A stretch of 64,000 nt of DNA, taken from NCBI GenBank assembly GCA_017303675.1, contig JAFLBX010000001.1, positions 1,809,970 through 1,873,969 on the forward strand, in the 5' to 3' direction. Under the pieces are notes generated by a model, which made no database searches, was not told where the DNA came from, and saw only the letters and a program-made list of their open reading frames with translations. The position numbers were made by a program, and so were the translations under genes. This DNA is from Ignavibacteria bacterium. Its GTDB lineage: Bacteria; Bacteroidota; Ignavibacteria; Tepidaquicellales; OLB5. Below are positions 1 through 64,000 of the stretch, piece after piece; positions within the stretch are counted from its first letter, which is position 1, and each line of letters starts with the position of its first letter.

Positions 1-1
1 T

Positions 2-322
2 CAAAAAAATGCGCGTAAGATAAAAAGTCCGGGGCAGAAGTATCGTCACTACTCTCCAAAAGCAAAAGTAAAGTTCGTCAAACGTGAAACGTCAAATGTG
101 AAACGTTCAAAAGAAGCTTATATTGGATTGAATAAAAAATTTGCAAAGGGATTTGAAACCGTAAAAGTGTGCAGATCTGTTGAGGATTACGCGAAGAATT
201 TATTTTCATTCTTCAGGCAGTGTGATGAGCTGGGAATTAAAACCATCTATTGCGAAAAGATACCTGAAAAGGGGATAGGGACTGCTGTAATGAACAGGCT
301 GAATAAAGCAATTATCAATTAG
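2..322 (+). CDS. Threonylcarbamoyl-AMP synthase (Sua5/YwlC type), C-terminal part
   Basis: The open frame runs in from the left edge, so only the C-terminal end of the gene is present. The frame begins with SPGQKYRHYSPKA, the typical interdomain linker of Sua5-type L-threonylcarbamoyladenylate synthases. It ends with a Sua5-like domain containing YAKNLFSFFRQCDELGIKT and GIGTAVMNRL. The enzyme makes the TC-AMP intermediate for t6A37 modification of ANN-decoding tRNAs. A GTG at 98 lies inside the gene and is not the true start. Codons at about 76-106 (encoding VKRETSNVKR) match a dispersed short repeat also found between genes at 51876. The family call is fairly certain; the catalytic YrdC domain lies outside the window. 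Confidence 0.8.
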   Translation, partial: QKNARKIKSPGQKYRHYSPKAKVKFVKRETSNVKRSKEAYIGLNKKFAKGFETVKVCRSVEDYAKNLFSFFRQCDELGIKTIYCEKIPEKGIGTAVMNRLNKAIIN

Positions 323-410
323 CAATGTGCAATTAACAATTAATATTATATTACTTTTTAAATTGACTATTGCTTATTGTTCATTGTTAATTGTTAATTG
401 TTAATTATCG
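323..410. repeat. AT-rich short tandem motif (AATTGTTA/CAATTAAC)
   Basis: Between two convergent genes, the heptamer-like unit AATTGTT(A) recurs several times near 383-408, and the complementary form AATTAACAATTA lies at 329-342. The two sides could pair as a long imperfect hairpin, which may help end transcription from both directions. No gene is seen here. Confidence 0.5.
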
Positions 411-1282
411 TTGTACCATCTTCTTATCACAAATCTTGAGCCCTGCGAAGAATTATAATCATTCACCGGAGTCCTTGAGCTCATTAAATCACTTAATGTT
501 TCAACCAGGTCAAGCTTTAAAACCCCGCCTTTTGAAAGGCTGCTTTGTATAGAGGTCTTTTCATCATATACATAAATTACGTGACCGTTCCATACTATCA
601 TATCCAAAGGTTTGCATTTAGCGGCAATTTCTTCTGCAGTTAGTCCTTCAATTTCTACAGGTGTGCCGTAATCAACAAGCTTACTTGTATTCCTTGGTGT
701 AAATCCGTTGGTCGCTTCATACATCAGCCCTGAGCAGTCACACCCCGTAAGCATCCATTCATTTTTTACCCCGTCAGAAATTTCACCTTTAGGCTGGTAC
801 AGCTCAATTAGCTTTTGTATTCCGTCATTATAATTACCGCCCCAGCAGTAGCGGTTTCCAACAGCCTTATCAAGTAATTTGTAAATATCTTCTTTTTTCG
901 GCAGCGCAACAAATCTTTCACCCGGCCTGGATTTTTTAAGCTCAACAAAACGGCTGTCTATATATAGATCAGTTCCGTATTCGTATTCCTTACACTCCAC
1001 TTTAAATATTTTATATGAACCGTGGTCAAACTCACCCAGCAGCTCAAACACTGTTCCTGGCAGAGCTATGAATTCCATTTCACGGATCAAGCCTGAATTA
1101 TCCGTCTTAACGGTTCTACCGTCACTACCACCGAAAACGGCTTCGAAATCAGGTGAATTAAGCACGGGCGTTGGTCCTGTAGCAACAGCATAATAAAAAT
1201 CCTGAGAAATTACGCTCAAAGTAGTCATTAGTACTATTATAGTAATTAAAATTGTTTTGGATGAAGTTGGTATTATTTTCAT
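401..1282 (-). CDS. Secreted NlpC/P60-family cysteine peptidase
   Basis: The C-terminal half carries NlpC/P60 hallmarks: a YCWGG segment, the catalytic Cys in GCDCSGL (about residue 183) and the His in NGHVIYVYD (about residue 234). Family members cleave cell-wall peptides, typically gamma-D-Glu-diamino-acid bonds. The N-terminal part (residues about 30-120) is probably SH3-like, as in related two-domain enzymes. I start at the ATG at 1282, nine codons into the longest frame, because it opens a good signal peptide (a basic start followed by a hydrophobic run ending near VISQ). No clear ribosome binding site is visible. It faces the preceding gene convergently and is not in an obvious operon. 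Confidence 0.75.
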   Translation of the reverse strand: MKIIPTSSKTILITIIVLMTTLSVISQDFYYAVATGPTPVLNSPDFEAVFGGSDGRTVKTDNSGLIREMEFIALPGTVFELLGEFDHGSYKIFKVECKEYEYGTDLYIDSRFVELKKSRPGERFVALPKKEDIYKLLDKAVGNRYCWGGNYNDGIQKLIELYQPKGEISDGVKNEWMLTGCDCSGLMYEATNGFTPRNTSKLVDYGTPVEIEGLTAEEIAAKCKPLDMIVWNGHVIYVYDEKTSIQSSLSKGGVLKLDLVETLSDLMSSRTPVNDYNSSQGSRFVIRRWYNDN

Positions 1283-1458
1283 TGCCGCAAAATATTGAAA
1301 TTTTATCACTTTTTAAACATAGTTAATATAAATTTTAATCATTTCATGGCTTAAAAGTTTCATATTTTATGAAAAACTGACCCCTTTAAAATTAGTAATT
1401 TTATTACTATTTTTGTGATTATTCTAAAAAATTTCATTCTCAAACAGGAGGAACATAA

Positions 1459-1698
1459 ATGTCAGTTGACGTAGAAGCTCAGATAAAAGACGCAATAGTT
1501 GAAAAATTAGGTGTAGAAGAATCAAAAGTAACACCAAACGCATCATTTATCAATGATCTTGGCGCTGATTCACTTGATACAGTTGAGCTCATCATGGAGC
1601 TTGAAAACCGTTTCAGCATACAGATTCCTGATGAAGACCAGGAAAAGATCCAGACTGTTGGCGATGCTATCAGCTATGTAAAATCAAAAGTTGCTTAA
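1459..1698 (+). CDS. acpP: Acyl carrier protein
   Basis: This 79-residue protein has the normal ACP length and the GADSLD motif, with Ser38 as the 4'-phosphopantetheine attachment site. It carries growing acyl chains for fatty-acid synthesis in the cytoplasm. A strong Shine-Dalgarno (AGGAGG, 1448-1453) precedes the ATG. It is followed 67 bases later by fabF and then rnc, the conserved acpP-fabF-rnc order of many bacteria. Confidence 0.97.
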
Positions 1699-1765
1699 CC
1701 ATAAGCTGCTTAACATTATGTTGCTTAACATTGAAGCAATTTTTTAAAGTTTACCACATCCTATA

Positions 1766-3016
1766 ATGGAAAAAAAGCGTGTTGTAATAACCGGACTTGG
1801 TGTTGTATCGCCTGTTGGAAATACAGTTGCTGATTTCTGGGATAATATTATTGCCGGAAAAAGCGGGGCGGGTCCTATAACTTATTTTGATACTGAACAT
1901 TTTGATACTAAGTTTGCCTGCCAGGTCAAAAATTTTGACCCGCTGAACTATATGGATAGAAAGCTCTCTTCAAGGGTTGATCCTTTCACTCAGTTCGCGC
2001 TTGCAGCATCTCAAATGGCATTTACAGATTCAGGGCTTGATATGACTAAGATCGATCCTTACAGGGTCGGTGTAGTTTACGGCTCCGGTATCGGCGGTAT
2101 GTGGACCTATGACAAGGAACAAAGAAAGCTTTATGATAAAAACGGTAACCCCGATAGGATCAGCCCGTTCTTTATCCCCATGCTTATTGCGGATATTGCA
2201 GCCGGCAGGATATCTATGATGTACGGTTTAAAGGGTCCAAATTATGCGACAATTTCAGCCTGCACAACCTCTGCTCATTCAATTGCTGATTCCGTTATGC
2301 TTATCCAGCGCGGAAACGCTGATGTTATGGTAACAGGCGGCTCAGAAGCTGTTATCTGTCCAATGGGTGTTGGCGGCTTTAATGCAATGAAAGCGCTTTC
2401 AACACGAAACGACGCTCCTGAAAAAGCTTCGCGCCCGTTTGAAAAGAACCGTGATGGCTTTGTAATGGGTGAAGGCGGCGCTACACTGATACTCGAAGAG
2501 CTTGAGTTCGCAAAAGCAAGAGGCGCAAAGATTTACGCTGAAATTGCCGGTATTGGTATGACCGCTGACGCGCACCATATTACCGAGCCTGCGCCTGAAG
2601 GCGAAGGCGTTGCCGAAGCAATGCGTGTTGCAATTAAAGATGCTGGAATGAAGCCTGAAGATATTGATTGTGTTAACGCTCACGGTACTTCAACTTATTA
2701 CAACGATAAGAATGAAACTGCTGCAATTAAAAATGTATTCGGCAAGCATGCATATGATATACCGGTTCATTCAATTAAAAGTATGATTGGTCACCTCCTT
2801 GGCGCAGCCGGGGCAGTTGAATCTATTGCTTCTGTTTTAACAATTAATAAAGGCATTGTACCCCCGACCATAAATTACGAAACACCCGATGAAGAGCTTG
2901 ATCTGAACTACGTGCCTAATACAGCTATAAAAAAAGATATCAAAACAGTTATGTGTGATAATTCAGGATTTGGCGGCCATAATACTGCATTGGTATTTAA
3001 AAAGTACGAAGAATAA
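1766..3016 (+). CDS. fabF: 3-oxoacyl-ACP synthase II
   Basis: The 416-residue protein is a standard-length KAS II that condenses malonyl-ACP with acyl-ACP during chain elongation. The Cys-His-His catalytic triad is visible: Cys166 in SACTTSAHS, His306 in NAHGTST and His343 in SMIGHLLGAAGA. It sits between acpP and rnc and is probably co-transcribed with them. No strong ribosome binding site precedes the ATG, but the N-terminal KKRVVITGLGVVSPVG is exactly where family members begin, so the start is secure. Confidence 0.97.
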   Translation: MEKKRVVITGLGVVSPVGNTVADFWDNIIAGKSGAGPITYFDTEHFDTKFACQVKNFDPLNYMDRKLSSRVDPFTQFALAASQMAFTDSGLDMTKIDPYRVGVVYGSGIGGMWTYDKEQRKLYDKNGNPDRISPFFIPMLIADIAAGRISMMYGLKGPNYATISACTTSAHSIADSVMLIQRGNADVMVTGGSEAVICPMGVGGFNAMKALSTRNDAPEKASRPFEKNRDGFVMGEGGATLILEELEFAKARGAKIYAEIAGIGMTADAHHITEPAPEGEGVAEAMRVAIKDAGMKPEDIDCVNAHGTSTYYNDKNETAAIKNVFGKHAYDIPVHSIKSMIGHLLGAAGAVESIASVLTINKGIVPPTINYETPDEELDLNYVPNTAIKKDIKTVMCDNSGFGGHNTALVFKKYEE

Positions 3017-3061
3017 TCGTTGCTTTTTTAAGAAAAGAGAATATTTTACGAATAGGATAAT

Positions 3062-3883
3062 ATGTTTGGCGTATTAAAGACCCTCAGAAAATTCGTCCCT
3101 GTTTTAAAGAGGCGCAAAGAGGAAGATGACATTTATTCCGCTATAGCTTCCTTTGACTTTAAGACTTTCCAGGCGAGCATTGATTACCAGATAATCCATA
3201 AGAACTTTTTTATAAACGCCCTCACGCACAGGTCATTTTTAAAATCAAAAGGCACCAACGGAGTTAAATTAACCAGCAATGAAAGGCTCGAATATCTTGG
3301 CGATGCCGTGCTTGATTCTGTAGTTGCGGAATATTTATATAAGAATTTCCCTGATTCTGAAGAAGGCGATCTTACCAAGTACCGCTCTGTGTTAGTTAAC
3401 CAGCGCTTCCTTGCGGAGCGCGCCAAAGTTATCAACCTGCAAAGCTACCTGCTTGCAGCGCCTACGGCGCTTAAATCCATTGAAGATGGTTACGATACAA
3501 TTCTTTCTGATGCATATGAAGCATTGGTCGGCGCTATATTTCTTGACAGGGGATATGAAGCCGCAAAGGATTTCCTCAATAACCAGATCTTCAAAAAGCT
3601 TGATGTTAAATGGCTTAACCAGTTTGATGAGAACTATAAAAGCAAGCTGCTTGAATATACACAGGCTAACACAGATTATATACCTGAATATAAAGTTATT
3701 AACCAGGAAGGACCCGAACACAATAAGCTGTTTACTGTTGAAGTACAGATAAACCAGCGCGCACTTGGTATCGGCAAAGGCAGGACCAAAAAGACTGCTG
3801 AACAGGAAGCCGCAAGCAATGCTCTCAAAAACCTGGATGTAATTGAAAAAATGGGACTCAAAAAAAAGAAAAAAGGGGTCTAA
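3062..3883 (+). CDS. rnc: Ribonuclease III
   Basis: The nuclease domain spans about residues 35-180 and holds the signature NERLEYLGDAVLD (about 73-85), which includes the metal-binding acidic residues. A double-stranded RNA-binding domain follows (about 188-258), ending in the typical GKGRTKKTAEQEAASNAL. The enzyme cleaves structured RNA during rRNA and mRNA processing. At 273 residues it is longer than the roughly 226-residue E. coli enzyme because of a 30-residue N-terminal lead and a lysine-rich tail (KKKKKGV). It is the third gene of the acpP-fabF-rnc cluster. Confidence 0.96.
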   Translation: MFGVLKTLRKFVPVLKRRKEEDDIYSAIASFDFKTFQASIDYQIIHKNFFINALTHRSFLKSKGTNGVKLTSNERLEYLGDAVLDSVVAEYLYKNFPDSEEGDLTKYRSVLVNQRFLAERAKVINLQSYLLAAPTALKSIEDGYDTILSDAYEALVGAIFLDRGYEAAKDFLNNQIFKKLDVKWLNQFDENYKSKLLEYTQANTDYIPEYKVINQEGPEHNKLFTVEVQINQRALGIGKGRTKKTAEQEAASNALKNLDVIEKMGLKKKKKGV

Positions 3884-3953
3884 AAAAAGTTCAAACTAAA
3901 ATTTTTCTAATCAATAAAACTTCTAAAAACTCACCTCTTCTATATAATACATA

Positions 3954-6794
3954 ATGCATACTTTTGTTAACAGACATATCGGACCACGGGAGCATGATGA
4001 AAAAGAAATGCTCAAAGTTATTGGCGCATCTTCACTGGATGATCTCATTTACCAGGTTGTGCCTGATTTAATCAGACTTAAAAATGAATTAAACACCGGC
4101 GATGCTTTAAGCGAGCAGGAACTGCTAAACTACCTGCACGGTGTTGCCGCTAAAAATAAAATTTTCCGTTCTTACATTGGATACGGATATTACGGTACAT
4201 TTACACCAACAGTAATATTGCGCAATATCATGGAAAATCCGGGCTGGTACACGCAATACACACCATACCAGGCAGAAATTGCGCAGGGCAGGCTTGAAGC
4301 ACTGCTTAATTACCAGACCATGGTAATTGATCTGACCGGTTTACCGGTTGCAAACGCCTCACTTCTTGATGAAGGTACGGCTGCTGCAGAAGCCATGCAC
4401 CTGCTTTTCGCTGCGCGAAAGCCTGAAAAGAAAAACGCTCCTAAGTTCCTGGTATCAGATAAATGCTTTGCACAGACTATAGATGTTCTTAAAACCAGAA
4501 CAGAGCCTGTTGGTGTTGAATTGGTTGTATGCGATATTATGAATACTGAATTGACTGATGATGTTTTCGGGCTTCTTGTCCAGTATCCCGATGCAAACGG
4601 TGAAATTACAGATTATAAAGGTCTTTTTGAAAAAGCCCACGCTAAAGGGATCTACTGCGTTTGCGCTGCTGATATTTTAAGCCTGGCTTTATTAACACCA
4701 CCGGGTGAATTTGGCGCTGATATAGCTGTAGGCTCAACACAAAGATTCGGTGTGCCGATGGGTTATGGCGGACCTCATGCCGCTTACTTTGCATGCAAAG
4801 ATGAATTCCGCCGCTTAATGCCAGGCAGAATTATTGGGGTATCGGTTGACAGGCTTGGCAACCGCGCTTACCGTATGGCGCTGCAGACCCGCGAACAGCA
4901 TATCCGCAGGGAAAAAGCTACCAGTAACATCTGCACTGCACAGGTACTGCTTGCCATTATGGCGGGCATGTACGGTGTTTACCACGGACCAGTTGGTATA
5001 AAATCCATTGCAGAGCGTGTTCATAATTTAACCGCAATGCTAAGTAACGGCCTTAAACAGGGCGGTATTAAACAGGAAAATAAATATTTCTTCGATACTT
5101 TAAAGGTCAATGTTCCTTCAAAAGCAGAAGAATATAAAAAGAAATTTGAAGATGCAGGGATCAATGTAAGATTTATTGATAAAGATAATCTCGGAATTTC
5201 ACTTGATGAAACCACTGGTGAAAAGGATGTGAATGATATTCTTGCCGTATTTAACTGTAAGGCTGCAGCCGGTTCTTCGAACGGTTCAACACTGCCTGAA
5301 GGACTCAGCAGGACATCAAAATTCATGCAGCACCCAGTATTTTCTAGCTATCACAGCGAAACTGAAATGCTGCGTTACATGAAAAAGCTCGAGAATAAAG
5401 ATCTCTCACTAAATATGTCTATGATACCGCTGGGCTCATGCACAATGAAGCTCAACGCTACCACTGAGATGATACCTGTAACATGGCCGGAATTTGGAAC
5501 GCTGCATCCATTTGCTCCCGTTGAACAGGCTAAAGGATATTCCGAAATATTTAAAGGACTTGAAGATGCGCTTGCAAAAATTACAGATCTTCCCGCAGTT
5601 TCACTGCAGCCTAATTCCGGCGCGCAGGGTGAATACACCGGGCTTATGGTTATTCGCGAGTATCATAAAGCGGGCGGTAATGCTCACAGGAACGTTGTTA
5701 TAATTCCCGCATCCGCTCACGGTACAAATCCCGCAAGCGCAGTTATGGCGGGAATGAAGGTAGTTGTTGTTAAAACTATGGAGCACGGCGATATTGATGT
5801 TGATGATCTTAAAGCCAAAGCAGAGCAGCATAAAGATAATCTTTCTGCACTAATGGTTACATATCCTTCAACACACGGTGTATTTGAAACAAAGATCAAA
5901 GAGATCTGTGATATTATACACCAAAACGGCGGTCAGGTTTATATGGATGGCGCAAATTTAAATGCACAGGTTGGCTTAACAAGTCCCGGTTTTATCGGCG
6001 CCGATGTTTGCCATATTAACCTGCATAAAACTTTCTGCATACCGCACGGCGGGGGCGGACCAGGCATGGGACCCATTGCTGTAGCTTCACACCTTGCGCC
6101 TTTTTTACCGGGTCATGTACTTATTAAAACCGGCGGCGAAAAAGCTATTCATGCAGTATCTGCAGCCCCATGGGGTAGCTCGAGCATTCTGCTGATAAGT
6201 TATGCTTATATTAAATTAATGGGCGGTAAGGGTTTAACTGATGCAACTAAATCAGCTATTCTTAACGCTAATTATATAGCTTCTAAATTAAAAAATGAAT
6301 TCAAAGTACTTTATACCGGTGTAAATGACCGCGTTGCACATGAGATGATATTTGATATGCGCGAATTTAAACGCTGCGGTATTGAAGTCGGCGATATTGC
6401 CAAGCGCCTTATGGATTACGGCTTCCACGCGCCTACGGTATCATTCCCCGTACCGGGAACGCTGATGGTTGAGCCAACTGAATCAGAATCAAAATATGAG
6501 CTTGACCGCTTCTGTGATGCAATGCTTGCAATTAAAAAAGAGATAAATGAACTAGAATCCGGTGAAGCTGATAAGACAGATAATGTCCTTAAAAACGCTC
6601 CGCATACCGCATTTGAAATTGCTTCTGATAAATGGGAGCATAAATACTCCCGCAGCAAAGCTGCATACCCTGTTGCTGGATTAAAAGATAACAAATTCTG
6701 GCCTGCTGTCGCAAGGGTGGATGACGCTTACGGTGACAGGAATTTTATCTGTTCATGTGAGCCTATTGAAAGCTATATTGAAGAAACTGTTTAG
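3954..6794 (+). CDS. gcvP: Glycine dehydrogenase (decarboxylating), P-protein
   Basis: This is the single-chain form of the PLP-dependent P-protein of the glycine cleavage system (946 residues, normal length). It decarboxylates glycine and passes the aminomethyl group to the lipoyl H-protein. The start [13 protein letters not shown] and the active-site segment INLHKTF (PLP lysine about Lys692) followed by [12 protein letters not shown] are diagnostic. Both halves of the fused alpha-beta architecture are intact. The other gcv genes are not in the window. A hairpin terminator follows the stop codon. The start lacks a clear Shine-Dalgarno, as for several genes here. Confidence 0.97.
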
Positions 6795-6823
6795 ATGGTA
6801 GTTGATAATTGATAGTTAAAAGT

Positions 6824-6850
6824 TAAGGGCTGAATTTTCAGCCCTTTTTG
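6824..6850 (+). terminator. Rho-independent terminator after gcvP
   Basis: An AAGGGCTGAA stem pairs with TTCAGCCCTT and is followed by a T-run, 30 bases after the gcvP stop. Confidence 0.85.
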
Positions 6851-6897
6851 CATTTTTGTCATGCTGAACTTGCCGGACTATGAGAAGTTTTCAGCAT

Positions 6898-6990
6898 CTG
6901 CTGCCATTTGTTGTGTCAGGTGTGTACCTGACACGCGTCGGGTAAATACCCAACGCCACTCCTGTAAAGACGTGCCGCTGGCACCTCTCA
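6898..6990. repeat. Two palindromic repeat units between gcvP and the MFS gene
   Basis: The first unit is a near-perfect dyad (GTGTCAGGT...ACCTGACAC) near 6914-6935; a relative lies downstream of uvrA at 22330-22353. The second, at about 6968-6988, is a hairpin with the loop CCGCTGG and arms GACGTG/GCACCTC. It closely resembles the palindrome inside the T9SS gene at 16816-16834. The rest of the 280-base gap shows no gene. Confidence 0.65.
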
Positions 6991-7074
6991 ATTAATATAT
7001 ATTAACCTATATCATAGCTTCAGGTATTTACCTGATGCTTTCTTTAATAACTGTATTCCCTTATTTTTGAAACA

Positions 7075-8283
7075 GTGAACTCAACGATAAATAAAACCAA
7101 AGAATACCTCGGACTTAAACGCAACATCATCTTAATGCTGGGTTTAACCGTGCTGATGTACACAGGTGAAAAGCTGTGGGAACGTTTCATTCCCAAATAT
7201 CTCGATGGTCTTGGCGCATCGATACTTATCATAGGCGCTTTCGGTTTCCTTCAGAATTTCCTCGGCGCTATATGGGCTTTGCCCGGCGGCTATATTGCCG
7301 ATCACCTTGGTAACCGCAAAGCATTCCTGGTTTTCAGCATAATGGCTATCTTTGGGTATATTATTGCTATCGTATTCAATAGCTGGATAGCTGTTTTTAT
7401 CGGGATGCTTTTCTTTTTTGGCTGGTCAAATGTTGCTCTGCCCGGTTCTATGAGCCTGATAACCAAAACCCTCGGCAAAGGTAAAACCGTAATGGGAATA
7501 TCCATGCATTCCCTTATACGCCGCCTGCCTATGGCGCTTGGACCCGTAATTGGCGGCTATTTAATAGTATCATACGGCTTGCTGAACGGCATAAAAATTG
7601 CATTCGGTATTTCTATACTTCTTTCCCTTACCGGTATGATCTTTATCAACAAGCTTACTACTGATACGCCGGAAGAAAAACCTGAGAAAATTCGCCCGCT
7701 CGAGCTGTGGAAAACCTTCGATAAAAAATTAAAAAACCTGCTGATCTCTGATATTCTCGTCAGGTTTTGCGAACAGATGCCGTACGTTTTTGTGGTGATA
7801 TGGTGTTTGAATGTTGTAAAAATATCCGCTAGCGAGTTTGGCTACTTAACAGCCATTGAAATGATAACTTCAGCACTCATTTTTATACCAGTTGCTGGAT
7901 ATTCTGACAGGCTTGAGAAAAAACCCTTTGTTGTAATAACTTTTATATTCTTTACATTATTTCCGCTGGTACTTTATTTCAGTAATTCATTCGGGCTGCT
8001 TGCATTTGCATTTTTTATCAGGGGATTAAAGGAATTCGGCGAGCCAACGCGCAAAGCGCTTATACTCGAGCTCTCAAAAAAAGGAACAGAAGCACGCAGC
8101 TTCGGAATGTATTATTTTATCCGCGATGGTATCGTTGCCTTTGCGGGATTCTTAGGCGGAGTGTTGTGGAAAATATCGCCTGAACTAAATCTGTTTCTTG
8201 CAGCTGGATTCGGAATTCTTGGCACTCTTTACTTTGCCTTCTTCGGCAGGGGAACGGATTCAAATAGTGAAATAGCTAAATAG
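7075..8283 (+). CDS. Major facilitator superfamily transporter
   Basis: This is a 402-residue, very hydrophobic protein with about 12 predicted membrane helices. The MFS motif A-like loop GGYIADHLGNRKA lies between helices 2 and 3 (about residues 72-84), and a second loop, AGYSDRLEKKP, follows the half-way point. It is probably an inner-membrane secondary transporter; the substrate cannot be told from the sequence. The start is a GTG without a convincing Shine-Dalgarno. The final codons (NSEIAK) and the stop lie in a short tandem repeat (AAATAGTGAAATAGC-type), so the C-terminus may have been redrawn by repeat growth. Confidence 0.85.
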   Translation: MNSTINKTKEYLGLKRNIILMLGLTVLMYTGEKLWERFIPKYLDGLGASILIIGAFGFLQNFLGAIWALPGGYIADHLGNRKAFLVFSIMAIFGYIIAIVFNSWIAVFIGMLFFFGWSNVALPGSMSLITKTLGKGKTVMGISMHSLIRRLPMALGPVIGGYLIVSYGLLNGIKIAFGISILLSLTGMIFINKLTTDTPEEKPEKIRPLELWKTFDKKLKNLLISDILVRFCEQMPYVFVVIWCLNVVKISASEFGYLTAIEMITSALIFIPVAGYSDRLEKKPFVVITFIFFTLFPLVLYFSNSFGLLAFAFFIRGLKEFGEPTRKALILELSKKGTEARSFGMYYFIRDGIVAFAGFLGGVLWKISPELNLFLAAGFGILGTLYFAFFGRGTDSNSEIAK

Positions 8284-8336
8284 TGAAATGGTGATTTGGG
8301 TGACTAGGTGAGTAGGTGGTAGGTGAGTAGGTAAGC
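8259..8336. repeat. Low-complexity tandem repeats (AAATAGTGAAAT and GGTGAGTA units)
   Basis: Imperfect copies of AATAGTGAAATAG are followed by copies of GGTGAGTAGGT. The first copies supply the last codons of the MFS gene. A similar AGTGAAATA/GATAGTGAAT motif with an inverted partner occurs at 24478-24625. Confidence 0.6.
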
Positions 8337-8350
8337 CAGTATCATCCGAA

Positions 8351-9022
8351 TTATATTAATGCTAAAAATTTTTCCATAGGTTTATAGTCATTTATTACTT
8401 TTTCAATTCCTAAAGATTTTAACTTTCCGTTATTTTTGAAATCTATACCCACAAAATCAATATCAAGATCCTTGGCTGCATTATAATCATATACTCTATC
8501 TCCAACGTATACAATTTTATTTATGCCGCTGTTAATTGCACTCTGTATCTTAATAAACTCCCTTAACATTTCCTGTTTTGTATCAAAATCATTCGAGCTG
8601 TAAATTAATTCACTTGGTAAATGTATTTCTATTCTGTTAAGCTTATACATGGCAGTTTTTAAAAATCCCCCTGTTGCAATTCCCGCTACGTAGTTTGTTT
8701 GATTCGTTGAGAAATAATCAAACAGCTCTTTAATTCCTGGTATTGCCGTAAATAAAGTTTCTTCAGCATTTATTTGCTGCTTCAATTCTTCTGCATAGTT
8801 ATCTATAATAGCTTCAACTATTTCATTACCTGGTAGGCTTCCGGTTTCATTCTTGATTATCTCTTTTGTAACATACAAGTCTGTTACATGTTTGTACGAA
8901 TTCCAGTCAGTATTGCTGATATCTATTCCCAGAGTTTTTTTGAATGCCTTAATATAGCATTTATCATCAACATTGCGGGAATGGCATAATGTACCGTCTA
9001 TATCAAAAATTATCAGTTTCAT
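8351..9022 (-). CDS. HAD-superfamily phosphatase (phosphoglycolate-phosphatase-like)
   Basis: The N-terminus MKLIIFDIDGTLCHS carries HAD motif I with nucleophile Asp7 and acid Asp9. Motif III/IV is visible in YVGDRVYDYNAAKDL. A helical cap between them (about residues 18-85) resembles type C1 caps of phosphoglycolate or pyrophosphatase-like enzymes. The exact substrate is unknown. I start at the ATG at 9022, because the 24 extra upstream codons precede motif I without any recognisable homology and family members begin right before it. Confidence 0.8.
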   Translation of the reverse strand: MKLIIFDIDGTLCHSRNVDDKCYIKAFKKTLGIDISNTDWNSYKHVTDLYVTKEIIKNETGSLPGNEIVEAIIDNYAEELKQQINAEETLFTAIPGIKELFDYFSTNQTNYVAGIATGGFLKTAMYKLNRIEIHLPSELIYSSNDFDTKQEMLREFIKIQSAINSGINKIVYVGDRVYDYNAAKDLDIDFVGIDFKNNGKLKSLGIEKVINDYKPMEKFLALI

Positions 9023-9202
9023 ACACAAAAATAGCCAAATTTCAACGATTTTGATATATTTTTCCCCGGAATTTTTGCAACCTTCACCAAGCAAACCAAG
9101 TCATAATAAACAGATATCTTTAATGAGGAAAAACGTAAAAAATAACATAAAATCGCCAAAAAAATGCCAAAAAATGGCACGGCAATTTAAAGGAGACTTA
9201 AA

Positions 9203-9604
9203 ATGAATAGTGTAGCAGAAGCTTTTATCCCGATAATCGCAATAATATTTACATTCGGTATCCCGGGCGCATTAATATTCTGGGCAATTTATGTAAAACA
9301 TAAAGAAAGAACCAAGCTTATGGATATGGGCTTAACTCCCCAGGAAGCAAGAGATTACTTCCGTGAAACCGAAAAAAGACCTAAAAATCCGCTTGGTTCA
9401 TTGAAATGGGGTATCCTTCTTTCAATGATAGGTATCGGTTTATTCTTCGGTATCCTTCTTGATGAAGCAGGCTTTAAAGATGAGCTTACCGGTGTAATGG
9501 TGCTTGTATTCGGCGGACTCGGTTTTATAATCTACTACTTCGTTGCCAATTCAAAGATCAAAAAAGAAGCGCAGATCCAGCAGAGCTCAAACCAGAATTC
9601 ATAG
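9203..9604 (+). CDS. Small membrane protein (DUF6249-like)
   Basis: The 133-residue protein has three predicted membrane helices: residues about 8-28, 70-90 and 98-117. Between the first two is a conserved-looking cytoplasmic segment, KERTKLMDMGLTPQEARDYF. This pattern matches small Bacteroidota proteins called DUF6249, often found beside ECF sigma factors and adhesin-like lipoproteins, as here. A clear Shine-Dalgarno (AAAGGAGA) precedes the ATG. It probably starts a four-gene unit ending at 11835. The function is unknown, but the context suggests a role in envelope sensing. Confidence 0.65.
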   Translation: MNSVAEAFIPIIAIIFTFGIPGALIFWAIYVKHKERTKLMDMGLTPQEARDYFRETEKRPKNPLGSLKWGILLSMIGIGLFFGILLDEAGFKDELTGVMVLVFGGLGFIIYYFVANSKIKKEAQIQQSSNQNS

Positions 9605-9643
9605 TTGTTTGAGTGTATTATAAAAAAATAAATATCTAAAGAA

Positions 9644-10600
9644 ATGAATATTAAAAACATAATAATAGCTGCAGTCATTGGAACTATGCTTATAGGACTA
9701 AACGGCTGCAGCCTGCTGAAGAAAAGAGTTGAAAAGAAGGAGAACGTTAAATATACCCTTAACGGTAACGGCAAAACTTCTATTCACATAGAAAATATCA
9801 ACGGCAAAATTAATGTTTCAAACAGCGGTGATACAACAGGCACTATCAGCATTGATGCAGAGATAGTTGCAGATGTAAAGCACGATGAGCAGGATAAAGC
9901 CATCGAAAATGTTAAGATCAATATCGATACCGCATCAGGTGAAATTAAGATCGAAACTGAAATAAACAATTCCTCTTCAGGCATGTTCAGGAAAAACAAT
10001 AATGCTGAAGTGAACTATACCATAAAAGTGCCGGCAAACATGAAGGTGCATACTGAAACCGTGAACGGAACTACAACCATAACCAGGATTAACAATGATG
10101 TACGTGCGGAAACTGTGAACGGTAAAGTTAACATATTCAACTGCCAGGGCAAAATTGATGTTGACGGTGTGAACGGTTCTATCCTGTGTAACGTAGACTC
10201 AATGACATCCGGTATCAACATTAGCATAATAAACGGTGATGTTAAGATCGGCGGACTCAAAAACGTAAATGCTGATGTAAGCGCATCAACTGTACACGGC
10301 AGGGTAAAATTCAAGGATCTTACATTCACAGATGTTAATTCCGAAAAAAGGACACTCAGCGGTATCCTTGGCAGCGGCGGCAGCACAATAAGGGTTGAAA
10401 GCACCAATGGCAGCATTTCACTCGATGCCTCAAAAATTCTGCCTAAAAAAGATGATTCCTTTGAGTTCAAAATTGATTTTGATGATGATGGCCCTTCAAT
10501 AGATGTTGAGAACAGTGATGATGATTCAGGTAAAGATTCACGTAAAGAGACTCCGAAAGCTCCAAAAAACGCTGATTCGCTTAAAAGTAAAGGTATCTAA
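9644..10600 (+). CDS. DUF4097-type beta-strand-rich lipoprotein
   Basis: A lipoprotein signal ends with the lipobox LNGC (Cys22). The body consists of repeating short beta-strand units such as IHIENINGKINV, VHTETVNGTTTI and VRAETVNGKVNI, typical of DUF4097/adhesin-like right-handed beta-helical proteins. The C-terminal tail (about residues 280-318) is acidic and then lysine-rich. Family members are usually encoded with an ECF sigma factor and an anti-sigma protein, which is what follows here, so it may be a product or a sensor of that regulatory pair. The biochemical role is unknown. Confidence 0.75.
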   Translation: MNIKNIIIAAVIGTMLIGLNGCSLLKKRVEKKENVKYTLNGNGKTSIHIENINGKINVSNSGDTTGTISIDAEIVADVKHDEQDKAIENVKINIDTASGEIKIETEINNSSSGMFRKNNNAEVNYTIKVPANMKVHTETVNGTTTITRINNDVRAETVNGKVNIFNCQGKIDVDGVNGSILCNVDSMTSGINISIINGDVKIGGLKNVNADVSASTVHGRVKFKDLTFTDVNSEKRTLSGILGSGGSTIRVESTNGSISLDASKILPKKDDSFEFKIDFDDDGPSIDVENSDDDSGKDSRKETPKAPKNADSLKSKGI

Positions 10601-10686
10601 ACTTTAATTATTAATAACTTAAAACATTTTTGTTTATATTTAGTGAAAATAAAAAACCGGTGTCAAAACAGCAGGTAGAATCATGC

Positions 10687-11331
10687 ATGAATGATCTGGA
10701 ACTGAATATAATCAAAAAGATCCAGGCAGGTAAGATCGATGAGTTTGAAGAGATCGTCAACAGGTATAAAGATAAAGCCATGACACTTGCCATGAGAATA
10801 CTGAAGAACTCCGAAGATGCCGAAGATGCCCTGCAGGAAGCTTTCATCAAGACCTTCAGGGCTATCGCTGATAAGCAGTTCGAAGAACGCTCAAAGTTCT
10901 CAACTTATTTCTACAGGATAGTTTACAATACTGCGATTGATTTTTACAAAAAGCATAAAGCTAAAACTTATAACCTGATAAATATTGATGATAACAGGAA
11001 AAACGATGAAGGTGAAGTTACAGATATTGCGGCATTTGAAATGAAAATTGATACAGATAATTATTACATGAGCGGAGTATTTGAAACTGACAGGAGCACT
11101 TTAGATAACCAGATGCAGGAAGTTGTGAACAGGTATCTTGAAGAAATTCCCGAAAAATATTCAACTATATTAACACTGTTCTATATAAACGATCTTTCTC
11201 ACGATGAAATTGCAGAAACGCTAAAGCTTCCGCTTGGGACTGTAAAGAACAGGATATTCCGCGCGAAAGATAAGCTGAAGGAAGTATTAATGAAAAAGTA
11301 TTCAGAAACAGAAATACTGGAGCTGATCTAA
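10687..11331 (+). CDS. ECF (sigma-70 family) RNA polymerase sigma factor
   Basis: The region 2 motif (LAMRILKNSEDAEDALQEAFIKTFRAI) and region 4 (LTLFYINDLSHDEIAETLKLPLGTVKNRIFRAKDKL) are both clear, so this is an RpoE-type alternative sigma factor. The frame is open back to a TTG at 10630 and a GTG at 10660. I prefer the ATG at 10687, which has an AGGTAG just upstream and leaves a typical short lead before region 2. A roughly 30-residue acidic insert separates regions 2 and 4. The next gene, 24 bases downstream, is a membrane protein that probably acts as its anti-sigma partner. Confidence 0.9.
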   Translation: MNDLELNIIKKIQAGKIDEFEEIVNRYKDKAMTLAMRILKNSEDAEDALQEAFIKTFRAIADKQFEERSKFSTYFYRIVYNTAIDFYKKHKAKTYNLINIDDNRKNDEGEVTDIAAFEMKIDTDNYYMSGVFETDRSTLDNQMQEVVNRYLEEIPEKYSTILTLFYINDLSHDEIAETLKLPLGTVKNRIFRAKDKLKEVLMKKYSETEILELI

Positions 11332-11355
11332 AAAAAGTTTAAAAAAGGTTTAACA

Positions 11356-11835
11356 ATGAGAGATAAAAACAAATATATTGATGAAATTATCGATGCGAAG
11401 CTGCGCAGAAGCGCGGTTAAAGCTCCATCAGGTGATTTTACATCACACCTGATGAAACGCATCACAGCCGAAAACAAGGCTTTGCTTGAAGAAAGAAAAA
11501 GCGACCGGGTGGTGAAGTATATCATCGGTTCGTTCAGCTTCTTAATGCTGGCTGTTACTTTCACACTCGGCTTCATTTCAAAATCAGCGTCCGTTTCAAC
11601 GGATGAATCAACCGGTATTGCATTTGATACTGTACAGCGCTCAAACACATGGCTGGAATCTATGGTCTATTATATACAGGGCTTTTTCGCGGAAGTGCTC
11701 TCATTCTTCGGTGTTTCATTAAGCTCAGGTACAATAAACATAATGCTCGTTGTAATTCTTGTGGCTGTAGTTTATATACTGGGTGAGCGTCTCTTCTTAA
11801 GGGGCAAGTTTAAACAAAGTATGCAGGTTAAGTAG
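11356..11835 (+). CDS. Two-helix membrane protein, putative anti-sigma factor
   Basis: The 159-residue protein has a cytoplasmic basic head (residues 1-55), a membrane helix at about 57-77, an external segment and a second helix near 118-146. It lies 24 bases after the ECF sigma gene, a position normally held by the anti-sigma factor. The zinc-type HxxxCxxC anti-sigma motif is absent. The assignment therefore rests on context and topology alone. An AAAGG lies upstream of the ATG. Confidence 0.55.
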   Translation: MRDKNKYIDEIIDAKLRRSAVKAPSGDFTSHLMKRITAENKALLEERKSDRVVKYIIGSFSFLMLAVTFTLGFISKSASVSTDESTGIAFDTVQRSNTWLESMVYYIQGFFAEVLSFFGVSLSSGTINIMLVVILVAVVYILGERLFLRGKFKQSMQVK

Positions 11836-11855
11836 AAATTCAAATTACTGATATT

Positions 11856-11886
11856 AAAAAAGGCATCCAATTGGATGCCTTTTCTT
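11856..11886. terminator. Bidirectional terminator between convergent units
   Basis: A perfect AAAAGGCATCCAA/TTGGATGCCTTTT hairpin has A-runs and T-runs on its flanks. It serves the sigma-factor unit and the convergent korB gene. Confidence 0.9.
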
Positions 11887-11910
11887 TTTGCTAATTTTTA
11901 AATCGGTGAT

Positions 11911-12942
11911 CTATTTGATCTCCCATGTACTTCCTTCAAACAACAGCTTCTCAAGGCTTCCTTTGCCAAGCTTTTTAACTGAATCCTCAAGCTGGAGCTC
12001 CATTTGTTCTTCATATACAGGTTTGTTAACCTTATATAAAACGCCAAACGGCATGGGGAAACCTTCAAAGTCTGAAAGCTGGGCAACTATCATTGCCAGC
12101 TCTTTTGAAGTTTCATCATACACAATTACATCGTTTATCGAATTTCCGTCTTCATTGAAATTTATGATCTCAGGCCTGAAGCCGTTGAGCTTAATTCCCT
12201 TATCTTTATGTTCACCGAAAATAAGCGGCTTGCCGTTTTCAACAAACAGGGTATTATCAGGCTTTGTTTCTTTTTCAGTATATAAAAAGTGAGCACCGTC
12301 ATTATAAATATTGCAGTTCTGGAATATTTCAATAAAGGCTGTGCCTTTATGGTTATGTCCCTTAGAGATCGTATCCTGCATATGCTTAGCATCTCTATCC
12401 ATTGCTCTTGCCACAAATGAGCCGCCTGAGCTGAGCGCCAGCGTAAGCGGATTGAACGGCTCTTCAAGCGTGCCGAACGGCGATGATTTTGTTACCTTGC
12501 CGTGCTCTGAGGTCGGTGAATACTGGCCTTTTGTGAGCCCGTATATCTTATTATTGAACATCATTATAACAATGTCCAGGTTCCTTCTTAAAGTATGGAT
12601 AAAATGATTGCCGCCGATACTCAGCAGGTCGCCATCACCTGATGTAACCCATACATCCAGGTCAGGTCTTGCCATTTTTAAGCCGGAGGCTATCGATGAA
12701 GCTCTTCCGTGAATTCCGTGGAATCCGTATGTGTTCATGTAGTAGGGGAAACGGCTTGAGCAGCCGATGCCTGCTACAAATACGGTTTTTTCACGGGTCA
12801 GGTTGAACGAAGGCATGATACGCTGTACCTGTGCAAGTATAGAGTAATCACCGCATCCCGGACACCATCTTACATCCTGGTCACTTGCATAGTCTTTAGC
12901 AGTTAATTTTACCTGCGTTCCGTTGGTTGATTCTGTTTCCAT
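11911..12942 (-). CDS. korB: 2-oxoacid:ferredoxin oxidoreductase, beta subunit (KorB-like)
   Basis: The thiamine-diphosphate-binding subunit of a 2-oxoglutarate (or related 2-oxoacid):ferredoxin oxidoreductase. The start region DVRWCPGCGDYSIL supplies CxxC cluster ligands. The ThDP motif runs from SGDGDLLSIGGNH to MFNNKIYGLTKGQ (about residues 95-140). Length (343) is normal. Together with the alpha gene 48 bases upstream it forms the two-subunit enzyme that makes or splits succinyl-CoA/2-oxoglutarate with ferredoxin, a step of the reductive TCA cycle in Chlorobi relatives. Substrate preference cannot be read with certainty. Confidence 0.93.
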   Translation of the reverse strand: METESTNGTQVKLTAKDYASDQDVRWCPGCGDYSILAQVQRIMPSFNLTREKTVFVAGIGCSSRFPYYMNTYGFHGIHGRASSIASGLKMARPDLDVWVTSGDGDLLSIGGNHFIHTLRRNLDIVIMMFNNKIYGLTKGQYSPTSEHGKVTKSSPFGTLEEPFNPLTLALSSGGSFVARAMDRDAKHMQDTISKGHNHKGTAFIEIFQNCNIYNDGAHFLYTEKETKPDNTLFVENGKPLIFGEHKDKGIKLNGFRPEIINFNEDGNSINDVIVYDETSKELAMIVAQLSDFEGFPMPFGVLYKVNKPVYEEQMELQLEDSVKKLGKGSLEKLLFEGSTWEIK

Positions 12943-12990
12943 GATTTATATAATAATTTTAATTTGAGTAATAATTATCTTTAACCGGTT

Positions 12991-14823
12991 TTAATTTCCG
13001 CTTAAGACTTCTATTACTTTCTTTTCTATTTCACTGGCTTTAAACGGCAATCCCTGTACCTTGTTCATTCCAATAGCGTCAACAAGGAACTCAGCCCTTA
13101 TTATCTTCCTCAGTTGTCCCAGGTTCAGCTCAGGTATAAGCACTTTATTGAACTTGCTTAAAACCTCGCCAAGATTTTTGGGGAACGGGTTCAGATATTT
13201 AAGATGCAGCCTTGATACATTGTAGCCTTTGGCAAGCAGCCTTTCGCGGGCTGTTGTTATAGAGCCGTATGTGCTGCCCCAGCCTACAATTAACAGTTCG
13301 CCTTCTTTATCGCCTTCAACTTCTGCAAGCGGTATATGATTTTCAATGTTCTTTACTTTTTCCGCTCTAAGCTTAACCATGTATTCGTGATTCTGCGGGT
13401 CATAGCTTACATTGCCTGTTATATGCTGCTTTTCAAGACCGCCGATCCTGTGTTCAAGTCCGGGTGTGCCGGGCTTTACCCAGGGCCTTGCAAGGAATTC
13501 ATCCCTCTGGTATGGATGGAAGCCTTCTTTCTTGGTCCAGTATTCGCCTTCAATTATCGGAAGCTCGCTCTCATGCGGAATTCTCCACGGCTCTGCGCCG
13601 TTTGCGATATATCCGTCTGAAAGGAATATTACCGGTGTCATGAACTTGCATGCTAACCTTGCAGCTTCAAATATCATCATAAAGCAATCAGCAGGAGATG
13701 ATGCCGCAACTACCGGAACGGGGCATTCGCCATTTCTTCCAAGTATTGCCTGGAAAAGATCAGCCTGCTCTGTTTTTGTAGGTAATCCCGTGCTGGGTCC
13801 GCCTCTTTGTATATCAGCAATTACCAGCGGCAGCTCTGTCATTACTGCAAGTCCTATAGCTTCTGATTTCAGAGCCATACCAGGACCGCTTGTGCTTGTA
13901 AAAGCAAGCGAACCGCCGAATGATGCGCCTATTGCTGCGCAGATCGCGGCAATTTCATCTTCAGCCTGGAATGTTTTTACTCCGAAATTCTTGTAGCTTG
14001 AAAGATCATGCAGAATGTCACTTGCAGGGGTAATAGGGTATGTGCCTAAGAACAGTGGAAGCCCGCTCTTAAGCGATGCCGCCAGTATTCCCAGCGCTGT
14101 TGCGTGGTTGCCTGTAATATTCTTGTAAATTCCCTTCGGTAAGTTTGCAGGCTTTACTTTGTAGCGTGTTGTGAAAATTTCTGCGGTTTCACCGAAATAA
14201 TATCCTGCCTTTAATGCTCTTATGTTCGCATCAGCAATAACCGGTTTCTTTTTGAACTTATCTTCAAGCCAGTGCATAGTAACATCAAGCGGCCTGTCAT
14301 AAAGCCAGTATGTTAAGCCAAGCGCATAGAAATTCTTGCACCTGTTGGCATCCTTGGCTGTTAAGCCAAGCTCTTTAACGGCGTTATTGGTGGCTTTAGT
14401 TATCGGAACTTTGATAAGCTTGTAGGCGGTAAGTGTGCCGTCTTCCAGCGGATTTGATTCATACCCGGCAAGATGTAAATTCTTTTCAATAAATGCGTCT
14501 TCATTGGCAATAATTGTGCCGCTTGGCTTAAGATCCTTTAAATTTACCTTAAGCGCAGCAGGATTCATTGCAATAAGCACATCGGGTTCATCACCGGGAG
14601 TGAAAACATCCTGGCTTGCGAACTGTATCTGAAAACCGCTTACACCGAATAAAGTACCTGCAGGGGCTCTTATTTCCGCGGGAAAGTCCGGGAATGTGCT
14701 AAGGTCATTGCCGAAAAAGGCTGATGTATCTGTGAATCTTGATCCGGCGATCTGCATTCCGTCGCCTGAATCACCTGCGAATCTGATTGTCGCGCTTTTT
14801 AAAACCTCAACGGTTTTTTCCAT
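12991..14823 (-). CDS. korA: 2-oxoacid:ferredoxin oxidoreductase, alpha subunit (gamma-alpha fusion)
   Basis: The N-terminal gamma domain (residues about 10-190) begins with IRFAGDSGDGMQIAG. It is fused to the pyrimidine-binding alpha domain, which contains TSTSGPGMALKSEAIGLAV and QRGGPSTGLPTKTEQAD (about residues 310-355). This fusion of about 610 residues is typical of KorA-type enzymes that lack a separate ferredoxin subunit. It is transcribed first in a korA-korB pair. A GGAG lies upstream of the ATG at slightly long spacing. Activity requires the beta subunit. Confidence 0.93.
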   Translation of the reverse strand: MEKTVEVLKSATIRFAGDSGDGMQIAGSRFTDTSAFFGNDLSTFPDFPAEIRAPAGTLFGVSGFQIQFASQDVFTPGDEPDVLIAMNPAALKVNLKDLKPSGTIIANEDAFIEKNLHLAGYESNPLEDGTLTAYKLIKVPITKATNNAVKELGLTAKDANRCKNFYALGLTYWLYDRPLDVTMHWLEDKFKKKPVIADANIRALKAGYYFGETAEIFTTRYKVKPANLPKGIYKNITGNHATALGILAASLKSGLPLFLGTYPITPASDILHDLSSYKNFGVKTFQAEDEIAAICAAIGASFGGSLAFTSTSGPGMALKSEAIGLAVMTELPLVIADIQRGGPSTGLPTKTEQADLFQAILGRNGECPVPVVAASSPADCFMMIFEAARLACKFMTPVIFLSDGYIANGAEPWRIPHESELPIIEGEYWTKKEGFHPYQRDEFLARPWVKPGTPGLEHRIGGLEKQHITGNVSYDPQNHEYMVKLRAEKVKNIENHIPLAEVEGDKEGELLIVGWGSTYGSITTARERLLAKGYNVSRLHLKYLNPFPKNLGEVLSKFNKVLIPELNLGQLRKIIRAEFLVDAIGMNKVQGLPFKASEIEKKVIEVLSGN

Positions 14824-14929
14824 TATTTATTTTTTGCTCCTAAAGAAACGATTGAGCTGTGAATCGCAGCCCGGATCTAAAACAGCCGGGCTTGTAATAC
14901 AATCTAAGCTTCTCTCGCAGAAGGAAGCG

Positions 14930-15379
14930 TTATGCTTCCTCTTTTACAACTGAAACGTTTATTTGCGCCATAACGTTTCCTGCAAGCTTTATATCAACGG
15001 TTCTTGAACCTATTTCTTTGATAGGCTCCTCCAGCAATATGTTTCTTTTATCTATAGTGTAACCTTTATGAATAAGTGCTTCAGCAATGGTACCATTGGT
15101 TACTGAACCGAAAAGCTTAATTTCATCGGCTGCTTTTGCCTTTATTTCAAGCTGAACGCCTGAGAGCTCGCCTGCTAACTTCTGTGATTCGGCGATTACT
15201 TTTTCAAGTTTCTTTGCCTGCTGTTTTTTTATCTCGTCCAGGACTTTCATGTTGCTGGCATTTGCTTTCATAGCAACACCGTTCGGGATAAGGTAATTCA
15301 TCGCAAAGCCGTCTTTTACATTAACTACTTCACCGGTTTTACCTAATTTATCGTGGTCTTGTTTTAATATTATTTTCAT
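14930..15379 (-). CDS. rplI: 50S ribosomal protein L9
   Basis: The protein starts MKIILKQDHDKLGKTGEVVNVKDGFAMNYLIP, the universal L9 N-terminal domain. A charged connecting helix (about 45-75) and the C-terminal RNA-binding domain follow, 149 residues in all. The longest frame begins ten codons earlier at 15409, but the homologous start is the ATG at 15379. It ends the rpsF-ssb-rplI cluster; S18 (rpsR), normally between ssb and rplI, is missing here. Confidence 0.96.
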   Translation of the reverse strand: MKIILKQDHDKLGKTGEVVNVKDGFAMNYLIPNGVAMKANASNMKVLDEIKKQQAKKLEKVIAESQKLAGELSGVQLEIKAKAADEIKLFGSVTNGTIAEALIHKGYTIDKRNILLEEPIKEIGSRTVDIKLAGNVMAQINVSVVKEEA

Positions 15380-15442
15380 TTGGTATTTATCAGAAAAAAA
15401 CGCAGGCATCCAAACAGGATGCCCGCTTAGTTTATAAATTCT

Positions 15443-15907
15443 TTAGCTGGTTGGCGCAGATGAGTCGCCCAGAAGCGCTGTATCCTCAGGGGATAAGTGC
15501 TTTTCAAATGAATCATCTTCAAATGTCGATGGTTCATCATGATGCTCTCCGGAGCCGGGTCCTTTTTTATTCAGGAATTGTATCCTGCGCGCCTTTATTT
15601 CTACTATGGTTTTACTGTCGCCTTTTTCAGTCTTGAATGTTCTTGACTGAAGCTCGCCTTCTACTAAGCAGGCGTTGCCTTTTTTAAGCTTGTCTCTGCA
15701 GCTTTCCGCAAGTTTATTCCATGCAACAATGCCAACATAACAAACATCCTCCTGCCATTCATCTTTGCTGTCGCGGTACCTTCTGTTAGATGCAACTGAA
15801 AAGTTCACAACCGGTGTGCCGTTTGTTGTCTGTCTGAATATTGGGTCCTTTGTAAGGTTCCCTGCAATAATTACCGAATTTAGTTCGGGCATCTTTAAAT
15901 CAGCCAT
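15443..15907 (-). CDS. ssb: Single-stranded DNA-binding protein
   Basis: The OB-fold domain (residues about 8-112) starts LNSVIIAGNLTKDPIFRQT and contains NFSVASNRRY. The C-terminal tail is acidic, but it ends in DSSAPTS rather than the common DDDIPF tip, so the usual protein-interaction tip is not obvious. The protein protects ssDNA during replication and repair. A strong GGAGG lies upstream of the ATG. It is encoded between rpsF and rplI, a conserved position. Confidence 0.93.
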   Translation of the reverse strand: MADLKMPELNSVIIAGNLTKDPIFRQTTNGTPVVNFSVASNRRYRDSKDEWQEDVCYVGIVAWNKLAESCRDKLKKGNACLVEGELQSRTFKTEKGDSKTIVEIKARRIQFLNKKGPGSGEHHDEPSTFEDDSFEKHLSPEDTALLGDSSAPTS

Positions 15908-15957
15908 TTGTTCCTCCGATGGTTTCGGTTAAATGTTAATTGTTGACTAAACTTGTT

Positions 15958-16398
15958 TTATTCAGTGGTCTTAGCTTCTGCAACTGTGTCTGCTTCGGCT
16001 GACTGCTGCTGCTGCTGTAACTGCTGCGCTGCAGCTTCCCTTTCCTTCATGATCTGCTCTTTTTTAACCAGGTAAGCATTACGCTCATCAAGTGTCTTTT
16101 TATCGAAAGAAACCGTTAAAAACCTCAGGATATCATCATCCAGGTGGTATGCTCTTTCAAGCTTCGCAATTACGGATGGATCTGCAGTGAATTCTATGGA
16201 TACATAGGAGCCTGTGGGTTTCTTTTTTATCGGATACGCAAGCTTCCTTCTGCCCCATTTCTCTGTTTTTATTACTTCTCCTTCATTTTTTTTGAAGAAT
16301 GCAGCATATTTGTTGACTATCGCATCAACTCTTTCGTCTTCTAAGATCGAGTCAACTATAAAAGTCGTTTCGTAATACTTGTGTGCTTTTGTGCTCAT
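15958..16398 (-). CDS. rpsF: 30S ribosomal protein S6
   Basis: The core (residues about 6-100) shows S6 features: YYETTFIVDS near the start, then WGRRKLAYPIKKKPTGSYVSIEF. A C-terminal extension rich in Glu, Ala and Gln (a run of five Gln) follows. At 146 residues it is longer than the compact S6 of about 100. It opens the rpsF-ssb-rplI operon. The usual partner S18 gene is absent from the cluster. Confidence 0.94.
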   Translation of the reverse strand: MSTKAHKYYETTFIVDSILEDERVDAIVNKYAAFFKKNEGEVIKTEKWGRRKLAYPIKKKPTGSYVSIEFTADPSVIAKLERAYHLDDDILRFLTVSFDKKTLDERNAYLVKKEQIMKEREAAAQQLQQQQQSAEADTVAEAKTTE

Positions 16399-16779
16399 TA
16401 AATTATGTTAAATTTTAGCTACTAATATAGGTTTTTGTCATTTAATTTTCAAGGCAGGAAAATACGGGGAATTTTTCAGTTTTTTATGGATTTACCGCGA
16501 AATTTTCACGTTGCGATGCTTGGCAGAACCCATAACTGAACCACTGTCAAAGTAAGTTCTGCGACTTCCAGGCTTCGTTAATGATTAAATAGTTGTCGCC
16601 CTGAGCGGAGTCGAAGGGCAGTAATGCTTGAGTAAACCTTCCCGGCTGTAAAAGCAAAACCTGCCGGGTCTCCAAGACCCTGCAGGTTTATGAATGATTC
16701 TAAACTTCATTTTCAAGAAAATGCTTCAGGCATTTTCGTCCCGAAGGGACTCCTTCGGAGCAGACCCGCCTTGGCGGGA
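16399..16779. repeat. Gene-free stretch with several palindromic repeat units
   Basis: No gene is supported in these 381 bases. Visible units are CGCCCTGAGCGGAGTCGAAGGGC (16604-16620 region), a strong hairpin at 16657-16689, AATGCTTCAGGCATT, GTCCCGAAGGGAC with TCCTTCGGA, and CCCGCCTTGGCGGG at 16765-16778. The last is the exact complement-palindrome of the one inside uvrA (20221-20234). Similar short dyads recur around 18.5-18.9 kb and 22.3-22.6 kb. Confidence 0.7.
16657..16689 (-). terminator. Long hairpin, likely terminator or repeat
   Basis: AAACCTGC(C)GGGTCT pairs with AGACCC(T)GCAGGTTT with one mismatch. It lies downstream of the T9SS gene on the minus strand, but it may equally be one of the palindromic repeats. 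Confidence 0.5.
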
Positions 16780-18042
16780 TCACTTTATCAAAACCATCTT
16801 CTTGGTTTCAGTATAGACGTCCCGCTGGGACGTTTCAGCTTTGATAGAATAAAAATACAACCCGCTCGCTAAATTACTGCCGTCAAACATCATTTCATAA
16901 CTCCCCGCTTGTTTAAATTCGCTAACACTGAATACCTCTTTGCCAAGAAGATCATATATCCTTATTGATACATTTGCATCCTTTGGTATTCCAAACTGAA
17001 TATTTGTAGTTGGATTAAAGGGATTAGGGTAATTTTGGAATAGAAGAAATTCTTTAAAAATAATATTACCTATTTGTTCTATTAAAGTAATTCCTCCATT
17101 AGTAGTTTTCAGAATTGTCCCATCCTGACCAGCAGTAAATGCCGTTAAAGAATCAATAAAATATATTGATTCAAGATTACGGATTGTACCTGAAAATTGA
17201 GATCCCCAATTCTCCCCTCCATTTGTTGTTTTAAGTATCACACCATTCCAACCCGAAATATACCCCGTGTTAATATTTATGAAATGAACACCATCTAAGT
17301 GTGTATTAGTACCCGAATTTTGAATAATCCAATTGACGCCACCATTTATAGTTTTTATTATTGAGCCATTTACTCCTGTAATATATCCAGTGTTTGTATC
17401 AGGAAAAGAAATCGATAACCACCTTTCATTAACATTAGTTGTAAGTGGATTCCAGTTAACTCCCCCATTAGTAGTTTTAAGGAGAATTGAACTATTTGTA
17501 AATCCTCCGGCTATAAAACCCGTATTGGAATTTAAAAAATAAACGCATTCAAGACTATTGGTAGTTGTACCTGAACTTTGTTGAAACCAGTTAATTCCGG
17601 AATTAGTAGTTTTTAAAATTAGACCAAATTGACCGGAAACATAACCTGTATTCACATTAGGAAAATAAACTGAATAAAGTCTTTTATCTGTTCCCGGATT
17701 ATGGTTTGCCCAGGTTATTCCTGCGTTTGTGGTTTTTATAATTAAACTTACAGTAGATGTAGAATTTACTCCAACAGAATAACCGGTATTAGGATCAACA
17801 AAATAAATTGAATTATAACTTCCTTGTATTGTCTGGTAAGTCCAATTTAAACCGGAATTTGTAGTCTTGATAATACTGTTATTAGATCCTGCAGCATATC
17901 CGGTTAGGCTGGTAGTAAAGTAGATTGATGTAAGATAATCATTTGTCCCGGATGTTAATGGAAACCACCCTTGTTGTGAAAATGAATCCTTATGAATATT
18001 CAAAACAAAAATTGCTAAAAATAATAATTCTATTTTTTTCAT
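16780..18042 (-). CDS. T9SS-secreted Ycf48-like repeat protein
   Basis: A signal peptide (residues 1-22, ending near DSFSQ) is followed by about seven repeats of roughly 43 residues. Each has GTxxxLxSIYF, NTGYxxG and a KTTNGGxNW turn, the Ycf48/BNR-like beta-propeller pattern. A C-terminal type IX sorting domain follows (NYPNPFNPTTNIQFGIPK..., GLYFYSIKA..., KKMVLIK). The product is probably exported and attached to the cell surface; its ligand is unknown. The last strand of the sorting domain contains about seven extra residues (TSQRDVY) encoded by a palindromic repeat at 16816-16834, which also occurs between genes at 6968-6988. Confidence 0.85.
   Translation of the reverse strand: MKKIELLFLAIFVLNIHKDSFSQQGWFPLTSGTNDYLTSIYFTTSLTGYAAGSNNSIIKTTNSGLNWTYQTIQGSYNSIYFVDPNTGYSVGVNSTSTVSLIIKTTNAGITWANHNPGTDKRLYSVYFPNVNTGYVSGQFGLILKTTNSGINWFQQSSGTTTNSLECVYFLNSNTGFIAGGFTNSSILLKTTNGGVNWNPLTTNVNERWLSISFPDTNTGYITGVNGSIIKTINGGVNWIIQNSGTNTHLDGVHFININTGYISGWNGVILKTTNGGENWGSQFSGTIRNLESIYFIDSLTAFTAGQDGTILKTTNGGITLIEQIGNIIFKEFLLFQNYPNPFNPTTNIQFGIPKDANVSIRIYDLLGKEVFSVSEFKQAGSYEMMFDGSNLASGLYFYSIKAETSQRDVYTETKKMVLIK
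16816..16834. repeat. Palindromic element inside a coding sequence
   Basis: ACGTCCC-GCT-GGGACGT is a perfect dyad in frame within the sorting-domain codons of the surrounding gene. The intergenic relative at 6968-6988 keeps the same CCGCTGG centre and the AGACGT flank. Confidence 0.7.
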
Positions 18043-18612
18043 TAAATATTTTTAGATAACAATGTATTGTAAGTACAATTTAAAGATAGAGTTTTATTAA
18101 AGCAACAGAATTACCTGGAAACTGCTACATGAATTCATAATTTTTAGAAGAATTTATAGTATCAGAATATAGTAAAAAGACTAAAAATTACCATTACCCT
18201 TGCATTTGCCATACGCATATATTATATTATACTATATGCATTATGCATATAATGAACCAATCCCTTTTATCATGAATTACTTAAATAATTGCGCATCCTT
18301 TGGCAGAAAAAATCTGCCGGTAAACCGAATTATTAGAAACCACAAAAATTACACAGAACCGAAGCATTCTAACTTTCCAGCCAATGGATATAAATACCCC
18401 ATCGGCTGGAATAACGCCAAATCCGTTACAGATTTGGCAATCTAATCGGTCAATCATTCATTTTTTTCCCAATTACTGGAATTCTAATCGTTCAATTTAG
18501 TATATTAATTATTTATCAAATTTAGAGGTAAAATGAAACCAACAACGGATTTAAAAAATTTTGTCATCCTGAGCGAAGCGAAGGATCCAGGAGTAGAAAC
18601 CTCAATTTTTCC

Positions 18613-18691
18613 AATTATCACCAAGCTCCGTAGGAGCGATATGTTTGTAGAATGGAATAAACCGCATTAATGAGCTCCGTAGGAGCGATAT
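18613..18691 (+). repeat. 79-bp direct repeat, copy 1
   Basis: Identical base for base to 18834-18912. It contains two GCTCCGTAGGAGCGATAT palindromes, one near each end, separated by a unique 35-base spacer (ATGTTTGTAGAATGGAATAA...). Confidence 0.9.
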
Positions 18692-18695
18692 TCGC

Positions 18696-18723
18696 CGCCG
18701 TTGGTGTTCTCACCAACGGCTCA
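18696..18723. repeat. CGTTGGTG hairpin, forward copy
   Basis: The perfect stem GCCGTTGGTG-TTCT-CACCAACGGC lies between the two 79-bp repeats. Its core is the reverse complement of the hairpin at 18800-18825. Confidence 0.85.
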
Positions 18724-18799
18724 CTCAATATAAGATTTTAAGAATAGCAGAATCATCTTTTAACGATAACAATTATTTTCTCCTTTAACAGTATGATTT

Positions 18800-18827
18800 T
18801 GTCGTTGGTGAGAACACCAACGACGGC
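18800..18827. repeat. CGTTGGTG hairpin, inverted copy
   Basis: TCGTTGGTG-AGAA-CACCAACGA has the loop in reverse-complement orientation to the copy at 18696-18723, giving an inverted pair about 105 bp apart. Confidence 0.85.
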
Positions 18828-18833
18828 TTTTCA

Positions 18834-18912
18834 AATTATCACCAAGCTCCGTAGGAGCGATATGTTTGTAGAATGGAATAAACCGCATTAATGAGCTCCG
18901 TAGGAGCGATAT
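18834..18912 (+). repeat. 79-bp direct repeat, copy 2
   Basis: Exact copy of 18613-18691 at an offset of 221 bases. The sequences diverge immediately after the second GCTCCGTAGGAGCGATAT unit. Confidence 0.9.
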
Positions 18913-19331
18913 GTTTATAAAATTAAATAACAAGCTATGGCACACAAACAAATTCAACAACAATTCTCAAAACAAATTATTCCAAAATCAATTATTCATA
19001 ATGAGAAAATCTAAAGTCCTAAAATTTCAACACAGTTGCAAAATGAATATTCATAATGAAACTTGTTTCAAGATGAATAAATTCATTTTGAGAAAGTTTC
19101 ACTTTCAAATAATAAGCTGTTTTCGCCAAAACTGCTCCCCAAAACCCGTAAAAAAAATGTTCAATTTTTCATAATGAGAAAAACTTAAAATAGAATCCAA
19201 AATTGAATAAAAAATCATAAAAAATTTAAAAACTATATTAATAAAAATTAGATGCATCAGGGGGTAAGCCCGTTTTTCTTCATTTTTTATTCTTTAAATT
19301 ATCACGATTTTTGGAGTTAAATCAATTCTGA

Positions 19332-22298
19332 ATGCCCAGGAAAGCCATAATAAAACCAGATAAACCGGTTAAGAAAACTGCTTCAAAAACCGGTAAAAAA
19401 AGTACTGCCAAACCGGCAGGCACACGCCTGCAAAAGCACGATACTAAACAGGATTACATAGAAGTTAAAGGCGCGCGTGTTAATAATCTCAAAAACATCA
19501 GCGTTGATATTCCCCACAACAAGTTTGTGGTAGTTACCGGCTTAAGCGGCTCAGGTAAAACATCACTTGTCTTCGATACAATTTACGCCGAAGGCCAGCG
19601 CAGGTATATTGAAAGCATGTCATCTTACGCCAGGCAGTTCCTTGAGCGTATTAACAAGCCCGATGTTGATTCCATAACGGGACTCGCGCCTTCAATGGCT
19701 ATCGAAGTAAAAACCTCCTCCCGCAATCCAAGGAGCACTGTCGGCACATCAACAGAAATTTATGATTATCTCAGGCTGCTCTTTGCCAGGGCGGGTAAAA
19801 CATACAGCCCTATAAGCGGAAAAGAAGTGCAGCGTGATACAATTGAAGGGATATTAAAGTTCATCAGTACCCTTAATGATAAGATCAGGCTTTATATACT
19901 TTTCCCCATTCATACCCATGAAAAGAAATCTGTTAAGCAGGAGATCGAGAACCTGATACAAAAAGGGTTCATAAGGATATTTGACGGTAAGAGTATTATT
20001 GACCTTAACCAGGGATATGATGAAAAAAAGCTGAAGTTAAAGGATATAAAAGTTGTTGTTGACAGGCTTGTACTGAATAAAACCGATGAAGAACAGATTC
20101 AGCGGATAGCCGGCTCACTTGAACAGGCTTACGTTGAAGGTGATGGCTATTTGTTTGTTATGACGGAAAACTCTAATGAAGTAGAAAAAGAAACACACCC
20201 CGGCGCTAAAGCGCCACCCTCCCGCCAAGGCGGGATAAACTTCTCAAGAGGGGAATATAAAATCACTCCCTTCAATATGCATATGGAATCCGATGGAATC
20301 AGGTTCGAAGAACCTGAGCCGCTGATGTTCTCCTTCAATAATCCGATTGGCGCTTGCCCAAAGTGTCAGGGCTTCGGTGAGACCATTGATATAGATGAGA
20401 ACCTTGTTGTGCCGGACAGGAACAAATCAATCTTTCAGAATGCTATACACCCTTTTTCAACTCCAAAACACAGCAAACATTTAAGCGATCTTATCTTTGA
20501 AGGAAAGAAAAATGATGTGCGTGTTCATGTTCCTTTTAAAGATCTAACCAAAGAAGAAGTTGATAAGGTTTATAAAGGCATGGGTGAGTATATCGGTATA
20601 AATAAGTTCTTCAGGATGGTTGAGCGTGAAGCTGCATATAAGATACATTACCGCGTACTGCTGAGCCGCTACCGCGCGTACACAAAGTGCACGGAGTGTG
20701 AAGGCTCACGCCTGCGCAAAGAAGCGCTTTATGTTAAAGTTGCAGGCAAAACCATCAAAGACCTGGTTCAAAGCAGCATCGAAGAGCTGTATTACTTCTT
20801 TAATGATGTAAAGCTTGATAAAATGCAGGCTGAAATTGCCGGAAGGATACTTGAGGAAATACGGAACAGGCTTAAATACCTGTTCGAAGTAGGGCTTGGT
20901 TACCTGACAATTGACAGGCTCACCAGCACACTCTCAGGCGGCGAAAGCCAGCGAATAAATCTCGCAACTTCGCTCGGTTCATCGCTTGTCGGTTCCATTT
21001 ACGTTTTGGATGAGCCAAGTGTAGGCCTGCACCCTCGCGATAATGAGCGCCTGATAAGGATACTGAAATCACTCCGTGATATCGGTAACTCTGTAATAGT
21101 TGTTGAACATGACCCCGATATGATAAACTCAAGTGATTATATAATTGATATTGGACCTAAGGCGGGTGAGCTTGGCGGTGAAGTTGTATTTGCAGGTGAT
21201 ATCAGTGAAATCGCAGCTTCAAAGGAATCACTAACTGCAAAATACCTTACCGGTAAAATGAAAATTGAACTGCCTGCAAGAAGAAGGGCAGTGAACGGGC
21301 ATGTTATTTCCATAAGGGGTGCATCTGAAAATAATTTAAAAGACCTGAATGTAGATATTCCGTTAGGCGTATTTGTTTGTATTACGGGCGTCAGCGGTTC
21401 GGGTAAATCAACCCTGATAAGCGATATACTTTACGGCGCTATAAAAAAACGGCTTGAAGGAATATATAATGAGAAGATTGGACAGTACCGTGAAATCACG
21501 GGGCATCAGCATATCAATGCTATTGAGCTTGTTGACCAGACACCGTTAGGCCGCTCACCCCGTTCAAACCCAGTGACCTACATGAAGATCTTCGATCTGA
21601 TAAGGGATGTTTACGGCAGCTTGCCTGCAAGCAAGCTGCGGGGATTTTCAGCGGGTAACTTCTCATTCAATGTGCCCGGCGGCAGGTGTGAAACCTGCGA
21701 AGGCTCAGGTGTAATTAAAATTGCTATGCAGTTCATGGCTGATATTTATCTTGAGTGCGATGTATGCAAAGGCAAACGTTACAAAAGCGAGATACTGGAA
21801 GCTGAATATAAAGGCAAGAATATAAGCGACGTGCTGCAGTTAAGCATAACAGAAGCAATCGCATTCTTTAAGGAATTTCCGCGCATCACCGCCAAGCTTA
21901 AGATACTTGATGATGTGGGACTTGGCTACCTGCGGCTGGGGCAATCAGCCACAACGCTCTCAGGCGGTGAAGCGCAAAGAATTAAGCTTGCTTTCCACCT
22001 CTCATTCCAAACAGCGGGCGAAAAGACCCTCTTCATTTTTGATGAACCAACCACAGGTTTACACCTGTATGATATATCAAAGCTTCTAAAGTGTTTTAAT
22101 GAGCTTATTGCCAAGGGTAATTCAGTAGTTGTTGTAGAACACAACCTTGAGGTCATTAAGTGTGCTGATTATATTATTGATATCGGACCTGATAGCGGTA
22201 ACCGCGGCGGCGAGGTTGTTGCAAAAGGTACTCCCGAAGAAGTAGCCAAGTGTAAAAATTCATTTACTGCCGGATTTTTGAAGAAGATGCTGAAGTGA
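19332..22298 (+). CDS. uvrA: UvrABC excinuclease subunit A, with an N-terminal extension and a repeat-derived insert
   Basis: This is the damage-recognition ATPase of nucleotide excision repair. Two ABC modules are complete: Walker A GLSGSGKT (70-77) and GVSGSGKS, and signatures LSGGESQR and LSGGEAQR. Zinc-type CxxC pairs are CPKC, CTEC, CETC and CDVC. The protein is 988 residues, longer than the usual roughly 940. Two causes are visible. One is a Lys-rich lead of about 40 residues before [16 protein letters not shown]. The other is residues about 288-308 ([21 protein letters not shown]), encoded by a palindromic repeat cluster at 20193-20253. The frame is intact, so the protein is probably functional. 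Confidence 0.96.
20193..20253. repeat. Palindromic repeat element inserted in frame in uvrA
   Basis: The segment contains the dyads GGCGCTAAAGCGCC (20202-20215) and CCCGCCAAGGCGGG (20221-20234), then CTCAAGAGGGG. The second dyad is identical to the intergenic palindrome at 16765-16778. The segment lies between the family-conserved GYLFVMTE and YKITPFN blocks and adds about 20 residues without shifting the frame. Confidence 0.8.
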
Positions 22299-22631
22299 GG
22301 TATACATTTTGTTCGTGTCAGTTTTGTTCGTGTCAGTTCCTCAGAACTGACACATTTTTCGTCAGGATTGAGGACCTGACAAAAACATAAATAGCCACTC
22401 TCCCCCTAATAGTGGGAGCTGGAGGGGGGTAAAATATTAAATAAAATATTTGCCACGACCTTTAGGTCGTGGATAACTTTTTTGTAAAATTAGGGCTTTA
22501 GCCCCTAATTAATTTTTTAAAGTTTCCCAAACTGGAGTTTGGGAAACAGAAAACAAATTCTTCAGATCTTTTTACTAATGCTCCTCATTGAAAAGTTGTA
22601 ATACGGATTTTGAAAACGCCCTTGAAACAAG
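22299..22631. repeat. Palindrome cluster downstream of uvrA
   Basis: No gene is seen in these 333 bases, but they pack at least five unrelated dyads: GTGTCAGTTC/GAACTGACAC, GTCAGG...CCTGAC, CTCCCCCTAATAGTGGGAG, CCACGACCTTTAGGTCGTGG, TTAGGGGCTAAAGCCC-type, and TTTCCCAAACTGGAGTTTGGGAAA. The CTCCCCC unit with its trailing TGGAGGGGGT recurs inverted at 32396-32432. Confidence 0.8.
22330..22360 (+). terminator. Probable uvrA terminator
   Basis: A perfect GTGTCAGTTC/GAACTGACAC stem with a four-base loop is followed by ATTTTTC, about 32 bases after the uvrA stop. It could also be a repeat unit doing this job. Confidence 0.6.
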
Positions 22632-23495
22632 CTACATCTTATTCAGCTCCTCATGCAGCAGATTCACCTCGTTCCTTAAAAAATTTACGTCTTCATCAAG
22701 GAAGTGCCGGGCCAATTGACGGGCGCGTTTAACGGAGTTCATGTTAATTTCTGATGTGATCAGATCCTCATCAAAGAATTTCGCTACCTTATCAACATTA
22801 CCAAATGGATCTACTATTTCGCTTCCGCCCCAGAAATTCACGCCGTCCTCATATCCAACCCTGTTGCAGAATACAAGGTATAATGAAAGGAGTCTTGCAT
22901 ATGCCTTATGCTGCTCTGAATTTATTTCGTAATTCTTAAGTATCTTGCTTTTTGAGTTCAGTGCAAGCCTTGTTGGTGATACGGCGATACCGATTATCAG
23001 CTTAGCCCCTTTTAATGCCTGAAGCAGCGGCAGTGAAATATGCCAGAGGTCTTCGCATACCAGCAAGCCAAGCTTACCGAACTTTGTATCATGCACATCA
23101 GCCTGCCTGCCGCGGGAGAAGTATCTTATTTCTTCGAACATGCCGTAATCAGGCGGGTAAACTTTCTTATGTGTGAACTGAAGCCTGCCGGCTTCGAAGT
23201 AAAACGCGGAATTGAATATCCCGTAATTATCGTCCTCTTCAATTCCCCCGCATACGATTGTGATCTTCTTTGATCTCTGCCTTAACGGCTCAAGCAGCTT
23301 GCTTGTGTATGGATTCAGCGCCATCTCCAAGTTCAGATCTTTAACTGAATATCCCGTTAATGAAAGCTCAGGGAATACAACTATATCTGATCTTTTGGCA
23401 ATAGCCTTATCAATATACTTTAAATGAAGCTTTATGTTCTTTTCAATATCACCCAGTACCGGTGATATTTGAGCGCACGATACTTTGAATTTCAT
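22632..23495 (-). CDS. Carbon-nitrogen hydrolase (nitrilase superfamily)
   Basis: The Glu-Lys-Cys catalytic triad is visible: Glu43 in VVFPELSLTGYS, Lys111 in THKKVYPPDYG and Cys147 in LLVCEDLWH. These motifs resemble the glutaminase domain of glutamine-dependent NAD synthetases. Here the protein is 287 residues with no synthetase domain, so it is a stand-alone amidase. The substrate is unknown. It is monocistronic by spacing; the gene to its right is also on the minus strand but 107 bases away. Confidence 0.85.
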   Translation of the reverse strand: MKFKVSCAQISPVLGDIEKNIKLHLKYIDKAIAKRSDIVVFPELSLTGYSVKDLNLEMALNPYTSKLLEPLRQRSKKITIVCGGIEEDDNYGIFNSAFYFEAGRLQFTHKKVYPPDYGMFEEIRYFSRGRQADVHDTKFGKLGLLVCEDLWHISLPLLQALKGAKLIIGIAVSPTRLALNSKSKILKNYEINSEQHKAYARLLSLYLVFCNRVGYEDGVNFWGGSEIVDPFGNVDKVAKFFDEDLITSEINMNSVKRARQLARHFLDEDVNFLRNEVNLLHEELNKM

Positions 23496-23602
23496 ATGTT
23501 CTTATTATATGTACAAATATACTTTATACCCACAAATATACTTATATGTACTATGATTTGAAATCAATGTTCTTTAACATAATACAGCAGTGGAGCAGTT
23601 TT

Positions 23603-24454
23603 TTAATTTTTGCCTGCAAACAATATTCTGATCGCACCGGATATCTTCAGGTTTATTTTAAGCCATAAAAGCAAAAGGCTTCTGCCGAAGTGTTTTTCAA
23701 AATACTTCGCGCAGTCATCGTTCCAAATCCTTATCATGTTAGCCCGGTCTTTTTTAATGCTGGCGCCATGCTCGTGGGTAACAACAGAAGAGGGGAGAAG
23801 CCGAATTTTAGACCCTGAATCATAAACCTTTTTACACAGGTCAACATCATTAAAGAACATTCTGAAGCGCTCATCCATATTACCTGTTTTGGCCAGAAGC
23901 TCAGCGCGTATCATGAATGCAGCAGCCATAGGCTGCTCAATATCCTGTTCAAGTGAATAGTCCAGGTATTTCGCTTTCCATGAGCCAAATAGTTTTGTAT
24001 TGGGGAAAATGTATGCAAGCAGACTGAACTCACAGAACATTCGCCAGTAAGTTGGAAAGTTTCTGACGGAATACTGAATGCTGCCATCAGGATTTTTCAT
24101 CAATGGCGCGCATGCCCCGTAGGTTGGATTGGATTCCAGAAAATCATACATCACTTTGATGCTGTTTTTTTCCAAAACTGTATCCGGGTTCAATAGTAAC
24201 ACATATTTACCCTCCGATAATTTTATTCCCTGGTTTACAGCCTTTGTGTAACCAAGATTTTCGGGATTCTTAACCGTATTAAGTTTTGGGAAGTTGATCT
24301 TATTCACAAGCTCAAAGGAATTATCAGAGGAATTATTATCAATTATGATCAATTCCGTGTTAAGGTTTCCGGATGCATCAATTACTGAATTTATGCACTT
24401 CACAATTTCATCAGCGCTGTTCCAGGTTACTATTATTACCGAAATATCTTTCAT
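23603..24454 (-). CDS. Family 2 glycosyltransferase (rhamnosyltransferase-like)
   Basis: The GT-A fold starts with ISVIIVTWNSADEIVKCINSV. It then shows the acidic LLNPDTVLE (DxD equivalent, about residues 91-99) and FRMFFNDVDLCKKVYDSG (about 200-217), typical of WbbL-like GT2 enzymes. These add sugars to surface polysaccharides at the cytoplasmic side of the membrane. No other polysaccharide genes flank it, so the acceptor is unknown. Length (283) is normal. Confidence 0.85.
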   Translation of the reverse strand: MKDISVIIVTWNSADEIVKCINSVIDASGNLNTELIIIDNNSSDNSFELVNKINFPKLNTVKNPENLGYTKAVNQGIKLSEGKYVLLLNPDTVLEKNSIKVMYDFLESNPTYGACAPLMKNPDGSIQYSVRNFPTYWRMFCEFSLLAYIFPNTKLFGSWKAKYLDYSLEQDIEQPMAAAFMIRAELLAKTGNMDERFRMFFNDVDLCKKVYDSGSKIRLLPSSVVTHEHGASIKKDRANMIRIWNDDCAKYFEKHFGRSLLLLWLKINLKISGAIRILFAGKN

Positions 24455-24684
24455 GTGAGGTACTAACTTAATTTAAAAAGTGAAATAATGAAACAGCGAA
24501 AAAGATAAATAGCGGGATGGTAAGATAGTGAATTAATAAAATCCTGAATCAGGGCACAAATTATCCAATACTTAAAAAACGGGAAAGACCAAAGTTTCAC
24601 AAATTCACCATATCGCTATTTCACGGTTATTTGAATTGTAACTCTATGCAATAATGAATAATTTGCCAAAATTAACTGATAATT
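24455..24684. repeat. Intergenic region with AGTGAAATA-type repeats
   Basis: Copies of AAGTGAAATAATGAAACAGCG and AAATAGCG...GATAGTGAATTAA face an inverted CACCATATCGCTATTTCAC at 24606-24624. The pair could form a long imperfect hairpin between divergently transcribed genes. No gene is seen. Confidence 0.5.
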
Positions 24685-25542
24685 ATGCCAAATACATCTA
24701 AAAAGAAAAATATTTATTCAGGGAAATCACCCAAAAGCTTTAAATTCAAACATATAATTTACAAAAAAGAGGGCTATAAAGCTCTCATTACCATAAACAG
24801 GGTTAAGGTTCTTAACTGTCTGGATTTAACAACCATCCATGAGCTAACCGCTGCATTCAAGGATGCTTCGTGGGATGATAATATTGCCGTCATAATACTC
24901 ACCGGTGCCGGCAAACAGGCCTTTTCAACCGGGGCTGACCTGAACGAGCAGCAGGAGTATTTTCTGGGCAACCCGAATGATTATTATAAATGGATGTATG
25001 AATTTATCCAGCTTCACGAAGTGATGCGCAATGTTGGCAAGCCAACAATTGCCAGGCTCAACGGTATAGTTGTTGGCGGCGGTAACGAGCTTAACATGAG
25101 CTGTGACCTTGCTATAGCTGCAGATCATATCTACATCAGGCAGGTTGGCGCAGCAAGAGGCAGCGTAGCTGCCGCAGGTGCAACTCAGTTTTTACCTATT
25201 ATGGTTGGCGATAGACGCGCCCGTGAAATATTATTCCTTTGTGAAGAGATACCTGCTGCAAAAGCGCTGGAGTGGGGACTTGTTAACCAGGTTGTTCCTT
25301 ACGAAAAATTAGATGAAGCAGTTGAGATCATGGCAAAGAAGCTTTATAACAAGCTGCCTGAGTGCCTAAGATATACAAAGCAGCAATTGAACTTCTGGCG
25401 TGATCTTTCATGGCATACAACTATTGGACATGCCCGTGACTGGCTCTCACTTCATAACCTGAGCGGAGAAGTAAAAGAAGGCATCAGCGCATTTAACCGG
25501 AAACGCGGAGTGAACTATAAAAAAGTCCGAAAAACCAAGTAA
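24685..25542 (+). CDS. Enoyl-CoA hydratase/isomerase family protein
   Basis: A crotonase fold with both oxyanion-hole segments: AFSTGADLNE (about residues 74-83) and LNGIVVGGGNELNMSCDLAIAAD (about 128-150). A GAARGSVAAAGATQFLP helix follows where hydratases place a catalytic Glu. Here that position is not clearly a Glu, so the precise reaction (hydratase, isomerase or another crotonase) is open. About 28 basic residues precede the domain. It ends 17 bases before the first P-loop/TPR gene and may be co-transcribed with it. Confidence 0.8.
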   Translation: MPNTSKKKNIYSGKSPKSFKFKHIIYKKEGYKALITINRVKVLNCLDLTTIHELTAAFKDASWDDNIAVIILTGAGKQAFSTGADLNEQQEYFLGNPNDYYKWMYEFIQLHEVMRNVGKPTIARLNGIVVGGGNELNMSCDLAIAADHIYIRQVGAARGSVAAAGATQFLPIMVGDRRAREILFLCEEIPAAKALEWGLVNQVVPYEKLDEAVEIMAKKLYNKLPECLRYTKQQLNFWRDLSWHTTIGHARDWLSLHNLSGEVKEGISAFNRKRGVNYKKVRKTK

Positions 25543-25559
25543 GCTTATTTTATTTTAAA

Positions 25560-27761
25560 ATGGACCTGACAGTTTTATTAACTATTATCGGAATAATAGT
25601 AACAGTCGCTGCTCCTGCTGCCGGCTATTTGATCAAACAGAGAAAAGAATATACTAATTATTACTCTGTTATCTGGAAAAGTACGGCTAAGCTTAAACCT
25701 AAAGACCTGCTTGGAGAACGCCCCTGCGAAGATTATTACCTTAGAAGAAATGTTGATGATGTCATTCAGAATTCGCTGCAGTCAAATAAAAATGTTCTTA
25801 TTATCGGTCAGCCTTTAAGCGGAAAAACCAGGGCTGTATATAATGCGTTAACAACTTCTAAAAAAAAGTTTTATTTACTGGTGCCAAGATGTGTTCCGAT
25901 GCCTGTTTTCCAGGTACCGCCCGATTATTTTTTCAAAAAAAATAAAATAATTTTTATTGACGATCTGCAGCATTACATAGAAAAACAGGATAACTATCAC
26001 TTACTTTTCAAATATGCGCAAATAAATAATCTGCCTGTAATTGCTGCCTGTCATTCAGGCAAAGAATTTACAAAAGTAAAAAACAAACTCACTGAACAGA
26101 ATCTTAATATTGATATTATTTTTGGCTCAGGTGCAGCTGAAGTTGAAAAAATACCGGCAGAAACAGGTAAAAAGGTGGCAGAAAGTCTTGGAATGAAATG
26201 GGACAGCATTAAGTTCAACGGCACAGTGGGCTCTATTTTTATGAAGCTGAGCGAAATGGAAAGAAGATTTGATACATGTGATATTGTGGAAAAAACTATT
26301 TTGAGGATATTAAGAAATCTTTACCTTGCCGGAATTTACGAAGAAAATAATATAATCAGGACTCACTGGATAAAAACTGCCGCTGCGCGGCTTGAGTTAT
26401 CGGCTAAGGAATTTGAATGGGCCGGCTGGTTTAAATCACTGGAAGAAAAAGAATTCCTGAAAGTGCTGCCGGGATCAAAGTTATTGGTCGAGGACGCTTA
26501 TTTAGTGCATGTTATAAAACCTGAATCAGATACCCCTTTACTTACTATTCTTCATACTGAAGTTGAAACTTTCAGTGATGACCCCGAAGTGCTGCAGCTT
26601 ACCGGTGAAACTATTTACAATTTCGCTCTTGATGACCCTCAATTTCTTGAGTTTATGACCCTTGCAATTGCAGCGTTTAAAAAAGAGCTGCTGCTTCTCA
26701 GTGGAACAGATAAAATAAATCAGCTGAAGAAGGTTAAATATTCACTTGGACAGGCATATTTTAATCTTTCGCAATCTGTTGAAACAAAAGAAAATTCCAT
26801 TACTGCTATTTCTTATTTTAACGAATTGTTAGTGCATGTAACAAGGGATGCTGAACCTTACGAATACGCCAGAATTAAAATGAAGCTGGGCGATGTTTAC
26901 AGGTTCCTCTCATTTGTAGATGATATAGGTACAAATTGCAGGAATGCAATTTCGGCATATAATGAGGCTCTTGAGATCTTTACAATTGAAACCAATCCAC
27001 TGGATCTTGCAATTACATACAACAATCTTGGCAGCGCATATGGTTTACTTTCAGAATCAGGCGATCCAGTAGAAAATTGCAAACGCTCTCTGGAAGCATT
27101 CAGCGAAGCCCGCAAGGTTAAAGATAAAACCGGCTATCCTCCTAATGACGCTTTTACTAAGTTTAATACAGCAAATACATATATGTATCTCTCAGGATTT
27201 GAAGAAAAGGAAAAGAACCTGCTCGAAGCCATTAGACTGTTTAATGAATACCTTGATTCTGAGGCAATCAGGAAATCAGCCAGGAATAGAGGAGGCACTC
27301 TCAATAACATGGGTTATGCTTATATGCTTCTTGCAGGCGTGGTTAATAAAAAAGAAAATCTGCTGAAAGCTCTTGAATTATTTGAAGAAGCACTAAAGAT
27401 CAGAAACAAAGAACAAATGCCCCTTGATTATACAGAAACTATGTGCAATGTGGGAGAAACATATAAGTATCTCAGCGAAGCGGAAGATGAAGAAGCTAAC
27501 CTGCTAAAGGCCAAAGATGCGCTTGAAGATGCGTTGTCACTCAAAGAAATAGAGAAACATCCGTTAACATACTCTACTATAAAATATACACTTGGGGTTG
27601 TAGTACTTAACCTGGCTGCTAAATACGGCAGCAGACAGAATGGGTTGGATTTTGATATAGGAATGAAACAGCTGCAGGAAGCTTCTGTTGCGGCTAAAGG
27701 ATACTCTGAATCTCATTATAACATGATAATTAATGAAATTGAGAAGAGAAAAACTATATAG
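25560..27761 (+). CDS. Membrane-anchored STAND-like P-loop NTPase with seven 47-residue TPR-like repeats, copy A
   Basis: Residues 3-25 form one membrane helix. A P-loop NTPase domain follows: Walker A GQPLSGKT (83-90), Walker B IIFIDDLQ (130-137) and a sensor-1-like IAACHSG (161-167). Next comes a helical segment (FNGTVGSIFMKLSEMERRF, then EKTILRILRNLYLAGIYEEN), probably a winged-helix part as in STAND NTPases. From about residue 394 there are seven units of 47 residues (YNNLGSAYGLLSES..., NCKRSLEAF..., P...), longer than canonical 34-residue TPRs. No effector domain is recognised. The next gene is a full-length paralogue of identical length. The function is unknown; ligand-sensing regulation or defence signalling is possible. 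Confidence 0.75.
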   Translation: MDLTVLLTIIGIIVTVAAPAAGYLIKQRKEYTNYYSVIWKSTAKLKPKDLLGERPCEDYYLRRNVDDVIQNSLQSNKNVLIIGQPLSGKTRAVYNALTTSKKKFYLLVPRCVPMPVFQVPPDYFFKKNKIIFIDDLQHYIEKQDNYHLLFKYAQINNLPVIAACHSGKEFTKVKNKLTEQNLNIDIIFGSGAAEVEKIPAETGKKVAESLGMKWDSIKFNGTVGSIFMKLSEMERRFDTCDIVEKTILRILRNLYLAGIYEENNIIRTHWIKTAAARLELSAKEFEWAGWFKSLEEKEFLKVLPGSKLLVEDAYLVHVIKPESDTPLLTILHTEVETFSDDPEVLQLTGETIYNFALDDPQFLEFMTLAIAAFKKELLLLSGTDKINQLKKVKYSLGQAYFNLSQSVETKENSITAISYFNELLVHVTRDAEPYEYARIKMKLGDVYRFLSFVDDIGTNCRNAISAYNEALEIFTIETNPLDLAITYNNLGSAYGLLSESGDPVENCKRSLEAFSEARKVKDKTGYPPNDAFTKFNTANTYMYLSGFEEKEKNLLEAIRLFNEYLDSEAIRKSARNRGGTLNNMGYAYMLLAGVVNKKENLLKALELFEEALKIRNKEQMPLDYTETMCNVGETYKYLSEAEDEEANLLKAKDALEDALSLKEIEKHPLTYSTIKYTLGVVVLNLAAKYGSRQNGLDFDIGMKQLQEASVAAKGYSESHYNMIINEIEKRKTI

Positions 27762-27796
27762 AACATGCACAAAACAGAATATAAAATACAGGTGAA

Positions 27797-29998
27797 ATGG
27801 ACCTGACTGTTATATTAACCATTCTGGGTATTATTGCAACTATAGCGGCTCCCGCCGCAGGCTATGTACTTAAGCTCAGGAAGGAATATAAGAACTATTT
27901 TTCTGTTATCTGGAAGAGCTCCAAAAAACTTAAAGCAAAAGACCTGCTTGGCGAAAGGCCTGTTGGAGATTATTACTACACCAGGAATATCGATAACCAG
28001 ATATTCCGGACTATTGAACGCAGAAGAAACCTGCTGATAATAGCTCCGCCATTGAGCGGAAAAACACGGGCGGTTTTCAATGCGCTAAAACAGCTCAAAG
28101 ATCCCGTACATGTACTTGTCCCGAGAAGCGTACCAATGGCAGCATTTCTGTTTCCCAAAGATTTTATATTCTGGAAACCAAAAATGATATTTATAGATGA
28201 CCTGCAATACTATATCGAACGACAGGACAGCTTTCATCTGCTTTTCCGCGAAGCAAAAGAACGCGGAATACCCATTGCCGCAACATGCCACTCAGGCAGG
28301 GAGTTCAAAAAAGTAAAGAACAAAATGGTTGAGCAAAACCTGGATATAGATATAATATTCGGTGATGATATTATTGAGCTAGAAAAAATCACAGCTGAAG
28401 AAGGCAAAATGATATCCGGTAAAATGGGTATGAAATGGGATACTGTAAAATTTAACGGAACCATAGGCTCAATATTCATGAGGCTTAGTGAAATGGAAAG
28501 GCGATTTGATAACTGTGATACCATTGAGAAAACCATTTTACGAACACTGAGATATCTTTATAAGAGCGGTATCTACGAAGAGAACAGTATTTTCAGGGTT
28601 GAGTGGATAAAAAAAGCGGCATCGCTTTTTGAGCTTGAAGGAAGGGATTTTGAATGGACGGGCTGGCTGAAAAATCTTGAGGACAAAGAATTCACCAAAA
28701 TTGCCCGCCGCAATAAGGTATGGGCAGAAGATGCTTACCTGGAATTTGTAGTAAAGCCTGAAGTTGAGACCCCGCAAACCGAAATATTTGAAAGTATGGA
28801 AGCAATTTTTGCGGATAATACCGAAGTTCTGCAGATGCTTGGCGAGCGTGCCTATGATATAGGAATTATAGACCCGCAAATTGCGGATTATATGCAGATA
28901 GTTATTTCCGCATTCGAAAAAGTTCTTGAACAATCTGCAGCCAGCGGAAACCGTAACGACCATATTAAAGCTCAAAATTACCTGGGTCAGGCTTACTGGT
29001 CGCTTTCAAAAGTAAAAGATACTTTAATAAACTGTGCGAGATCAATTGAGTACTTCAATGAAATATTAAAGACGATCAGCATTGAATCAAGCCCTGTTGA
29101 ATATGCGAGAATTAAGAACAGGATAGGCAATACATACACAGCATTTGCCGAAGTTGAATCTACTGAGGAAAATTGCGTAACAGCGATAAATGCATATAAC
29201 GAAGCATTAAGGGTATTTAATGAAAATAAATTCCCGCAGGAATTTGCCAGGACAAATAACAACTTGGGGGGAGCTTTCCTAATGCTGGCTTCTGTAAAAT
29301 CAAGCTCCGAAAATTATAAAAAGGCAATTGAATCGTTCAATAAAGCGCTTAAGGTTATTATCCCTTCAGAAAATCCGAAGCTGTTTGCATTGACAAAGAA
29401 CAATATTGCAAACACATATGCCAGGCTTTCTGAAAAAGAAGAGTCTGAATTAAATCTTGAGCGTTCAATACAGGCTTATAATGATGTGCTTGAAATTCAA
29501 TCCAAAGAGAAAGCTCCGCTTCAGTACGGGCTTACAAAAAATAATATCGGCAACGCATATTCAATGCTTGCATTGATAAAAGATAGGAAGCAAAACCTTG
29601 ATAAAGCGATCAGCGCATTTGAAGAAGCTCTCACAGTTAGAGACCCTCAGCAGGTTCCGGTTTTATATGCTAATACAATGTTCAATTTAGGGGATGTTTA
29701 CCTTGAAAAAAGTGAATATGAAAATCAGCCCGATGCGCTTTATAAGGCAATTGATGCTTTTGAGGAATCGATGAAGATCAGGGCAGAGGATAAATATCCT
29801 ATTCAGCACGCCGAAGTTAAAGCAGGGCTCGGTAAGGCATTTATCAGGCTTGCCGGATTTGAGGATAAAACCGAAAATTATCACAGGGCAATTGCTGCTT
29901 TTGATGATGCTTTGAAGATCTTCACTGAAGAAAAATACCCTGCAAATCATGAACTTATCCAGGAAGAAATATCTAAAGCGAAAAAGATTTTCTTTTAA
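27797..29998 (+). CDS. Membrane-anchored STAND-like P-loop NTPase with seven 47-residue TPR-like repeats, copy B
   Basis: This is a tandem paralogue of the preceding gene, also 733 residues and alignable without gaps through the N-terminal third. Membrane helix 3-25; Walker A APPLSGKT (83-90, Ala in place of the first Gly); Walker B MIFIDDLQ; sensor AATCHSG. The N-terminal half is strongly conserved between copies. The seven 47-residue repeats (for example TKNNIGNAYSMLALIKDR...) have diverged much more. The gap between the genes is 35 bases, which indicates one operon. Divergence of the repeats with a fixed motor suggests different ligands or partners. No known effector is attached. Confidence 0.75.
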   Translation: MDLTVILTILGIIATIAAPAAGYVLKLRKEYKNYFSVIWKSSKKLKAKDLLGERPVGDYYYTRNIDNQIFRTIERRRNLLIIAPPLSGKTRAVFNALKQLKDPVHVLVPRSVPMAAFLFPKDFIFWKPKMIFIDDLQYYIERQDSFHLLFREAKERGIPIAATCHSGREFKKVKNKMVEQNLDIDIIFGDDIIELEKITAEEGKMISGKMGMKWDTVKFNGTIGSIFMRLSEMERRFDNCDTIEKTILRTLRYLYKSGIYEENSIFRVEWIKKAASLFELEGRDFEWTGWLKNLEDKEFTKIARRNKVWAEDAYLEFVVKPEVETPQTEIFESMEAIFADNTEVLQMLGERAYDIGIIDPQIADYMQIVISAFEKVLEQSAASGNRNDHIKAQNYLGQAYWSLSKVKDTLINCARSIEYFNEILKTISIESSPVEYARIKNRIGNTYTAFAEVESTEENCVTAINAYNEALRVFNENKFPQEFARTNNNLGGAFLMLASVKSSSENYKKAIESFNKALKVIIPSENPKLFALTKNNIANTYARLSEKEESELNLERSIQAYNDVLEIQSKEKAPLQYGLTKNNIGNAYSMLALIKDRKQNLDKAISAFEEALTVRDPQQVPVLYANTMFNLGDVYLEKSEYENQPDALYKAIDAFEESMKIRAEDKYPIQHAEVKAGLGKAFIRLAGFEDKTENYHRAIAAFDDALKIFTEEKYPANHELIQEEISKAKKIFF

Positions 29999-30136
29999 TA
30001 AAAAATTATTCATTTTAGTTATTGTTCTTTGTTCCCTTTGCAAATTTTTTAGCCAAATTGTTGATTCAGATATTTATCATAGATCCATTTGATAAGAATC
30101 ATTGGTGCAGCTTGAGTAATGTATTATATTTGCTTA

Positions 30137-30173
30137 GCAGGTGTACTTTGCCCTCTTGGCAGATTACACCTGC
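30137..30173 (+). promoter_or_regulatory. Hairpin in the leader of the cytidylate-kinase-like gene
   Basis: GCAGGTGTA pairs perfectly with TACACCTGC, enclosing a second small stem (TGCC/GGCA). It ends about 16 bases before the AAAGGAGG ribosome binding site. It could be a regulatory leader element or a repeat unit. Confidence 0.45.
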
Positions 30174-30202
30174 CCAACCATCTGAAAAGGAGGTATTAAG
30201 TT

Positions 30203-30952
30203 ATGGAATACAACAAATTTGTTGACCTCAGTAAATCATACCTTTTCTGCCAGCTAAAACGCAATGAGCATACCAGATCAGAAAGCTACCATCCGGGAAT
30301 ACTTCCGTTTATAACAATTTCAAGGGAAGCAGGTACCGGTGAATCGGCAATTACCAATTCACTTCTCGAAGATCTCAGTGTTAAACAAACAGCCGGAGAG
30401 CTCCCGTGGACATTATATGATAAAGACCTTATCAAACGGGTAGTTGATGATTATCATCTCACCAATATCAACGGGCTTTTGCCTGAAGATAAATTCTCTG
30501 ATATTCAGACAATGTTCGAGGAGCTGTTTGGTATTCACCCCACCAAGCGTGAAATGGCTCATAACATCGCTAAATCAATTCTGAAACTTGCTGATCTAGG
30601 CAATGTAATAATTGTAGGCAGGGGAGCTTTTTATATCACCAGGCACCATAAAAACGGCCTGCATGTCAGGCTGATAGGTTCACTTCAGAAACGGGTAAAG
30701 CATATGGTTGATGAGTATTCATTAACGCTTAAGCAGGCAGAGGAATATATCCGCAAAGAAGACAGCCAGAGACATGACTATGTGAAAAAATTATTCGGAG
30801 TAGACCTGAACGATCCTCATTATTATGACCTGGTTATAAATACAGACAGGGTGGCACCCCAGGAAATAATAGCATTAATTGCTGAACGCACTGAGCTATT
30901 GAAAGAAAAGCTTGCCTGCAGGTATCATTCAGAAGAATTGACAGCGGTATAG
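30203..30952 (+). CDS. Cytidylate-kinase-like family protein
   Basis: The domain starts PFITISREAGTGESAITNSL, the degenerate P-loop (no Lys) typical of the cytidylate-kinase-like family. It continues with YDKDLIKRVVDDY, NVIIVGRGAFYIT and VRLIGSLQKRVKHM, then the lid-type RKEDSQRHDYVKKLFG. Family members are related to CMP kinases, but many have unclear substrates. A strong AAAGGAGG lies 8 bases before the ATG. The gene has its own leader and terminator and is separate from the P-loop/TPR pair. Confidence 0.8.
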   Translation: MEYNKFVDLSKSYLFCQLKRNEHTRSESYHPGILPFITISREAGTGESAITNSLLEDLSVKQTAGELPWTLYDKDLIKRVVDDYHLTNINGLLPEDKFSDIQTMFEELFGIHPTKREMAHNIAKSILKLADLGNVIIVGRGAFYITRHHKNGLHVRLIGSLQKRVKHMVDEYSLTLKQAEEYIRKEDSQRHDYVKKLFGVDLNDPHYYDLVINTDRVAPQEIIALIAERTELLKEKLACRYHSEELTAV

Positions 30953-30973
30953 TTTATGTTGCATCTTAAAAAG

Positions 30974-31012
30974 TACCCGGTTAATATCTTTTGTATGGAT
31001 ATTAATCGGGTA
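30974..31012 (+). terminator. Hairpin terminator
   Basis: TACCCGGTTAATATC pairs with GATATTAATCGGGTA (one G-U pair), 22 bases after the upstream stop. The T-run is weak. Confidence 0.6.
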
Positions 31013-31091
31013 ATTGAATGATTTATATCATTTTTACAGTTGACCCATATCATTTTAAAATCCCGTAAAAACCAATAATTTTGTATAATAG

Positions 31092-31109
31092 GTAAAATAT
31101 ATATTTTAC
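31092..31109. promoter_or_regulatory. Perfect 18-bp palindrome upstream of asnA
   Basis: GTAAAATATATATTTTAC is fully self-complementary and ends 34 bases before the asnA start, just after a TATAAT at 31084-31089. This position suits a repressor operator. Confidence 0.5.
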
Positions 31110-31143
31110 TTTCCTACAACTTAAATGAAACGGAGAATTAACG

Positions 31144-32271
31144 ATGTCAGATAAAAAAGCGGATCTTGCTGGTCCGGGTATCAGCACTTATCCGGAAGTA
31201 TCAAGAATACTTCCTGAGAACTATTCTTCAATACTCAATAAAAAAGATACACAAAAAGCAATTTATGCTGTAAAAAGCTATATAGAAGAGAACTTAAATA
31301 AAGAGCTGAACCTTATGATGGTTCAGGTTCCGCTGATAGTAGATAAAGAAAGCGGTGTTAATGATAATCTTGACCGTGACGGCTCAAGAACACCGGTTGA
31401 ATTCCCCTGCGGACTAGGTTTACCAAAACGTATGGAAGCACAGGTTGTACAGGCTGCTACAAAATGGAAAAGAATTGCTTTGAAGCAGTTCGGACTTGAA
31501 CCGGGTGAAGGTATAAATACTGATATGCGCGCTGTAAGAAAAGATTATTTCCTGGATCATGACCACTCAAGCTATGTTGACCAATGGGACTGGGAAAGAG
31601 TAATTACTGATAAAGACAGGAATCTCGATTTCCTGAAAATGATAGTTAAGAAGATCTGGAAAGTATTTGTAGGCGCTGAAAAACATGTACAGGAAATGTT
31701 CCCGCAGCTTAAAGATCCAAGATTCCCTAATCTGCCCGAAGAGCTTGTATTCCTACATGCAGAAGAAATACTTGAAATGTTCCCCGACCTTCCAAGGAAG
31801 CAGAGAGAAACACAGATATTACAGAAATACCCCGCAGTATTCATTATTGGTATTGGCTGGGTATTAAAAGACGGCTACCCGCATGAAATGCGCGCTGCTG
31901 ATTATGATGACTGGGTAACACCTACAATTACAAAGAACGGCGAGCAGTACCACGGAATAAACGGCGATATTCTGGTTTGGAACCATTTAACAAAACGCAG
32001 ACATGAGCTTTCATCAATGGGTATCAGGGTTAATGCTGAATCACTTCGTGAACAGCTCAAGCTCTCCGGACAGTTAGATCTGGTTTCAACTCCTTACCAC
32101 AGTGCAGTTCTGCACGATGAAGTACCGTTAAGTATCGGCGGCGGTATAGGTCAATCAAGGCTGCAGATGTTATTATTAAGAAAAGCTCATTTAGGCGAAG
32201 TTAGCGTTACAATATGGCCAAAACAGCTGAAGGATATTTGCGCTGAGAAGAATATTCATGTATTGGAATAA
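31144..32271 (+). CDS. asnA: Aspartate--ammonia ligase
   Basis: AsnA makes asparagine from aspartate, ammonia and ATP and is related to class II aminoacyl-tRNA synthetases. Recognised blocks are VVQAATKWKRIALKQFG, GINTDMRAVRKDYFLD followed by SSYVDQWDWERVI, and the C-terminal GGGIGQSRLQMLLLRKAHLGEVSVTIWP. At 375 residues it is longer than the E. coli enzyme (about 330) owing to an N-terminal lead and a mid-protein segment. A GGAG precedes the ATG at good spacing. It is monocistronic: a palindromic candidate operator lies upstream and a strong terminator downstream. Confidence 0.95.
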   Translation: MSDKKADLAGPGISTYPEVSRILPENYSSILNKKDTQKAIYAVKSYIEENLNKELNLMMVQVPLIVDKESGVNDNLDRDGSRTPVEFPCGLGLPKRMEAQVVQAATKWKRIALKQFGLEPGEGINTDMRAVRKDYFLDHDHSSYVDQWDWERVITDKDRNLDFLKMIVKKIWKVFVGAEKHVQEMFPQLKDPRFPNLPEELVFLHAEEILEMFPDLPRKQRETQILQKYPAVFIIGIGWVLKDGYPHEMRAADYDDWVTPTITKNGEQYHGINGDILVWNHLTKRRHELSSMGIRVNAESLREQLKLSGQLDLVSTPYHSAVLHDEVPLSIGGGIGQSRLQMLLLRKAHLGEVSVTIWPKQLKDICAEKNIHVLE

Positions 32272-32297
32272 AATGAAATAATTCGGTTTATTTTTTA

Positions 32298-32324
32298 AAC
32301 GACCCGTTAAGGGTCGTTTTTTTT
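32298..32324 (+). terminator. Terminator after asnA
   Basis: AAACGACCC/GGGTCGTTT stem with a GTTAA loop, followed by eight T residues. Confidence 0.9.
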
Positions 32325-32395
32325 GAGTAAGACTTAAAGAATTGTAGCATAGCCCTTTCAGGCTCGATTGGAATACTGTACAAGTTAATAATAAT

Positions 32396-32432
32396 GACCC
32401 CCTCCACCTCCCCCTGTTAGGGGGAGTGTGAC
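32396..32432 (-). repeat. CTCCCCC/GGGGGAG repeat unit
   Basis: In reverse complement this reads CACACTCCCCCTAACAGGGGGAG then GTGGAGGGGGTC. It nearly matches 22394-22430 downstream of uvrA, so it is a dispersed intergenic element. The surrounding gap (32325-32532) shows no gene. Confidence 0.75.
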
Positions 32433-32530
32433 TATTCTAATCCTAACATCTTTAACACTCGATTTAACACTGTTGCGATTCCAGATTATGAACATAATTT
32501 GTAATGTTAATTGTAAACGATTACAAGGAA

Positions 32531-32558
32531 ATAAAAAACCCCGCAAATATGCGGGGTT
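32531..32558 (-). terminator. Terminator of the downstream T9SS gene
   Basis: AACCCCGC-AAATAT-GCGGGGTT hairpin with an A-run on its left, giving a T-run on the minus strand. Confidence 0.9.
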
Positions 32559-32585
32559 AATTTTATGTAAAATTTAATATTTCTG

Positions 32586-34298
32586 TTACTTTACGAGGAT
32601 CATTTTTTTGGTGCTTACAAAATTACCTGCGGTTAATTTATAGAAATAAATTCCGCTGGAAAGATCTGAAGCGTTGAAATCAAATTTATATGAACCAGCT
32701 TTCAGCTCGCTGTTAACAAGAACGCCTGCGCTTTTACCTGCCATATCAAATACTTCAAGCTTAACATTTGAACCTGCAGCAAGTCCAAAGCTGATTGTTG
32801 TGTTCGGGTTGAACGGGTTCGGGTAATTCTGTTTAAGCTCGAATTCAGCAGGTATTTCGTTTGTGTTTCCGCTGATACCAACTGGATCCAGTGTTACAGT
32901 TGCAACCCATGCCTGCATTGTTCCGGTTTTATCATCAAACCAGAAGGGGAACACTTTATTATTACCTGAAGAAATTCCGATATAATCTCCCATATAGTTT
33001 CCTAATCCTGCTTCGCCTTTAACTTTCCATGCGTGATCACTTACTTTAATATCTGTCCATGTTGTACCGCCATCAGTGGAGCGTGACATATATGTTTCGC
33101 ATGAATCGCCGATTGAAGGATAGTTCCTGTTATCATAATAACAAACATTAACGCCGCCGTTTTCATCTACCCTAATTGCAGGGAAGAACTGAACTTTGCC
33201 GTTATTCATAGCATCCTGGTTAACTCTAACGCCTGCTGACCAGGTTGCGCCCTGATCTGTTGACCTGTGGATAACAACATCAGCATCTGTACCTGCAGGA
33301 GCAAGATTTACATCTGAAGCAACTACATATATCCATCCGTCACGGGGACCGCCTGATCTATCTACAGCGATCCTCGGAAAGCTGTTAACTCTAACTCCCC
33401 AGCCATTATAAGATGTACTTCTGATACCATTCATATTATAAGCGTTTTCTGTAACAGTCCATGAAGTGCCTCCTGTTGTTGAACGCGCAAAACCAAGGTA
33501 ATCTTCAGTGAACGGACTTGCGGATGTTGGAGCAGCCCAGCAAAGATATACCTGGCCCGTTGGTCCGATAGCAATATCAACACCTTGTGAATAGTGACCT
33601 GAAGGAGGTGAATTTACCTGCATAACTCCAGTCCAGGAAACACCGCTGTTAGTTGTATAACCAATAACTATTGGCGGCTGACCTAGGGCAAAATTGCTCC
33701 ATACTGCATAACTTCTTCCATAGTATGCACTTGAAGGAACATCATCAGATGCAGCAAAATTTTTATCGACGCTGCCGGATTGAATCGTTATCCTGCTTGA
33801 CCATGAAGCACCCATATTTGTTGAATATGCAGCAACCATTCCGGGATTATCGAGTGTTGAAAATATTATTACCCCGTTTTTATCAATTGTCGGTCCGGGA
33901 TCACTGGAAGACTGTGTAAACGGTGAAAGCAGGTTATTACCTGACCACGTTGTTCCGCCGTTTGTTGTCCAGTAACCTCCCTGTCCGTAAACTCCGCCTA
34001 CTGTAGTATTGGCACCGCCGAACATAATATTCTGGTTAGTAGGATGCCTTACCAGTATGATCTCATCCTGCTGTGCATTAGATGTTGGTAATACCCTTAC
34101 ACTTGGTCCAACGGTGATCACCATGTTATCGGTTGTGTAAAATTGTGTTGTCTTATTTGTGTTGTTCCAGGAATTATTTTCAGAAGGGAGTTTTGAATAT
34201 TCGCCCATCACAGGCTTTCTGGTAGTTGACCATTTTTCCTGGGCATTTAAATTAACCGCAGCAAATATGACCATGAACAATACTGCAAAAAATTTCAT
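32586..34298 (-). CDS. T9SS-secreted sialidase/BNR-like beta-propeller protein
   Basis: A signal peptide (1-19, ending NLNAQ) is followed by a repeat-rich body with many BNR-type Asp-box-like turns (for example TNGGTTWSG, TNMGASWSS, TNSGVSWTG, STDQGATWSAG, STDGGTTWTD). A type IX sorting domain follows (NYPNPFNPNTTISFGL... YFYKLTAGNF... KKMILVK). It is probably displayed on the cell surface. The propeller may bind or act on glycans, but no complete sialidase active site is claimed. It has its own terminator. Confidence 0.85.
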   Translation of the reverse strand: MKFFAVLFMVIFAAVNLNAQEKWSTTRKPVMGEYSKLPSENNSWNNTNKTTQFYTTDNMVITVGPSVRVLPTSNAQQDEIILVRHPTNQNIMFGGANTTVGGVYGQGGYWTTNGGTTWSGNNLLSPFTQSSSDPGPTIDKNGVIIFSTLDNPGMVAAYSTNMGASWSSRITIQSGSVDKNFAASDDVPSSAYYGRSYAVWSNFALGQPPIVIGYTTNSGVSWTGVMQVNSPPSGHYSQGVDIAIGPTGQVYLCWAAPTSASPFTEDYLGFARSTTGGTSWTVTENAYNMNGIRSTSYNGWGVRVNSFPRIAVDRSGGPRDGWIYVVASDVNLAPAGTDADVVIHRSTDQGATWSAGVRVNQDAMNNGKVQFFPAIRVDENGGVNVCYYDNRNYPSIGDSCETYMSRSTDGGTTWTDIKVSDHAWKVKGEAGLGNYMGDYIGISSGNNKVFPFWFDDKTGTMQAWVATVTLDPVGISGNTNEIPAEFELKQNYPNPFNPNTTISFGLAAGSNVKLEVFDMAGKSAGVLVNSELKAGSYKFDFNASDLSSGIYFYKLTAGNFVSTKKMILVK

Positions 34299-34527
34299 TT
34301 GTGTTTGGTTTAGTTATTGAAAAAATAATACGAAACATAATGATAATTTAGGCGTTTAGCAATATCTCAATACAATTACATTCTAACGGGAAAGAGGTAA
34401 TGAAAAGTAGAAATTTTGGCAAATTTAAAGCAATATTCCGAAACATCTACTCTCAGGTATGTGTTTTAATTATAAAGAATCCTGATGAACTAACCTTAAA
34501 AGAAATAAATATTAAATGGAGAGTAAA

Positions 34528-34854
34528 ATGAAACACAAAAGTTCAAGCACAGCCCCGAAAAACCAGACAAAACTGACCGGTTATCCGCCATATCCTGAAG
34601 ATGAAGATATTTATAGAAAAGATATTGAAACTGAACTGGATCCTGAAAAGATCGCTGAGATTCCGGTAAAAACTGAAACAGGTATTGAAGAAGAAACTCT
34701 TAAAGAGAAAAAAAATGATCAGCAGGACGAACTGGATATACCAGGCGCAGAGAATGATGATATGAGCGAAGCTTCAGGTAGTGAAGATGAAGAAAACAAC
34801 TATTACAGCCTTGGCGGTGATAACCATAATGATCTCGATGAAGATAGATCTTAA
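34528..34854 (+). CDS. Small acidic hypothetical protein
   Basis: I do not recognise a family. The protein is about 108 residues, very rich in Glu and Asp and without hydrophobic segments, so it is probably soluble and disordered. A basic start (KHKSSSTAPKNQ) is followed by YPPYPEDEDIYRKDIE and a long acidic tail. I choose the ATG at 34528 over the one at 34516, because GGAG (34518-34521) then acts as a ribosome binding site. A clear terminator follows. Both flanking genes are on the minus strand, so it is transcribed alone. Confidence 0.6.
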   Translation: MKHKSSSTAPKNQTKLTGYPPYPEDEDIYRKDIETELDPEKIAEIPVKTETGIEEETLKEKKNDQQDELDIPGAENDDMSEASGSEDEENNYYSLGGDNHNDLDEDRS

Positions 34855-34882
34855 AAAAAATTATATTCAGATTTAAAAATAA

Positions 34883-34910
34883 AAGCCCGGTTTTCACCGG
34901 GCTTATTTTG
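34883..34910. terminator. Bidirectional terminator
   Basis: AAGCCCGG-TTTTCA-CCGGGCTT hairpin with A-rich left and T-rich right flanks. Confidence 0.85.
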
Positions 34911-34937
34911 TATTGTAAAGAAATATGGCTAAATTGA

Positions 34938-35067
34938 TCACTTGGTCAATACCATTTTTTTCGTTTCATTATATTCGTTTGCTGTAATCCTGTAGAAGTA
35001 AATTCCGCTGCTGAGCCTTTCAGTACTATAATTCACGGAATATGTACCAGCTGACATTTTTTCTCAT
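34938..35067 (-). pseudogene. Internally deleted T9SS cargo gene
   Basis: On the minus strand, 34938-35057 encodes only the tail of a type IX sorting domain: AGTYSVNYSTERLSSGIYFYR then NETKKMVLTK and a stop, about 39 residues. Ten bases upstream is a typical gene beginning, an AAGGAG ribosome binding site (35073-35078) and an ATGAGAAAA start at 35067, but it is out of frame with the tail and would stop after about 13 codons. The simplest reading is a cargo gene that lost its whole middle, leaving the start fused to the sorting tail. Confidence 0.75.
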
Positions 35068-35260
35068 AATAGTTCTCCTTATTTTAAGTTATTATCAATT
35101 CAAGTATAGAACAATTATTATGCCAAATTAAAACACTGGTTTTACAAAATATTTTTTTGAATATACCGTGAAAGGGTTGATAGAAGTATGACATTTCTGA
35201 CAAAAAAAAATCCTGCCTCTAAGGCAGGATCAAAAAATCATTATAAAAGATGTATTTCTA
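35058..35260. other. Intergenic region with a DUF3467-gene terminator
   Basis: Apart from the remnant gene start and a hairpin (ATCCTGCC-TCTA-GGCAGGAT, 35210-35230) whose left A-run gives a T-run for the minus strand, I see nothing else here. Confidence 0.6.
35202..35230 (-). terminator. Terminator of the DUF3467 gene
   Basis: Hairpin ATCCTGCC/GGCAGGAT (left arm followed by TCTA, then A before the right arm) with nine A residues on its left, that is, a T-run on the minus strand. Confidence 0.85.
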
Positions 35261-35599
35261 TTAATTTATTTTTTCATCTTTGGGATTAATTGTTGGCTGG
35301 AAGCCAAATCCGCCCTGCGGGGGAGCACCAACAATTGTAATTTCACCAAACTGATTTTCGAATTTATCAATATTATCTTTAAGTGCACCAAGCAGCATTT
35401 TTGCGTGCTGAGGTGTCATAATAATTCTGGCGCTTATTTTTGATTTAGGGATCCCCGGTAAAACCCTGGTAAAATCAATAATAAATTCAGCAGGGGAGTG
35501 AGAAATGATCGCAAGGTTGGAGTAAATACCTTCAGCTTCTTTTTCACCTATTTCAATATTGATCTGCTGTTGTAAGTTATTGTTTTCTTCGTTTGCCAT
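35261..35599 (-). CDS. DUF3467 domain protein
   Basis: The 112-residue protein matches the DUF3467 pattern: INIEIGEKEAEGIYSNLAIISHSPAEFIIDFTRVLPG and ARIIMTPQHAKMLLGALKDNIDKFE, followed by a short Gly/Pro tail. The family is widespread in Bacteroidota and of unknown role; it is cytoplasmic, with no signal peptide. It lies just downstream of tRNA-Asn on the same strand with a terminator in between, so it has its own promoter. A terminator follows it. Confidence 0.8.
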   Translation of the reverse strand: MANEENNNLQQQINIEIGEKEAEGIYSNLAIISHSPAEFIIDFTRVLPGIPKSKISARIIMTPQHAKMLLGALKDNIDKFENQFGEITIVGAPPQGGFGFQPTINPKDEKIN

Positions 35600-35621
35600 A
35601 TTAAAATGTTAGTTATATTAA

Positions 35622-35647
35622 AAAAGCCCTTAAACGGGCTTTTTTTT
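35622..35647 (-). terminator. Terminator downstream of tRNA-Asn
   Basis: AAAAAGCCC-TTAAAC-GGGCTTTTT hairpin directly after the tRNA 3' end on the minus strand, with T-runs in both orientations. Confidence 0.85.
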
Positions 35648-35648
35648 G

Positions 35649-35722
35649 CTCCGAAGGCAGGACTTGAACCTGCGACCCTCTGATTAACAGTCAGATGCTC
35701 TAACCAACTGAGCTACTTCGGA
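35649..35722 (-). tRNA. tRNA-Asn (GTT anticodon)
   Basis: On the minus strand the cloverleaf is complete. Acceptor TCCGAAG/CTTCGGA; D-arm GCTC/GAGC with AGTTGGTTA; anticodon stem TCTGA/TCAGA with loop CTGTTAA (anticodon GTT); T-arm GCAGG/CCTGC with loop TTCAAGT. The 3' CCA is not encoded. Confidence 0.97.
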
Positions 35723-35848
35723 ATGAAAATTTTACAGAATACAAATATATTTAAATCATAAAATAAAATCAATGAAAATCGGGGGAATTTCCACTATTTT
35801 AATGAATATTTTTAGTTAATTTTACACACTTCATTAAAATTATAGAAT

Positions 35849-36250
35849 ATGGTAAAAACTTTAGGAAAACTGCATCATGTTGAAATTTACGTTTCAAACC
35901 TGAACCGTTCTGCAGAGTTTTGGGGGTGGTTTTTAGGAAAGCTTGGTTATGAGATCTATTCTGAGTGGAATTCAGGTATCAGTTTTATTCTTGAAGATAC
36001 TTACATTTGTTTCGTGCAAACAGAAACGAAATATTTTGATGAACCATATCACAGATGCAGAACCGGGCTTAACCACCTTGCATTTCATGCAGATTCCAAA
36101 GATCAAGTTGATGAATTAACAACTGAACTGAGAAGCAAAGGAATTAAAATACTATATGAAGAAAAACATCCTTATGCAGGGGGTAATGATTATTACGCAG
36201 TATTTTTTGAAGATCCTGACAGGATAAAGGTCGAATTTGTTGCGCCTTAG
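35849..36250 (+). CDS. VOC-family (glyoxalase-like) protein
   Basis: The 133-residue protein has the vicinal-oxygen-chelate layout: LHHVEIYVSNLNRSAEFWGWFLGKLGY at the N-terminus (His at about position 9), TGLNHLAFHADSKDQVDEL in the middle and YAVFFEDPDRIKVEFV at the end. The metal-binding His/His/Glu pattern is plausible (His in LHH, His in NHLAF, Glu in VEFV). Family members include glyoxalases and resistance enzymes; the substrate is not predictable. It ends 6 bases from the convergent permease gene. Confidence 0.82.
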   Translation: MVKTLGKLHHVEIYVSNLNRSAEFWGWFLGKLGYEIYSEWNSGISFILEDTYICFVQTETKYFDEPYHRCRTGLNHLAFHADSKDQVDELTTELRSKGIKILYEEKHPYAGGNDYYAVFFEDPDRIKVEFVAP

Positions 36251-36256
36251 AAATTT

Positions 36257-37360
36257 TTAATAATTTTTGTAATACAAATTAATCATTCCAAAACCGGCAA
36301 ATGCAATATTTGCTAGCCATGCTGTGAGAAGCGGGTCGAGATCGCCGTTATATCCGAAAGACTGGGAAATTTTTATGAATCCAAGATAAATAAAGCTGAC
36401 CAGTATACTTATACCGAACTGCAATGCAAGCCCGCGCCTGCGCTTTGAACCTGTGGAAATAGATATACCGAATATCACTATGATGAGGCTTGCAAAAGAA
36501 AACGAGATCTTCGAATAAAAATCCACCATCTGCCTGTCTGTATCCTGTCCGCCTTTTTTAAGGCTTACAATAAACTCTTCAAGCTCACCGTAATTCATCT
36601 CATCAGGCTTTAACTGTTTACGTGTTATTTGGCTGGGAACCAGGTTTAGTTTGTTGATACCTGTGATATTTGAAATAGTGATTTCCGGGTAAATTGTCAG
36701 AACTTCATTTTCGCCGCTGAAGTCTCTTTCTGCGGCATTTATCATGAGCCATTTGCTGCCGTCCCATTTCATTTGCTCAGCATCAATTCGCTTTACAAGC
36801 TGAGTTAATGTATCTGGATCGTAAAGCTGCACGGAAACCCTTAAGGCAGTCATATCAGTTTCGCGGAACTGGTCTATAAGTATCAGCTGGTTTTTGGAAT
36901 CCTGGAAATACAGCTTATTAAGTCCGACTGTATTTTTATTTTTTCCAAGATAGTTTCGTTCAATAAAAAATTTTTTCTTGTTCGCTTCCGGTACAACCCA
37001 GTTGTTGAAATATAAAGAAACTGATGTTACCAGCATTCCCATTGCCAAAAAAGGCATCATAAACCTTACAAGGCTGATGCCCGCATTTTTTACTGCAACA
37101 GTTTCATTAAAGTTAACCATTCTGCCCGCTGTAAAAAGCGTAGCAAGCAGTACAGCAATTGGTGTTATGAGCCTGATTATTTCAGGAATGAAATACAGGT
37201 AGTAGTTAAGTATCATCCCGAAATTCAGCTTATTGTCGATGAATTTATCCAGATTTTCGAAAAGGTCGACAAGAATAAAAATGAGAATAAAACACAAAAG
37301 GGCAAACAGGAAATTCTTTACAAACTGAAAAATTATATACCTGTCAATTTGTTTGATCAA
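36257..37360 (-). CDS. LptF/LptG-family permease
   Basis: The YjgP/YjgQ fold is clear. A long first helix follows IDRYIIFQFVKNFL. Three helices lie before the large periplasmic beta-jellyroll domain (about residues 130-265), and three more at the C-terminus (from SKISFSFASLIIVIFGISI). These inner-membrane subunits extract lipopolysaccharide for the Lpt bridge to the outer membrane. Only one such gene is seen here, as in many Bacteroidota. LptF and LptG cannot be told apart with confidence. Confidence 0.87.
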   Translation of the reverse strand: MIKQIDRYIIFQFVKNFLFALLCFILIFILVDLFENLDKFIDNKLNFGMILNYYLYFIPEIIRLITPIAVLLATLFTAGRMVNFNETVAVKNAGISLVRFMMPFLAMGMLVTSVSLYFNNWVVPEANKKKFFIERNYLGKNKNTVGLNKLYFQDSKNQLILIDQFRETDMTALRVSVQLYDPDTLTQLVKRIDAEQMKWDGSKWLMINAAERDFSGENEVLTIYPEITISNITGINKLNLVPSQITRKQLKPDEMNYGELEEFIVSLKKGGQDTDRQMVDFYSKISFSFASLIIVIFGISISTGSKRRRGLALQFGISILVSFIYLGFIKISQSFGYNGDLDPLLTAWLANIAFAGFGMINLYYKNY

Positions 37361-37390
37361 CCTGTTTGCCCGGATATGATATGTTTAAAA

Positions 37391-38284
37391 TTATTTTTTC
37401 TTTGTTGTTTTGCTTGATGAAGGCTTATCCAGATAGATATTGGCTGCAACATATATCGTGCCCCAGTTAATATCTTTTTTCTGGCTTCTAACTTCACGCC
37501 TGGTTGAGCTCAGAACCGGTCCGTAGATAGTGGAATAAAAAGTTCCTTCTTCATCATTTAAAGATCCGTTTGACTTACCCCATTCAATACCATCAGCTAT
37601 TCCGCTATTGGTATTTTTAAGCAGCAGGTTGCCAAGGTCATATTTTACTCCAAGCGCAACACCAAACTGTTTGTTGATCTTGAATTCAATACCGGCATCA
37701 AAATTTACACCGATCCTGAATTCTGAAAAGCTGGTTGTAACACTATCAACCCTGTTCTCAGTTCTGGAAAGTTTACCGTTCATCAGGTTAAATGACATGT
37801 TTGCGCCGAAATAGGGGCTTACCATTTTGGTGAATGATGTTGGAGCCAGCTCTATACCGAGACCAAATGAAAAAGAATTGAAAGTGTAAGAATAGTTAAC
37901 GCTGGTTAATACAGTATCTACCTGGTTGTTAATGTTTATTACTTCAACGCCAATGTTACCTGATTTTGACGGTTCAAATGTATTGAAAGTATTGAAAGCG
38001 GCAAATAAAACGCCGCGTGTAATTGCGTATTTATCAAAATTAAATTTACCTTTACCAAAAATTGTAATACCGGTTTTTAAGCCGTAATTATTTCTCATGA
38101 AATTAGTATCAATACCAAGTACTGTAGAGCTTCCAAGTGAATAATTTTGGTAATATGTTCCTTTTGCAGTCGAGCCCATTGGTTCGATAATACCGATACC
38201 AACCTGTAAAATAGTTTTATCGAATTGTGAATATGAAACAGAAGTGAAAATTAAAACAAGTAATAAGTATTTCAGTATTTTCAT
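37391..38284 (-). CDS. Outer-membrane beta-barrel protein (paralogue 1 of 5)
   Basis: A signal peptide (1-19, ending SVSYSQ) is followed by alternating amphipathic strands ending in KDINWGTIYVAANIYLDK and a Ser/Lys-rich tail. The internal motif FGVALGVKYDLGNLLLKN matches IGAVIGVKYALTNLIGKK in its neighbours, so it belongs to the same family but is the most diverged copy. Such small barrels resemble OmpA/OmpW-like N-terminal domains. The function is unknown. It starts a run of five similar genes, all on the minus strand. Confidence 0.72.
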   Translation of the reverse strand: MKILKYLLLVLIFTSVSYSQFDKTILQVGIGIIEPMGSTAKGTYYQNYSLGSSTVLGIDTNFMRNNYGLKTGITIFGKGKFNFDKYAITRGVLFAAFNTFNTFEPSKSGNIGVEVININNQVDTVLTSVNYSYTFNSFSFGLGIELAPTSFTKMVSPYFGANMSFNLMNGKLSRTENRVDSVTTSFSEFRIGVNFDAGIEFKINKQFGVALGVKYDLGNLLLKNTNSGIADGIEWGKSNGSLNDEEGTFYSTIYGPVLSSTRREVRSQKKDINWGTIYVAANIYLDKPSSSKTTKKK

Positions 38285-38314
38285 AAATTTAATATTAATT
38301 AATTGTATTATTAT

Positions 38315-39055
38315 TTACCTTCCAAAATAAAACGCCATACCGCCGTAGAGGTGCAGGTATTGTATATTCTTTGAGGGGTAAGAAGAACCGTTATAATCAT
38401 GAGCGGCATCACCCAGATTATACTTTGTGCCAAAATCTTCCTGGAATGATTTACCGACCAGGTTTGCAAACGCATATTTTGCTCCAAGCACAAACCCGAT
38501 ATTATGATGAACTACAAAATCAACTCCTGCGCCAAACTGCAATCCTAAACGGATCGTTGAATTCATTGTGAAATCTTTAGTTTCAGTTGGGAAAATAATA
38601 GTAAGCTTGCCGCCAATTACGTTTACCATAGCTTCAGCCCCTATGAAAGGGTTAATTTTTGATTTTGCAGTGGCAAAGTTATATTCGCTGCCAAGCACAA
38701 TTGCCAGGTGGCTCTGGGTCAGAGATATATCTGCAGCACCGGAGTTATCATTATAAACTTGCGAATTGCTGAACACATTAAAACCAATGCCTCCCGTCAC
38801 TTGCAGGGGGCTTTTTCTTTTTACCGGGAATTTAACATAAATTCCGTAACTTATGCCGGATTTCATGAAATATGTATTTGTATCAGGGTTACCGTTGCCG
38901 GTCCATGTATCAAATGTATTGCCAAATTCACCTTTTAAATCACCTAAAGGAGCGGAATAACCGCCATAAAATATAACTGTTCCTGTGGGCTGAGAAATGG
39001 ATCTTTGACCGAAAAAACAAACCATAATTATTATTGCTGACAAAATATATTTCAT
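38315..39055 (-). CDS. Outer-membrane beta-barrel protein (paralogue 2 of 5)
   Basis: Signal peptide 1-21 (ending RSISQ), then VIFYGGYSAPLGDLKGEF, the family's N-terminal motif (GGY.xP..DLKG). The conserved inner block NIGFVLGAKYAFANLVGKS and the last strand YLHLYGGMAFYFGR, ending in an aromatic/basic residue, suit barrel insertion by BAM. It is 30 bases upstream of paralogue 1 and probably co-transcribed. Confidence 0.75.
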   Translation of the reverse strand: MKYILSAIIIMVCFFGQRSISQPTGTVIFYGGYSAPLGDLKGEFGNTFDTWTGNGNPDTNTYFMKSGISYGIYVKFPVKRKSPLQVTGGIGFNVFSNSQVYNDNSGAADISLTQSHLAIVLGSEYNFATAKSKINPFIGAEAMVNVIGGKLTIIFPTETKDFTMNSTIRLGLQFGAGVDFVVHHNIGFVLGAKYAFANLVGKSFQEDFGTKYNLGDAAHDYNGSSYPSKNIQYLHLYGGMAFYFGR

Positions 39056-39170
39056 TTATCTGTTGGTATTTTTACTTAAGCTATTCGGAAGTGTTCCCTT
39101 ATTAACAAATATTTACAAATTTAGGTTTTATATTTATAAAAAAATATCTAAAAAATTGTGTAAATAATAA

Positions 39171-39213
39171 AAAAGAGCTTATTTCATCATACTAATATAT
39201 TGAAATAAGCTCT
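39171..39213 (-). terminator. Hairpin terminator after paralogue 3
   Basis: AGAGCTTATTTCA pairs with TGAAATAAGCTCT across a 14-base loop; the left A-run gives Ts on the minus strand. Confidence 0.75.
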
Positions 39214-39240
39214 AAAAAACTGAAAATAATTGTAAATTTA

Positions 39241-40017
39241 TTATTTTAAAACCTGCCCGAAGTAAAAGGATAGTCCAGCATAAAATTGAATGTAAACCAA
39301 AGTTTTAGCCCTGTTATTAGAGCTTTCTTCATCATTTATACCAATTTCACGAAGTGAACCTGTACCTGTTTCTTCATCGTCTGTTAATGTATTTGTAGAA
39401 GTAGTTGTAATATCGGTTTTTTTCCCGATCAGATTGGTTAAAGCGTACTTAACGCCGATGACAGCACCGATACTTTTGTTAAGCTTTATATCAACGCCTG
39501 CATTTGCAATTATACCAAAACGGGATTCACTTTTTCTTTGTAAATTATATGTAGTATCACCTGAAGCTTCAATTTTTCCGCTGTAAAAGTTCATAGCAAG
39601 GTCAAGCCCTGCAAAAGGGTTTATTTTTTTCTTTGGAAAAAAGCTGTATTCTGCCCCGAGGGAAATAGTAAATATATTAACTTTATTTTTATAAGTTAAT
39701 GTTGCACCGCTTCGGGGATAATCTTTTGACCCTGAAAACGAATTGTAATTAAAGCCTGCGGTTAATCTGGCTTTACCTAAAGTATCAACAGCATACTTCC
39801 CTATAGCGCCGATATTAAATCCGCTTTTTGTAAGCAGTGTGCTCGACTTATCAAAATTAAGCATTTCAGTACCTAAAGTATCAGGGAAATCACCTTTCAG
39901 ATCTGCAGCAGGCAGAGTGTATCCTCCATACACTGTCAGATTCATTTTAGTTTGAGCGAAATCAGAAACTGTTGAAATTAAAAAGAGGGCTGAGAGAAGT
40001 ATTAATCTGAATATCAT
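39241..40017 (-). CDS. Outer-membrane beta-barrel protein (paralogue 3 of 5)
   Basis: Signal peptide (1-21, ending SDFAQ), then LTVYGGYTLPAADLKGDFPD, the inner block IGAVIGVKYALTNLIGKK and the final strand YIQFYAGLSFYFGQ. The internal YSFFPKKKINPFAGLDL motif recurs in paralogues 4 and 5 (EYSFTPREKTAPFIGLDL and EYSFMPKGKTNPFLGAEF), which shows tandem duplication. It has its own terminator, so it is a separate unit from paralogue 2. The function is unknown. Confidence 0.75.
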   Translation of the reverse strand: MIFRLILLSALFLISTVSDFAQTKMNLTVYGGYTLPAADLKGDFPDTLGTEMLNFDKSSTLLTKSGFNIGAIGKYAVDTLGKARLTAGFNYNSFSGSKDYPRSGATLTYKNKVNIFTISLGAEYSFFPKKKINPFAGLDLAMNFYSGKIEASGDTTYNLQRKSESRFGIIANAGVDIKLNKSIGAVIGVKYALTNLIGKKTDITTTSTNTLTDDEETGTGSLREIGINDEESSNNRAKTLVYIQFYAGLSFYFGQVLK

Positions 40018-40113
40018 AATTAGCTGAAATTAAATTACAAATTTTATTTCTGTAAGTTAAATTTAACAATTTAAAAGCCTTTTTACAATTGTATAATTAC
40101 AAATAATTAATAC

Positions 40114-40140
40114 AAAAAAAGCCGGGGATAGAGCCCGGCT
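40114..40140 (-). terminator. Terminator after paralogue 4
   Basis: AGCCGGG/CCCGGCT hairpin with seven A residues to its left (T-run on the minus strand). Confidence 0.85.
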
Positions 40141-40163
40141 AAAACTGTAAAGCTGTTTTTTAA

Positions 40164-40910
40164 TTATTTGCTTTTTTTCTGCTGGTTAAAATAAAATGTT
40201 ATGCCAAGATATATCTGGAAATACATAATATTTTTTGCTTTGATCGAGCCGTTTTCCTTATCATTCAGGTTATACTCACCTGCAGAAGATGAAGCCAAGT
40301 ATTCTTTGCCTATTAAATTTGCAAAGTGATATTTAGCTCCGAAAACCGCGCCGATGCTTTTATTAAATGCTACATCAACACCTCCGCCAACAGCTAAGCC
40401 AAACCTTGAAGCTGATTTCAGTGTGTAAGATACGGTACCAATATCATTATGATCTGCAGTTGATGCTGCAGTAACGGTTTCTTCGGTTTTGCCGCTGAAG
40501 AAATTTCCTGTTAGGTCTAAACCTATGAAAGGAGCAGTTTTTTCGCGGGGTGTAAATGAATATTCTGCACCCAGATTAGCGGATATAATGCTCATGCTGG
40601 TATGGAAATCAACTGTGTTGGTATGAGAGTAGGTTTCATTTCCAGTGAATTTATTATAGCTGCCGCCAAAAGTTAGTCTTATCTTTCCCTTTTTATCAAC
40701 GGCATATTTACCGGCGAGCCCGAGATTAAAACCGGTTTTTACAAAATATGATTCGCCGGATCCACTGTTAACGGAATCAATAGTGCCTTTGAGCTGCGGA
40801 AGCGGTAGGTTATAGCCTCCGGTTACTGCAATAACAAACCTGGGCTGTGAATACAGACTGCCTGCTATAGTTAATATAAGTACTGCCGTTAATACAAATG
40901 CTTTTTTCAT
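40164..40910 (-). CDS. Outer-membrane beta-barrel protein (paralogue 4 of 5)
   Basis: Signal peptide (1-21, ending SLYSQ), then AVTGGYNLPLPQLKG, inner block IGAVFGAKYHFANLIGKE and last strand YFQIYLGITFYFNQQ. It is closest to paralogue 5 (41343-42059): they share GGYNLPLP.LKG and the GGG/GGGVD(V/F)AFNKSIGAV-type block. The HMA-domain gene lies 63 bases upstream on the same strand and may be co-transcribed. No substrate can be inferred. Confidence 0.77.
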   Translation of the reverse strand: MKKAFVLTAVLILTIAGSLYSQPRFVIAVTGGYNLPLPQLKGTIDSVNSGSGESYFVKTGFNLGLAGKYAVDKKGKIRLTFGGSYNKFTGNETYSHTNTVDFHTSMSIISANLGAEYSFTPREKTAPFIGLDLTGNFFSGKTEETVTAASTADHNDIGTVSYTLKSASRFGLAVGGGVDVAFNKSIGAVFGAKYHFANLIGKEYLASSSAGEYNLNDKENGSIKAKNIMYFQIYLGITFYFNQQKKSK

Positions 40911-40973
40911 TTATTATAATATAAGTTAGAAATACCAGTTTTTTCCTTTGTGATTTTTATAAAATACCGAAAA

Positions 40974-41261
40974 TCAGCTTTCGCTCAGCTTATAGCCTGC
41001 ATTAACTATTGCCAGTTTTACCTGCTCAAGTGTGACTTTTTTATCATCATACTTAACTGTTACTGTTTTGTTAACATGATCAGCTTTTACAGACTTTATA
41101 CCTTCGAGCTTCATTATCTCATTGGTAACTGTTTCTTCGCAGCCTGAGCAGTGCATACCGAAAGTTGGAATTACCTTCGTCCTGATCTTTTCTGCAGCAT
41201 TGTTTCCTGCAAAAGCAGTAATTGATAAAAACAGGGCTAATAAAATTGTTGCTATTTTCAT
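40974..41261 (-). CDS. Exported heavy-metal-associated (HMA) domain protein, copper-chaperone-like
   Basis: After a signal peptide (residues 1-18, ending SITAFAG) comes one HMA domain with the metal-binding FGMHCSGCEE (CxxC) and the usual beta-alpha-beta pattern through VKLAIVNAGYKL. I use the ATG at 41261, ten codons into the longest frame, because it begins the signal peptide (MKIATILLALFLS). A secreted HMA domain is a likely periplasmic copper carrier. The copper ATPase gene lies about 1 kb upstream on the same strand. A terminator separates it from paralogue 5 upstream. Confidence 0.85.
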   Translation of the reverse strand: MKIATILLALFLSITAFAGNNAAEKIRTKVIPTFGMHCSGCEETVTNEIMKLEGIKSVKADHVNKTVTVKYDDKKVTLEQVKLAIVNAGYKLSES

Positions 41262-41293
41262 AGTATTGCAAAAATCATTAAAATTATACAAAT

Positions 41294-41321
41294 AAAAAAG
41301 GGAGTCTGTTTAGACTCCCTT
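41294..41321 (-). terminator. Terminator after paralogue 5
   Basis: AAGGGAGTCT-GTTT-AGACTCCCTT hairpin with a left A-run. Confidence 0.88.
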
Positions 41322-41342
41322 ATAAACAATTTTGTTAATTAC

Positions 41343-42059
41343 TTATTTTTTTCTTGCTTTTGGATGATTAAATGAGAATGTTACACCAGCATAAATCTGT
41401 AAATATGATAGATTTTTTGATTTTGTTACTGATGTTTCTTTATCGATGAGTGTATATTCATTATTTACTGTTGAGGTAACTGAATCTTTACCAATCAGGT
41501 TAGCCATGTTGTATTTTACACCAACAACTGCACCAATGCTTTTGTTGAATGTAAAATCAAGACCGCCGCCAACACCGATACCGAATCTTGAAGCTGATTT
41601 CATTGTTGCTTCAGTTTCTGTTCCGCCAGTAGGCATTGTTTTGTAATTACCACTGAAGAAATTACCTGTAAATTCAGCGCCTAAGAATGGATTGGTTTTG
41701 CCTTTAGGCATAAATGAATATTCAACACCTAAGCCTATAGCAATAATGTTAACTTTTGTAATAAATGAACCGCCAGTTACAGAAATATCACCTGATGAAA
41801 ATGAGTTATATGCACCGCTTAATGTGATACCAACATTTCTTTTTTTACCAAGATAGTATTTTACATCAGCGCCAGCATTAAAACCGCTTTTCTGCAACAT
41901 TGAATTTGTATCTGCCGGATATTCACCTTTTAAATCAGGTAATGGTAAATTATAACCACCGGTTACATGAACTTTTACCTGCGGCTGTGAAAAAGTTGTA
42001 CTGTTATTTAAACTTAAAAAAGCTGCTAAAATTACAAATAATGCAACTAATTTTTTCAA
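41343..42059 (-). CDS. Outer-membrane beta-barrel protein (paralogue 5 of 5)
   Basis: Signal peptide (1-25, ending TTFSQ), then VHVTGGYNLPLPDLKGEY, inner block IGAVVGVKYNMANLIGKD and last strand YLQIYAGVTFSFNHPKARKK. The start is a TTG at 42059 with a strong AAAGGAGA ribosome binding site 9 bases upstream, so this non-ATG start looks real. It is preceded by a leader of about 230 bases that looks structured (see 42115-42215). Confidence 0.78.
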   Translation of the reverse strand: MKKLVALFVILAAFLSLNNSTTFSQPQVKVHVTGGYNLPLPDLKGEYPADTNSMLQKSGFNAGADVKYYLGKKRNVGITLSGAYNSFSSGDISVTGGSFITKVNIIAIGLGVEYSFMPKGKTNPFLGAEFTGNFFSGNYKTMPTGGTETEATMKSASRFGIGVGGGLDFTFNKSIGAVVGVKYNMANLIGKDSVTSTVNNEYTLIDKETSVTKSKNLSYLQIYAGVTFSFNHPKARKK

Positions 42060-42114
42060 TTTATTATTCTCCTTTAAATATTTTTAAATGTGAATCGTTT
42101 TCTTAGTTTGTTAT

Positions 42115-42215
42115 GTTATGTTATTACAGGCAATCCTTGTTTTTTTTAATCCGGTGGCTAGGCAGGCCCATAAGTTTGCCCTATTTCGTCTCCTTTTTAA
42201 AATTAAACCTGTAAT
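42115..42215 (-). ncRNA. Possible structured leader (riboswitch-like)
   Basis: The minus-strand leader of the barrel gene is GC-richer than its surroundings. It contains GGAGACGAAATAGGGC, AAACTTATGGGCC, TGCCTAGCCACCGG and, further on, AAGGATTGCC. UAGGGCA can pair with UGCCUA. The AGGGCAAAC and GGGCCU blocks faintly recall class I c-di-GMP riboswitches, but the full consensus is not met. This is a weak call based on sequence texture only. Confidence 0.25.
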
Positions 42216-42292
42216 CAATAACGTAAATATAAACAAGTTTTATTTCAGATTGTTCCCTAAAATTTGTATATACTTGTAAATATAGCTATAAA

Positions 42293-44533
42293 TTACTTGA
42301 TTTTCAAGTACTTAAGGCGCATTGAATTCAGCAAAACTGTTACTACATCACTCATTGCCATTATCATTGATGCCATTACGGGAGATACTGTTATTCCAAT
42401 TCCAGCAAAAACACCTGCTGCTACCGGAATTGCAGCAGCATTATAAAAAAATGCCCAAAATATGTTCTGTTTGATAACAGAGATGGTTTTCCGGGAAATT
42501 TTAAATAAAGCCAGTATGTTTTCCAGGTCACCTTTTACCAGAATAACATCTGCAGATTGTATTGCGATATCCTGCCCGGTGCCGATAGCAATTCCAAGAT
42601 CACTTTTCGATAGGGCGGGGGCGTCGTTAATGCCGTCACCGATCATAGCTACTTTTGCGCCTTTATTCTGAAGCTCACTTACATATTCCTGTTTTTTATC
42701 AGGCAATACCTGAGATTTAAATTCGGTTATGCCAAGCTGACCGGCAATTTCACCGGCAGTTACGGAACTGTCACCGGTTATCATTGCTATTTTATAATCA
42801 TCCGCTTTCAGCTTACTTAAAACTTCGGCTGCATTATCCTTAATTTTGTCACTTAAAGAAATTTCACCAATTAATATATCATTTTCATACAGGAATATAT
42901 TTTGCGATGAAGACTTTTCTGCGCCGGCAAGCTTTTCTTTTTCAGAAAGATTAGCTCCTCCGATCTTATATTTATTTCCGTTGATCATTCCGGTTACACC
43001 TATACCAGATGTAATTGAAAAATCAGTTACAGGGAGAAGATCATTGTGATCTTTTTTATATTCTGCTGTTATCGCTTTGGCTATAGGGTGTTCCGAGAAA
43101 TTTTCGATAGATGCCGCTATTTTGAGTATTTCTTCCGCCTGCCTGTTTTGATGAGGAATAATCTGTTTAACATCAAATTTACCCAGGGTTAGTGTTCCGG
43201 TTTTATCAAACAGAATGGTATCGATCCTGTTCACATTTTCTATAGCTTCGGCGTTATTAAAAAGTATTTTGTTCTCTGCAGCTTTACCAACCCCCAGAAC
43301 AATTGCAATTGGTGTTGCAAGTCCTAAAGCACAAGGACAGGCAATAATAAGCACAGCCACTGATTTGAGCAGTGAATAACTTAAAGACTGCCCGATATAA
43401 CTGAACCACACAAAAAATGTAACAACGGCGATAACAATTACTATTGGAACAAAAATCTGAGAAACCCTGTCAGCTATTCGCTGGATTTTAGGCTTTGAAC
43501 GCTGGGCATCTTTTACCATTAAAATGATCTTAGAGAGCAATGAATCGTTAACAGCCTTTTCAGCGGTAATTTTAAGATAGCTGTTCTGGTTTAAAGTGCC
43601 GCCAAGAACTGTATCGCCGGTTTTTTTATCCAGGGGTAAAGATTCTCCGGTCATCATTGATTCATCTATACTTGATGTGCCTTCAATGATCTTTCCGTCA
43701 ACAGGTATTCTTTCTCCCGGCTTAACTAAAACAATATCTCCAACCTTAACTTTTTTAACAGGTATTTCAAGCTCTTCATTATTCCTGAGAACAACAGCTT
43801 TTTTAGCCTGCAGCTCTGTTAAAGCTTTTATGGCGTAATGTGTCTTATTTTTCAGATTGAATTCAAGATAATTACCAAGGAGAATAAATGTAATTATCAT
43901 CGCAGCAGATTCAAAATAAACTGTATGATGATGTTCTCCGGAAATTTCAGGGAGGAGCAGGATAACAATACTGTAAAAATATGCTGAAAGTGTGCCGATA
44001 GCAATAAGTGAATCCATACCGGCTGAACGAGCACGGATATCAGCTAAAAATCCTTTCATGAATTTTGAGCCGCACCAGAAAACCACTATAGTAGAAAGCG
44101 GCAGCGCAGCCCAATTGGCAATATCAGCTGAAATGAATGAAAGAAAATCCAGATGATCCTTCATTCCGAGCAGTACTATTATTACAGAAAGAGTGATAGA
44201 AGTGAATATTTTTTTTCTGAATAGCGACCGCGCTTTGAGTTTTTCTTCTTCGGCTGCGGTTTCTTCTTCATCTGATTGCTGCTCAATAGCTTTATAGCCC
44301 AGCTTATCAATTTCACTTTTGATAAATGCGAGATCAGGACCTCCGTTATTAACGGCAAAGCTGGCAGTTTCACTGCCGAGATCCACTTTAGCAAACCTGA
44401 TGCCATCGAGCTTATTAAGCCTGCGTTCAATTTTCATTGCGCAGGAAGGGCAATCCATGCCTTCTATATCAAGCTCAATTAACCTGCAGTCTTTATCAAT
44501 TATGTCTGATTCTTTTTCTATTGTATCTTTCAC
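42293..44533 (-). CDS. copA: Copper-translocating P-type ATPase (P1B type)
   Basis: One N-terminal HMA domain ([15 protein letters not shown], about residues 24-38) is followed by about eight membrane helices, the transmembrane CPC motif ([13 protein letters not shown]), the phosphorylation site [10 protein letters not shown] and the hinge [24 protein letters not shown] motif and an HMA domain indicate Cu(I) export from the cytoplasm. At 746 residues it has the normal length. An exported HMA protein is encoded 1 kb downstream. No copper-sensing regulator gene is visible nearby. Confidence 0.92.
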
Positions 44534-44579
44534 ACTTAATTATGAATTCGAATTGTTCGTTTAAATTAGATCTTTGAAA

Positions 44580-45347
44580 TCAGTTTCTGTGCACTACCTG
44601 TCCTGAAGCCTGTTTATTCGGAACGATAATCATTTCAGCTATTACTACATTTTCGGGTCTGCTTGCGGCATAAATAACCGCATCTGCAATATCAGCAGGT
44701 GTTAATGGCTCTATACCGGTATAAACACTTTTAGCTTTATTAACATTTCCCCTGAACCGAACAATGCTGAACTCAGTTTCAGCAAGTCCCGGGTCAATGG
44801 TTGTTACCCTGATATTTGTATCAACCAGGTCGAGCCGCATACCGCTGGTAAGCGCATTAACTGCATGTTTAGTTGCGCAGTAAACATTGCCTTTTGGATA
44901 AACTTCATGGCCTGCTATTGAGCCTATATTGATCACATGACCCCGGTTATTTTTAACCATAAGCGGAATAACAGCCCTTGAAACATACAGCAATCCTTTG
45001 ACATTTGTGTCTATCATTTCATCCCAATCCTTAAGGCTGCCTTCATGCAGCTTATCAAGGCCACGGCTTAAACCGGCATTGTTCACCAGGATATCGATAT
45101 TTTTCCATTTTGCAGGAAGCGCTTTTACTGCTTTATTTACTTCTGCTTTTTTTCTAACATCCAGGGTTAATATATACACATTTGTATTGTAATTTTTCTT
45201 AATTAAAGAGGCAAGCTCTTTCAATTTTTGAGTTCTGCGTGCTGCAATTATCAGCTTTGAACCTTTTTTAGCAAATTCTATGGCTGTTTGCCATCCAAAG
45301 CCGCTTGCTGCGCCGGTAATAAATACTGTTTTATCCTTTAATTTCAT
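44580..45347 (-). CDS. Short-chain dehydrogenase/reductase
   Basis: Classical SDR: cofactor motif TGAASGFGWQTA (about residues 10-21), NNAGLSRG (about 90-97), active-site Ser in NIGSIAGHE and YCATK (about 155-159). A basic AARRTQ after strand 2 suggests NADP(H). It resembles YdfG-type 3-hydroxy acid dehydrogenases. The start is ambiguous between two adjacent ATGs (45350 and 45347). It is encoded 46 bases upstream of copA on the same strand, but no functional link is evident. Confidence 0.85.
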   Translation of the reverse strand: MKLKDKTVFITGAASGFGWQTAIEFAKKGSKLIIAARRTQKLKELASLIKKNYNTNVYILTLDVRKKAEVNKAVKALPAKWKNIDILVNNAGLSRGLDKLHEGSLKDWDEMIDTNVKGLLYVSRAVIPLMVKNNRGHVINIGSIAGHEVYPKGNVYCATKHAVNALTSGMRLDLVDTNIRVTTIDPGLAETEFSIVRFRGNVNKAKSVYTGIEPLTPADIADAVIYAASRPENVVIAEMIIVPNKQASGQVVHRN

Positions 45348-45476
45348 CATCCTTAAAAATACTTATTAATTTAATTTGATTTCATTCATTTATTTATTCT
45401 ATAAAAATATACTAATATGCTCAATTTAGAAGCTTTTCTATGGTTTTTATATTAGATATTCACAAAATTTTCCAAG

Positions 45477-45492
45477 TAAGTATTAATACTTA
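45477..45492. promoter_or_regulatory. Perfect 16-bp palindrome in a divergent intergenic region
   Basis: TAAGTATTAATACTTA is fully self-complementary and lies between the SDR gene and the sensor kinase gene (divergent, 291 bases apart). It is a candidate operator, but AT-rich palindromes arise easily by chance. I see nothing else in this gap. Confidence 0.3.
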
Positions 45493-45641
45493 ATTTTAAC
45501 TAAAAATTTAATTATATTAGTGAACTGTTATATTCAATCCTATGATTTAAATCATTAATATTTATGAGCAGTATCATTCACTGAAATTTACTTAATAATT
45601 ATATTTACATTAAGAAAAATCATTTCAGAGAGGATTTTCAT

Positions 45642-46859
45642 TTGGAACAGATGATGATTTCGGAGCTTGTCAGGCAAAAGGATAAACTGCGTGAAAAGAT
45701 CCGCAAGAATACCGGTTTGCAGTATAACCAGATCGAAAAAATTCTGGGCGATGTAGATATATGCCTTGGTTCCATGATGAAGCATATGAAAGACGGCAAA
45801 AGCGCCCATGAAAAGTTCTTTGCAGATATTATTCTGAATTCAATTGACGCTATAATTGGCCTGGATAATAATTACAGGGTATTTCTCTGGAATAACGGTG
45901 CTGAAAGCCTGTTCGGTTATAAGAAAGAAGAAGTAATGGGCAGGGAATTTGATTTCCTGATCCCGGAAAATCTGCTTGCAAAAGGTGAAAAGAAATTTTT
46001 AATTGATGAAGTAAGCCGGAATGGTTTTTTAGCGAACTATGAAAGTGAACGTATTACTAAAACCGGGGAAATTGTTAATGTCAGTATTTCGAGATTCGCA
46101 ATTTACGATGAAAATAATTCCAATACCATTGGTTCGGTTGGGATACTGCGTGATATTACGACCGTTAAAATGCTGCAAAAAGAGCTTCGTGAAAAAGAAA
46201 ACCTGGCTCTTATCGGGGAGGTTGTTTCCAGTATAGCACACAGCTTATCGAATCCGCTGAATATTATTTCAGGTAATGCTGATTATTTGCTGCTCAATAA
46301 AAAAAGCGGTGAGCCTGACTATGAAGAGCTAAAGACCATAGTTGATGAAACTACAAGGATCACAAAATCACTGAGAGGATTGCTGAATTTTTCGAGACCG
46401 CTTACTGTTGAAAAATCCAAAACCGGCATTAATGAGCTTGTTGAAGAGGTAATTTCCAAAACCAAATACGCATTAGGCAGTAAAGATATTACGGTTAAAA
46501 AATCGCTTGATAAAGATATTCCCTTAATTCCCGCTGATAAAGCACAGATAGAAGAAGTAATAACCAATCTTGTGATAAATTCAATTCAGGCTTTCAGTGA
46601 AAAAGGGGAAATTACAATAAAAACAAAATTGAACCAAACATTCGTATCAATAGAAGTGAGCGATAACGGACCCGGAATACCGAAGGAGAACCAGGAAAAG
46701 GTCTTCAGGCCGTTTTATTCATCCAAAGGATACGGCAAAGGCACAGGTTTGGGGCTTTCAATAGTAAAAAGAATAATAACTGAACATAATGGAACGGTAA
46801 AACTGCGCTCTCAAACCGGTAAAGGAACAGTCTTTACAATAACTTTGCCGTTAAAATAA
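45642..46859 (+). CDS. PAS-domain sensor histidine kinase
   Basis: There are no membrane helices, so it is a soluble sensor. After a helical lead, a PAS domain (about residues 62-172, with NNYRVFLWNNGAESLFGYKKEEVMG) is followed by a HisKA box (SSIAHSLSNPLNIISG, phospho-acceptor His200) and a HATPase domain (NLVINSIQA, DNGPGIP, GTGLGLSIV). The layout is that of NtrB/AtoS-type kinases, which pair with sigma-54 activators; such an activator is encoded at 50522. The start is a TTG at 45642 with AGAGG at 45628; an ATG at 45651 is an alternative. A terminator follows. Confidence 0.9.
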   Translation: MEQMMISELVRQKDKLREKIRKNTGLQYNQIEKILGDVDICLGSMMKHMKDGKSAHEKFFADIILNSIDAIIGLDNNYRVFLWNNGAESLFGYKKEEVMGREFDFLIPENLLAKGEKKFLIDEVSRNGFLANYESERITKTGEIVNVSISRFAIYDENNSNTIGSVGILRDITTVKMLQKELREKENLALIGEVVSSIAHSLSNPLNIISGNADYLLLNKKSGEPDYEELKTIVDETTRITKSLRGLLNFSRPLTVEKSKTGINELVEEVISKTKYALGSKDITVKKSLDKDIPLIPADKAQIEEVITNLVINSIQAFSEKGEITIKTKLNQTFVSIEVSDNGPGIPKENQEKVFRPFYSSKGYGKGTGLGLSIVKRIITEHNGTVKLRSQTGKGTVFTITLPLK

Positions 46860-46881
46860 AAATTAAACTCCTGTATTAAAG

Positions 46882-46918
46882 AAAAAGCCATCAGTTAACC
46901 TGATGGCTTTTTTATTTA
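46882..46918 (+). terminator. Terminator after the histidine kinase gene
   Basis: AAAAAGCCATCAG-TTAAC-CTGATGGCTTTTT hairpin ending in a T-run. Confidence 0.92.
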
Positions 46919-46929
46919 CAATAGTAAAA

Positions 46930-46958
46930 TAAAAAACCTGCGGTATTACCGCAGGTTT
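46930..46958 (-). terminator. Terminator after the choice-of-anchor protein gene
   Basis: AAACCTGCGG-TATTA-CCGCAGGTTT hairpin with an A-run on its left, serving the minus-strand gene. Confidence 0.9.
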
Positions 46959-46996
46959 GGGTCAATCAAAAACAAAGAACAATTGAAACTATAATT

Positions 46997-47812
46997 TTAT
47001 TTTACCAGTATCATTTTTCTTGTTTCGTAATTACCGCCGGCGTTTATTTTCATGAAATAAATTCCGCTGTTTACCTTAGACCCGCTGTTATTTAATGCAT
47101 GCCAGGTAAATTTATGATCTCCGGGTTTGAGTATATTATTGAACATTGAGCAGATCTCAGCGCCGTTTACATCGTAGATCTTTATATCTACATTTGTTTC
47201 TTTGATCAAAGAGATGTTAATGCTGGTAGAAGGATTAAAGGGATTCGGGTAATTTTCACTAATACTGTAATCTGCGGGTGAAATGTTAGGTTCAATTCCA
47301 ACTGTGCTGCGCACAATTATTCTTTTGCTGAGCGCATTATTCCAGGCGTCGCCGCCGGTATTGCTTTGTGAATTGCCTGCTAAACCAACTGCCCATATTG
47401 TATCTGTACCACCGGTGCCCGGAGCAGTATAATTGAATGAAACAGTAACAGAGCCGTTTGTCATTGGTATATTATTATTATGAGTAAGCTCACCATTTGA
47501 AATACGCAAACCTGAAGTTACAACACCTAATGCACCAAGCCTGGTTGCGACATCAAGACCCATACCAGTTTTACCGGCATTGGATATGGTTATACTGTAT
47601 TGCTGGGTTTGTCCTGTGTTTACCGTATCAGGTCCTGTGATAGTTACTGTTACGCCTGTGTTAATTGAACCGTGGCAAGAGCAGCCTGATGTGCTGGTTT
47701 TTAATGTTCTTCCTGTTCTTCCGTCTATATCGCCGTATAATAAAACTGATGATGCAATAAAAATAATAATAAAAGCTGCAAAAAATTTTTTACTTAATAA
47801 AATGCTTTTCAT
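46997..47812 (-). CDS. T9SS-secreted choice-of-anchor V-type protein
   Basis: A signal peptide (1-27) is followed by GRTGRTLKTSTSGCSCHGSINTG and a beta-sandwich segment (VTVTITGPDTVNTGQTQQYSI), the pattern of choice-of-anchor V domains. A type IX sorting domain (NYPNPFNPSTSINISL... IYFMKINAGGN... KKMILVK) ends the protein. The CSCH motif has one residue between the cysteines, so it is not a normal haem c site. It is probably a surface protein. It lies between the kinase gene and the nine-haem cytochrome gene, on the cytochrome's strand. Confidence 0.8.
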   Translation of the reverse strand: MKSILLSKKFFAAFIIIFIASSVLLYGDIDGRTGRTLKTSTSGCSCHGSINTGVTVTITGPDTVNTGQTQQYSITISNAGKTGMGLDVATRLGALGVVTSGLRISNGELTHNNNIPMTNGSVTVSFNYTAPGTGGTDTIWAVGLAGNSQSNTGGDAWNNALSKRIIVRSTVGIEPNISPADYSISENYPNPFNPSTSINISLIKETNVDIKIYDVNGAEICSMFNNILKPGDHKFTWHALNNSGSKVNSGIYFMKINAGGNYETRKMILVK

Positions 47813-48144
47813 AGTCTTTACCCCTTTCGAAAAGATAAATAAATTAGAAATATTTATCCTCTGATATCCATTACAAAATTAAATAATTTTTAAAGGCTTT
47901 ACTATGATTTGGCTTAGGTAAAATACTGAAAATATAAGATATTAGTCGCTGATAATTTGCTAACAGCAACAATATATCTTCTTATAAAATTTCTAGCCAT
48001 AACAGGGTATAAAATATCTGCTATTGTAAATAAAAACCCCCGCTTCATCAGCGGGGGTTTTTCAAGTCATCCGGGATCTTTATCTCAATTAACTATTTTT
48101 CAACAAACCAGATGCTCAAAGTAAGAGACCTGTATTTGCAAGGA
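47813..48144. other. Intergenic region with the cytochrome terminator
   Basis: I see no gene in these 332 bases. A hairpin terminator for the cytochrome gene lies at 48032-48062; the rest is AT-rich and must hold the promoter of the minus-strand choice-of-anchor gene, which I cannot place. Confidence 0.6.
48032..48062 (-). terminator. Terminator after the nine-haem cytochrome gene
   Basis: AAAAACCCCCGC-TTCATCA-GCGGGGGTTTTT, a very strong hairpin about 80 bases after the stop codon on the minus strand. Confidence 0.92.
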
Positions 48145-50250
48145 TTATTTAAGTAATACCATTTTCTTAATTGCAGTATTATTACCTGCAACTATTCTGT
48201 AGAAATATACACCGCTTGCAACTTTTGAGTTCATATCATTTGTTGCATCCCAGTCAACTTCATATGTACCTGCGGTGAATTTATCTTTGGTAACAACTTT
48301 TACAACACGGCCAAGTATATCAAATATAGCAATAGTTACATCTGATTCTTTTGGCAGCGAGAATTTGAACTTTGTTGTGGGGTTAAACGGGTTCGGATAA
48401 TTCTGCGTGAGTTCAAATCTCTGCGGAACTTCATTTGAAAGATTTACTATACCTACTATTGCATTTCTTGATGCAACCAAAGCATCGATACAGTATTTAG
48501 CATTATGCATACCATATTCACTTCCGTCTCTGATAGAGAGGTAATTGAGGTATGCTTTTTTCATATTAAGATGATTTGGATTAAGTGTATCAGCTGCTAT
48601 TAACTGCCATGCTACTGAATCAACACCGTACGGTGGTAATGCCATAGCCAGTTTTGTTAAACTGCCGGCTACTTCACCACGCCATGGCTCTATATTTCCG
48701 TCACCGTCATAATCTGCGTCAGATATAAAGTCATCAAATTTGGTTTTTCCAAAGTGACAGCTCTGGCAGGCTTTCATATGATCATAGTTAGTAGCTTCGT
48801 TATGCAGGAATAATGCATGTCCGCCGACTTTATCTCTGTTAGCTGAAGCTGTATCTGTTGGAGCCATATGGCAGGTAACGCAGGCATTCTGTAAAAATGT
48901 GAAATGCTGAGTTGACCTGTATGGTGCGCCGCCAAATGTAGCTAAGTTCTGTCCTAAGTAGATATCAGCCTGTGAATTATGATGCGGTCCCCAGTTACCG
49001 CTGGTAATTCTAGTGTTAGCATATGTCATTGTATTTCTTCTGGATTTATGGCAATCCATACAAGTTGCGCCGTTTCCAACATTCGTATAATGATAACCGT
49101 TTGCAAGTGTATCACTGCCTGCAGGTCTTGATCTTAAGTATGCATTATTACTGTTACCGTGCGGGTCATGGCAGGTTGCGCATGATACCATTTCATGGCT
49201 TGCAACGGTTTTACCGTTGGTATTTGTTCCGATACCTTTGGTAAAGTTTACATAACCCTGTCCATCATGACATCTGATACAGTTATCGAGATTATTCGTT
49301 CCGTTATTATTCTGGGCGAATGAATTGCTCCATATAACACTTGAGTGTTTTGCATTTTTCCACTGTGTGAATATCGGTGCTTGTGGCGGTGAATCATGGC
49401 ACTGTCCGCAAACACCTGCGTTAACAGACTTCATGATCTTATTTGTATCTCCGCCGCCGAATACGTGTTCACTTCCGGGTCCGTGGCAGCTTTCGCATCC
49501 AACACCTGCAAAAGGCGCGAGAGTGGGGAAGCGGTTTTTAATTGTATCCCAGTTACCGGGTTTTGGAGGAGCATACGATGACCAGTTCCATCCCAGATCA
49601 ACTGCTTTATCATCAAAACCATTGTTGCTTGCAACTATGTTATGATCATAACCCATTGTATGGCATTTGAAGCAGCTTGGACCGAAACCTGAATTCAATG
49701 TTGATATCCCTGTTTTGAATGATGTTGCATGTCCTGTAACTTTCCACCTGTTAAAAATATCAGTGAAAGTAGGCTGGCCGTTATGGCAGCTCATACAGTT
49801 GGGGAATGCAGCGGGAATGTTATCAAATCCGCCGGTACCAACGTAAGTTGCAGCGTATAATGTTACTGTTGTATCTTTTGAACCTGTTGATGTAACAACA
49901 GAAACCTGTACCTGGTATGTACCGGTTAAGTCAGCTTTAAATTTCTGCCAGGTCGGTAAGCCTGTTAATCCTGCAAGTGATGCAGCAGAACCTGATGGTT
50001 TTACCAGCATTGTCCATGTAGCGCTTTGGATAGCAGCAGTATCGCCGAAATTCCATGCTCTTAAATAAACATATGTACCTTTGGCAACAGATCTTAATCC
50101 GCTGGCAACAGTTGAATCTTGAGTGTAAGCAGAATTCGTAGCAAGCATTTGAGGAGTTACATATTCTGTAACTATTTTAACCCTCGGAGCTCCAATTACC
50201 AATCCGGCGCATAGAACCATAAAAAGTAAGAAAGTCCCTGTCCGTTTCAT
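48145..50250 (-). CDS. T9SS-exported nine-haem c-type cytochrome
   Basis: Signal peptide 1-20 (ending LVIGA), a beta-rich segment (about 20-140), then nine CXXCH haem sites (CMSCH, CFKCH, CESCH, CGQCH, CIRCH, CATCH, CMDCH, CVTCH, CQSCH) over about residues 145-500. It ends with a type IX sorting domain (NYPNPFNPTTKFKFSLPK... YFYRIVAGNN... KKMVLLK). This predicts a haem chain delivered to the outer surface. I start at the ATG at 50250, preceded by AGGAGG, not at the upstream 50283. A sigma-54-type promoter lies at 50315-50330. It is probably the outermost part of the electron route encoded to its right. Confidence 0.9.
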   Translation of the reverse strand: MKRTGTFLLFMVLCAGLVIGAPRVKIVTEYVTPQMLATNSAYTQDSTVASGLRSVAKGTYVYLRAWNFGDTAAIQSATWTMLVKPSGSAASLAGLTGLPTWQKFKADLTGTYQVQVSVVTSTGSKDTTVTLYAATYVGTGGFDNIPAAFPNCMSCHNGQPTFTDIFNRWKVTGHATSFKTGISTLNSGFGPSCFKCHTMGYDHNIVASNNGFDDKAVDLGWNWSSYAPPKPGNWDTIKNRFPTLAPFAGVGCESCHGPGSEHVFGGGDTNKIMKSVNAGVCGQCHDSPPQAPIFTQWKNAKHSSVIWSNSFAQNNNGTNNLDNCIRCHDGQGYVNFTKGIGTNTNGKTVASHEMVSCATCHDPHGNSNNAYLRSRPAGSDTLANGYHYTNVGNGATCMDCHKSRRNTMTYANTRITSGNWGPHHNSQADIYLGQNLATFGGAPYRSTQHFTFLQNACVTCHMAPTDTASANRDKVGGHALFLHNEATNYDHMKACQSCHFGKTKFDDFISDADYDGDGNIEPWRGEVAGSLTKLAMALPPYGVDSVAWQLIAADTLNPNHLNMKKAYLNYLSIRDGSEYGMHNAKYCIDALVASRNAIVGIVNLSNEVPQRFELTQNYPNPFNPTTKFKFSLPKESDVTIAIFDILGRVVKVVTKDKFTAGTYEVDWDATNDMNSKVASGVYFYRIVAGNNTAIKKMVLLK

Positions 50251-50314
50251 TATAATTCCTCCTGATTTATTGGTGTTTAACATTTTTGTTTTATATACAG
50301 TTGACTATTATATC

Positions 50315-50330
50315 ATCAAATAGCGTGCCA
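50315..50330 (-). promoter_or_regulatory. Sigma-54-type promoter for the nine-haem cytochrome gene
   Basis: On the minus strand the sequence reads TGGCACG-CTAT-TTGAT, with the -24 GG and -12 G correctly spaced (deviation: A where C is usual after TTG). It lies 65 bases upstream of the start codon and is nearly identical to the element at 53046-53061, including the following ATGATATA. Confidence 0.75.
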
Positions 50331-50440
50331 AAAAAAGTGCCGATAAATTACATATTTTTGATTGGTTTTTTATGATGTGGGGTTTATTTACACACACTTT
50401 TGAAAATTTTGCTGAAAATGAGGTTATTTATGATTAACAT

Positions 50441-50475
50441 CAATATGAAATATGATTTTTATCATAATTTGATAT
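50441..50475. promoter_or_regulatory. Imperfect dyad, candidate activator binding site
   Basis: A centre TATGAT-TTTT-ATCATA extends imperfectly to CAATATGAAATATGAT/ATCATAATTTGATAT. It lies about 120 bases upstream of the minus-strand sigma-54 promoter, the distance usual for enhancer sites of NtrC-class activators. The AT-rich context makes chance possible. Confidence 0.35.
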
Positions 50476-50521
50476 GACAAACATATTTATATTTGTATGT
50501 ATAGTAACACAATAATCAAAT

Positions 50522-51868
50522 ATGATGAGTAACGAAGATATAAAAATACTGGTAGTAGATGATGAGGTTAATTCCACAATACTTTTAAAAAAAGTACTGG
50601 AAAAAAAAGGGTATGATGCTTTAACCGAAAATGATTCAAAAGCCGCAATGCAGCTGGTGGAAAATGGCGATTTTGATATTATTATATCAGATCTGCAGAT
50701 GCCGGATGTAAGCGGGTTAGACCTGCTGCGCGCTAAAAAAGATGATACCCTGTTCATAATGATCACCGGATTCGGCTCAATTGACTCCGCAGTCGAAGCA
50801 ATGAAGCTTGGAGCGTTTGATTATATCGGCAAGCCGTTTAACCTTGATGAATTTATACTGAAATTCGATAAGGCTGTAGAAAATATCAGGCTTAATTCAC
50901 AGGTTGAAACATTACGCTCTCAGCTGGATGAAAATTCATCATTCAGCAGCATAATCGGCAAAAGCAGAAAGATGCTTCATGTGTTTGATATGATAAAAAA
51001 TGTTGCAAGAACAGATGCCAATGTGCTGATTGAAGGTCAAAGCGGAACAGGTAAGGAGCTTGTTGCCAAAGCAATACATTATAACAGCAGCCGTGCAGCA
51101 GGACCGTTTATAGCAATCAACTGTTCTGCAATTCCGGATAATCTTCTTGAGAGTGAACTTTTCGGTCATACAAAAGGAGCTTATACCGGTGCGGTTGAAG
51201 CTCAAAAAGGCGTTTTTGAGCTTGCTCACGGGGGAACCCTGCTGCTTGATGAAATTGCGGAAATGCCTTTTAACCTGCAGTCAAAACTTCTCAGGGTGAT
51301 TGAAACATGGGAAATTAAACCTCTTGGAAGTGATAAGGTAAAAAAAGTTGATGTAAGGCTCTTAAGCGCTACAAACCGTGTGATCAAAGAAATGATCGAT
51401 GAAAAGAAATTCCGCGAGGATCTGTTTTACAGGATCGCTACAGTATCAATTTCTCTTCCATCATTAAATGAAAGAAAAGATGATATCCCTATTTTAGCAG
51501 ATCATTTTATCAAAAAGATATCAGCTAAAATGAATAAGAATGCCGCTTTAAAAGGCGATGCCATTGAGGTCTTAACAAATCATAACTGGCCGGGAAATGT
51601 AAGGGAGCTTGAAAATGTAATTGAGCGCGCTGTAATTTCCAGTGATACAGATATGCTTGGCAGACATAATTTTAAATTCCTGGTTTCAAACGGTAATGAA
51701 ATCGAAAATATTACTCCCGGGGGAAACCTAGAATTGAAAGACCTGGAAAAAGTTCACATCCGTAAAGTGCTTGAAGAGAACGGCTGGAACAAGCTGCAGG
51801 CAGCAAAGATATTAGGCATAGACCGCAAAACCCTTTACAAGAAGATAAAAGAGTATGAACTGGAGTGA
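50522..51868 (+). CDS. Sigma-54-dependent response regulator (NtrC/AtoC class)
   Basis: Receiver domain (1-120, Asp57 in ISDLQMPD, Lys in YIGKPF), AAA+ domain (about 140-375, Walker A GQSGTGKE at 172-179, GAYTGA loop at 219-224 that contacts sigma-54) and a Fis-type HTH at the C-terminus (LQAAKILGIDRKTLYKKIKEYE). All elements needed for phosphorylation-controlled activation are present. The likely kinase partner is the PAS kinase at 45642. Its position between two sigma-54-type promoters of cytochrome units suggests that it controls them. Confidence 0.95.
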   Translation: MMSNEDIKILVVDDEVNSTILLKKVLEKKGYDALTENDSKAAMQLVENGDFDIIISDLQMPDVSGLDLLRAKKDDTLFIMITGFGSIDSAVEAMKLGAFDYIGKPFNLDEFILKFDKAVENIRLNSQVETLRSQLDENSSFSSIIGKSRKMLHVFDMIKNVARTDANVLIEGQSGTGKELVAKAIHYNSSRAAGPFIAINCSAIPDNLLESELFGHTKGAYTGAVEAQKGVFELAHGGTLLLDEIAEMPFNLQSKLLRVIETWEIKPLGSDKVKKVDVRLLSATNRVIKEMIDEKKFREDLFYRIATVSISLPSLNERKDDIPILADHFIKKISAKMNKNAALKGDAIEVLTNHNWPGNVRELENVIERAVISSDTDMLGRHNFKFLVSNGNEIENITPGGNLELKDLEKVHIRKVLEENGWNKLQAAKILGIDRKTLYKKIKEYELE

Positions 51869-51875
51869 TGTATAA

Positions 51876-51912
51876 TGTCAAACGTGAAATGTGAATCGTC
51901 AAACGTGAAGTG
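51876..51912. repeat. GTCAAACGTGAA repeat cluster
   Basis: GTCAAACGTGAAATGTGAATCGTCAAACGTGAAG contains two GTCAAACGTGAA units. The same unit plus GTCAAATGTGAAACG occurs inside the Sua5-type gene at 76-106. Confidence 0.75.
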
Positions 51913-52018
51913 ATAAATGGGAAACCATTACCGTTGTTGATTTTGACACCAACAACAAAATTCATTCTTCTGCCGTCATTGGTTGTTGAAAGACGCATTA
52001 ACCCGGTATGCTTTTCGT

Positions 52019-52068
52019 GGAGTGCACTGACTATGTCAGTGCATACATCAACTCAGTTGATGCACTCC
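52019..52068. repeat. Nested palindromes downstream of the SRPBCC gene
   Basis: TGCACTGAC-TAT-GTCAGTGCA (52023-52043) and CATCAAC-TCA-GTTGATG (52046-52062) lie side by side and are enclosed by GGAGTGCA/TGCACTCC. The DNA or RNA could form a three-way junction. It may end the convergent transcripts or be a mobile repeat. Confidence 0.65.
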
Positions 52069-52099
52069 AACGAGAAGCTTTTTATGCAGCCGAATCCTT

Positions 52100-52834
52100 T
52101 TACTTTCTCAGATCAACACCATACATTACCCATGCTTTCATGCTTAAGAGCATATCTTTCCATCCGGCATTGTTCATTAGTGAACTGTTGATGCCTGCTT
52201 CATCATCTTTCCAGCCTTCTTCAGTAACAACTACTCTTGTTTTACCGTCAACTGTTTCAAATTCAAATGTACAGTTCAGGTCATAATCAACTTTATAAGC
52301 AGGCCACGTAAAAGATACTTTTTTATTTTCTTCGAATTCAGTAACTGTAATATCTGTTTTATGCTCACCCCATGACCACGTTATTTTATCTCCAACAGCT
52401 TTTATTGGTGCACTTGCCGCAGTTACAAAGTAACTGCTTAGGATCTCATTATCCGTAAAAGCTTTAAATACTTCTTCAATAGGTTTTGCTATCCTGACTG
52501 CTACTGTGAACTTGATCTTTTCCATTTTTGGTTTCTCCATTTTATTTTTGAAATCTATTAAATAGCTGCTCCATCCCGCTTCGTATTTTTTTACCCAGCG
52601 TTCGTAAATTTCTCTTATGGGAAGCGGGTTAATGTAATTCCACCTGTTTTTCCCTTCCCGTTTAATAATTATCAGGTTAGCTTTATGCAGAATATTGAGA
52701 TGTTTCATTACACCATACCGGGTGAGTTTTTTAAAATGTTTGCACAGCTCACCGGTGGTTCTTTCCTTTTCTCTCAGCAGGTCCAGGATCTTCCTGCGTG
52801 TTTTATCAGATAAAGCTTTCCAGACAATTTCCAT
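52100..52834 (-). CDS. ArsR-type HTH fused to an SRPBCC/AHSA1 domain
   Basis: Residues about 1-85 are an ArsR-family winged helix (ALSDKTRRKILDLLREKERTTGELCKHF, then GVMKHLNILHKANLI). Residues about 105-240 are an AHSA1-like START fold (VRIAKPIEEVFKAFTDNEILSSYF..., then TFEFETVDGKTRVVVTEEGW). Fusions of this type are known as predicted self-regulating sensors in which the START pocket may bind a hydrophobic ligand. No metal-binding Cys pattern is seen. A perfect dyad overlaps the region just upstream of the start and suggests autoregulation. It is divergent from the cytochrome operon. Confidence 0.88.
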   Translation of the reverse strand: MEIVWKALSDKTRRKILDLLREKERTTGELCKHFKKLTRYGVMKHLNILHKANLIIIKREGKNRWNYINPLPIREIYERWVKKYEAGWSSYLIDFKNKMEKPKMEKIKFTVAVRIAKPIEEVFKAFTDNEILSSYFVTAASAPIKAVGDKITWSWGEHKTDITVTEFEENKKVSFTWPAYKVDYDLNCTFEFETVDGKTRVVVTEEGWKDDEAGINSSLMNNAGWKDMLLSMKAWVMYGVDLRK

Positions 52835-52836
52835 AT

Positions 52837-52868
52837 ATTTATATGTGACTATTTAGTCACATATAAAT
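52837..52868. promoter_or_regulatory. Perfect 14-bp-arm dyad, likely ArsR-type operator
   Basis: ATTTATATGTGACT-ATTT-AGTCACATATAAAT begins two bases upstream of the ArsR/SRPBCC start codon. ArsR proteins bind such AT-rich dyads, so autorepression is likely. Confidence 0.75.
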
Positions 52869-53045
52869 ATAATATACCAACAATGAATTGTCAAGGTTAA
52901 AGTGGTAAGAAAATTTATTCAAAAAATGGAGATAATTCGGAAAATTTTATCCCCATCAATTCCCCTAAAAATCTGCATTTTTTGTAGAATTTTTCCACAA
53001 TAAAATGTAAATAATACTAAAATTGGCTGGAAATCAACAAATTTG

Positions 53046-53061
53046 TGGCACGTTATTTGTA
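53046..53061 (+). promoter_or_regulatory. Sigma-54-type promoter for the cytochrome operon
   Basis: TGGCACG-TTAT-TTGTA has correct -24/-12 spacing. It is followed by ATGATATA and lies 27 bases before the first ATG of the operon. It matches the element upstream of the nine-haem cytochrome gene. Confidence 0.78.
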
Positions 53062-53088
53062 TGATATATAGACAAGGTATATAAATAT

Positions 53089-53439
53089 ATGAATAATTTT
53101 AATGTACATATACTAAGCTTAAAATCGGAGATATGCTCGCTTATCAGGAAAACGCTTGATTCGGAGCATTATAAGATCACCTGTACCAGCGGTGAAATGA
53201 TAAATGAAAGTTTTATTGATCGTTTTAACAATGAGGTAAACTGCCTAATTTTGGATAAAGATATTGACCCTAAATTAAGCAAACAAATTAAACTGAAATT
53301 CAGCGAGATACCAATAATCTGCCTTCCTTCACTTGGTTCAGATATCAGTGAATCGGTTAATGTAAAATATATGTCAGAACCATTTAAGCTGAGCGAGCTG
53401 AAAAAAGCAGTTGAGGAAATAGCGGAAAGGGTACAGTAA
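53089..53439 (+). CDS. Degenerate receiver-like protein, first gene of the cytochrome operon
   Basis: The 116-residue protein has the size and strand pattern of a response-regulator receiver: VHILSLKSEICSLI, NCLILDKDI (Asp56 at the phospho-acceptor position), PIICLPSL and KYMSEPFKLSELKKAVEEI. However, the N-terminal acidic pair is missing, Thr is replaced by Ser, and the invariant Lys before PF is Glu. It is therefore probably not phosphorylated normally. It may be a protein-interaction module that ties cytochrome expression or assembly to the regulators. It is 9 bases from the next gene and directly behind a sigma-54-type promoter. Confidence 0.6.
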   Translation: MNNFNVHILSLKSEICSLIRKTLDSEHYKITCTSGEMINESFIDRFNNEVNCLILDKDIDPKLSKQIKLKFSEIPIICLPSLGSDISESVNVKYMSEPFKLSELKKAVEEIAERVQ

Positions 53440-53448
53440 ATTTTATAA

Positions 53449-55362
53449 ATGAACAGCTATCTGAAAAATATATTTAAAATTTTCCTGCCAGTTATACTTA
53501 TCAGCGGGTTGTTGATATTTGCGGACAGCTATTCAGGCTTAAAAAAATCCAGTACAGATGTTTGCCTTTCATGCCATGAAGATAAAGAACTAACCATGGA
53601 AAAGAACGGGAAGAAAATATCCCTGTTCGTAAACGGTGAAGGCTATAAAAAATCAGTTCATAACGTTGCAGAATGTGAAGATTGCCATGAGAATTATAAC
53701 CCTGATGAGCTTCCTCATTCAAAAAATCCGGCTGAGGTTAACTGTATCAGCTGCCATAAAGAAGCGAAAAATATTGAAACTAATGTTCACGCCAAAGTTA
53801 AGTGTTATGACTGCCATACAAAACATGATATAAAGCCGGCAAAAGAATTTGCCAATGAACAGACTAAATCATGCTTAAGCTGCCACAAACAGAAGAACAT
53901 ACAGCATTACTCTGAAAGTATTCATGCAAAGAACAATGTAACATGTGAAAGCTGTCACGGCGGAGGACATACTGTTAAGAAAATCGCCAAACATGAAGTT
54001 ACCGCAACATGCGGAAAGTGTCATGGCGACCATGAAAAGAATTTTAAGAACAGCATTCACATGACTGTTTTGAACAAAGGCAACCAGAATGCGCCAACCT
54101 GTACTGACTGCCATGGTTCACATAAGATAATACGCGGCAAAATATCGGTGGAATCACAGGCATGCTTAGAGTGCCATCTTGATGAGAAAAAATTCCCGGG
54201 CGAAGAAAAAGGCTCAGCGAAATTCGTTCAGCATTACAAAACCAGCATTCATGCAGCAGTTGAAAAAGACGGATTGCTTGAAGCTGCCGGTTGTGTTGAC
54301 TGCCACGGAAACCATATGATACAGGAGCCTAATAATCCGAAAGCTTCCACAAACCGGGCTAAGCTGATGGAAACCTGCGGAAAGTGCCACAAAGAAACAG
54401 TTGAGCATTTCAAAAAATCAAAACACGGGCAGGAACTTTTAAAAGGAAGCGATAAAGCCCCCACATGTACTGATTGCCACGGTGAGCATGATATACAGTC
54501 AACACTGCTTTCCAACGATTTTTCGAAGATAAATCTAACAGATAAATGTTTAAGCTGCCATAAGGATGGCAAGATACCGCATAAGAATTATAAAGGCGAA
54601 GAAGAGTTAATAACCGGATACCAGAACAGTATTCATTACCTGGCGTTAAAGGATGGAAATTTTGATGCACCGACCTGTTACCAGTGCCATGGTGCACATG
54701 AAATGGAAAGCGCAAATGATCCCAACAGCAGGATAAGCAAGAAAAATATAGCTAAAACATGCGGTCAGTCTGGATGTCATACAAACCAGCTTGCGGATTT
54801 TAACGGAAGCATTCATGAAATAGGGGTAAGCAAAGATAATAAAGACGCTCCAACCTGTAATAACTGCCATGGAAATCACGGAATTATTACAAAGAATGTT
54901 GATAACAAGCTTCAGAAATCCAGGGATATTATTACGCTCTGTTCAAACTGCCACAGCTCTGTTGAGCTTGTTGAAAGAAATGACCTTCCAACACAGGTAT
55001 CAGAGACATTCAGTGAAAGCTTTCACGGGCTGGCTATCAGGGGCGGAGGTAAGGAAGCTGCGAACTGCGAAAGCTGCCATGGTAATCATAACGTAAGGCC
55101 TTCAACTGATTCTTTATCAACAATTCATAAAAAGTATTTGCCGCAAACTTGTGGTAAATGTCATCCCGGAGCAACCGAGGTATTGTTTAGTAAAAAGATA
55201 CATTTGACAAATCTTGAAGAAGATTCACCTGCTGTGTTCTGGATCACAAGAATTTACATGTTCATGATATTCGGATTGATAGGTTTTATGGTGTTCCATA
55301 ATATTCTTGACTACAGAAGAAAATGGCAGCACAGGAAACAGCACGGGAAAAAGAAAAAATGA
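53449..55362 (+). CDS. Large multihaem c-type cytochrome with 19 candidate haem sites, membrane-tethered
   Basis: A hydrophobic N-terminal segment (about 8-26) serves as signal or anchor, and a C-terminal helix (about 600-622, RIYMFMIFGLIGFMVFHNI) with a basic tail tethers the protein to the inner membrane. Between them are 18 CXXCH motifs plus one CX4CH (CGQSGCH). Many sites have the paired form PTCTDCHG.H, and SIHxxx / SKHGQ-type His positions give distal haem ligands. It is co-transcribed with a b-type cytochrome whose ATG overlaps its stop codon by four bases. I infer a periplasmic haem wire receiving electrons from that membrane partner. Confidence 0.9.
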   Translation: MNSYLKNIFKIFLPVILISGLLIFADSYSGLKKSSTDVCLSCHEDKELTMEKNGKKISLFVNGEGYKKSVHNVAECEDCHENYNPDELPHSKNPAEVNCISCHKEAKNIETNVHAKVKCYDCHTKHDIKPAKEFANEQTKSCLSCHKQKNIQHYSESIHAKNNVTCESCHGGGHTVKKIAKHEVTATCGKCHGDHEKNFKNSIHMTVLNKGNQNAPTCTDCHGSHKIIRGKISVESQACLECHLDEKKFPGEEKGSAKFVQHYKTSIHAAVEKDGLLEAAGCVDCHGNHMIQEPNNPKASTNRAKLMETCGKCHKETVEHFKKSKHGQELLKGSDKAPTCTDCHGEHDIQSTLLSNDFSKINLTDKCLSCHKDGKIPHKNYKGEEELITGYQNSIHYLALKDGNFDAPTCYQCHGAHEMESANDPNSRISKKNIAKTCGQSGCHTNQLADFNGSIHEIGVSKDNKDAPTCNNCHGNHGIITKNVDNKLQKSRDIITLCSNCHSSVELVERNDLPTQVSETFSESFHGLAIRGGGKEAANCESCHGNHNVRPSTDSLSTIHKKYLPQTCGKCHPGATEVLFSKKIHLTNLEEDSPAVFWITRIYMFMIFGLIGFMVFHNILDYRRKWQHRKQHGKKKK

Positions 55363-56201
55363 GCGGGAAAGATAAAATAAAGGTACAGGAAAGTTTTGAA
55401 GATATAAAATATCTCAGAATGAGCTTTAATGAAAGGGTTCAGCATTTCCTTTTATTTACAAGCTTTATTACTCTGATCCTAACCGGTTTCGGACTTAAAT
55501 TTCCTGAAGCCTTCTGGGTAAAATGGATAGTATATATAATTGGCGATAATGCATTTGAAGCAAGGGGAATAGTTCACAGAATAGCATCCCTGGTAATGAT
55601 AGGTGCATCTGTTTATCATTTATACTATATATTATTTGTTCCGCGCGGTAAACAGCTGGTCAGGGACTTTCTGCCATGCAAACAGGACCTTATAGATTTT
55701 AAGGATTCCATGCTTTACCTGATAGGGAGATCTGATGTAAAGCCAAGGCTCGGAAGGTTCAGCTACATAGAAAAAATGGAATACTGGGCTGTAGTGTGGG
55801 GTACTGTGATAATGAGCGCAACGGGTTTTATACTGTGGTTCGAAAATACATTTTTAAAGATAGTAGGCACCGAAGGAATGGAAGTTTCTACTGCTATTCA
55901 TTATTACGAAGCTATACTTGCTTCGCTGGCAATTCTTGTTTGGCATTTTTACTTTATATTTATAAACCCGGATGTTGCACCAATGAATAAAGCCTGGTCA
56001 AAAGGGTATTTAACCCGTGAACAGATGGAGCATGAACATCCTTTAGAGCTTGAAGAGCTTGAAAGAAAAGCTGCTGACGAAAAAGCCGCAGCAGAAGCAG
56101 AAAAAGCTGCAGCGGAAGCTGAAAAAGAAAAAAAAGCAATTAAAGCAAACGAAGAAAAAGAGAACAAAGCGGAAGAAAATAATTCTGATTCAAAAAAATA
56201 A
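55359..56201 (+). CDS. Membrane b-type cytochrome (cytochrome b561/FdnI-like)
   Basis: About four membrane helices carry suitable His ligands: RVQHFLLF, IVHRIASLVMIGASVYHLYYI and AIHYYEAILASLAILVWHFYFIF. The pattern resembles the b subunits of formate dehydrogenase and related quinone-linked complexes. A long Ala/Glu/Lys coiled-coil tail (from about residue 230) is unusual. I prefer the ATG at 55359 (ATGA overlap with the previous stop) over 55323. Together with the upstream 19-site cytochrome it is probably a quinol oxidase/reductase module at the inner membrane. Confidence 0.85.
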   Translation: MSGKDKIKVQESFEDIKYLRMSFNERVQHFLLFTSFITLILTGFGLKFPEAFWVKWIVYIIGDNAFEARGIVHRIASLVMIGASVYHLYYILFVPRGKQLVRDFLPCKQDLIDFKDSMLYLIGRSDVKPRLGRFSYIEKMEYWAVVWGTVIMSATGFILWFENTFLKIVGTEGMEVSTAIHYYEAILASLAILVWHFYFIFINPDVAPMNKAWSKGYLTREQMEHEHPLELEELERKAADEKAAAEAEKAAAEAEKEKKAIKANEEKENKAEENNSDSKK

Positions 56202-56230
56202 AATTACTAATCGCAGTAAAATCTGAAATT

Positions 56231-58291
56231 ATGAGTGAAGAAACTAAAGCAGAAACACCATCAGAAAAGCCGAAAGAGCTAAAGCAAGTCAGGTTCTTTA
56301 AAAAGGTGAGAGGATTAAAAAGATTTTTCCTGTTTACCGGTATTTACCTCGGATTATTCCTGATACTTTTGGCAGGTTCTGCTGAATATACTTCCCGGCC
56401 GGCTTTTTGCCCGACCTGTCATTACATGGAGTCATTCTATCAAAGCTGGCGAACCTCAGCTCATAACAAAGTAGATTGCGTAGAATGTCATTTTGAACCG
56501 GGAATTTCAGGAACTGTTCGCGGTAAGCTGAACGGATTAGTGCAGATAGTGAGCTATGTATCACAATCATACAAAAAGCGCAAACCATGGGCAGAAATTC
56601 CGGATAACACATGCGCGCGTTCCGGCTGCCATGAAATGCAGAATATAAAAGATTCAACTTACAATTTTAAGGGTGTTCAGTTCAGCCATAAGAATCACCT
56701 GCAGGAACAGCGCAGGGGCAAAACACTTAAATGTACAAGCTGTCACTCACAGGTTGTGCAGGGTTCTCACATTGAAGTTACTGAAGCAACCTGTTTTACC
56801 TGTCACTTCAAGAAATCAGATGATCCGGAGCATAAATATGATAAGCTTGCTGACTGCAATACATGCCACAGCTGGGAAAATAAATCAAAAGAAGAAATGG
56901 CAAGCTTCAGGTATGACCATACATCAGTCCGGGATAACAAGTTTGCATGTTTGGATTGCCATTCAAACACAGTTTCAGGCAAAGGTGATGTTGGCAAGGA
57001 AAGGTGCTTCCAGTGTCATTTTGAAACCGAACGGCTTGAAAAGATGACAGATATTAAGCTGATGCATGAAACACACATCAAAAAGCACAGCATGAAATGT
57101 TTTACATGTCATAACCAGATAGACCATAAAGTTCAGAAGATGGATCCGACTGCACCGCCGGACTGCCAGAGCTGCCACACCAATGCTCACACACAAATGG
57201 TGAGTTTATACACAGGTGAGAACGGATTTAATGTGGAAAAATCACCCAGCGCAATGTTCATGAACGGTATCAACTGCCGCGGCTGTCATGTATTCCATGA
57301 AATGGACAGGATGGATATAAACACATCCAAATCAGGAGGTAAAGCCTGTGAAAAATGCCACGGCAAAGGTTATGATAAGCTTATAGAACAATGGAAAGCC
57401 GGAACAGTAAAAAGAGTGGCATCAATTAATTCGATCTATAAAAATGTGATGCCGATAATTTCAAAAAGCACAAGCGATAAAAAGCCGCAGGCTGAAGAAA
57501 TGATGAGACAGGCTGAACATAATATTAAGATAGTAGAAATAGGAAAAAGCGTTCATAATATCCAGTTTGCTGATAAGCTGTTGATAGGCGCTTATGGTTT
57601 GATGAAAAATGCTCTTTCAACAATAGGGGCAGCAAATTCATTGCCGGTATTTACATCAGCTTCAGAATTTATACCGAATGAATGCTACAGCTGCCACTCA
57701 GGAATACAGGAAATAAATGTGAAGAAGTTCGATATGAATTTTTCACATAACAAGCATATAATAGATAATAAAATATCATGTAATAAGTGTCACTCAAATG
57801 AACAGAAGCACGGGACTACTATTATCACCGAACAGGGCTGTAATAACTGTCATCACTCAGCCAGCAAAACCAATGAAAGCTGTGTAAAATGTCATAAATT
57901 CCAGGAACAGGTATATAACGGAAATGTATTCGGAAAGAACCAGCCTGATTTTATGAAAACTGCGGGTGCAGGCTGCGGTGACTGTCACTTAAATGCTGAT
58001 AAAGTTGTAAAACCCGATAAAATGATATGCTTAAAATGCCACGAAGCCGGTTATGACGACCAAATGGGAGAGTGGAAAGCGGATGTTAAGAAAATTTCTG
58101 CTGAGCTTGGAGAGCTAATTCAGAAAGCAAAAACTATGGAGCTGGGCAATGAAGAAAAAGCTGAAGTCGAAGATGCTAAAAAGATCCTGAACCAGATAAC
58201 ATCACATCCGAGCATTTACGTGCATAATTATGACCTGATAACCACAGTACTTAATGAAAAGAAAAAGAAGCTTAAGAACTTCGTTAAATAA
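56231..58291 (+). CDS. NapC/NirT-like membrane-anchored cytochrome with 18 candidate haem sites
   Basis: One N-terminal helix (about 36-56) is followed by the NapC/NrfH-type start (RPAFCPTCHYMESFYQSWRTSAHNKVDCVECHFEPG), then a long haem array: 17 CXXCH and one CX4CH (CARSGCH) in total. Parts of the array resemble cytochrome c7/c3-type triplets separated by non-haem helical segments near residues 390-480 and 615-680. NapC proteins take electrons from menaquinol; here the quinol-linked head continues into an extended wire, which is an unusual fusion. It follows the b-type cytochrome by 29 bases and is part of the same operon. Confidence 0.88.
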   Translation: MSEETKAETPSEKPKELKQVRFFKKVRGLKRFFLFTGIYLGLFLILLAGSAEYTSRPAFCPTCHYMESFYQSWRTSAHNKVDCVECHFEPGISGTVRGKLNGLVQIVSYVSQSYKKRKPWAEIPDNTCARSGCHEMQNIKDSTYNFKGVQFSHKNHLQEQRRGKTLKCTSCHSQVVQGSHIEVTEATCFTCHFKKSDDPEHKYDKLADCNTCHSWENKSKEEMASFRYDHTSVRDNKFACLDCHSNTVSGKGDVGKERCFQCHFETERLEKMTDIKLMHETHIKKHSMKCFTCHNQIDHKVQKMDPTAPPDCQSCHTNAHTQMVSLYTGENGFNVEKSPSAMFMNGINCRGCHVFHEMDRMDINTSKSGGKACEKCHGKGYDKLIEQWKAGTVKRVASINSIYKNVMPIISKSTSDKKPQAEEMMRQAEHNIKIVEIGKSVHNIQFADKLLIGAYGLMKNALSTIGAANSLPVFTSASEFIPNECYSCHSGIQEINVKKFDMNFSHNKHIIDNKISCNKCHSNEQKHGTTIITEQGCNNCHHSASKTNESCVKCHKFQEQVYNGNVFGKNQPDFMKTAGAGCGDCHLNADKVVKPDKMICLKCHEAGYDDQMGEWKADVKKISAELGELIQKAKTMELGNEEKAEVEDAKKILNQITSHPSIYVHNYDLITTVLNEKKKKLKNFVK

Positions 58292-58365
58292 AGAAATTTA
58301 AAAAATAAATAATTAAATTAACATAAATAAATCATTAACAATTAATTGTTGAAGAGGTAAATAAA

Positions 58366-58926
58366 ATGAGAACAAAAATTTCAATAGCGGTATTGGCAGT
58401 TATTGTATTTGCTGCATACAGCTTTACATTTTTTGAGTATGCGCATAAAGCAGCAGCCGGAAAATATGTAGGCGTACAGACCTGTGTTGGCGCATGCCAT
58501 AAAACAGATGCCCAGGGAAAACAGCTTGATATCTGGCAGAACAGCAAACACTCTAATGCTTTTAAAGTGCTGCAGACCCCTGAAGCTGACAAAATTGCAA
58601 AAGATAAAGGATTCACAACACCGGCAGCAGAAACCCCGGCTTGCTTAAAGTGCCATGTATTGGGCAAAGATATTGATCCAACAGAGCTTGAATCAACATT
58701 CAGCAAAGAAGACGGCGTTCAGTGTGAAACATGCCACGGTGCAGGTTCAGAATATAAAAAGCTTTCTATAATGAAAGATAAGGAAAAATCAAAAGAGAAC
58801 GGTTTGATAGTTCACGATGATAAAGCAGCATTCTGCACAGGCTGTCATAATTCAGAAAGCCCGACATTCAAGAGCTTTAATTATGATGAAATGTGGCCGA
58901 AAATTCAGCACAGCAAACCTCAGTAA
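58366..58926 (+). CDS. Cytochrome c554-like tetrahaem protein
   Basis: After a signal/anchor helix (about 5-22), the segment KYVGVQTCVGACHKTDAQGKQ, then WQNSKHSNAFKVLQTPEA, matches cytochrome c554-type proteins. Three CXXCH sites (CLKCH, CETCH, CTGCH) follow a first site with three residues between the cysteines (CVGACH), a variant of the family's usual CXXCH there. At 186 residues it has a plausible length for a small periplasmic shuttle. Upstream spacing is 74 bases, with a GAGG near the ATG. It probably shuttles electrons between the inner-membrane and outer-membrane cytochromes of the operon. Confidence 0.85.
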   Translation: MRTKISIAVLAVIVFAAYSFTFFEYAHKAAAGKYVGVQTCVGACHKTDAQGKQLDIWQNSKHSNAFKVLQTPEADKIAKDKGFTTPAAETPACLKCHVLGKDIDPTELESTFSKEDGVQCETCHGAGSEYKKLSIMKDKEKSKENGLIVHDDKAAFCTGCHNSESPTFKSFNYDEMWPKIQHSKPQ

Positions 58927-58998
58927 GCTGCTTAAAACGTATAATTAAAAGATAAATTACAGGAAAGATACAGAACGTTTCTATAAATAAAATATAAA

Positions 58999-60330
58999 AT
59001 GAAACCTAAACTATTGCCGCTGATAGTCATTTTGATACTTGGAGGCAGTATCTATGCGCAATCAGTAAATTTCAGGTTCAATAATTATTTTTATGCATGG
59101 CAAAGGATAGACAGCCTTTCCAATGAGTCAAGCGCAAAAACAACCCACTTTCGCGGTTACCAGAATTATCTTCTGGAAGTAAAGGGCACGCAGTGGAGCT
59201 TTAACACTTTAGCCCAGACCGAAGAGGATATAATTGCCAAATCAGGAAGAGGATTTGCATACAGGTTTTATAACGCGTATGTAAAAGGATCGAACCTTTT
59301 TGGCGTGCTTGATGTAAAGCTTGGAAGGCAAAGCATCTTTGCCGGCACAGGCCGGGGAACACTTGACGGATTAAACCTGAAAGTTAAAGCCGGAAAGTTC
59401 AAAGAGTACCAGTTCACATTGTATGGAGGCGCCCTCGCTCCGTACACTTATGAATTCAATAATTACCCCGAGATAAAGAATAATTACCATTTCGGGGGAA
59501 TGTTCAGCTATTACGGTGTTAAAGACCTGATGGCTTCAGTAAGCTATTCGCACAAAAAACGCACTCCTGAATCTTACACAACTTTCAGGGCTGACAGCGT
59601 TTACAATCTTGTAGAAAGGACCATTACATTTGAAGGTCCCGCCGAACAGCTAATTGGCCTAGATCTTAATTACACATACCTGGCTAAGCATAACTTCTTT
59701 GCAAAAGCTTATTTTGATCTGACCCAGAAAAAGCTTTACCGGGCAGAAGCTAATGTAAGGATACAGATAAACAATGAGCTTAGAGGCTTTATAGAATATA
59801 TGTACAGGGAACCGCACTATAATTATAACAGTATTTTCTGGGTATTTAACTATAACCAGAACCAGGAAATAGCAGGCGGACTTGATTATACTTTAAAGAA
59901 CGGGATAAACATTTACGGAAGAGCCGGTGTGGTATTATATAAAAAGAGTGAAATTAACCAAAGCAGTCCCGGTGAAACCAAGAATAATTCAATTAAAATT
60001 CAGGCAGGTTTCTCGCATCCGAACTACGGATTGAATTTTACAAGGTATATGGGTTATTCGGGTGAATCAGACGGAGTCTCTGCATATATCCAGAAAGATA
60101 TATATAAAGATAAAGTATCCGGTTCAGCATCGGTTAATTATTCAAATTATAAGCTGGGTGACTACGAAGTGGATAAAGTAAACGCTTTCAGCGGTCAGCT
60201 TGGTATTACATACAGACCCATGCCGCAATTTTCTGTGGATGTGCAGGGGCAGTTCTTAATTAACAGGATCTATAAATCTGACGCAAGATGCCTGGTAGGT
60301 TTCAGCTACTGGCTGTTTAAGAAATTATAA
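58999..60330 (+). CDS. Predicted outer-membrane beta-barrel protein in the cytochrome operon
   Basis: A signal peptide (1-20, ending SIYAQ) is followed by about 420 residues of alternating aromatic/polar strands (for example FRGYQNYLLEVKGTQWSF, RYMGYSGESDGVSAYIQKDIY). The end, CLVGFSYWLFKKL, suits barrel insertion. No haem motif is present. It sits between cytochrome genes, the place held by MtrB/PioB-like porins in porin-cytochrome conduits. I do not recognise it as MtrB itself and treat a conduit-porin role as inference from context. Confidence 0.7.
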   Translation: MKPKLLPLIVILILGGSIYAQSVNFRFNNYFYAWQRIDSLSNESSAKTTHFRGYQNYLLEVKGTQWSFNTLAQTEEDIIAKSGRGFAYRFYNAYVKGSNLFGVLDVKLGRQSIFAGTGRGTLDGLNLKVKAGKFKEYQFTLYGGALAPYTYEFNNYPEIKNNYHFGGMFSYYGVKDLMASVSYSHKKRTPESYTTFRADSVYNLVERTITFEGPAEQLIGLDLNYTYLAKHNFFAKAYFDLTQKKLYRAEANVRIQINNELRGFIEYMYREPHYNYNSIFWVFNYNQNQEIAGGLDYTLKNGINIYGRAGVVLYKKSEINQSSPGETKNNSIKIQAGFSHPNYGLNFTRYMGYSGESDGVSAYIQKDIYKDKVSGSASVNYSNYKLGDYEVDKVNAFSGQLGITYRPMPQFSVDVQGQFLINRIYKSDARCLVGFSYWLFKKL

Positions 60331-60342
60331 GGAAAAAGTGAA

Positions 60343-61638
60343 ATGAAAATAACTAAACTATATATATTTCTTATTGCAGGGCTTTTAATATTTTTAAGCT
60401 CAACAGCATATCTTGTTAAAGATTCCAAAAGCCTGAATAAGAATTCAGTATCAAAAGTATTTGCAGATTCAAAAAACGAAGCTGTAAGATATGATAACAG
60501 CAAAATCATCAAGTTCGATCATAAGCTGCATGTAAAAGATGCAGGCGTAAAATGTGAAGATTGCCATGCAGGCGCAGTTAACAGTATTTCTTCCAAAGAT
60601 AACCTGAACCCGAAGAAAGAAAACTGCTCAGGCTGCCACGATGTGAAAGATGAGAAGACATGTAACCTCTGTCATTACGAGGGAGTTTACAAAAAGCTTA
60701 AAACAAATAAAACCGAGCTGATTTTTTCTCATAAGCAGCATATAGATACAGAAAAGAAACAGTGTATTGATTGCCACCAGGGACTTGATAACGTAAAATA
60801 TTCAAAAGAAGTCACAGCTTCGGGAATGCCTTCAATGGAAAGCTGCTACAGCTGCCACAATACTCAAAAGGCTTCAAATAATTGTGAAAGCTGCCACAGC
60901 AATCTGACAAACTTAACGCCGGCAAATCACCGCAGTCCTAATTTTTTGAATGAACATAAGCTCAGCGATATTTCCAGCGGAAAGAACAACTGTATGATGT
61001 GCCACAGCGATAATCTTTGCCAGGCTTGTCATTCACCGGTTGGTTTCAATGGAAATAATACCAAACAGGGATTCTATGCGCCGTATTATACAAAAGAAAC
61101 CGGTGTAAGAACTGACAGAACAGCGCTGCAAAAGCTTACAACAGCTCACTCATTGAATTATAAATTCATGCACGGACTTGACGCCAACCAGAAAAGCTTT
61201 GAATGCAAAACATGCCATGAACAAAGTACATTCTGTGCTGAGTGTCACCAGAACGGCGGGGAGCTGGTATCCGGTTTTGCACCCACATCGCACCAGGTTG
61301 CAGGATTTACCACATTCGGCGTAAATACCGGAGGCGGGCTGCATTCAGACCTGGCTAAAAAAGATATCGAGTCATGCGCATCATGCCATGATGTAGAAGG
61401 CAGAGACCCGGTATGCGTTAAATGCCATTTTGATAATGATGGTGTGAAGGGTACAAATCCGAAAACACATGAATCAGGATTTATGAGAGATGAAAAGGGC
61501 ATTTGGCACGATACTGAAGGGGCTAACTGCTACAGCTGTCATACAGATGCGAATGCAAAACCTAACGGTATTGCAGGCAGGGGATTCTGCGGCTACTGTC
61601 ATGAAAGCACGGGTTCTGATAAGTTCAAGTTAAGATAA
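60343..61638 (+). CDS. Multihaem c-type cytochrome with 14 CXXCH sites
   Basis: An N-terminal signal or anchor (residues about 5-26, rich in hydrophobic residues) precedes 14 CXXCH motifs (from CEDCH near residue 65 to CGYCH near 420). Many have SHKQHI- or DHKLHV-type histidines upstream, as in cytochrome c7/c3-like proteins. A long haem-free stretch near residues 230-290 separates two arrays. It is 12 bases from the barrel gene, the tightest spacing in the operon, so it may be the cytochrome that partners with the barrel. Confidence 0.9.
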   Translation: MKITKLYIFLIAGLLIFLSSTAYLVKDSKSLNKNSVSKVFADSKNEAVRYDNSKIIKFDHKLHVKDAGVKCEDCHAGAVNSISSKDNLNPKKENCSGCHDVKDEKTCNLCHYEGVYKKLKTNKTELIFSHKQHIDTEKKQCIDCHQGLDNVKYSKEVTASGMPSMESCYSCHNTQKASNNCESCHSNLTNLTPANHRSPNFLNEHKLSDISSGKNNCMMCHSDNLCQACHSPVGFNGNNTKQGFYAPYYTKETGVRTDRTALQKLTTAHSLNYKFMHGLDANQKSFECKTCHEQSTFCAECHQNGGELVSGFAPTSHQVAGFTTFGVNTGGGLHSDLAKKDIESCASCHDVEGRDPVCVKCHFDNDGVKGTNPKTHESGFMRDEKGIWHDTEGANCYSCHTDANAKPNGIAGRGFCGYCHESTGSDKFKLR

Positions 61639-61668
61639 AAGTTACAAAAAATATAAATTTCACCTGAA

Positions 61669-62517
61669 ATGAAAAAGATAATATTGTTTTACGGATTATT
61701 CATTACTTTTCTTGCATCCGTATTATTATACCAGGGATGCAGTGAGCTTGATAATAGCGTAACACTTGCCCCGGAAATAAGAACGCACGGGGAAGGATGG
61801 AGTAATCCGGGTTCCGGTAATTTTCACGGAAGCTATATAGCTTCCACTAAATGGAACCTTGGGCAATGCAAAACCTGCCATGGGGGCGACTATTCCGGCG
61901 GAACTTCAGGCTCTACCTGTTTAGGCTGCCATACAGGCAGCGGCGGACCTGAAAACTGCAGGCTATGCCATGGCAACAGCGATCATGCAAATCCGCCCAG
62001 CGCGCTTAACGGTGATACTTCTGTGAGCTCTATTGGTGTAGGTGTTCATATGAGCCACAGGTATTCTGTTTACGGCGCTGCACTAAGCTGTGAAGACTGC
62101 CACAGGGATATTAACGGTTTTGATGACCCGAATCATATCGGACCGGATGCAGATGGTATTGCTGAAATAGTATTTGGCACAAGGGCCTACGATACTTTAG
62201 GCGGACCGATCAGACCGGACCCGACATGGAACAGAAGCACTGCAACATGTTCCAATGTTTACTGCCACGGTACATTTAAAGAAGGCAATGTAAATGCAGT
62301 TGGTGTGTGGACAAATCCGGGAAGTGTTGTATGCGGAACTTGTCACGGGGATCCTAACACAGGGAATCCGACGCCGCAGGTAAACGGTGTAATTACACCG
62401 CCGCACTATTCATTTATGAATAGTACAACCTGTTATATTTGTCATAGTTCCGTGATGAATCCTTCGGGACAGATAATTGATAAGGAACTTCATATTAACG
62501 GAGAAGTAAATTATTAA
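61669..62517 (+). CDS. Outer-membrane-type multihaem lipoprotein (CxxxxCH/CXXCH), seven candidate sites
   Basis: The signal ends YQGC (Cys24), a relaxed lipobox. Six CXXCH sites and one CX4CH (CSNVYCH) follow. The GGDYSGGTSGSTCLGCH and CxxxxCH/CXXCH layout is like that of Geobacter-type outer-membrane cytochromes. It is the last gene of the operon and is followed by a terminator. I infer surface or periplasm-facing attachment to the outer membrane, as the outer part of the conduit. Confidence 0.87.
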   Translation: MKKIILFYGLFITFLASVLLYQGCSELDNSVTLAPEIRTHGEGWSNPGSGNFHGSYIASTKWNLGQCKTCHGGDYSGGTSGSTCLGCHTGSGGPENCRLCHGNSDHANPPSALNGDTSVSSIGVGVHMSHRYSVYGAALSCEDCHRDINGFDDPNHIGPDADGIAEIVFGTRAYDTLGGPIRPDPTWNRSTATCSNVYCHGTFKEGNVNAVGVWTNPGSVVCGTCHGDPNTGNPTPQVNGVITPPHYSFMNSTTCYICHSSVMNPSGQIIDKELHINGEVNY

Positions 62518-62531
62518 GTAAGTTGAATTAT

Positions 62532-62570
62532 GTCACCCTTTGTTTATTTCAAAGGGTGACAATAATTTTT
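62532..62570 (+). terminator. Terminator of the cytochrome operon
   Basis: GTCACCCTTTG-TTTATTT-CAAAGGGTGAC, a perfect hairpin followed by an AT-rich T-run, 14 bases after the last stop. Confidence 0.9.
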
Positions 62571-62654
62571 CTTACAACTGAACTTGCATTCATCACAGGT
62601 GCAAATTCACAGGCTGTACCAGTTGAATGCATAACTTGCTATAATCTCAAAATA

Positions 62655-62692
62655 AAAACGGGGTGATTCCTGATTAGGAGTCACCCTGTTTA
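62655..62692 (-). terminator. Terminator of the DUF2202 gene
   Basis: AACGGGGTGATTCC-TGATTA-GGAGTCACCCTGTT hairpin (one mismatch) with an A-run on its left, placed for the minus-strand gene. Confidence 0.7.
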
Positions 62693-62762
62693 ATTATAGT
62701 TCAGTTTATTGAATGTATATTTTAGTTTTGATAAGGTTTATCATTAGATTAATAAATATAAT

Positions 62763-63539
62763 TTACCTCCTCCATGAATTGTTAGGGCAATTGTTGTTTC
62801 TGTAGTTATTATTAGGGCAATCTCCATTATAGTATCTGCCGTTACCTTTTCCGTTTCCTCTTCCTTTACCTTTGCCGTCACACTTTCCGCAGCAGTTGTT
62901 ATTATTTGAATTCTTGGCAAGTATGATTTTGTCAAAATCTTCTTTTGCCAAAACCAGCGGCGAATATTCAACACCGTTAGCACTTAAATTCCTTACAAAA
63001 GCCCTGAGATGGTTTTCAGAGCCAAATCTTAAATAATCATAGGTCTCTTTTATATCTTTATTTTCTGTAATTTTAAGCTGTTTATCAAGATCTGCAATAT
63101 CGGTTTCTTCAATCAATGCACCGGCTTTTAATGCATCAACCAGTGATAAATTACCCTGTTCAATAAGTTTTGTGTAAAGTGATTTCAGCTCTGAATTAGT
63201 AAAACTACCGGTTTCATCTGAAATTACCGGGTCATCAATGCTGTATTTTGCCAGCAGGTCTTTCATAAGGTCCATATGAGTTTGTTCAGCCTGCTTTATA
63301 TTCCTGAAAGGTTTTATGCTGTATTTAGAATACATCATTGTATAAACATCACGGGCCAGCTTTTCTTCCTCACGCATATACTTTATACTTTCGCGCTCAT
63401 CATCTGTAACTGAAGAGCCGTTAAATACTGCAGGAATAACTTTATTTATTGTATTTGGTTCTGCGGAAAAAAAGCTTAAGGCTGCGGATATGGATGAGAT
63501 GAGTGCAAGAGCCATGATAATAATTATCTTATTTTTCAT
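62763..63539 (-). CDS. DUF2202 protein (ferritin-like) with a Gly/Asn/Lys-rich C-terminus
   Basis: A signal peptide (1-20) is followed by a helical DUF2202 domain (YMREEEKLARDVYTMMYSKY, then KQAEQTHMDLMKDLLAKY, then LRFGSENHLRAFVRNL). Its E..EE and E..H spacing resembles ferritin-like di-metal sites. The C-terminal tail contains NNNNCCGKCDGKGKGRGNG and repeated asparagines, possibly metal-binding or disordered. I start at the ATG at 63539, where the signal peptide begins, not at 63584. It is convergent with the cytochrome operon. The function is unknown; iron or oxidative-stress handling is a guess from the fold. Confidence 0.8.
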   Translation of the reverse strand: MKNKIIIIMALALISSISAALSFFSAEPNTINKVIPAVFNGSSVTDDERESIKYMREEEKLARDVYTMMYSKYSIKPFRNIKQAEQTHMDLMKDLLAKYSIDDPVISDETGSFTNSELKSLYTKLIEQGNLSLVDALKAGALIEETDIADLDKQLKITENKDIKETYDYLRFGSENHLRAFVRNLSANGVEYSPLVLAKEDFDKIILAKNSNNNNCCGKCDGKGKGRGNGKGNGRYYNGDCPNNNYRNNNCPNNSWRR

Positions 63540-63684
63540 GACTTTGTATTTTGTTGTTGAATGTTTTAAATCACTCTTATACAAAAATAATACAGAAATT
63601 CCGGAATCATACCGGTTTAATTGTAAATGATTGTAACATAAGAGATCTTATTATTTAAAAATAATGTCGAAATTAATAGTTGAA

Positions 63685-63716
63685 ATAAAAAAGGAGATAT
63701 CATTTCTGATATCTCC
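63685..63716 (-). terminator. Terminator of the edge gene
   Basis: AGGAGATATCA-TTTC-TGATATCTCCT hairpin with a left A-run, 28 bases downstream of the minus-strand stop. Confidence 0.88.
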
Positions 63717-63743
63717 TGAATAATTCCTTATTTGTTTATTTAA

Positions 63744-64000
63744 CTAAACTTCCTCTTCTTCTTCTTTGTGCTGATGTTTTTTACTGTGATGAGCTTTGCC
63801 GTTCCCGTTAGTGTGGCTGCCGTTTGAATTCAAATGCTCCGCTTTGCGTGTTTCAGATTTTATTCTTCTGTGCCTGGCTAATAGTGAGAGGTAAAATCCT
63901 AATACCATCACAATAGTACCGCCCCATACAAGGTTAATAAACGGCTTAACGCTTGCTGTTAATATCAGGGTTTCAGGGGCGCCCTGTTCTTCCTGCATCT
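63744..64000 (-). CDS. CcmF-like cytochrome c haem lyase, C-terminal fragment
   Basis: The gene runs off the right edge, so only its last roughly 85 codons are seen. The segment VKPFINLVWGGTIVMVLGFYLSLLARHRR resembles the last membrane helix of CcmF/NrfE-type haem lyases, and a His/Lys/Glu-rich tail follows. These proteins attach haem to c-type apocytochromes, which fits the adjacent cytochrome operon. The family call rests on a short segment and needs the rest of the gene for proof. Confidence 0.6.
   Translation of the reverse strand, partial: MQEEQGAPETLILTASVKPFINLVWGGTIVMVLGFYLSLLARHRRIKSETRKAEHLNSNGSHTNGNGKAHHSKKHQHKEEEEEV

Follow-up and report, generated by a model that had tools for sequence, protein, structure and literature searches.

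The window analysed here (the whole 64,000-nucleotide stretch) carries a nonahaem cytochrome gene, tagged for the type IX secretion system (T9SS), on its minus strand at 48145..50250 (701 amino acids, ATG at 50250). The frame is open to 50283, and the longer open reading frame (48145-50283, minus strand; 712 residues) extends to an upstream ATG; since an AGGAGG ribosome site precedes the ATG at 50250, we placed the start there, which agrees with the coordinates 48145-50250 given in an earlier reading made from the letters alone (hereafter the sequence-only reading). Four regions were distinguished on the minus strand. A Sec/SPI-type signal peptide (50191..50250; MKRTGTFLLFMVLCAGLVIG, followed by APRVK) was recognised by eye, with clear n, h and c regions and no lipobox. 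It is followed by an N-terminal PKD-like beta-sandwich (49843..50190), the first 115 residues of the AlphaFold2 (AF2) model aligning to PKD domains of the PDB at Z about 9. The OcwA/NrfA-superfamily haem module with its C-terminal helix bundle (48454..49848) was delimited by profile searches against the PDB and by VIA-align, and the T9SS type A C-terminal sorting domain (CTD; 48157..48399) by TIGR04183, PF18962 and the fold of solved CTDs. Nine CXXCH sites and a full sorting domain thus do occur in one chain, as had been claimed: the frame is single and uninterrupted, and the sorting domain scores above the curated cut-offs. A frameshift or an assembly chimera was rejected, because the frame is unbroken and the same architecture is found in 62 distinct loci (61 besides this one).

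All nine haem sites are in-frame CXXCH motifs on the minus strand: CMSCH (haem 1, 49783..49797), CFKCH (haem 2, 49660..49674; missing from several relatives), CESCH (haem 3, 49483..49497), CGQCH (haem 4, 49396..49410), CIRCH (haem 5, 49267..49281), CATCH (haem 6, 49168..49182), CMDCH (haem 7, 49048..49062), CVTCH (haem 8, 48868..48882) and CQSCH (haem 9, 48754..48768). The corresponding DNA pattern is expected by chance about 4 times per whole 64 kb, against 9 seen within about 1.05 kb and in one frame, and a chance origin of the cluster was rejected on this comparison. The CXXCK motif of an NrfA-type catalytic haem is absent from all nine sites.

Eight distal histidines (185, 273, 313, 375, 434, 460, 489 and 593, in the 712-residue numbering) are kept in 32 of 32 homologs, or in 31 of 32 for one of them; with eight conserved ligands for nine haems, one haem has no such histidine. 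In the alignment, L032, L034 and L073 have lost the haem-2 motif but kept all eight distal histidines; read most simply, haem 2 would be the haem with the open site, as it is in OcwA, and the other haems could pass electrons without it. Four other relatives (L029, L031, L033 and L037) have 8 CXXCH each, L032, L034 and L073 lacking specifically the haem-2 CXXCH in the alignment; such 8-haem variants probably arose more than once through loss of haem 2. A His434-His435 pair is present in the window protein, His435 not being conserved among homologs.

We compared the haem module with solved structures by profile and by model. A profile built from 32 homologs (A1) and searched against the PDB matched OcwA (6i5b) with an E-value of 1.5e-28 and the undecahaem cytochrome 6qvm, which we take to be OmhA of Carboxydothermus ferrireducens, with an E-value of 3.7e-21; NrfA and octahaem nitrite reductases gave weaker matches. 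Similarly, the AF2 model of the window protein (22 sequences, pLDDT 82) gave, in VIA-align, Z 14.7 for OcwA (6i5b; 336 residues aligned) and Z 14.4 for the S-layer cytochrome of Carboxydothermus (6qvm), followed by NrfA and octahaem nitrite reductase at Z about 13. OcwA was not among the top 50 Foldseek hits, and was recovered by VIA-align as a second comparison. These matches place the haem module in the OcwA/NrfA superfamily, with OcwA and 6qvm as its closest solved structures. Both are placed at the cell surface, OcwA as a cell-surface cytochrome (PMC6703420) and the S-layer undecahaem cytochrome of C. ferrireducens by its reported location (PMC7829351).

The sorting domain occupies residues 629-709 of the 712-residue open reading frame, that is, the extreme C-terminus, with 45.5 bits for TIGR04183 (cut-off 23) and 38 bits for PF18962 (cut-off 27). 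The last 90 residues of the AF2 model aligned to the CTD of PorU (6za2) with Z 9.9, and the fold also matched the CTDs of mirolase (8qb1, Z 8.5) and of a NucA substrate (8glk, Z 8.3). Of the window's six multihaem proteins, the nonahaem cytochrome alone bears the tag. A PF18962 search of this genome gave at least 150 matches; among its 30 best-scoring CTD loci, no CXXCH was seen in the part of the frame that was read.

The genome was searched for both secretion routes. Of the T9SS core genes, whose absence the sequence-only reading had named as grounds for abandoning its proposal, SprA (910 bits), PorU (917 bits) and PorV (310 bits, plus PorV paralogs) are encoded. In another PorU-like frame (1627 aa; G000:C2:1059615-1064390) the peptidase-like match and the C-terminal match are separated by a gap, and one PorV-like paralog match (G000:C2:1265497-1266459) crosses an internal TAG stop. 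No type II secretin (PF00263) was matched in this genome, while six control genomes were positive, which makes type II export unlikely. With the tag intact, SprA, PorU and PorV encoded and no secretin found, the proposed departure from the type II secretion of known metal reducers is supported. The textbook T9SS has a GldL/GldM motor. Neither GldL nor GldM (PorL/PorM) was recognised in this genome, where a divergent motor could be missed, and across the phylum 28 of 118 genomes had GldM above the cut-off, with this class giving no match; the secretion machine, as distinct from its cargo, thus differs from the standard T9SS.

The sequence-only reading had also suggested looking for the same fusion in other Ignavibacteria, and it proved to be class-wide. 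Of 294 genomes of the class, 183 gave a match to the cytochrome part, among them almost every member of the genus that was sampled. A CTD profile trained solely on non-haem cargo of this genome found a C-terminal CTD in 62 of 62 distinct loci, whose identity ranges from 89% to about 30%. With the cytochrome part this widespread and the tag kept to such low identity, the cytochrome-CTD fusion is ancient.

The haem module is also found in phyla without T9SS. In a cross-phylum comparison limited to rows of at least about 300 bits, the tag was present in 9 of the 10 rows with SprA in the genome (the window, Ignavibacteria, other Bacteroidota, KSB1 and Latescibacterota) and in none of the 16 without it (Verrucomicrobiota, Acidobacteriota, Chloroflexota, Sumerlaeota, Myxococcota, Nitrospirota and others); TIGR04183 agreed with the tag calls (9/22 members of the set A2). 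The Fisher p of 3e-6 is a raw value that takes no account of kinship, and just 2-4 pairs are independent, too few for a formal test of the link between tag and SprA. In the pairings tried, the tag moved with SprA or did not differ, and never went the opposite way. On the tree, about four tag changes are needed and at least two are forced by well-supported branches, so the tag was gained or lost more than once. One SprA-positive relative (L116) is without the tag, as are several shorter relatives.

Other tails and arrangements were also seen. Verrucomicrobial-type relatives (L097, L098, L099, L102, L107 and L143) carry, in place of the CTD, another conserved tail, IYTAAEVAF...TYQ(I/L)Q...FFRV, perhaps a different export or anchoring domain. 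Multihaem proteins of other subfamilies, with 7-8 CXXCH, also end in a T9SS CTD (L064:5215-6795, L066:10169-13087 and L103:12078-13658), and a Sumerlaeota protein of 1333 aa with 16 CXXCH (L104:9749-13750) looks like a doubled module of the nonahaem family.

The cytochrome gene is accompanied by regulatory elements and a multihaem operon. A sigma-54-type -24/-12 promoter of the TGGCAC-N5-TTG form precedes the cytochrome gene (50316..50330, minus strand; TGGCACGCTATTTGA), and another site of this form precedes the operon (53046..53060, plus strand; TGGCACGTTATTTGT). Matches at 9 or more of 10 bases were found for 23 of 63 homologs vs 5 of 516 control ORFs, 2 of those 5 being 13-haem genes, and the operon motif also stands before the operon in L077, L078 and L091. 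Since the sites precede both, the nonahaem gene and the operon likely form a shared regulon. Divergent from the cytochrome gene lies a sigma-54-dependent response regulator (50522..51868, plus strand; PF00158, PF00072), which adjoins it also in L077, L078, L079, L083 and L091.

The operon, on the plus strand, encodes an 18-haem cytochrome with a C-terminal membrane anchor (53449..55362), a cytochrome b561/formate-dehydrogenase-gamma-like membrane protein (55323..56201; PF01292, TIGR01583 below cut-off) that would likely oxidise quinol, a 17-haem cytochrome with a NapC/NirT N-terminus (56231..58291; PF03264, 17 CXXCH), a c554-like 3-haem cytochrome (58366..58926; PF13435), a putative outer-membrane beta-barrel or 'porin' of 443 aa (P0002, 58999..60330), a 14-haem cytochrome (60343..61638) and a 6-haem cytochrome (61669..62517). 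The 58999..60330 product is probably an outer-membrane barrel, judging from its signal peptide, 17% aromatic residues and barrel-like C-terminus; it gave no family or structure match, its single-sequence AF2 model having a pLDDT of 31.6, and it is conserved between cytochrome genes in L079, L080 and L083. In some only of the neighbourhoods read, namely L077, L078, L079, L080, L083 and L091, parts of this gene arrangement recur; in L079 the nonahaem gene comes immediately before the barrel gene and two multihaem genes, all on one strand.

Elsewhere in the window, a run of five consecutive outer-membrane beta-barrel-like proteins of 238-297 aa is encoded at 37391-42059 (minus strand). A T9SS-tagged 'choice-of-anchor V' protein of 271 aa adjoins the cytochrome gene (46997-47812, minus strand) and carries GCSCHG (CXCH) near its N-terminus; its gene adjoins the cytochrome gene in L077, L078 and L091 too, and it is a possible one-haem or metal partner. 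A CcmF-type cytochrome c maturation gene lies just past the window end.

We consider it likely that the window protein is an OcwA-family nonahaem cytochrome that travels as T9SS cargo and serves as the surface terminal oxidoreductase of an extracellular electron-transfer chain. Sec export followed by periplasmic haem attachment and folding is general for c-type cytochromes. The nonahaem cytochrome would be carried into the periplasm by Sec and would acquire its haems and fold there before export; its CTD would then be recognised by the PorV/SprA translocon and the protein passed across the outer membrane. Outside the cell, it would form the outer end of an electron conduit and work as a terminal oxidoreductase in the manner of OcwA, with electrons supplied by the sigma-54-controlled neighbours: the cytochrome b, the 17- and 18-haem cytochromes, the small multihaem proteins and the probable barrel. 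We infer T9SS passage from the tag, the machinery and the phylogenetic pattern, while the surface location and haem loading before export are predicted; the weakest links of the scheme, also inferred, are that the protein touches the barrel and that electrons flow outwards, to extracellular acceptors reduced in respiration. At the level of prediction, the interpretation of the sequence-only reading, a multihaem cytochrome exported by T9SS, is supported. It had spoken of a haem-loaded 'wire'; by homology and fold, an OcwA-like terminal oxidoreductase describes the protein better than that label.

T9SS type A cargo can be released or anchored, and the cytochrome might accordingly leave the cell altogether, as a soluble cytochrome or electron shuttle in the medium, and not stay anchored beside a conduit. 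The protein has no anchor besides the CTD, and the related OmhA is bound weakly and sheared off easily (PMC7829351); however, the genome encodes the PorU sortase, and the gene has the putative barrel and multihaem genes for neighbours, which it immediately precedes in L079. We regard release as rather unlikely. It is less probable still that the T9SS-exported protein is mainly a surface enzyme of the NrfA/octahaem family, reducing nitrite, hydroxylamine or a sulfur compound in place of a solid acceptor. NrfA and octahaem nitrite reductase are its next structural relatives, haem 2, apparently without a distal histidine, would fit an open catalytic site, and OcwA itself reduces nitrite slowly (PMC6703420), but all nine sites are CXXCH with no CXXCK, several relatives have lost the haem-2 motif and kept the remainder, and the genes linked to this one are multihaem electron-transfer genes. 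That the C-terminal domain is simply Ig-like and the protein a periplasmic electron carrier, as its matches to FlgD_ig and other Ig-like folds, the untagged relatives and the unrecognised GldL and GldM could suggest, is the most doubtful alternative, given a tag that matches curated T9SS models, forms the very end of the protein in each of the 62 loci, is found in none of the 16 rows from SprA-less genomes and has at least 150 PF18962 counterparts in this genome.

Ignavibacteria are repeatedly met on anodes and in iron-reducing conditions. Porin-cytochrome clusters have been reported in the class (PMC4245776, PMC7399161), and a paper that reports secreted multihaem proteins in Bacteroidota, and also discusses Ignavibacteria, makes no mention of T9SS in its text (PMC11495043). 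In the open-access literature, the scope of our search (subscription papers and preprints lying outside it), we found no description of T9SS export of multihaem cytochromes and no account of how the outermost Ignavibacteria cytochrome reaches the surface. The window protein joins two known kinds, OcwA-type cytochromes and T9SS cargo, and it is their union that may be new. An OcwA homolog that bears a T9SS tag throughout the class offers a specific, testable answer for surface delivery in Ignavibacteria, and the conservation of the tag suggests a route for placing 'wired' proteins on the cell surface. It would imply that a large, cofactor-loaded electron-transfer protein can pass folded through SprA. 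The comparison also shows that a single haem module bears different C-terminal tails across lineages. Whether T9SS is a general route of the FCB group for haem-loaded OcwA-like oxidoreductases, with an Ignavibacteria translocon that works without a recognised GldL/GldM motor, we judge to be evenly balanced.

Compared with known systems, the nearest is OcwA of Thermincola potens (6i5b), the outer cell wall terminal reductase, which shares nine haems, the NrfA-type helix bundle and a homologous haem module. OcwA, however, is a monoderm protein with no T9SS tag, whereas the window protein adds the PKD-like N-domain and the CTD; furthermore, OcwA has His-His motifs at its penta-coordinate haems 2 and 5, and the window protein and its homologs do not keep these as such. 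The C. ferrireducens cytochrome (6qvm) likewise has a homologous C-terminal haem module and a surface location, but differs in its eleven haems, S-layer attachment and monoderm host without T9SS. NrfA and the octahaem nitrite reductases share the fold superfamily and the C-terminal helices; NrfA has a CXXCK catalytic haem, whereas the window protein has none, and has nine haems and an export tag. MtrC/OmcA and the Geobacter outer-surface cytochromes with their porin-cytochrome complexes do the kind of job that is proposed here, that of the last cytochrome outside a trans-outer-membrane conduit. MtrC and OmcA are lipoproteins exported by type II secretion, whereas the window genome has no secretin match, and the OmcA/MtrC decahaem family model (TIGR03507) scores 22 bits on the window protein against a cut-off of 209. 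With T9SS type A cargo (hydrolases, adhesins and peptidases), finally, the window protein shares the same CTD and the same translocon genes, the cargo here being a multihaem cytochrome.
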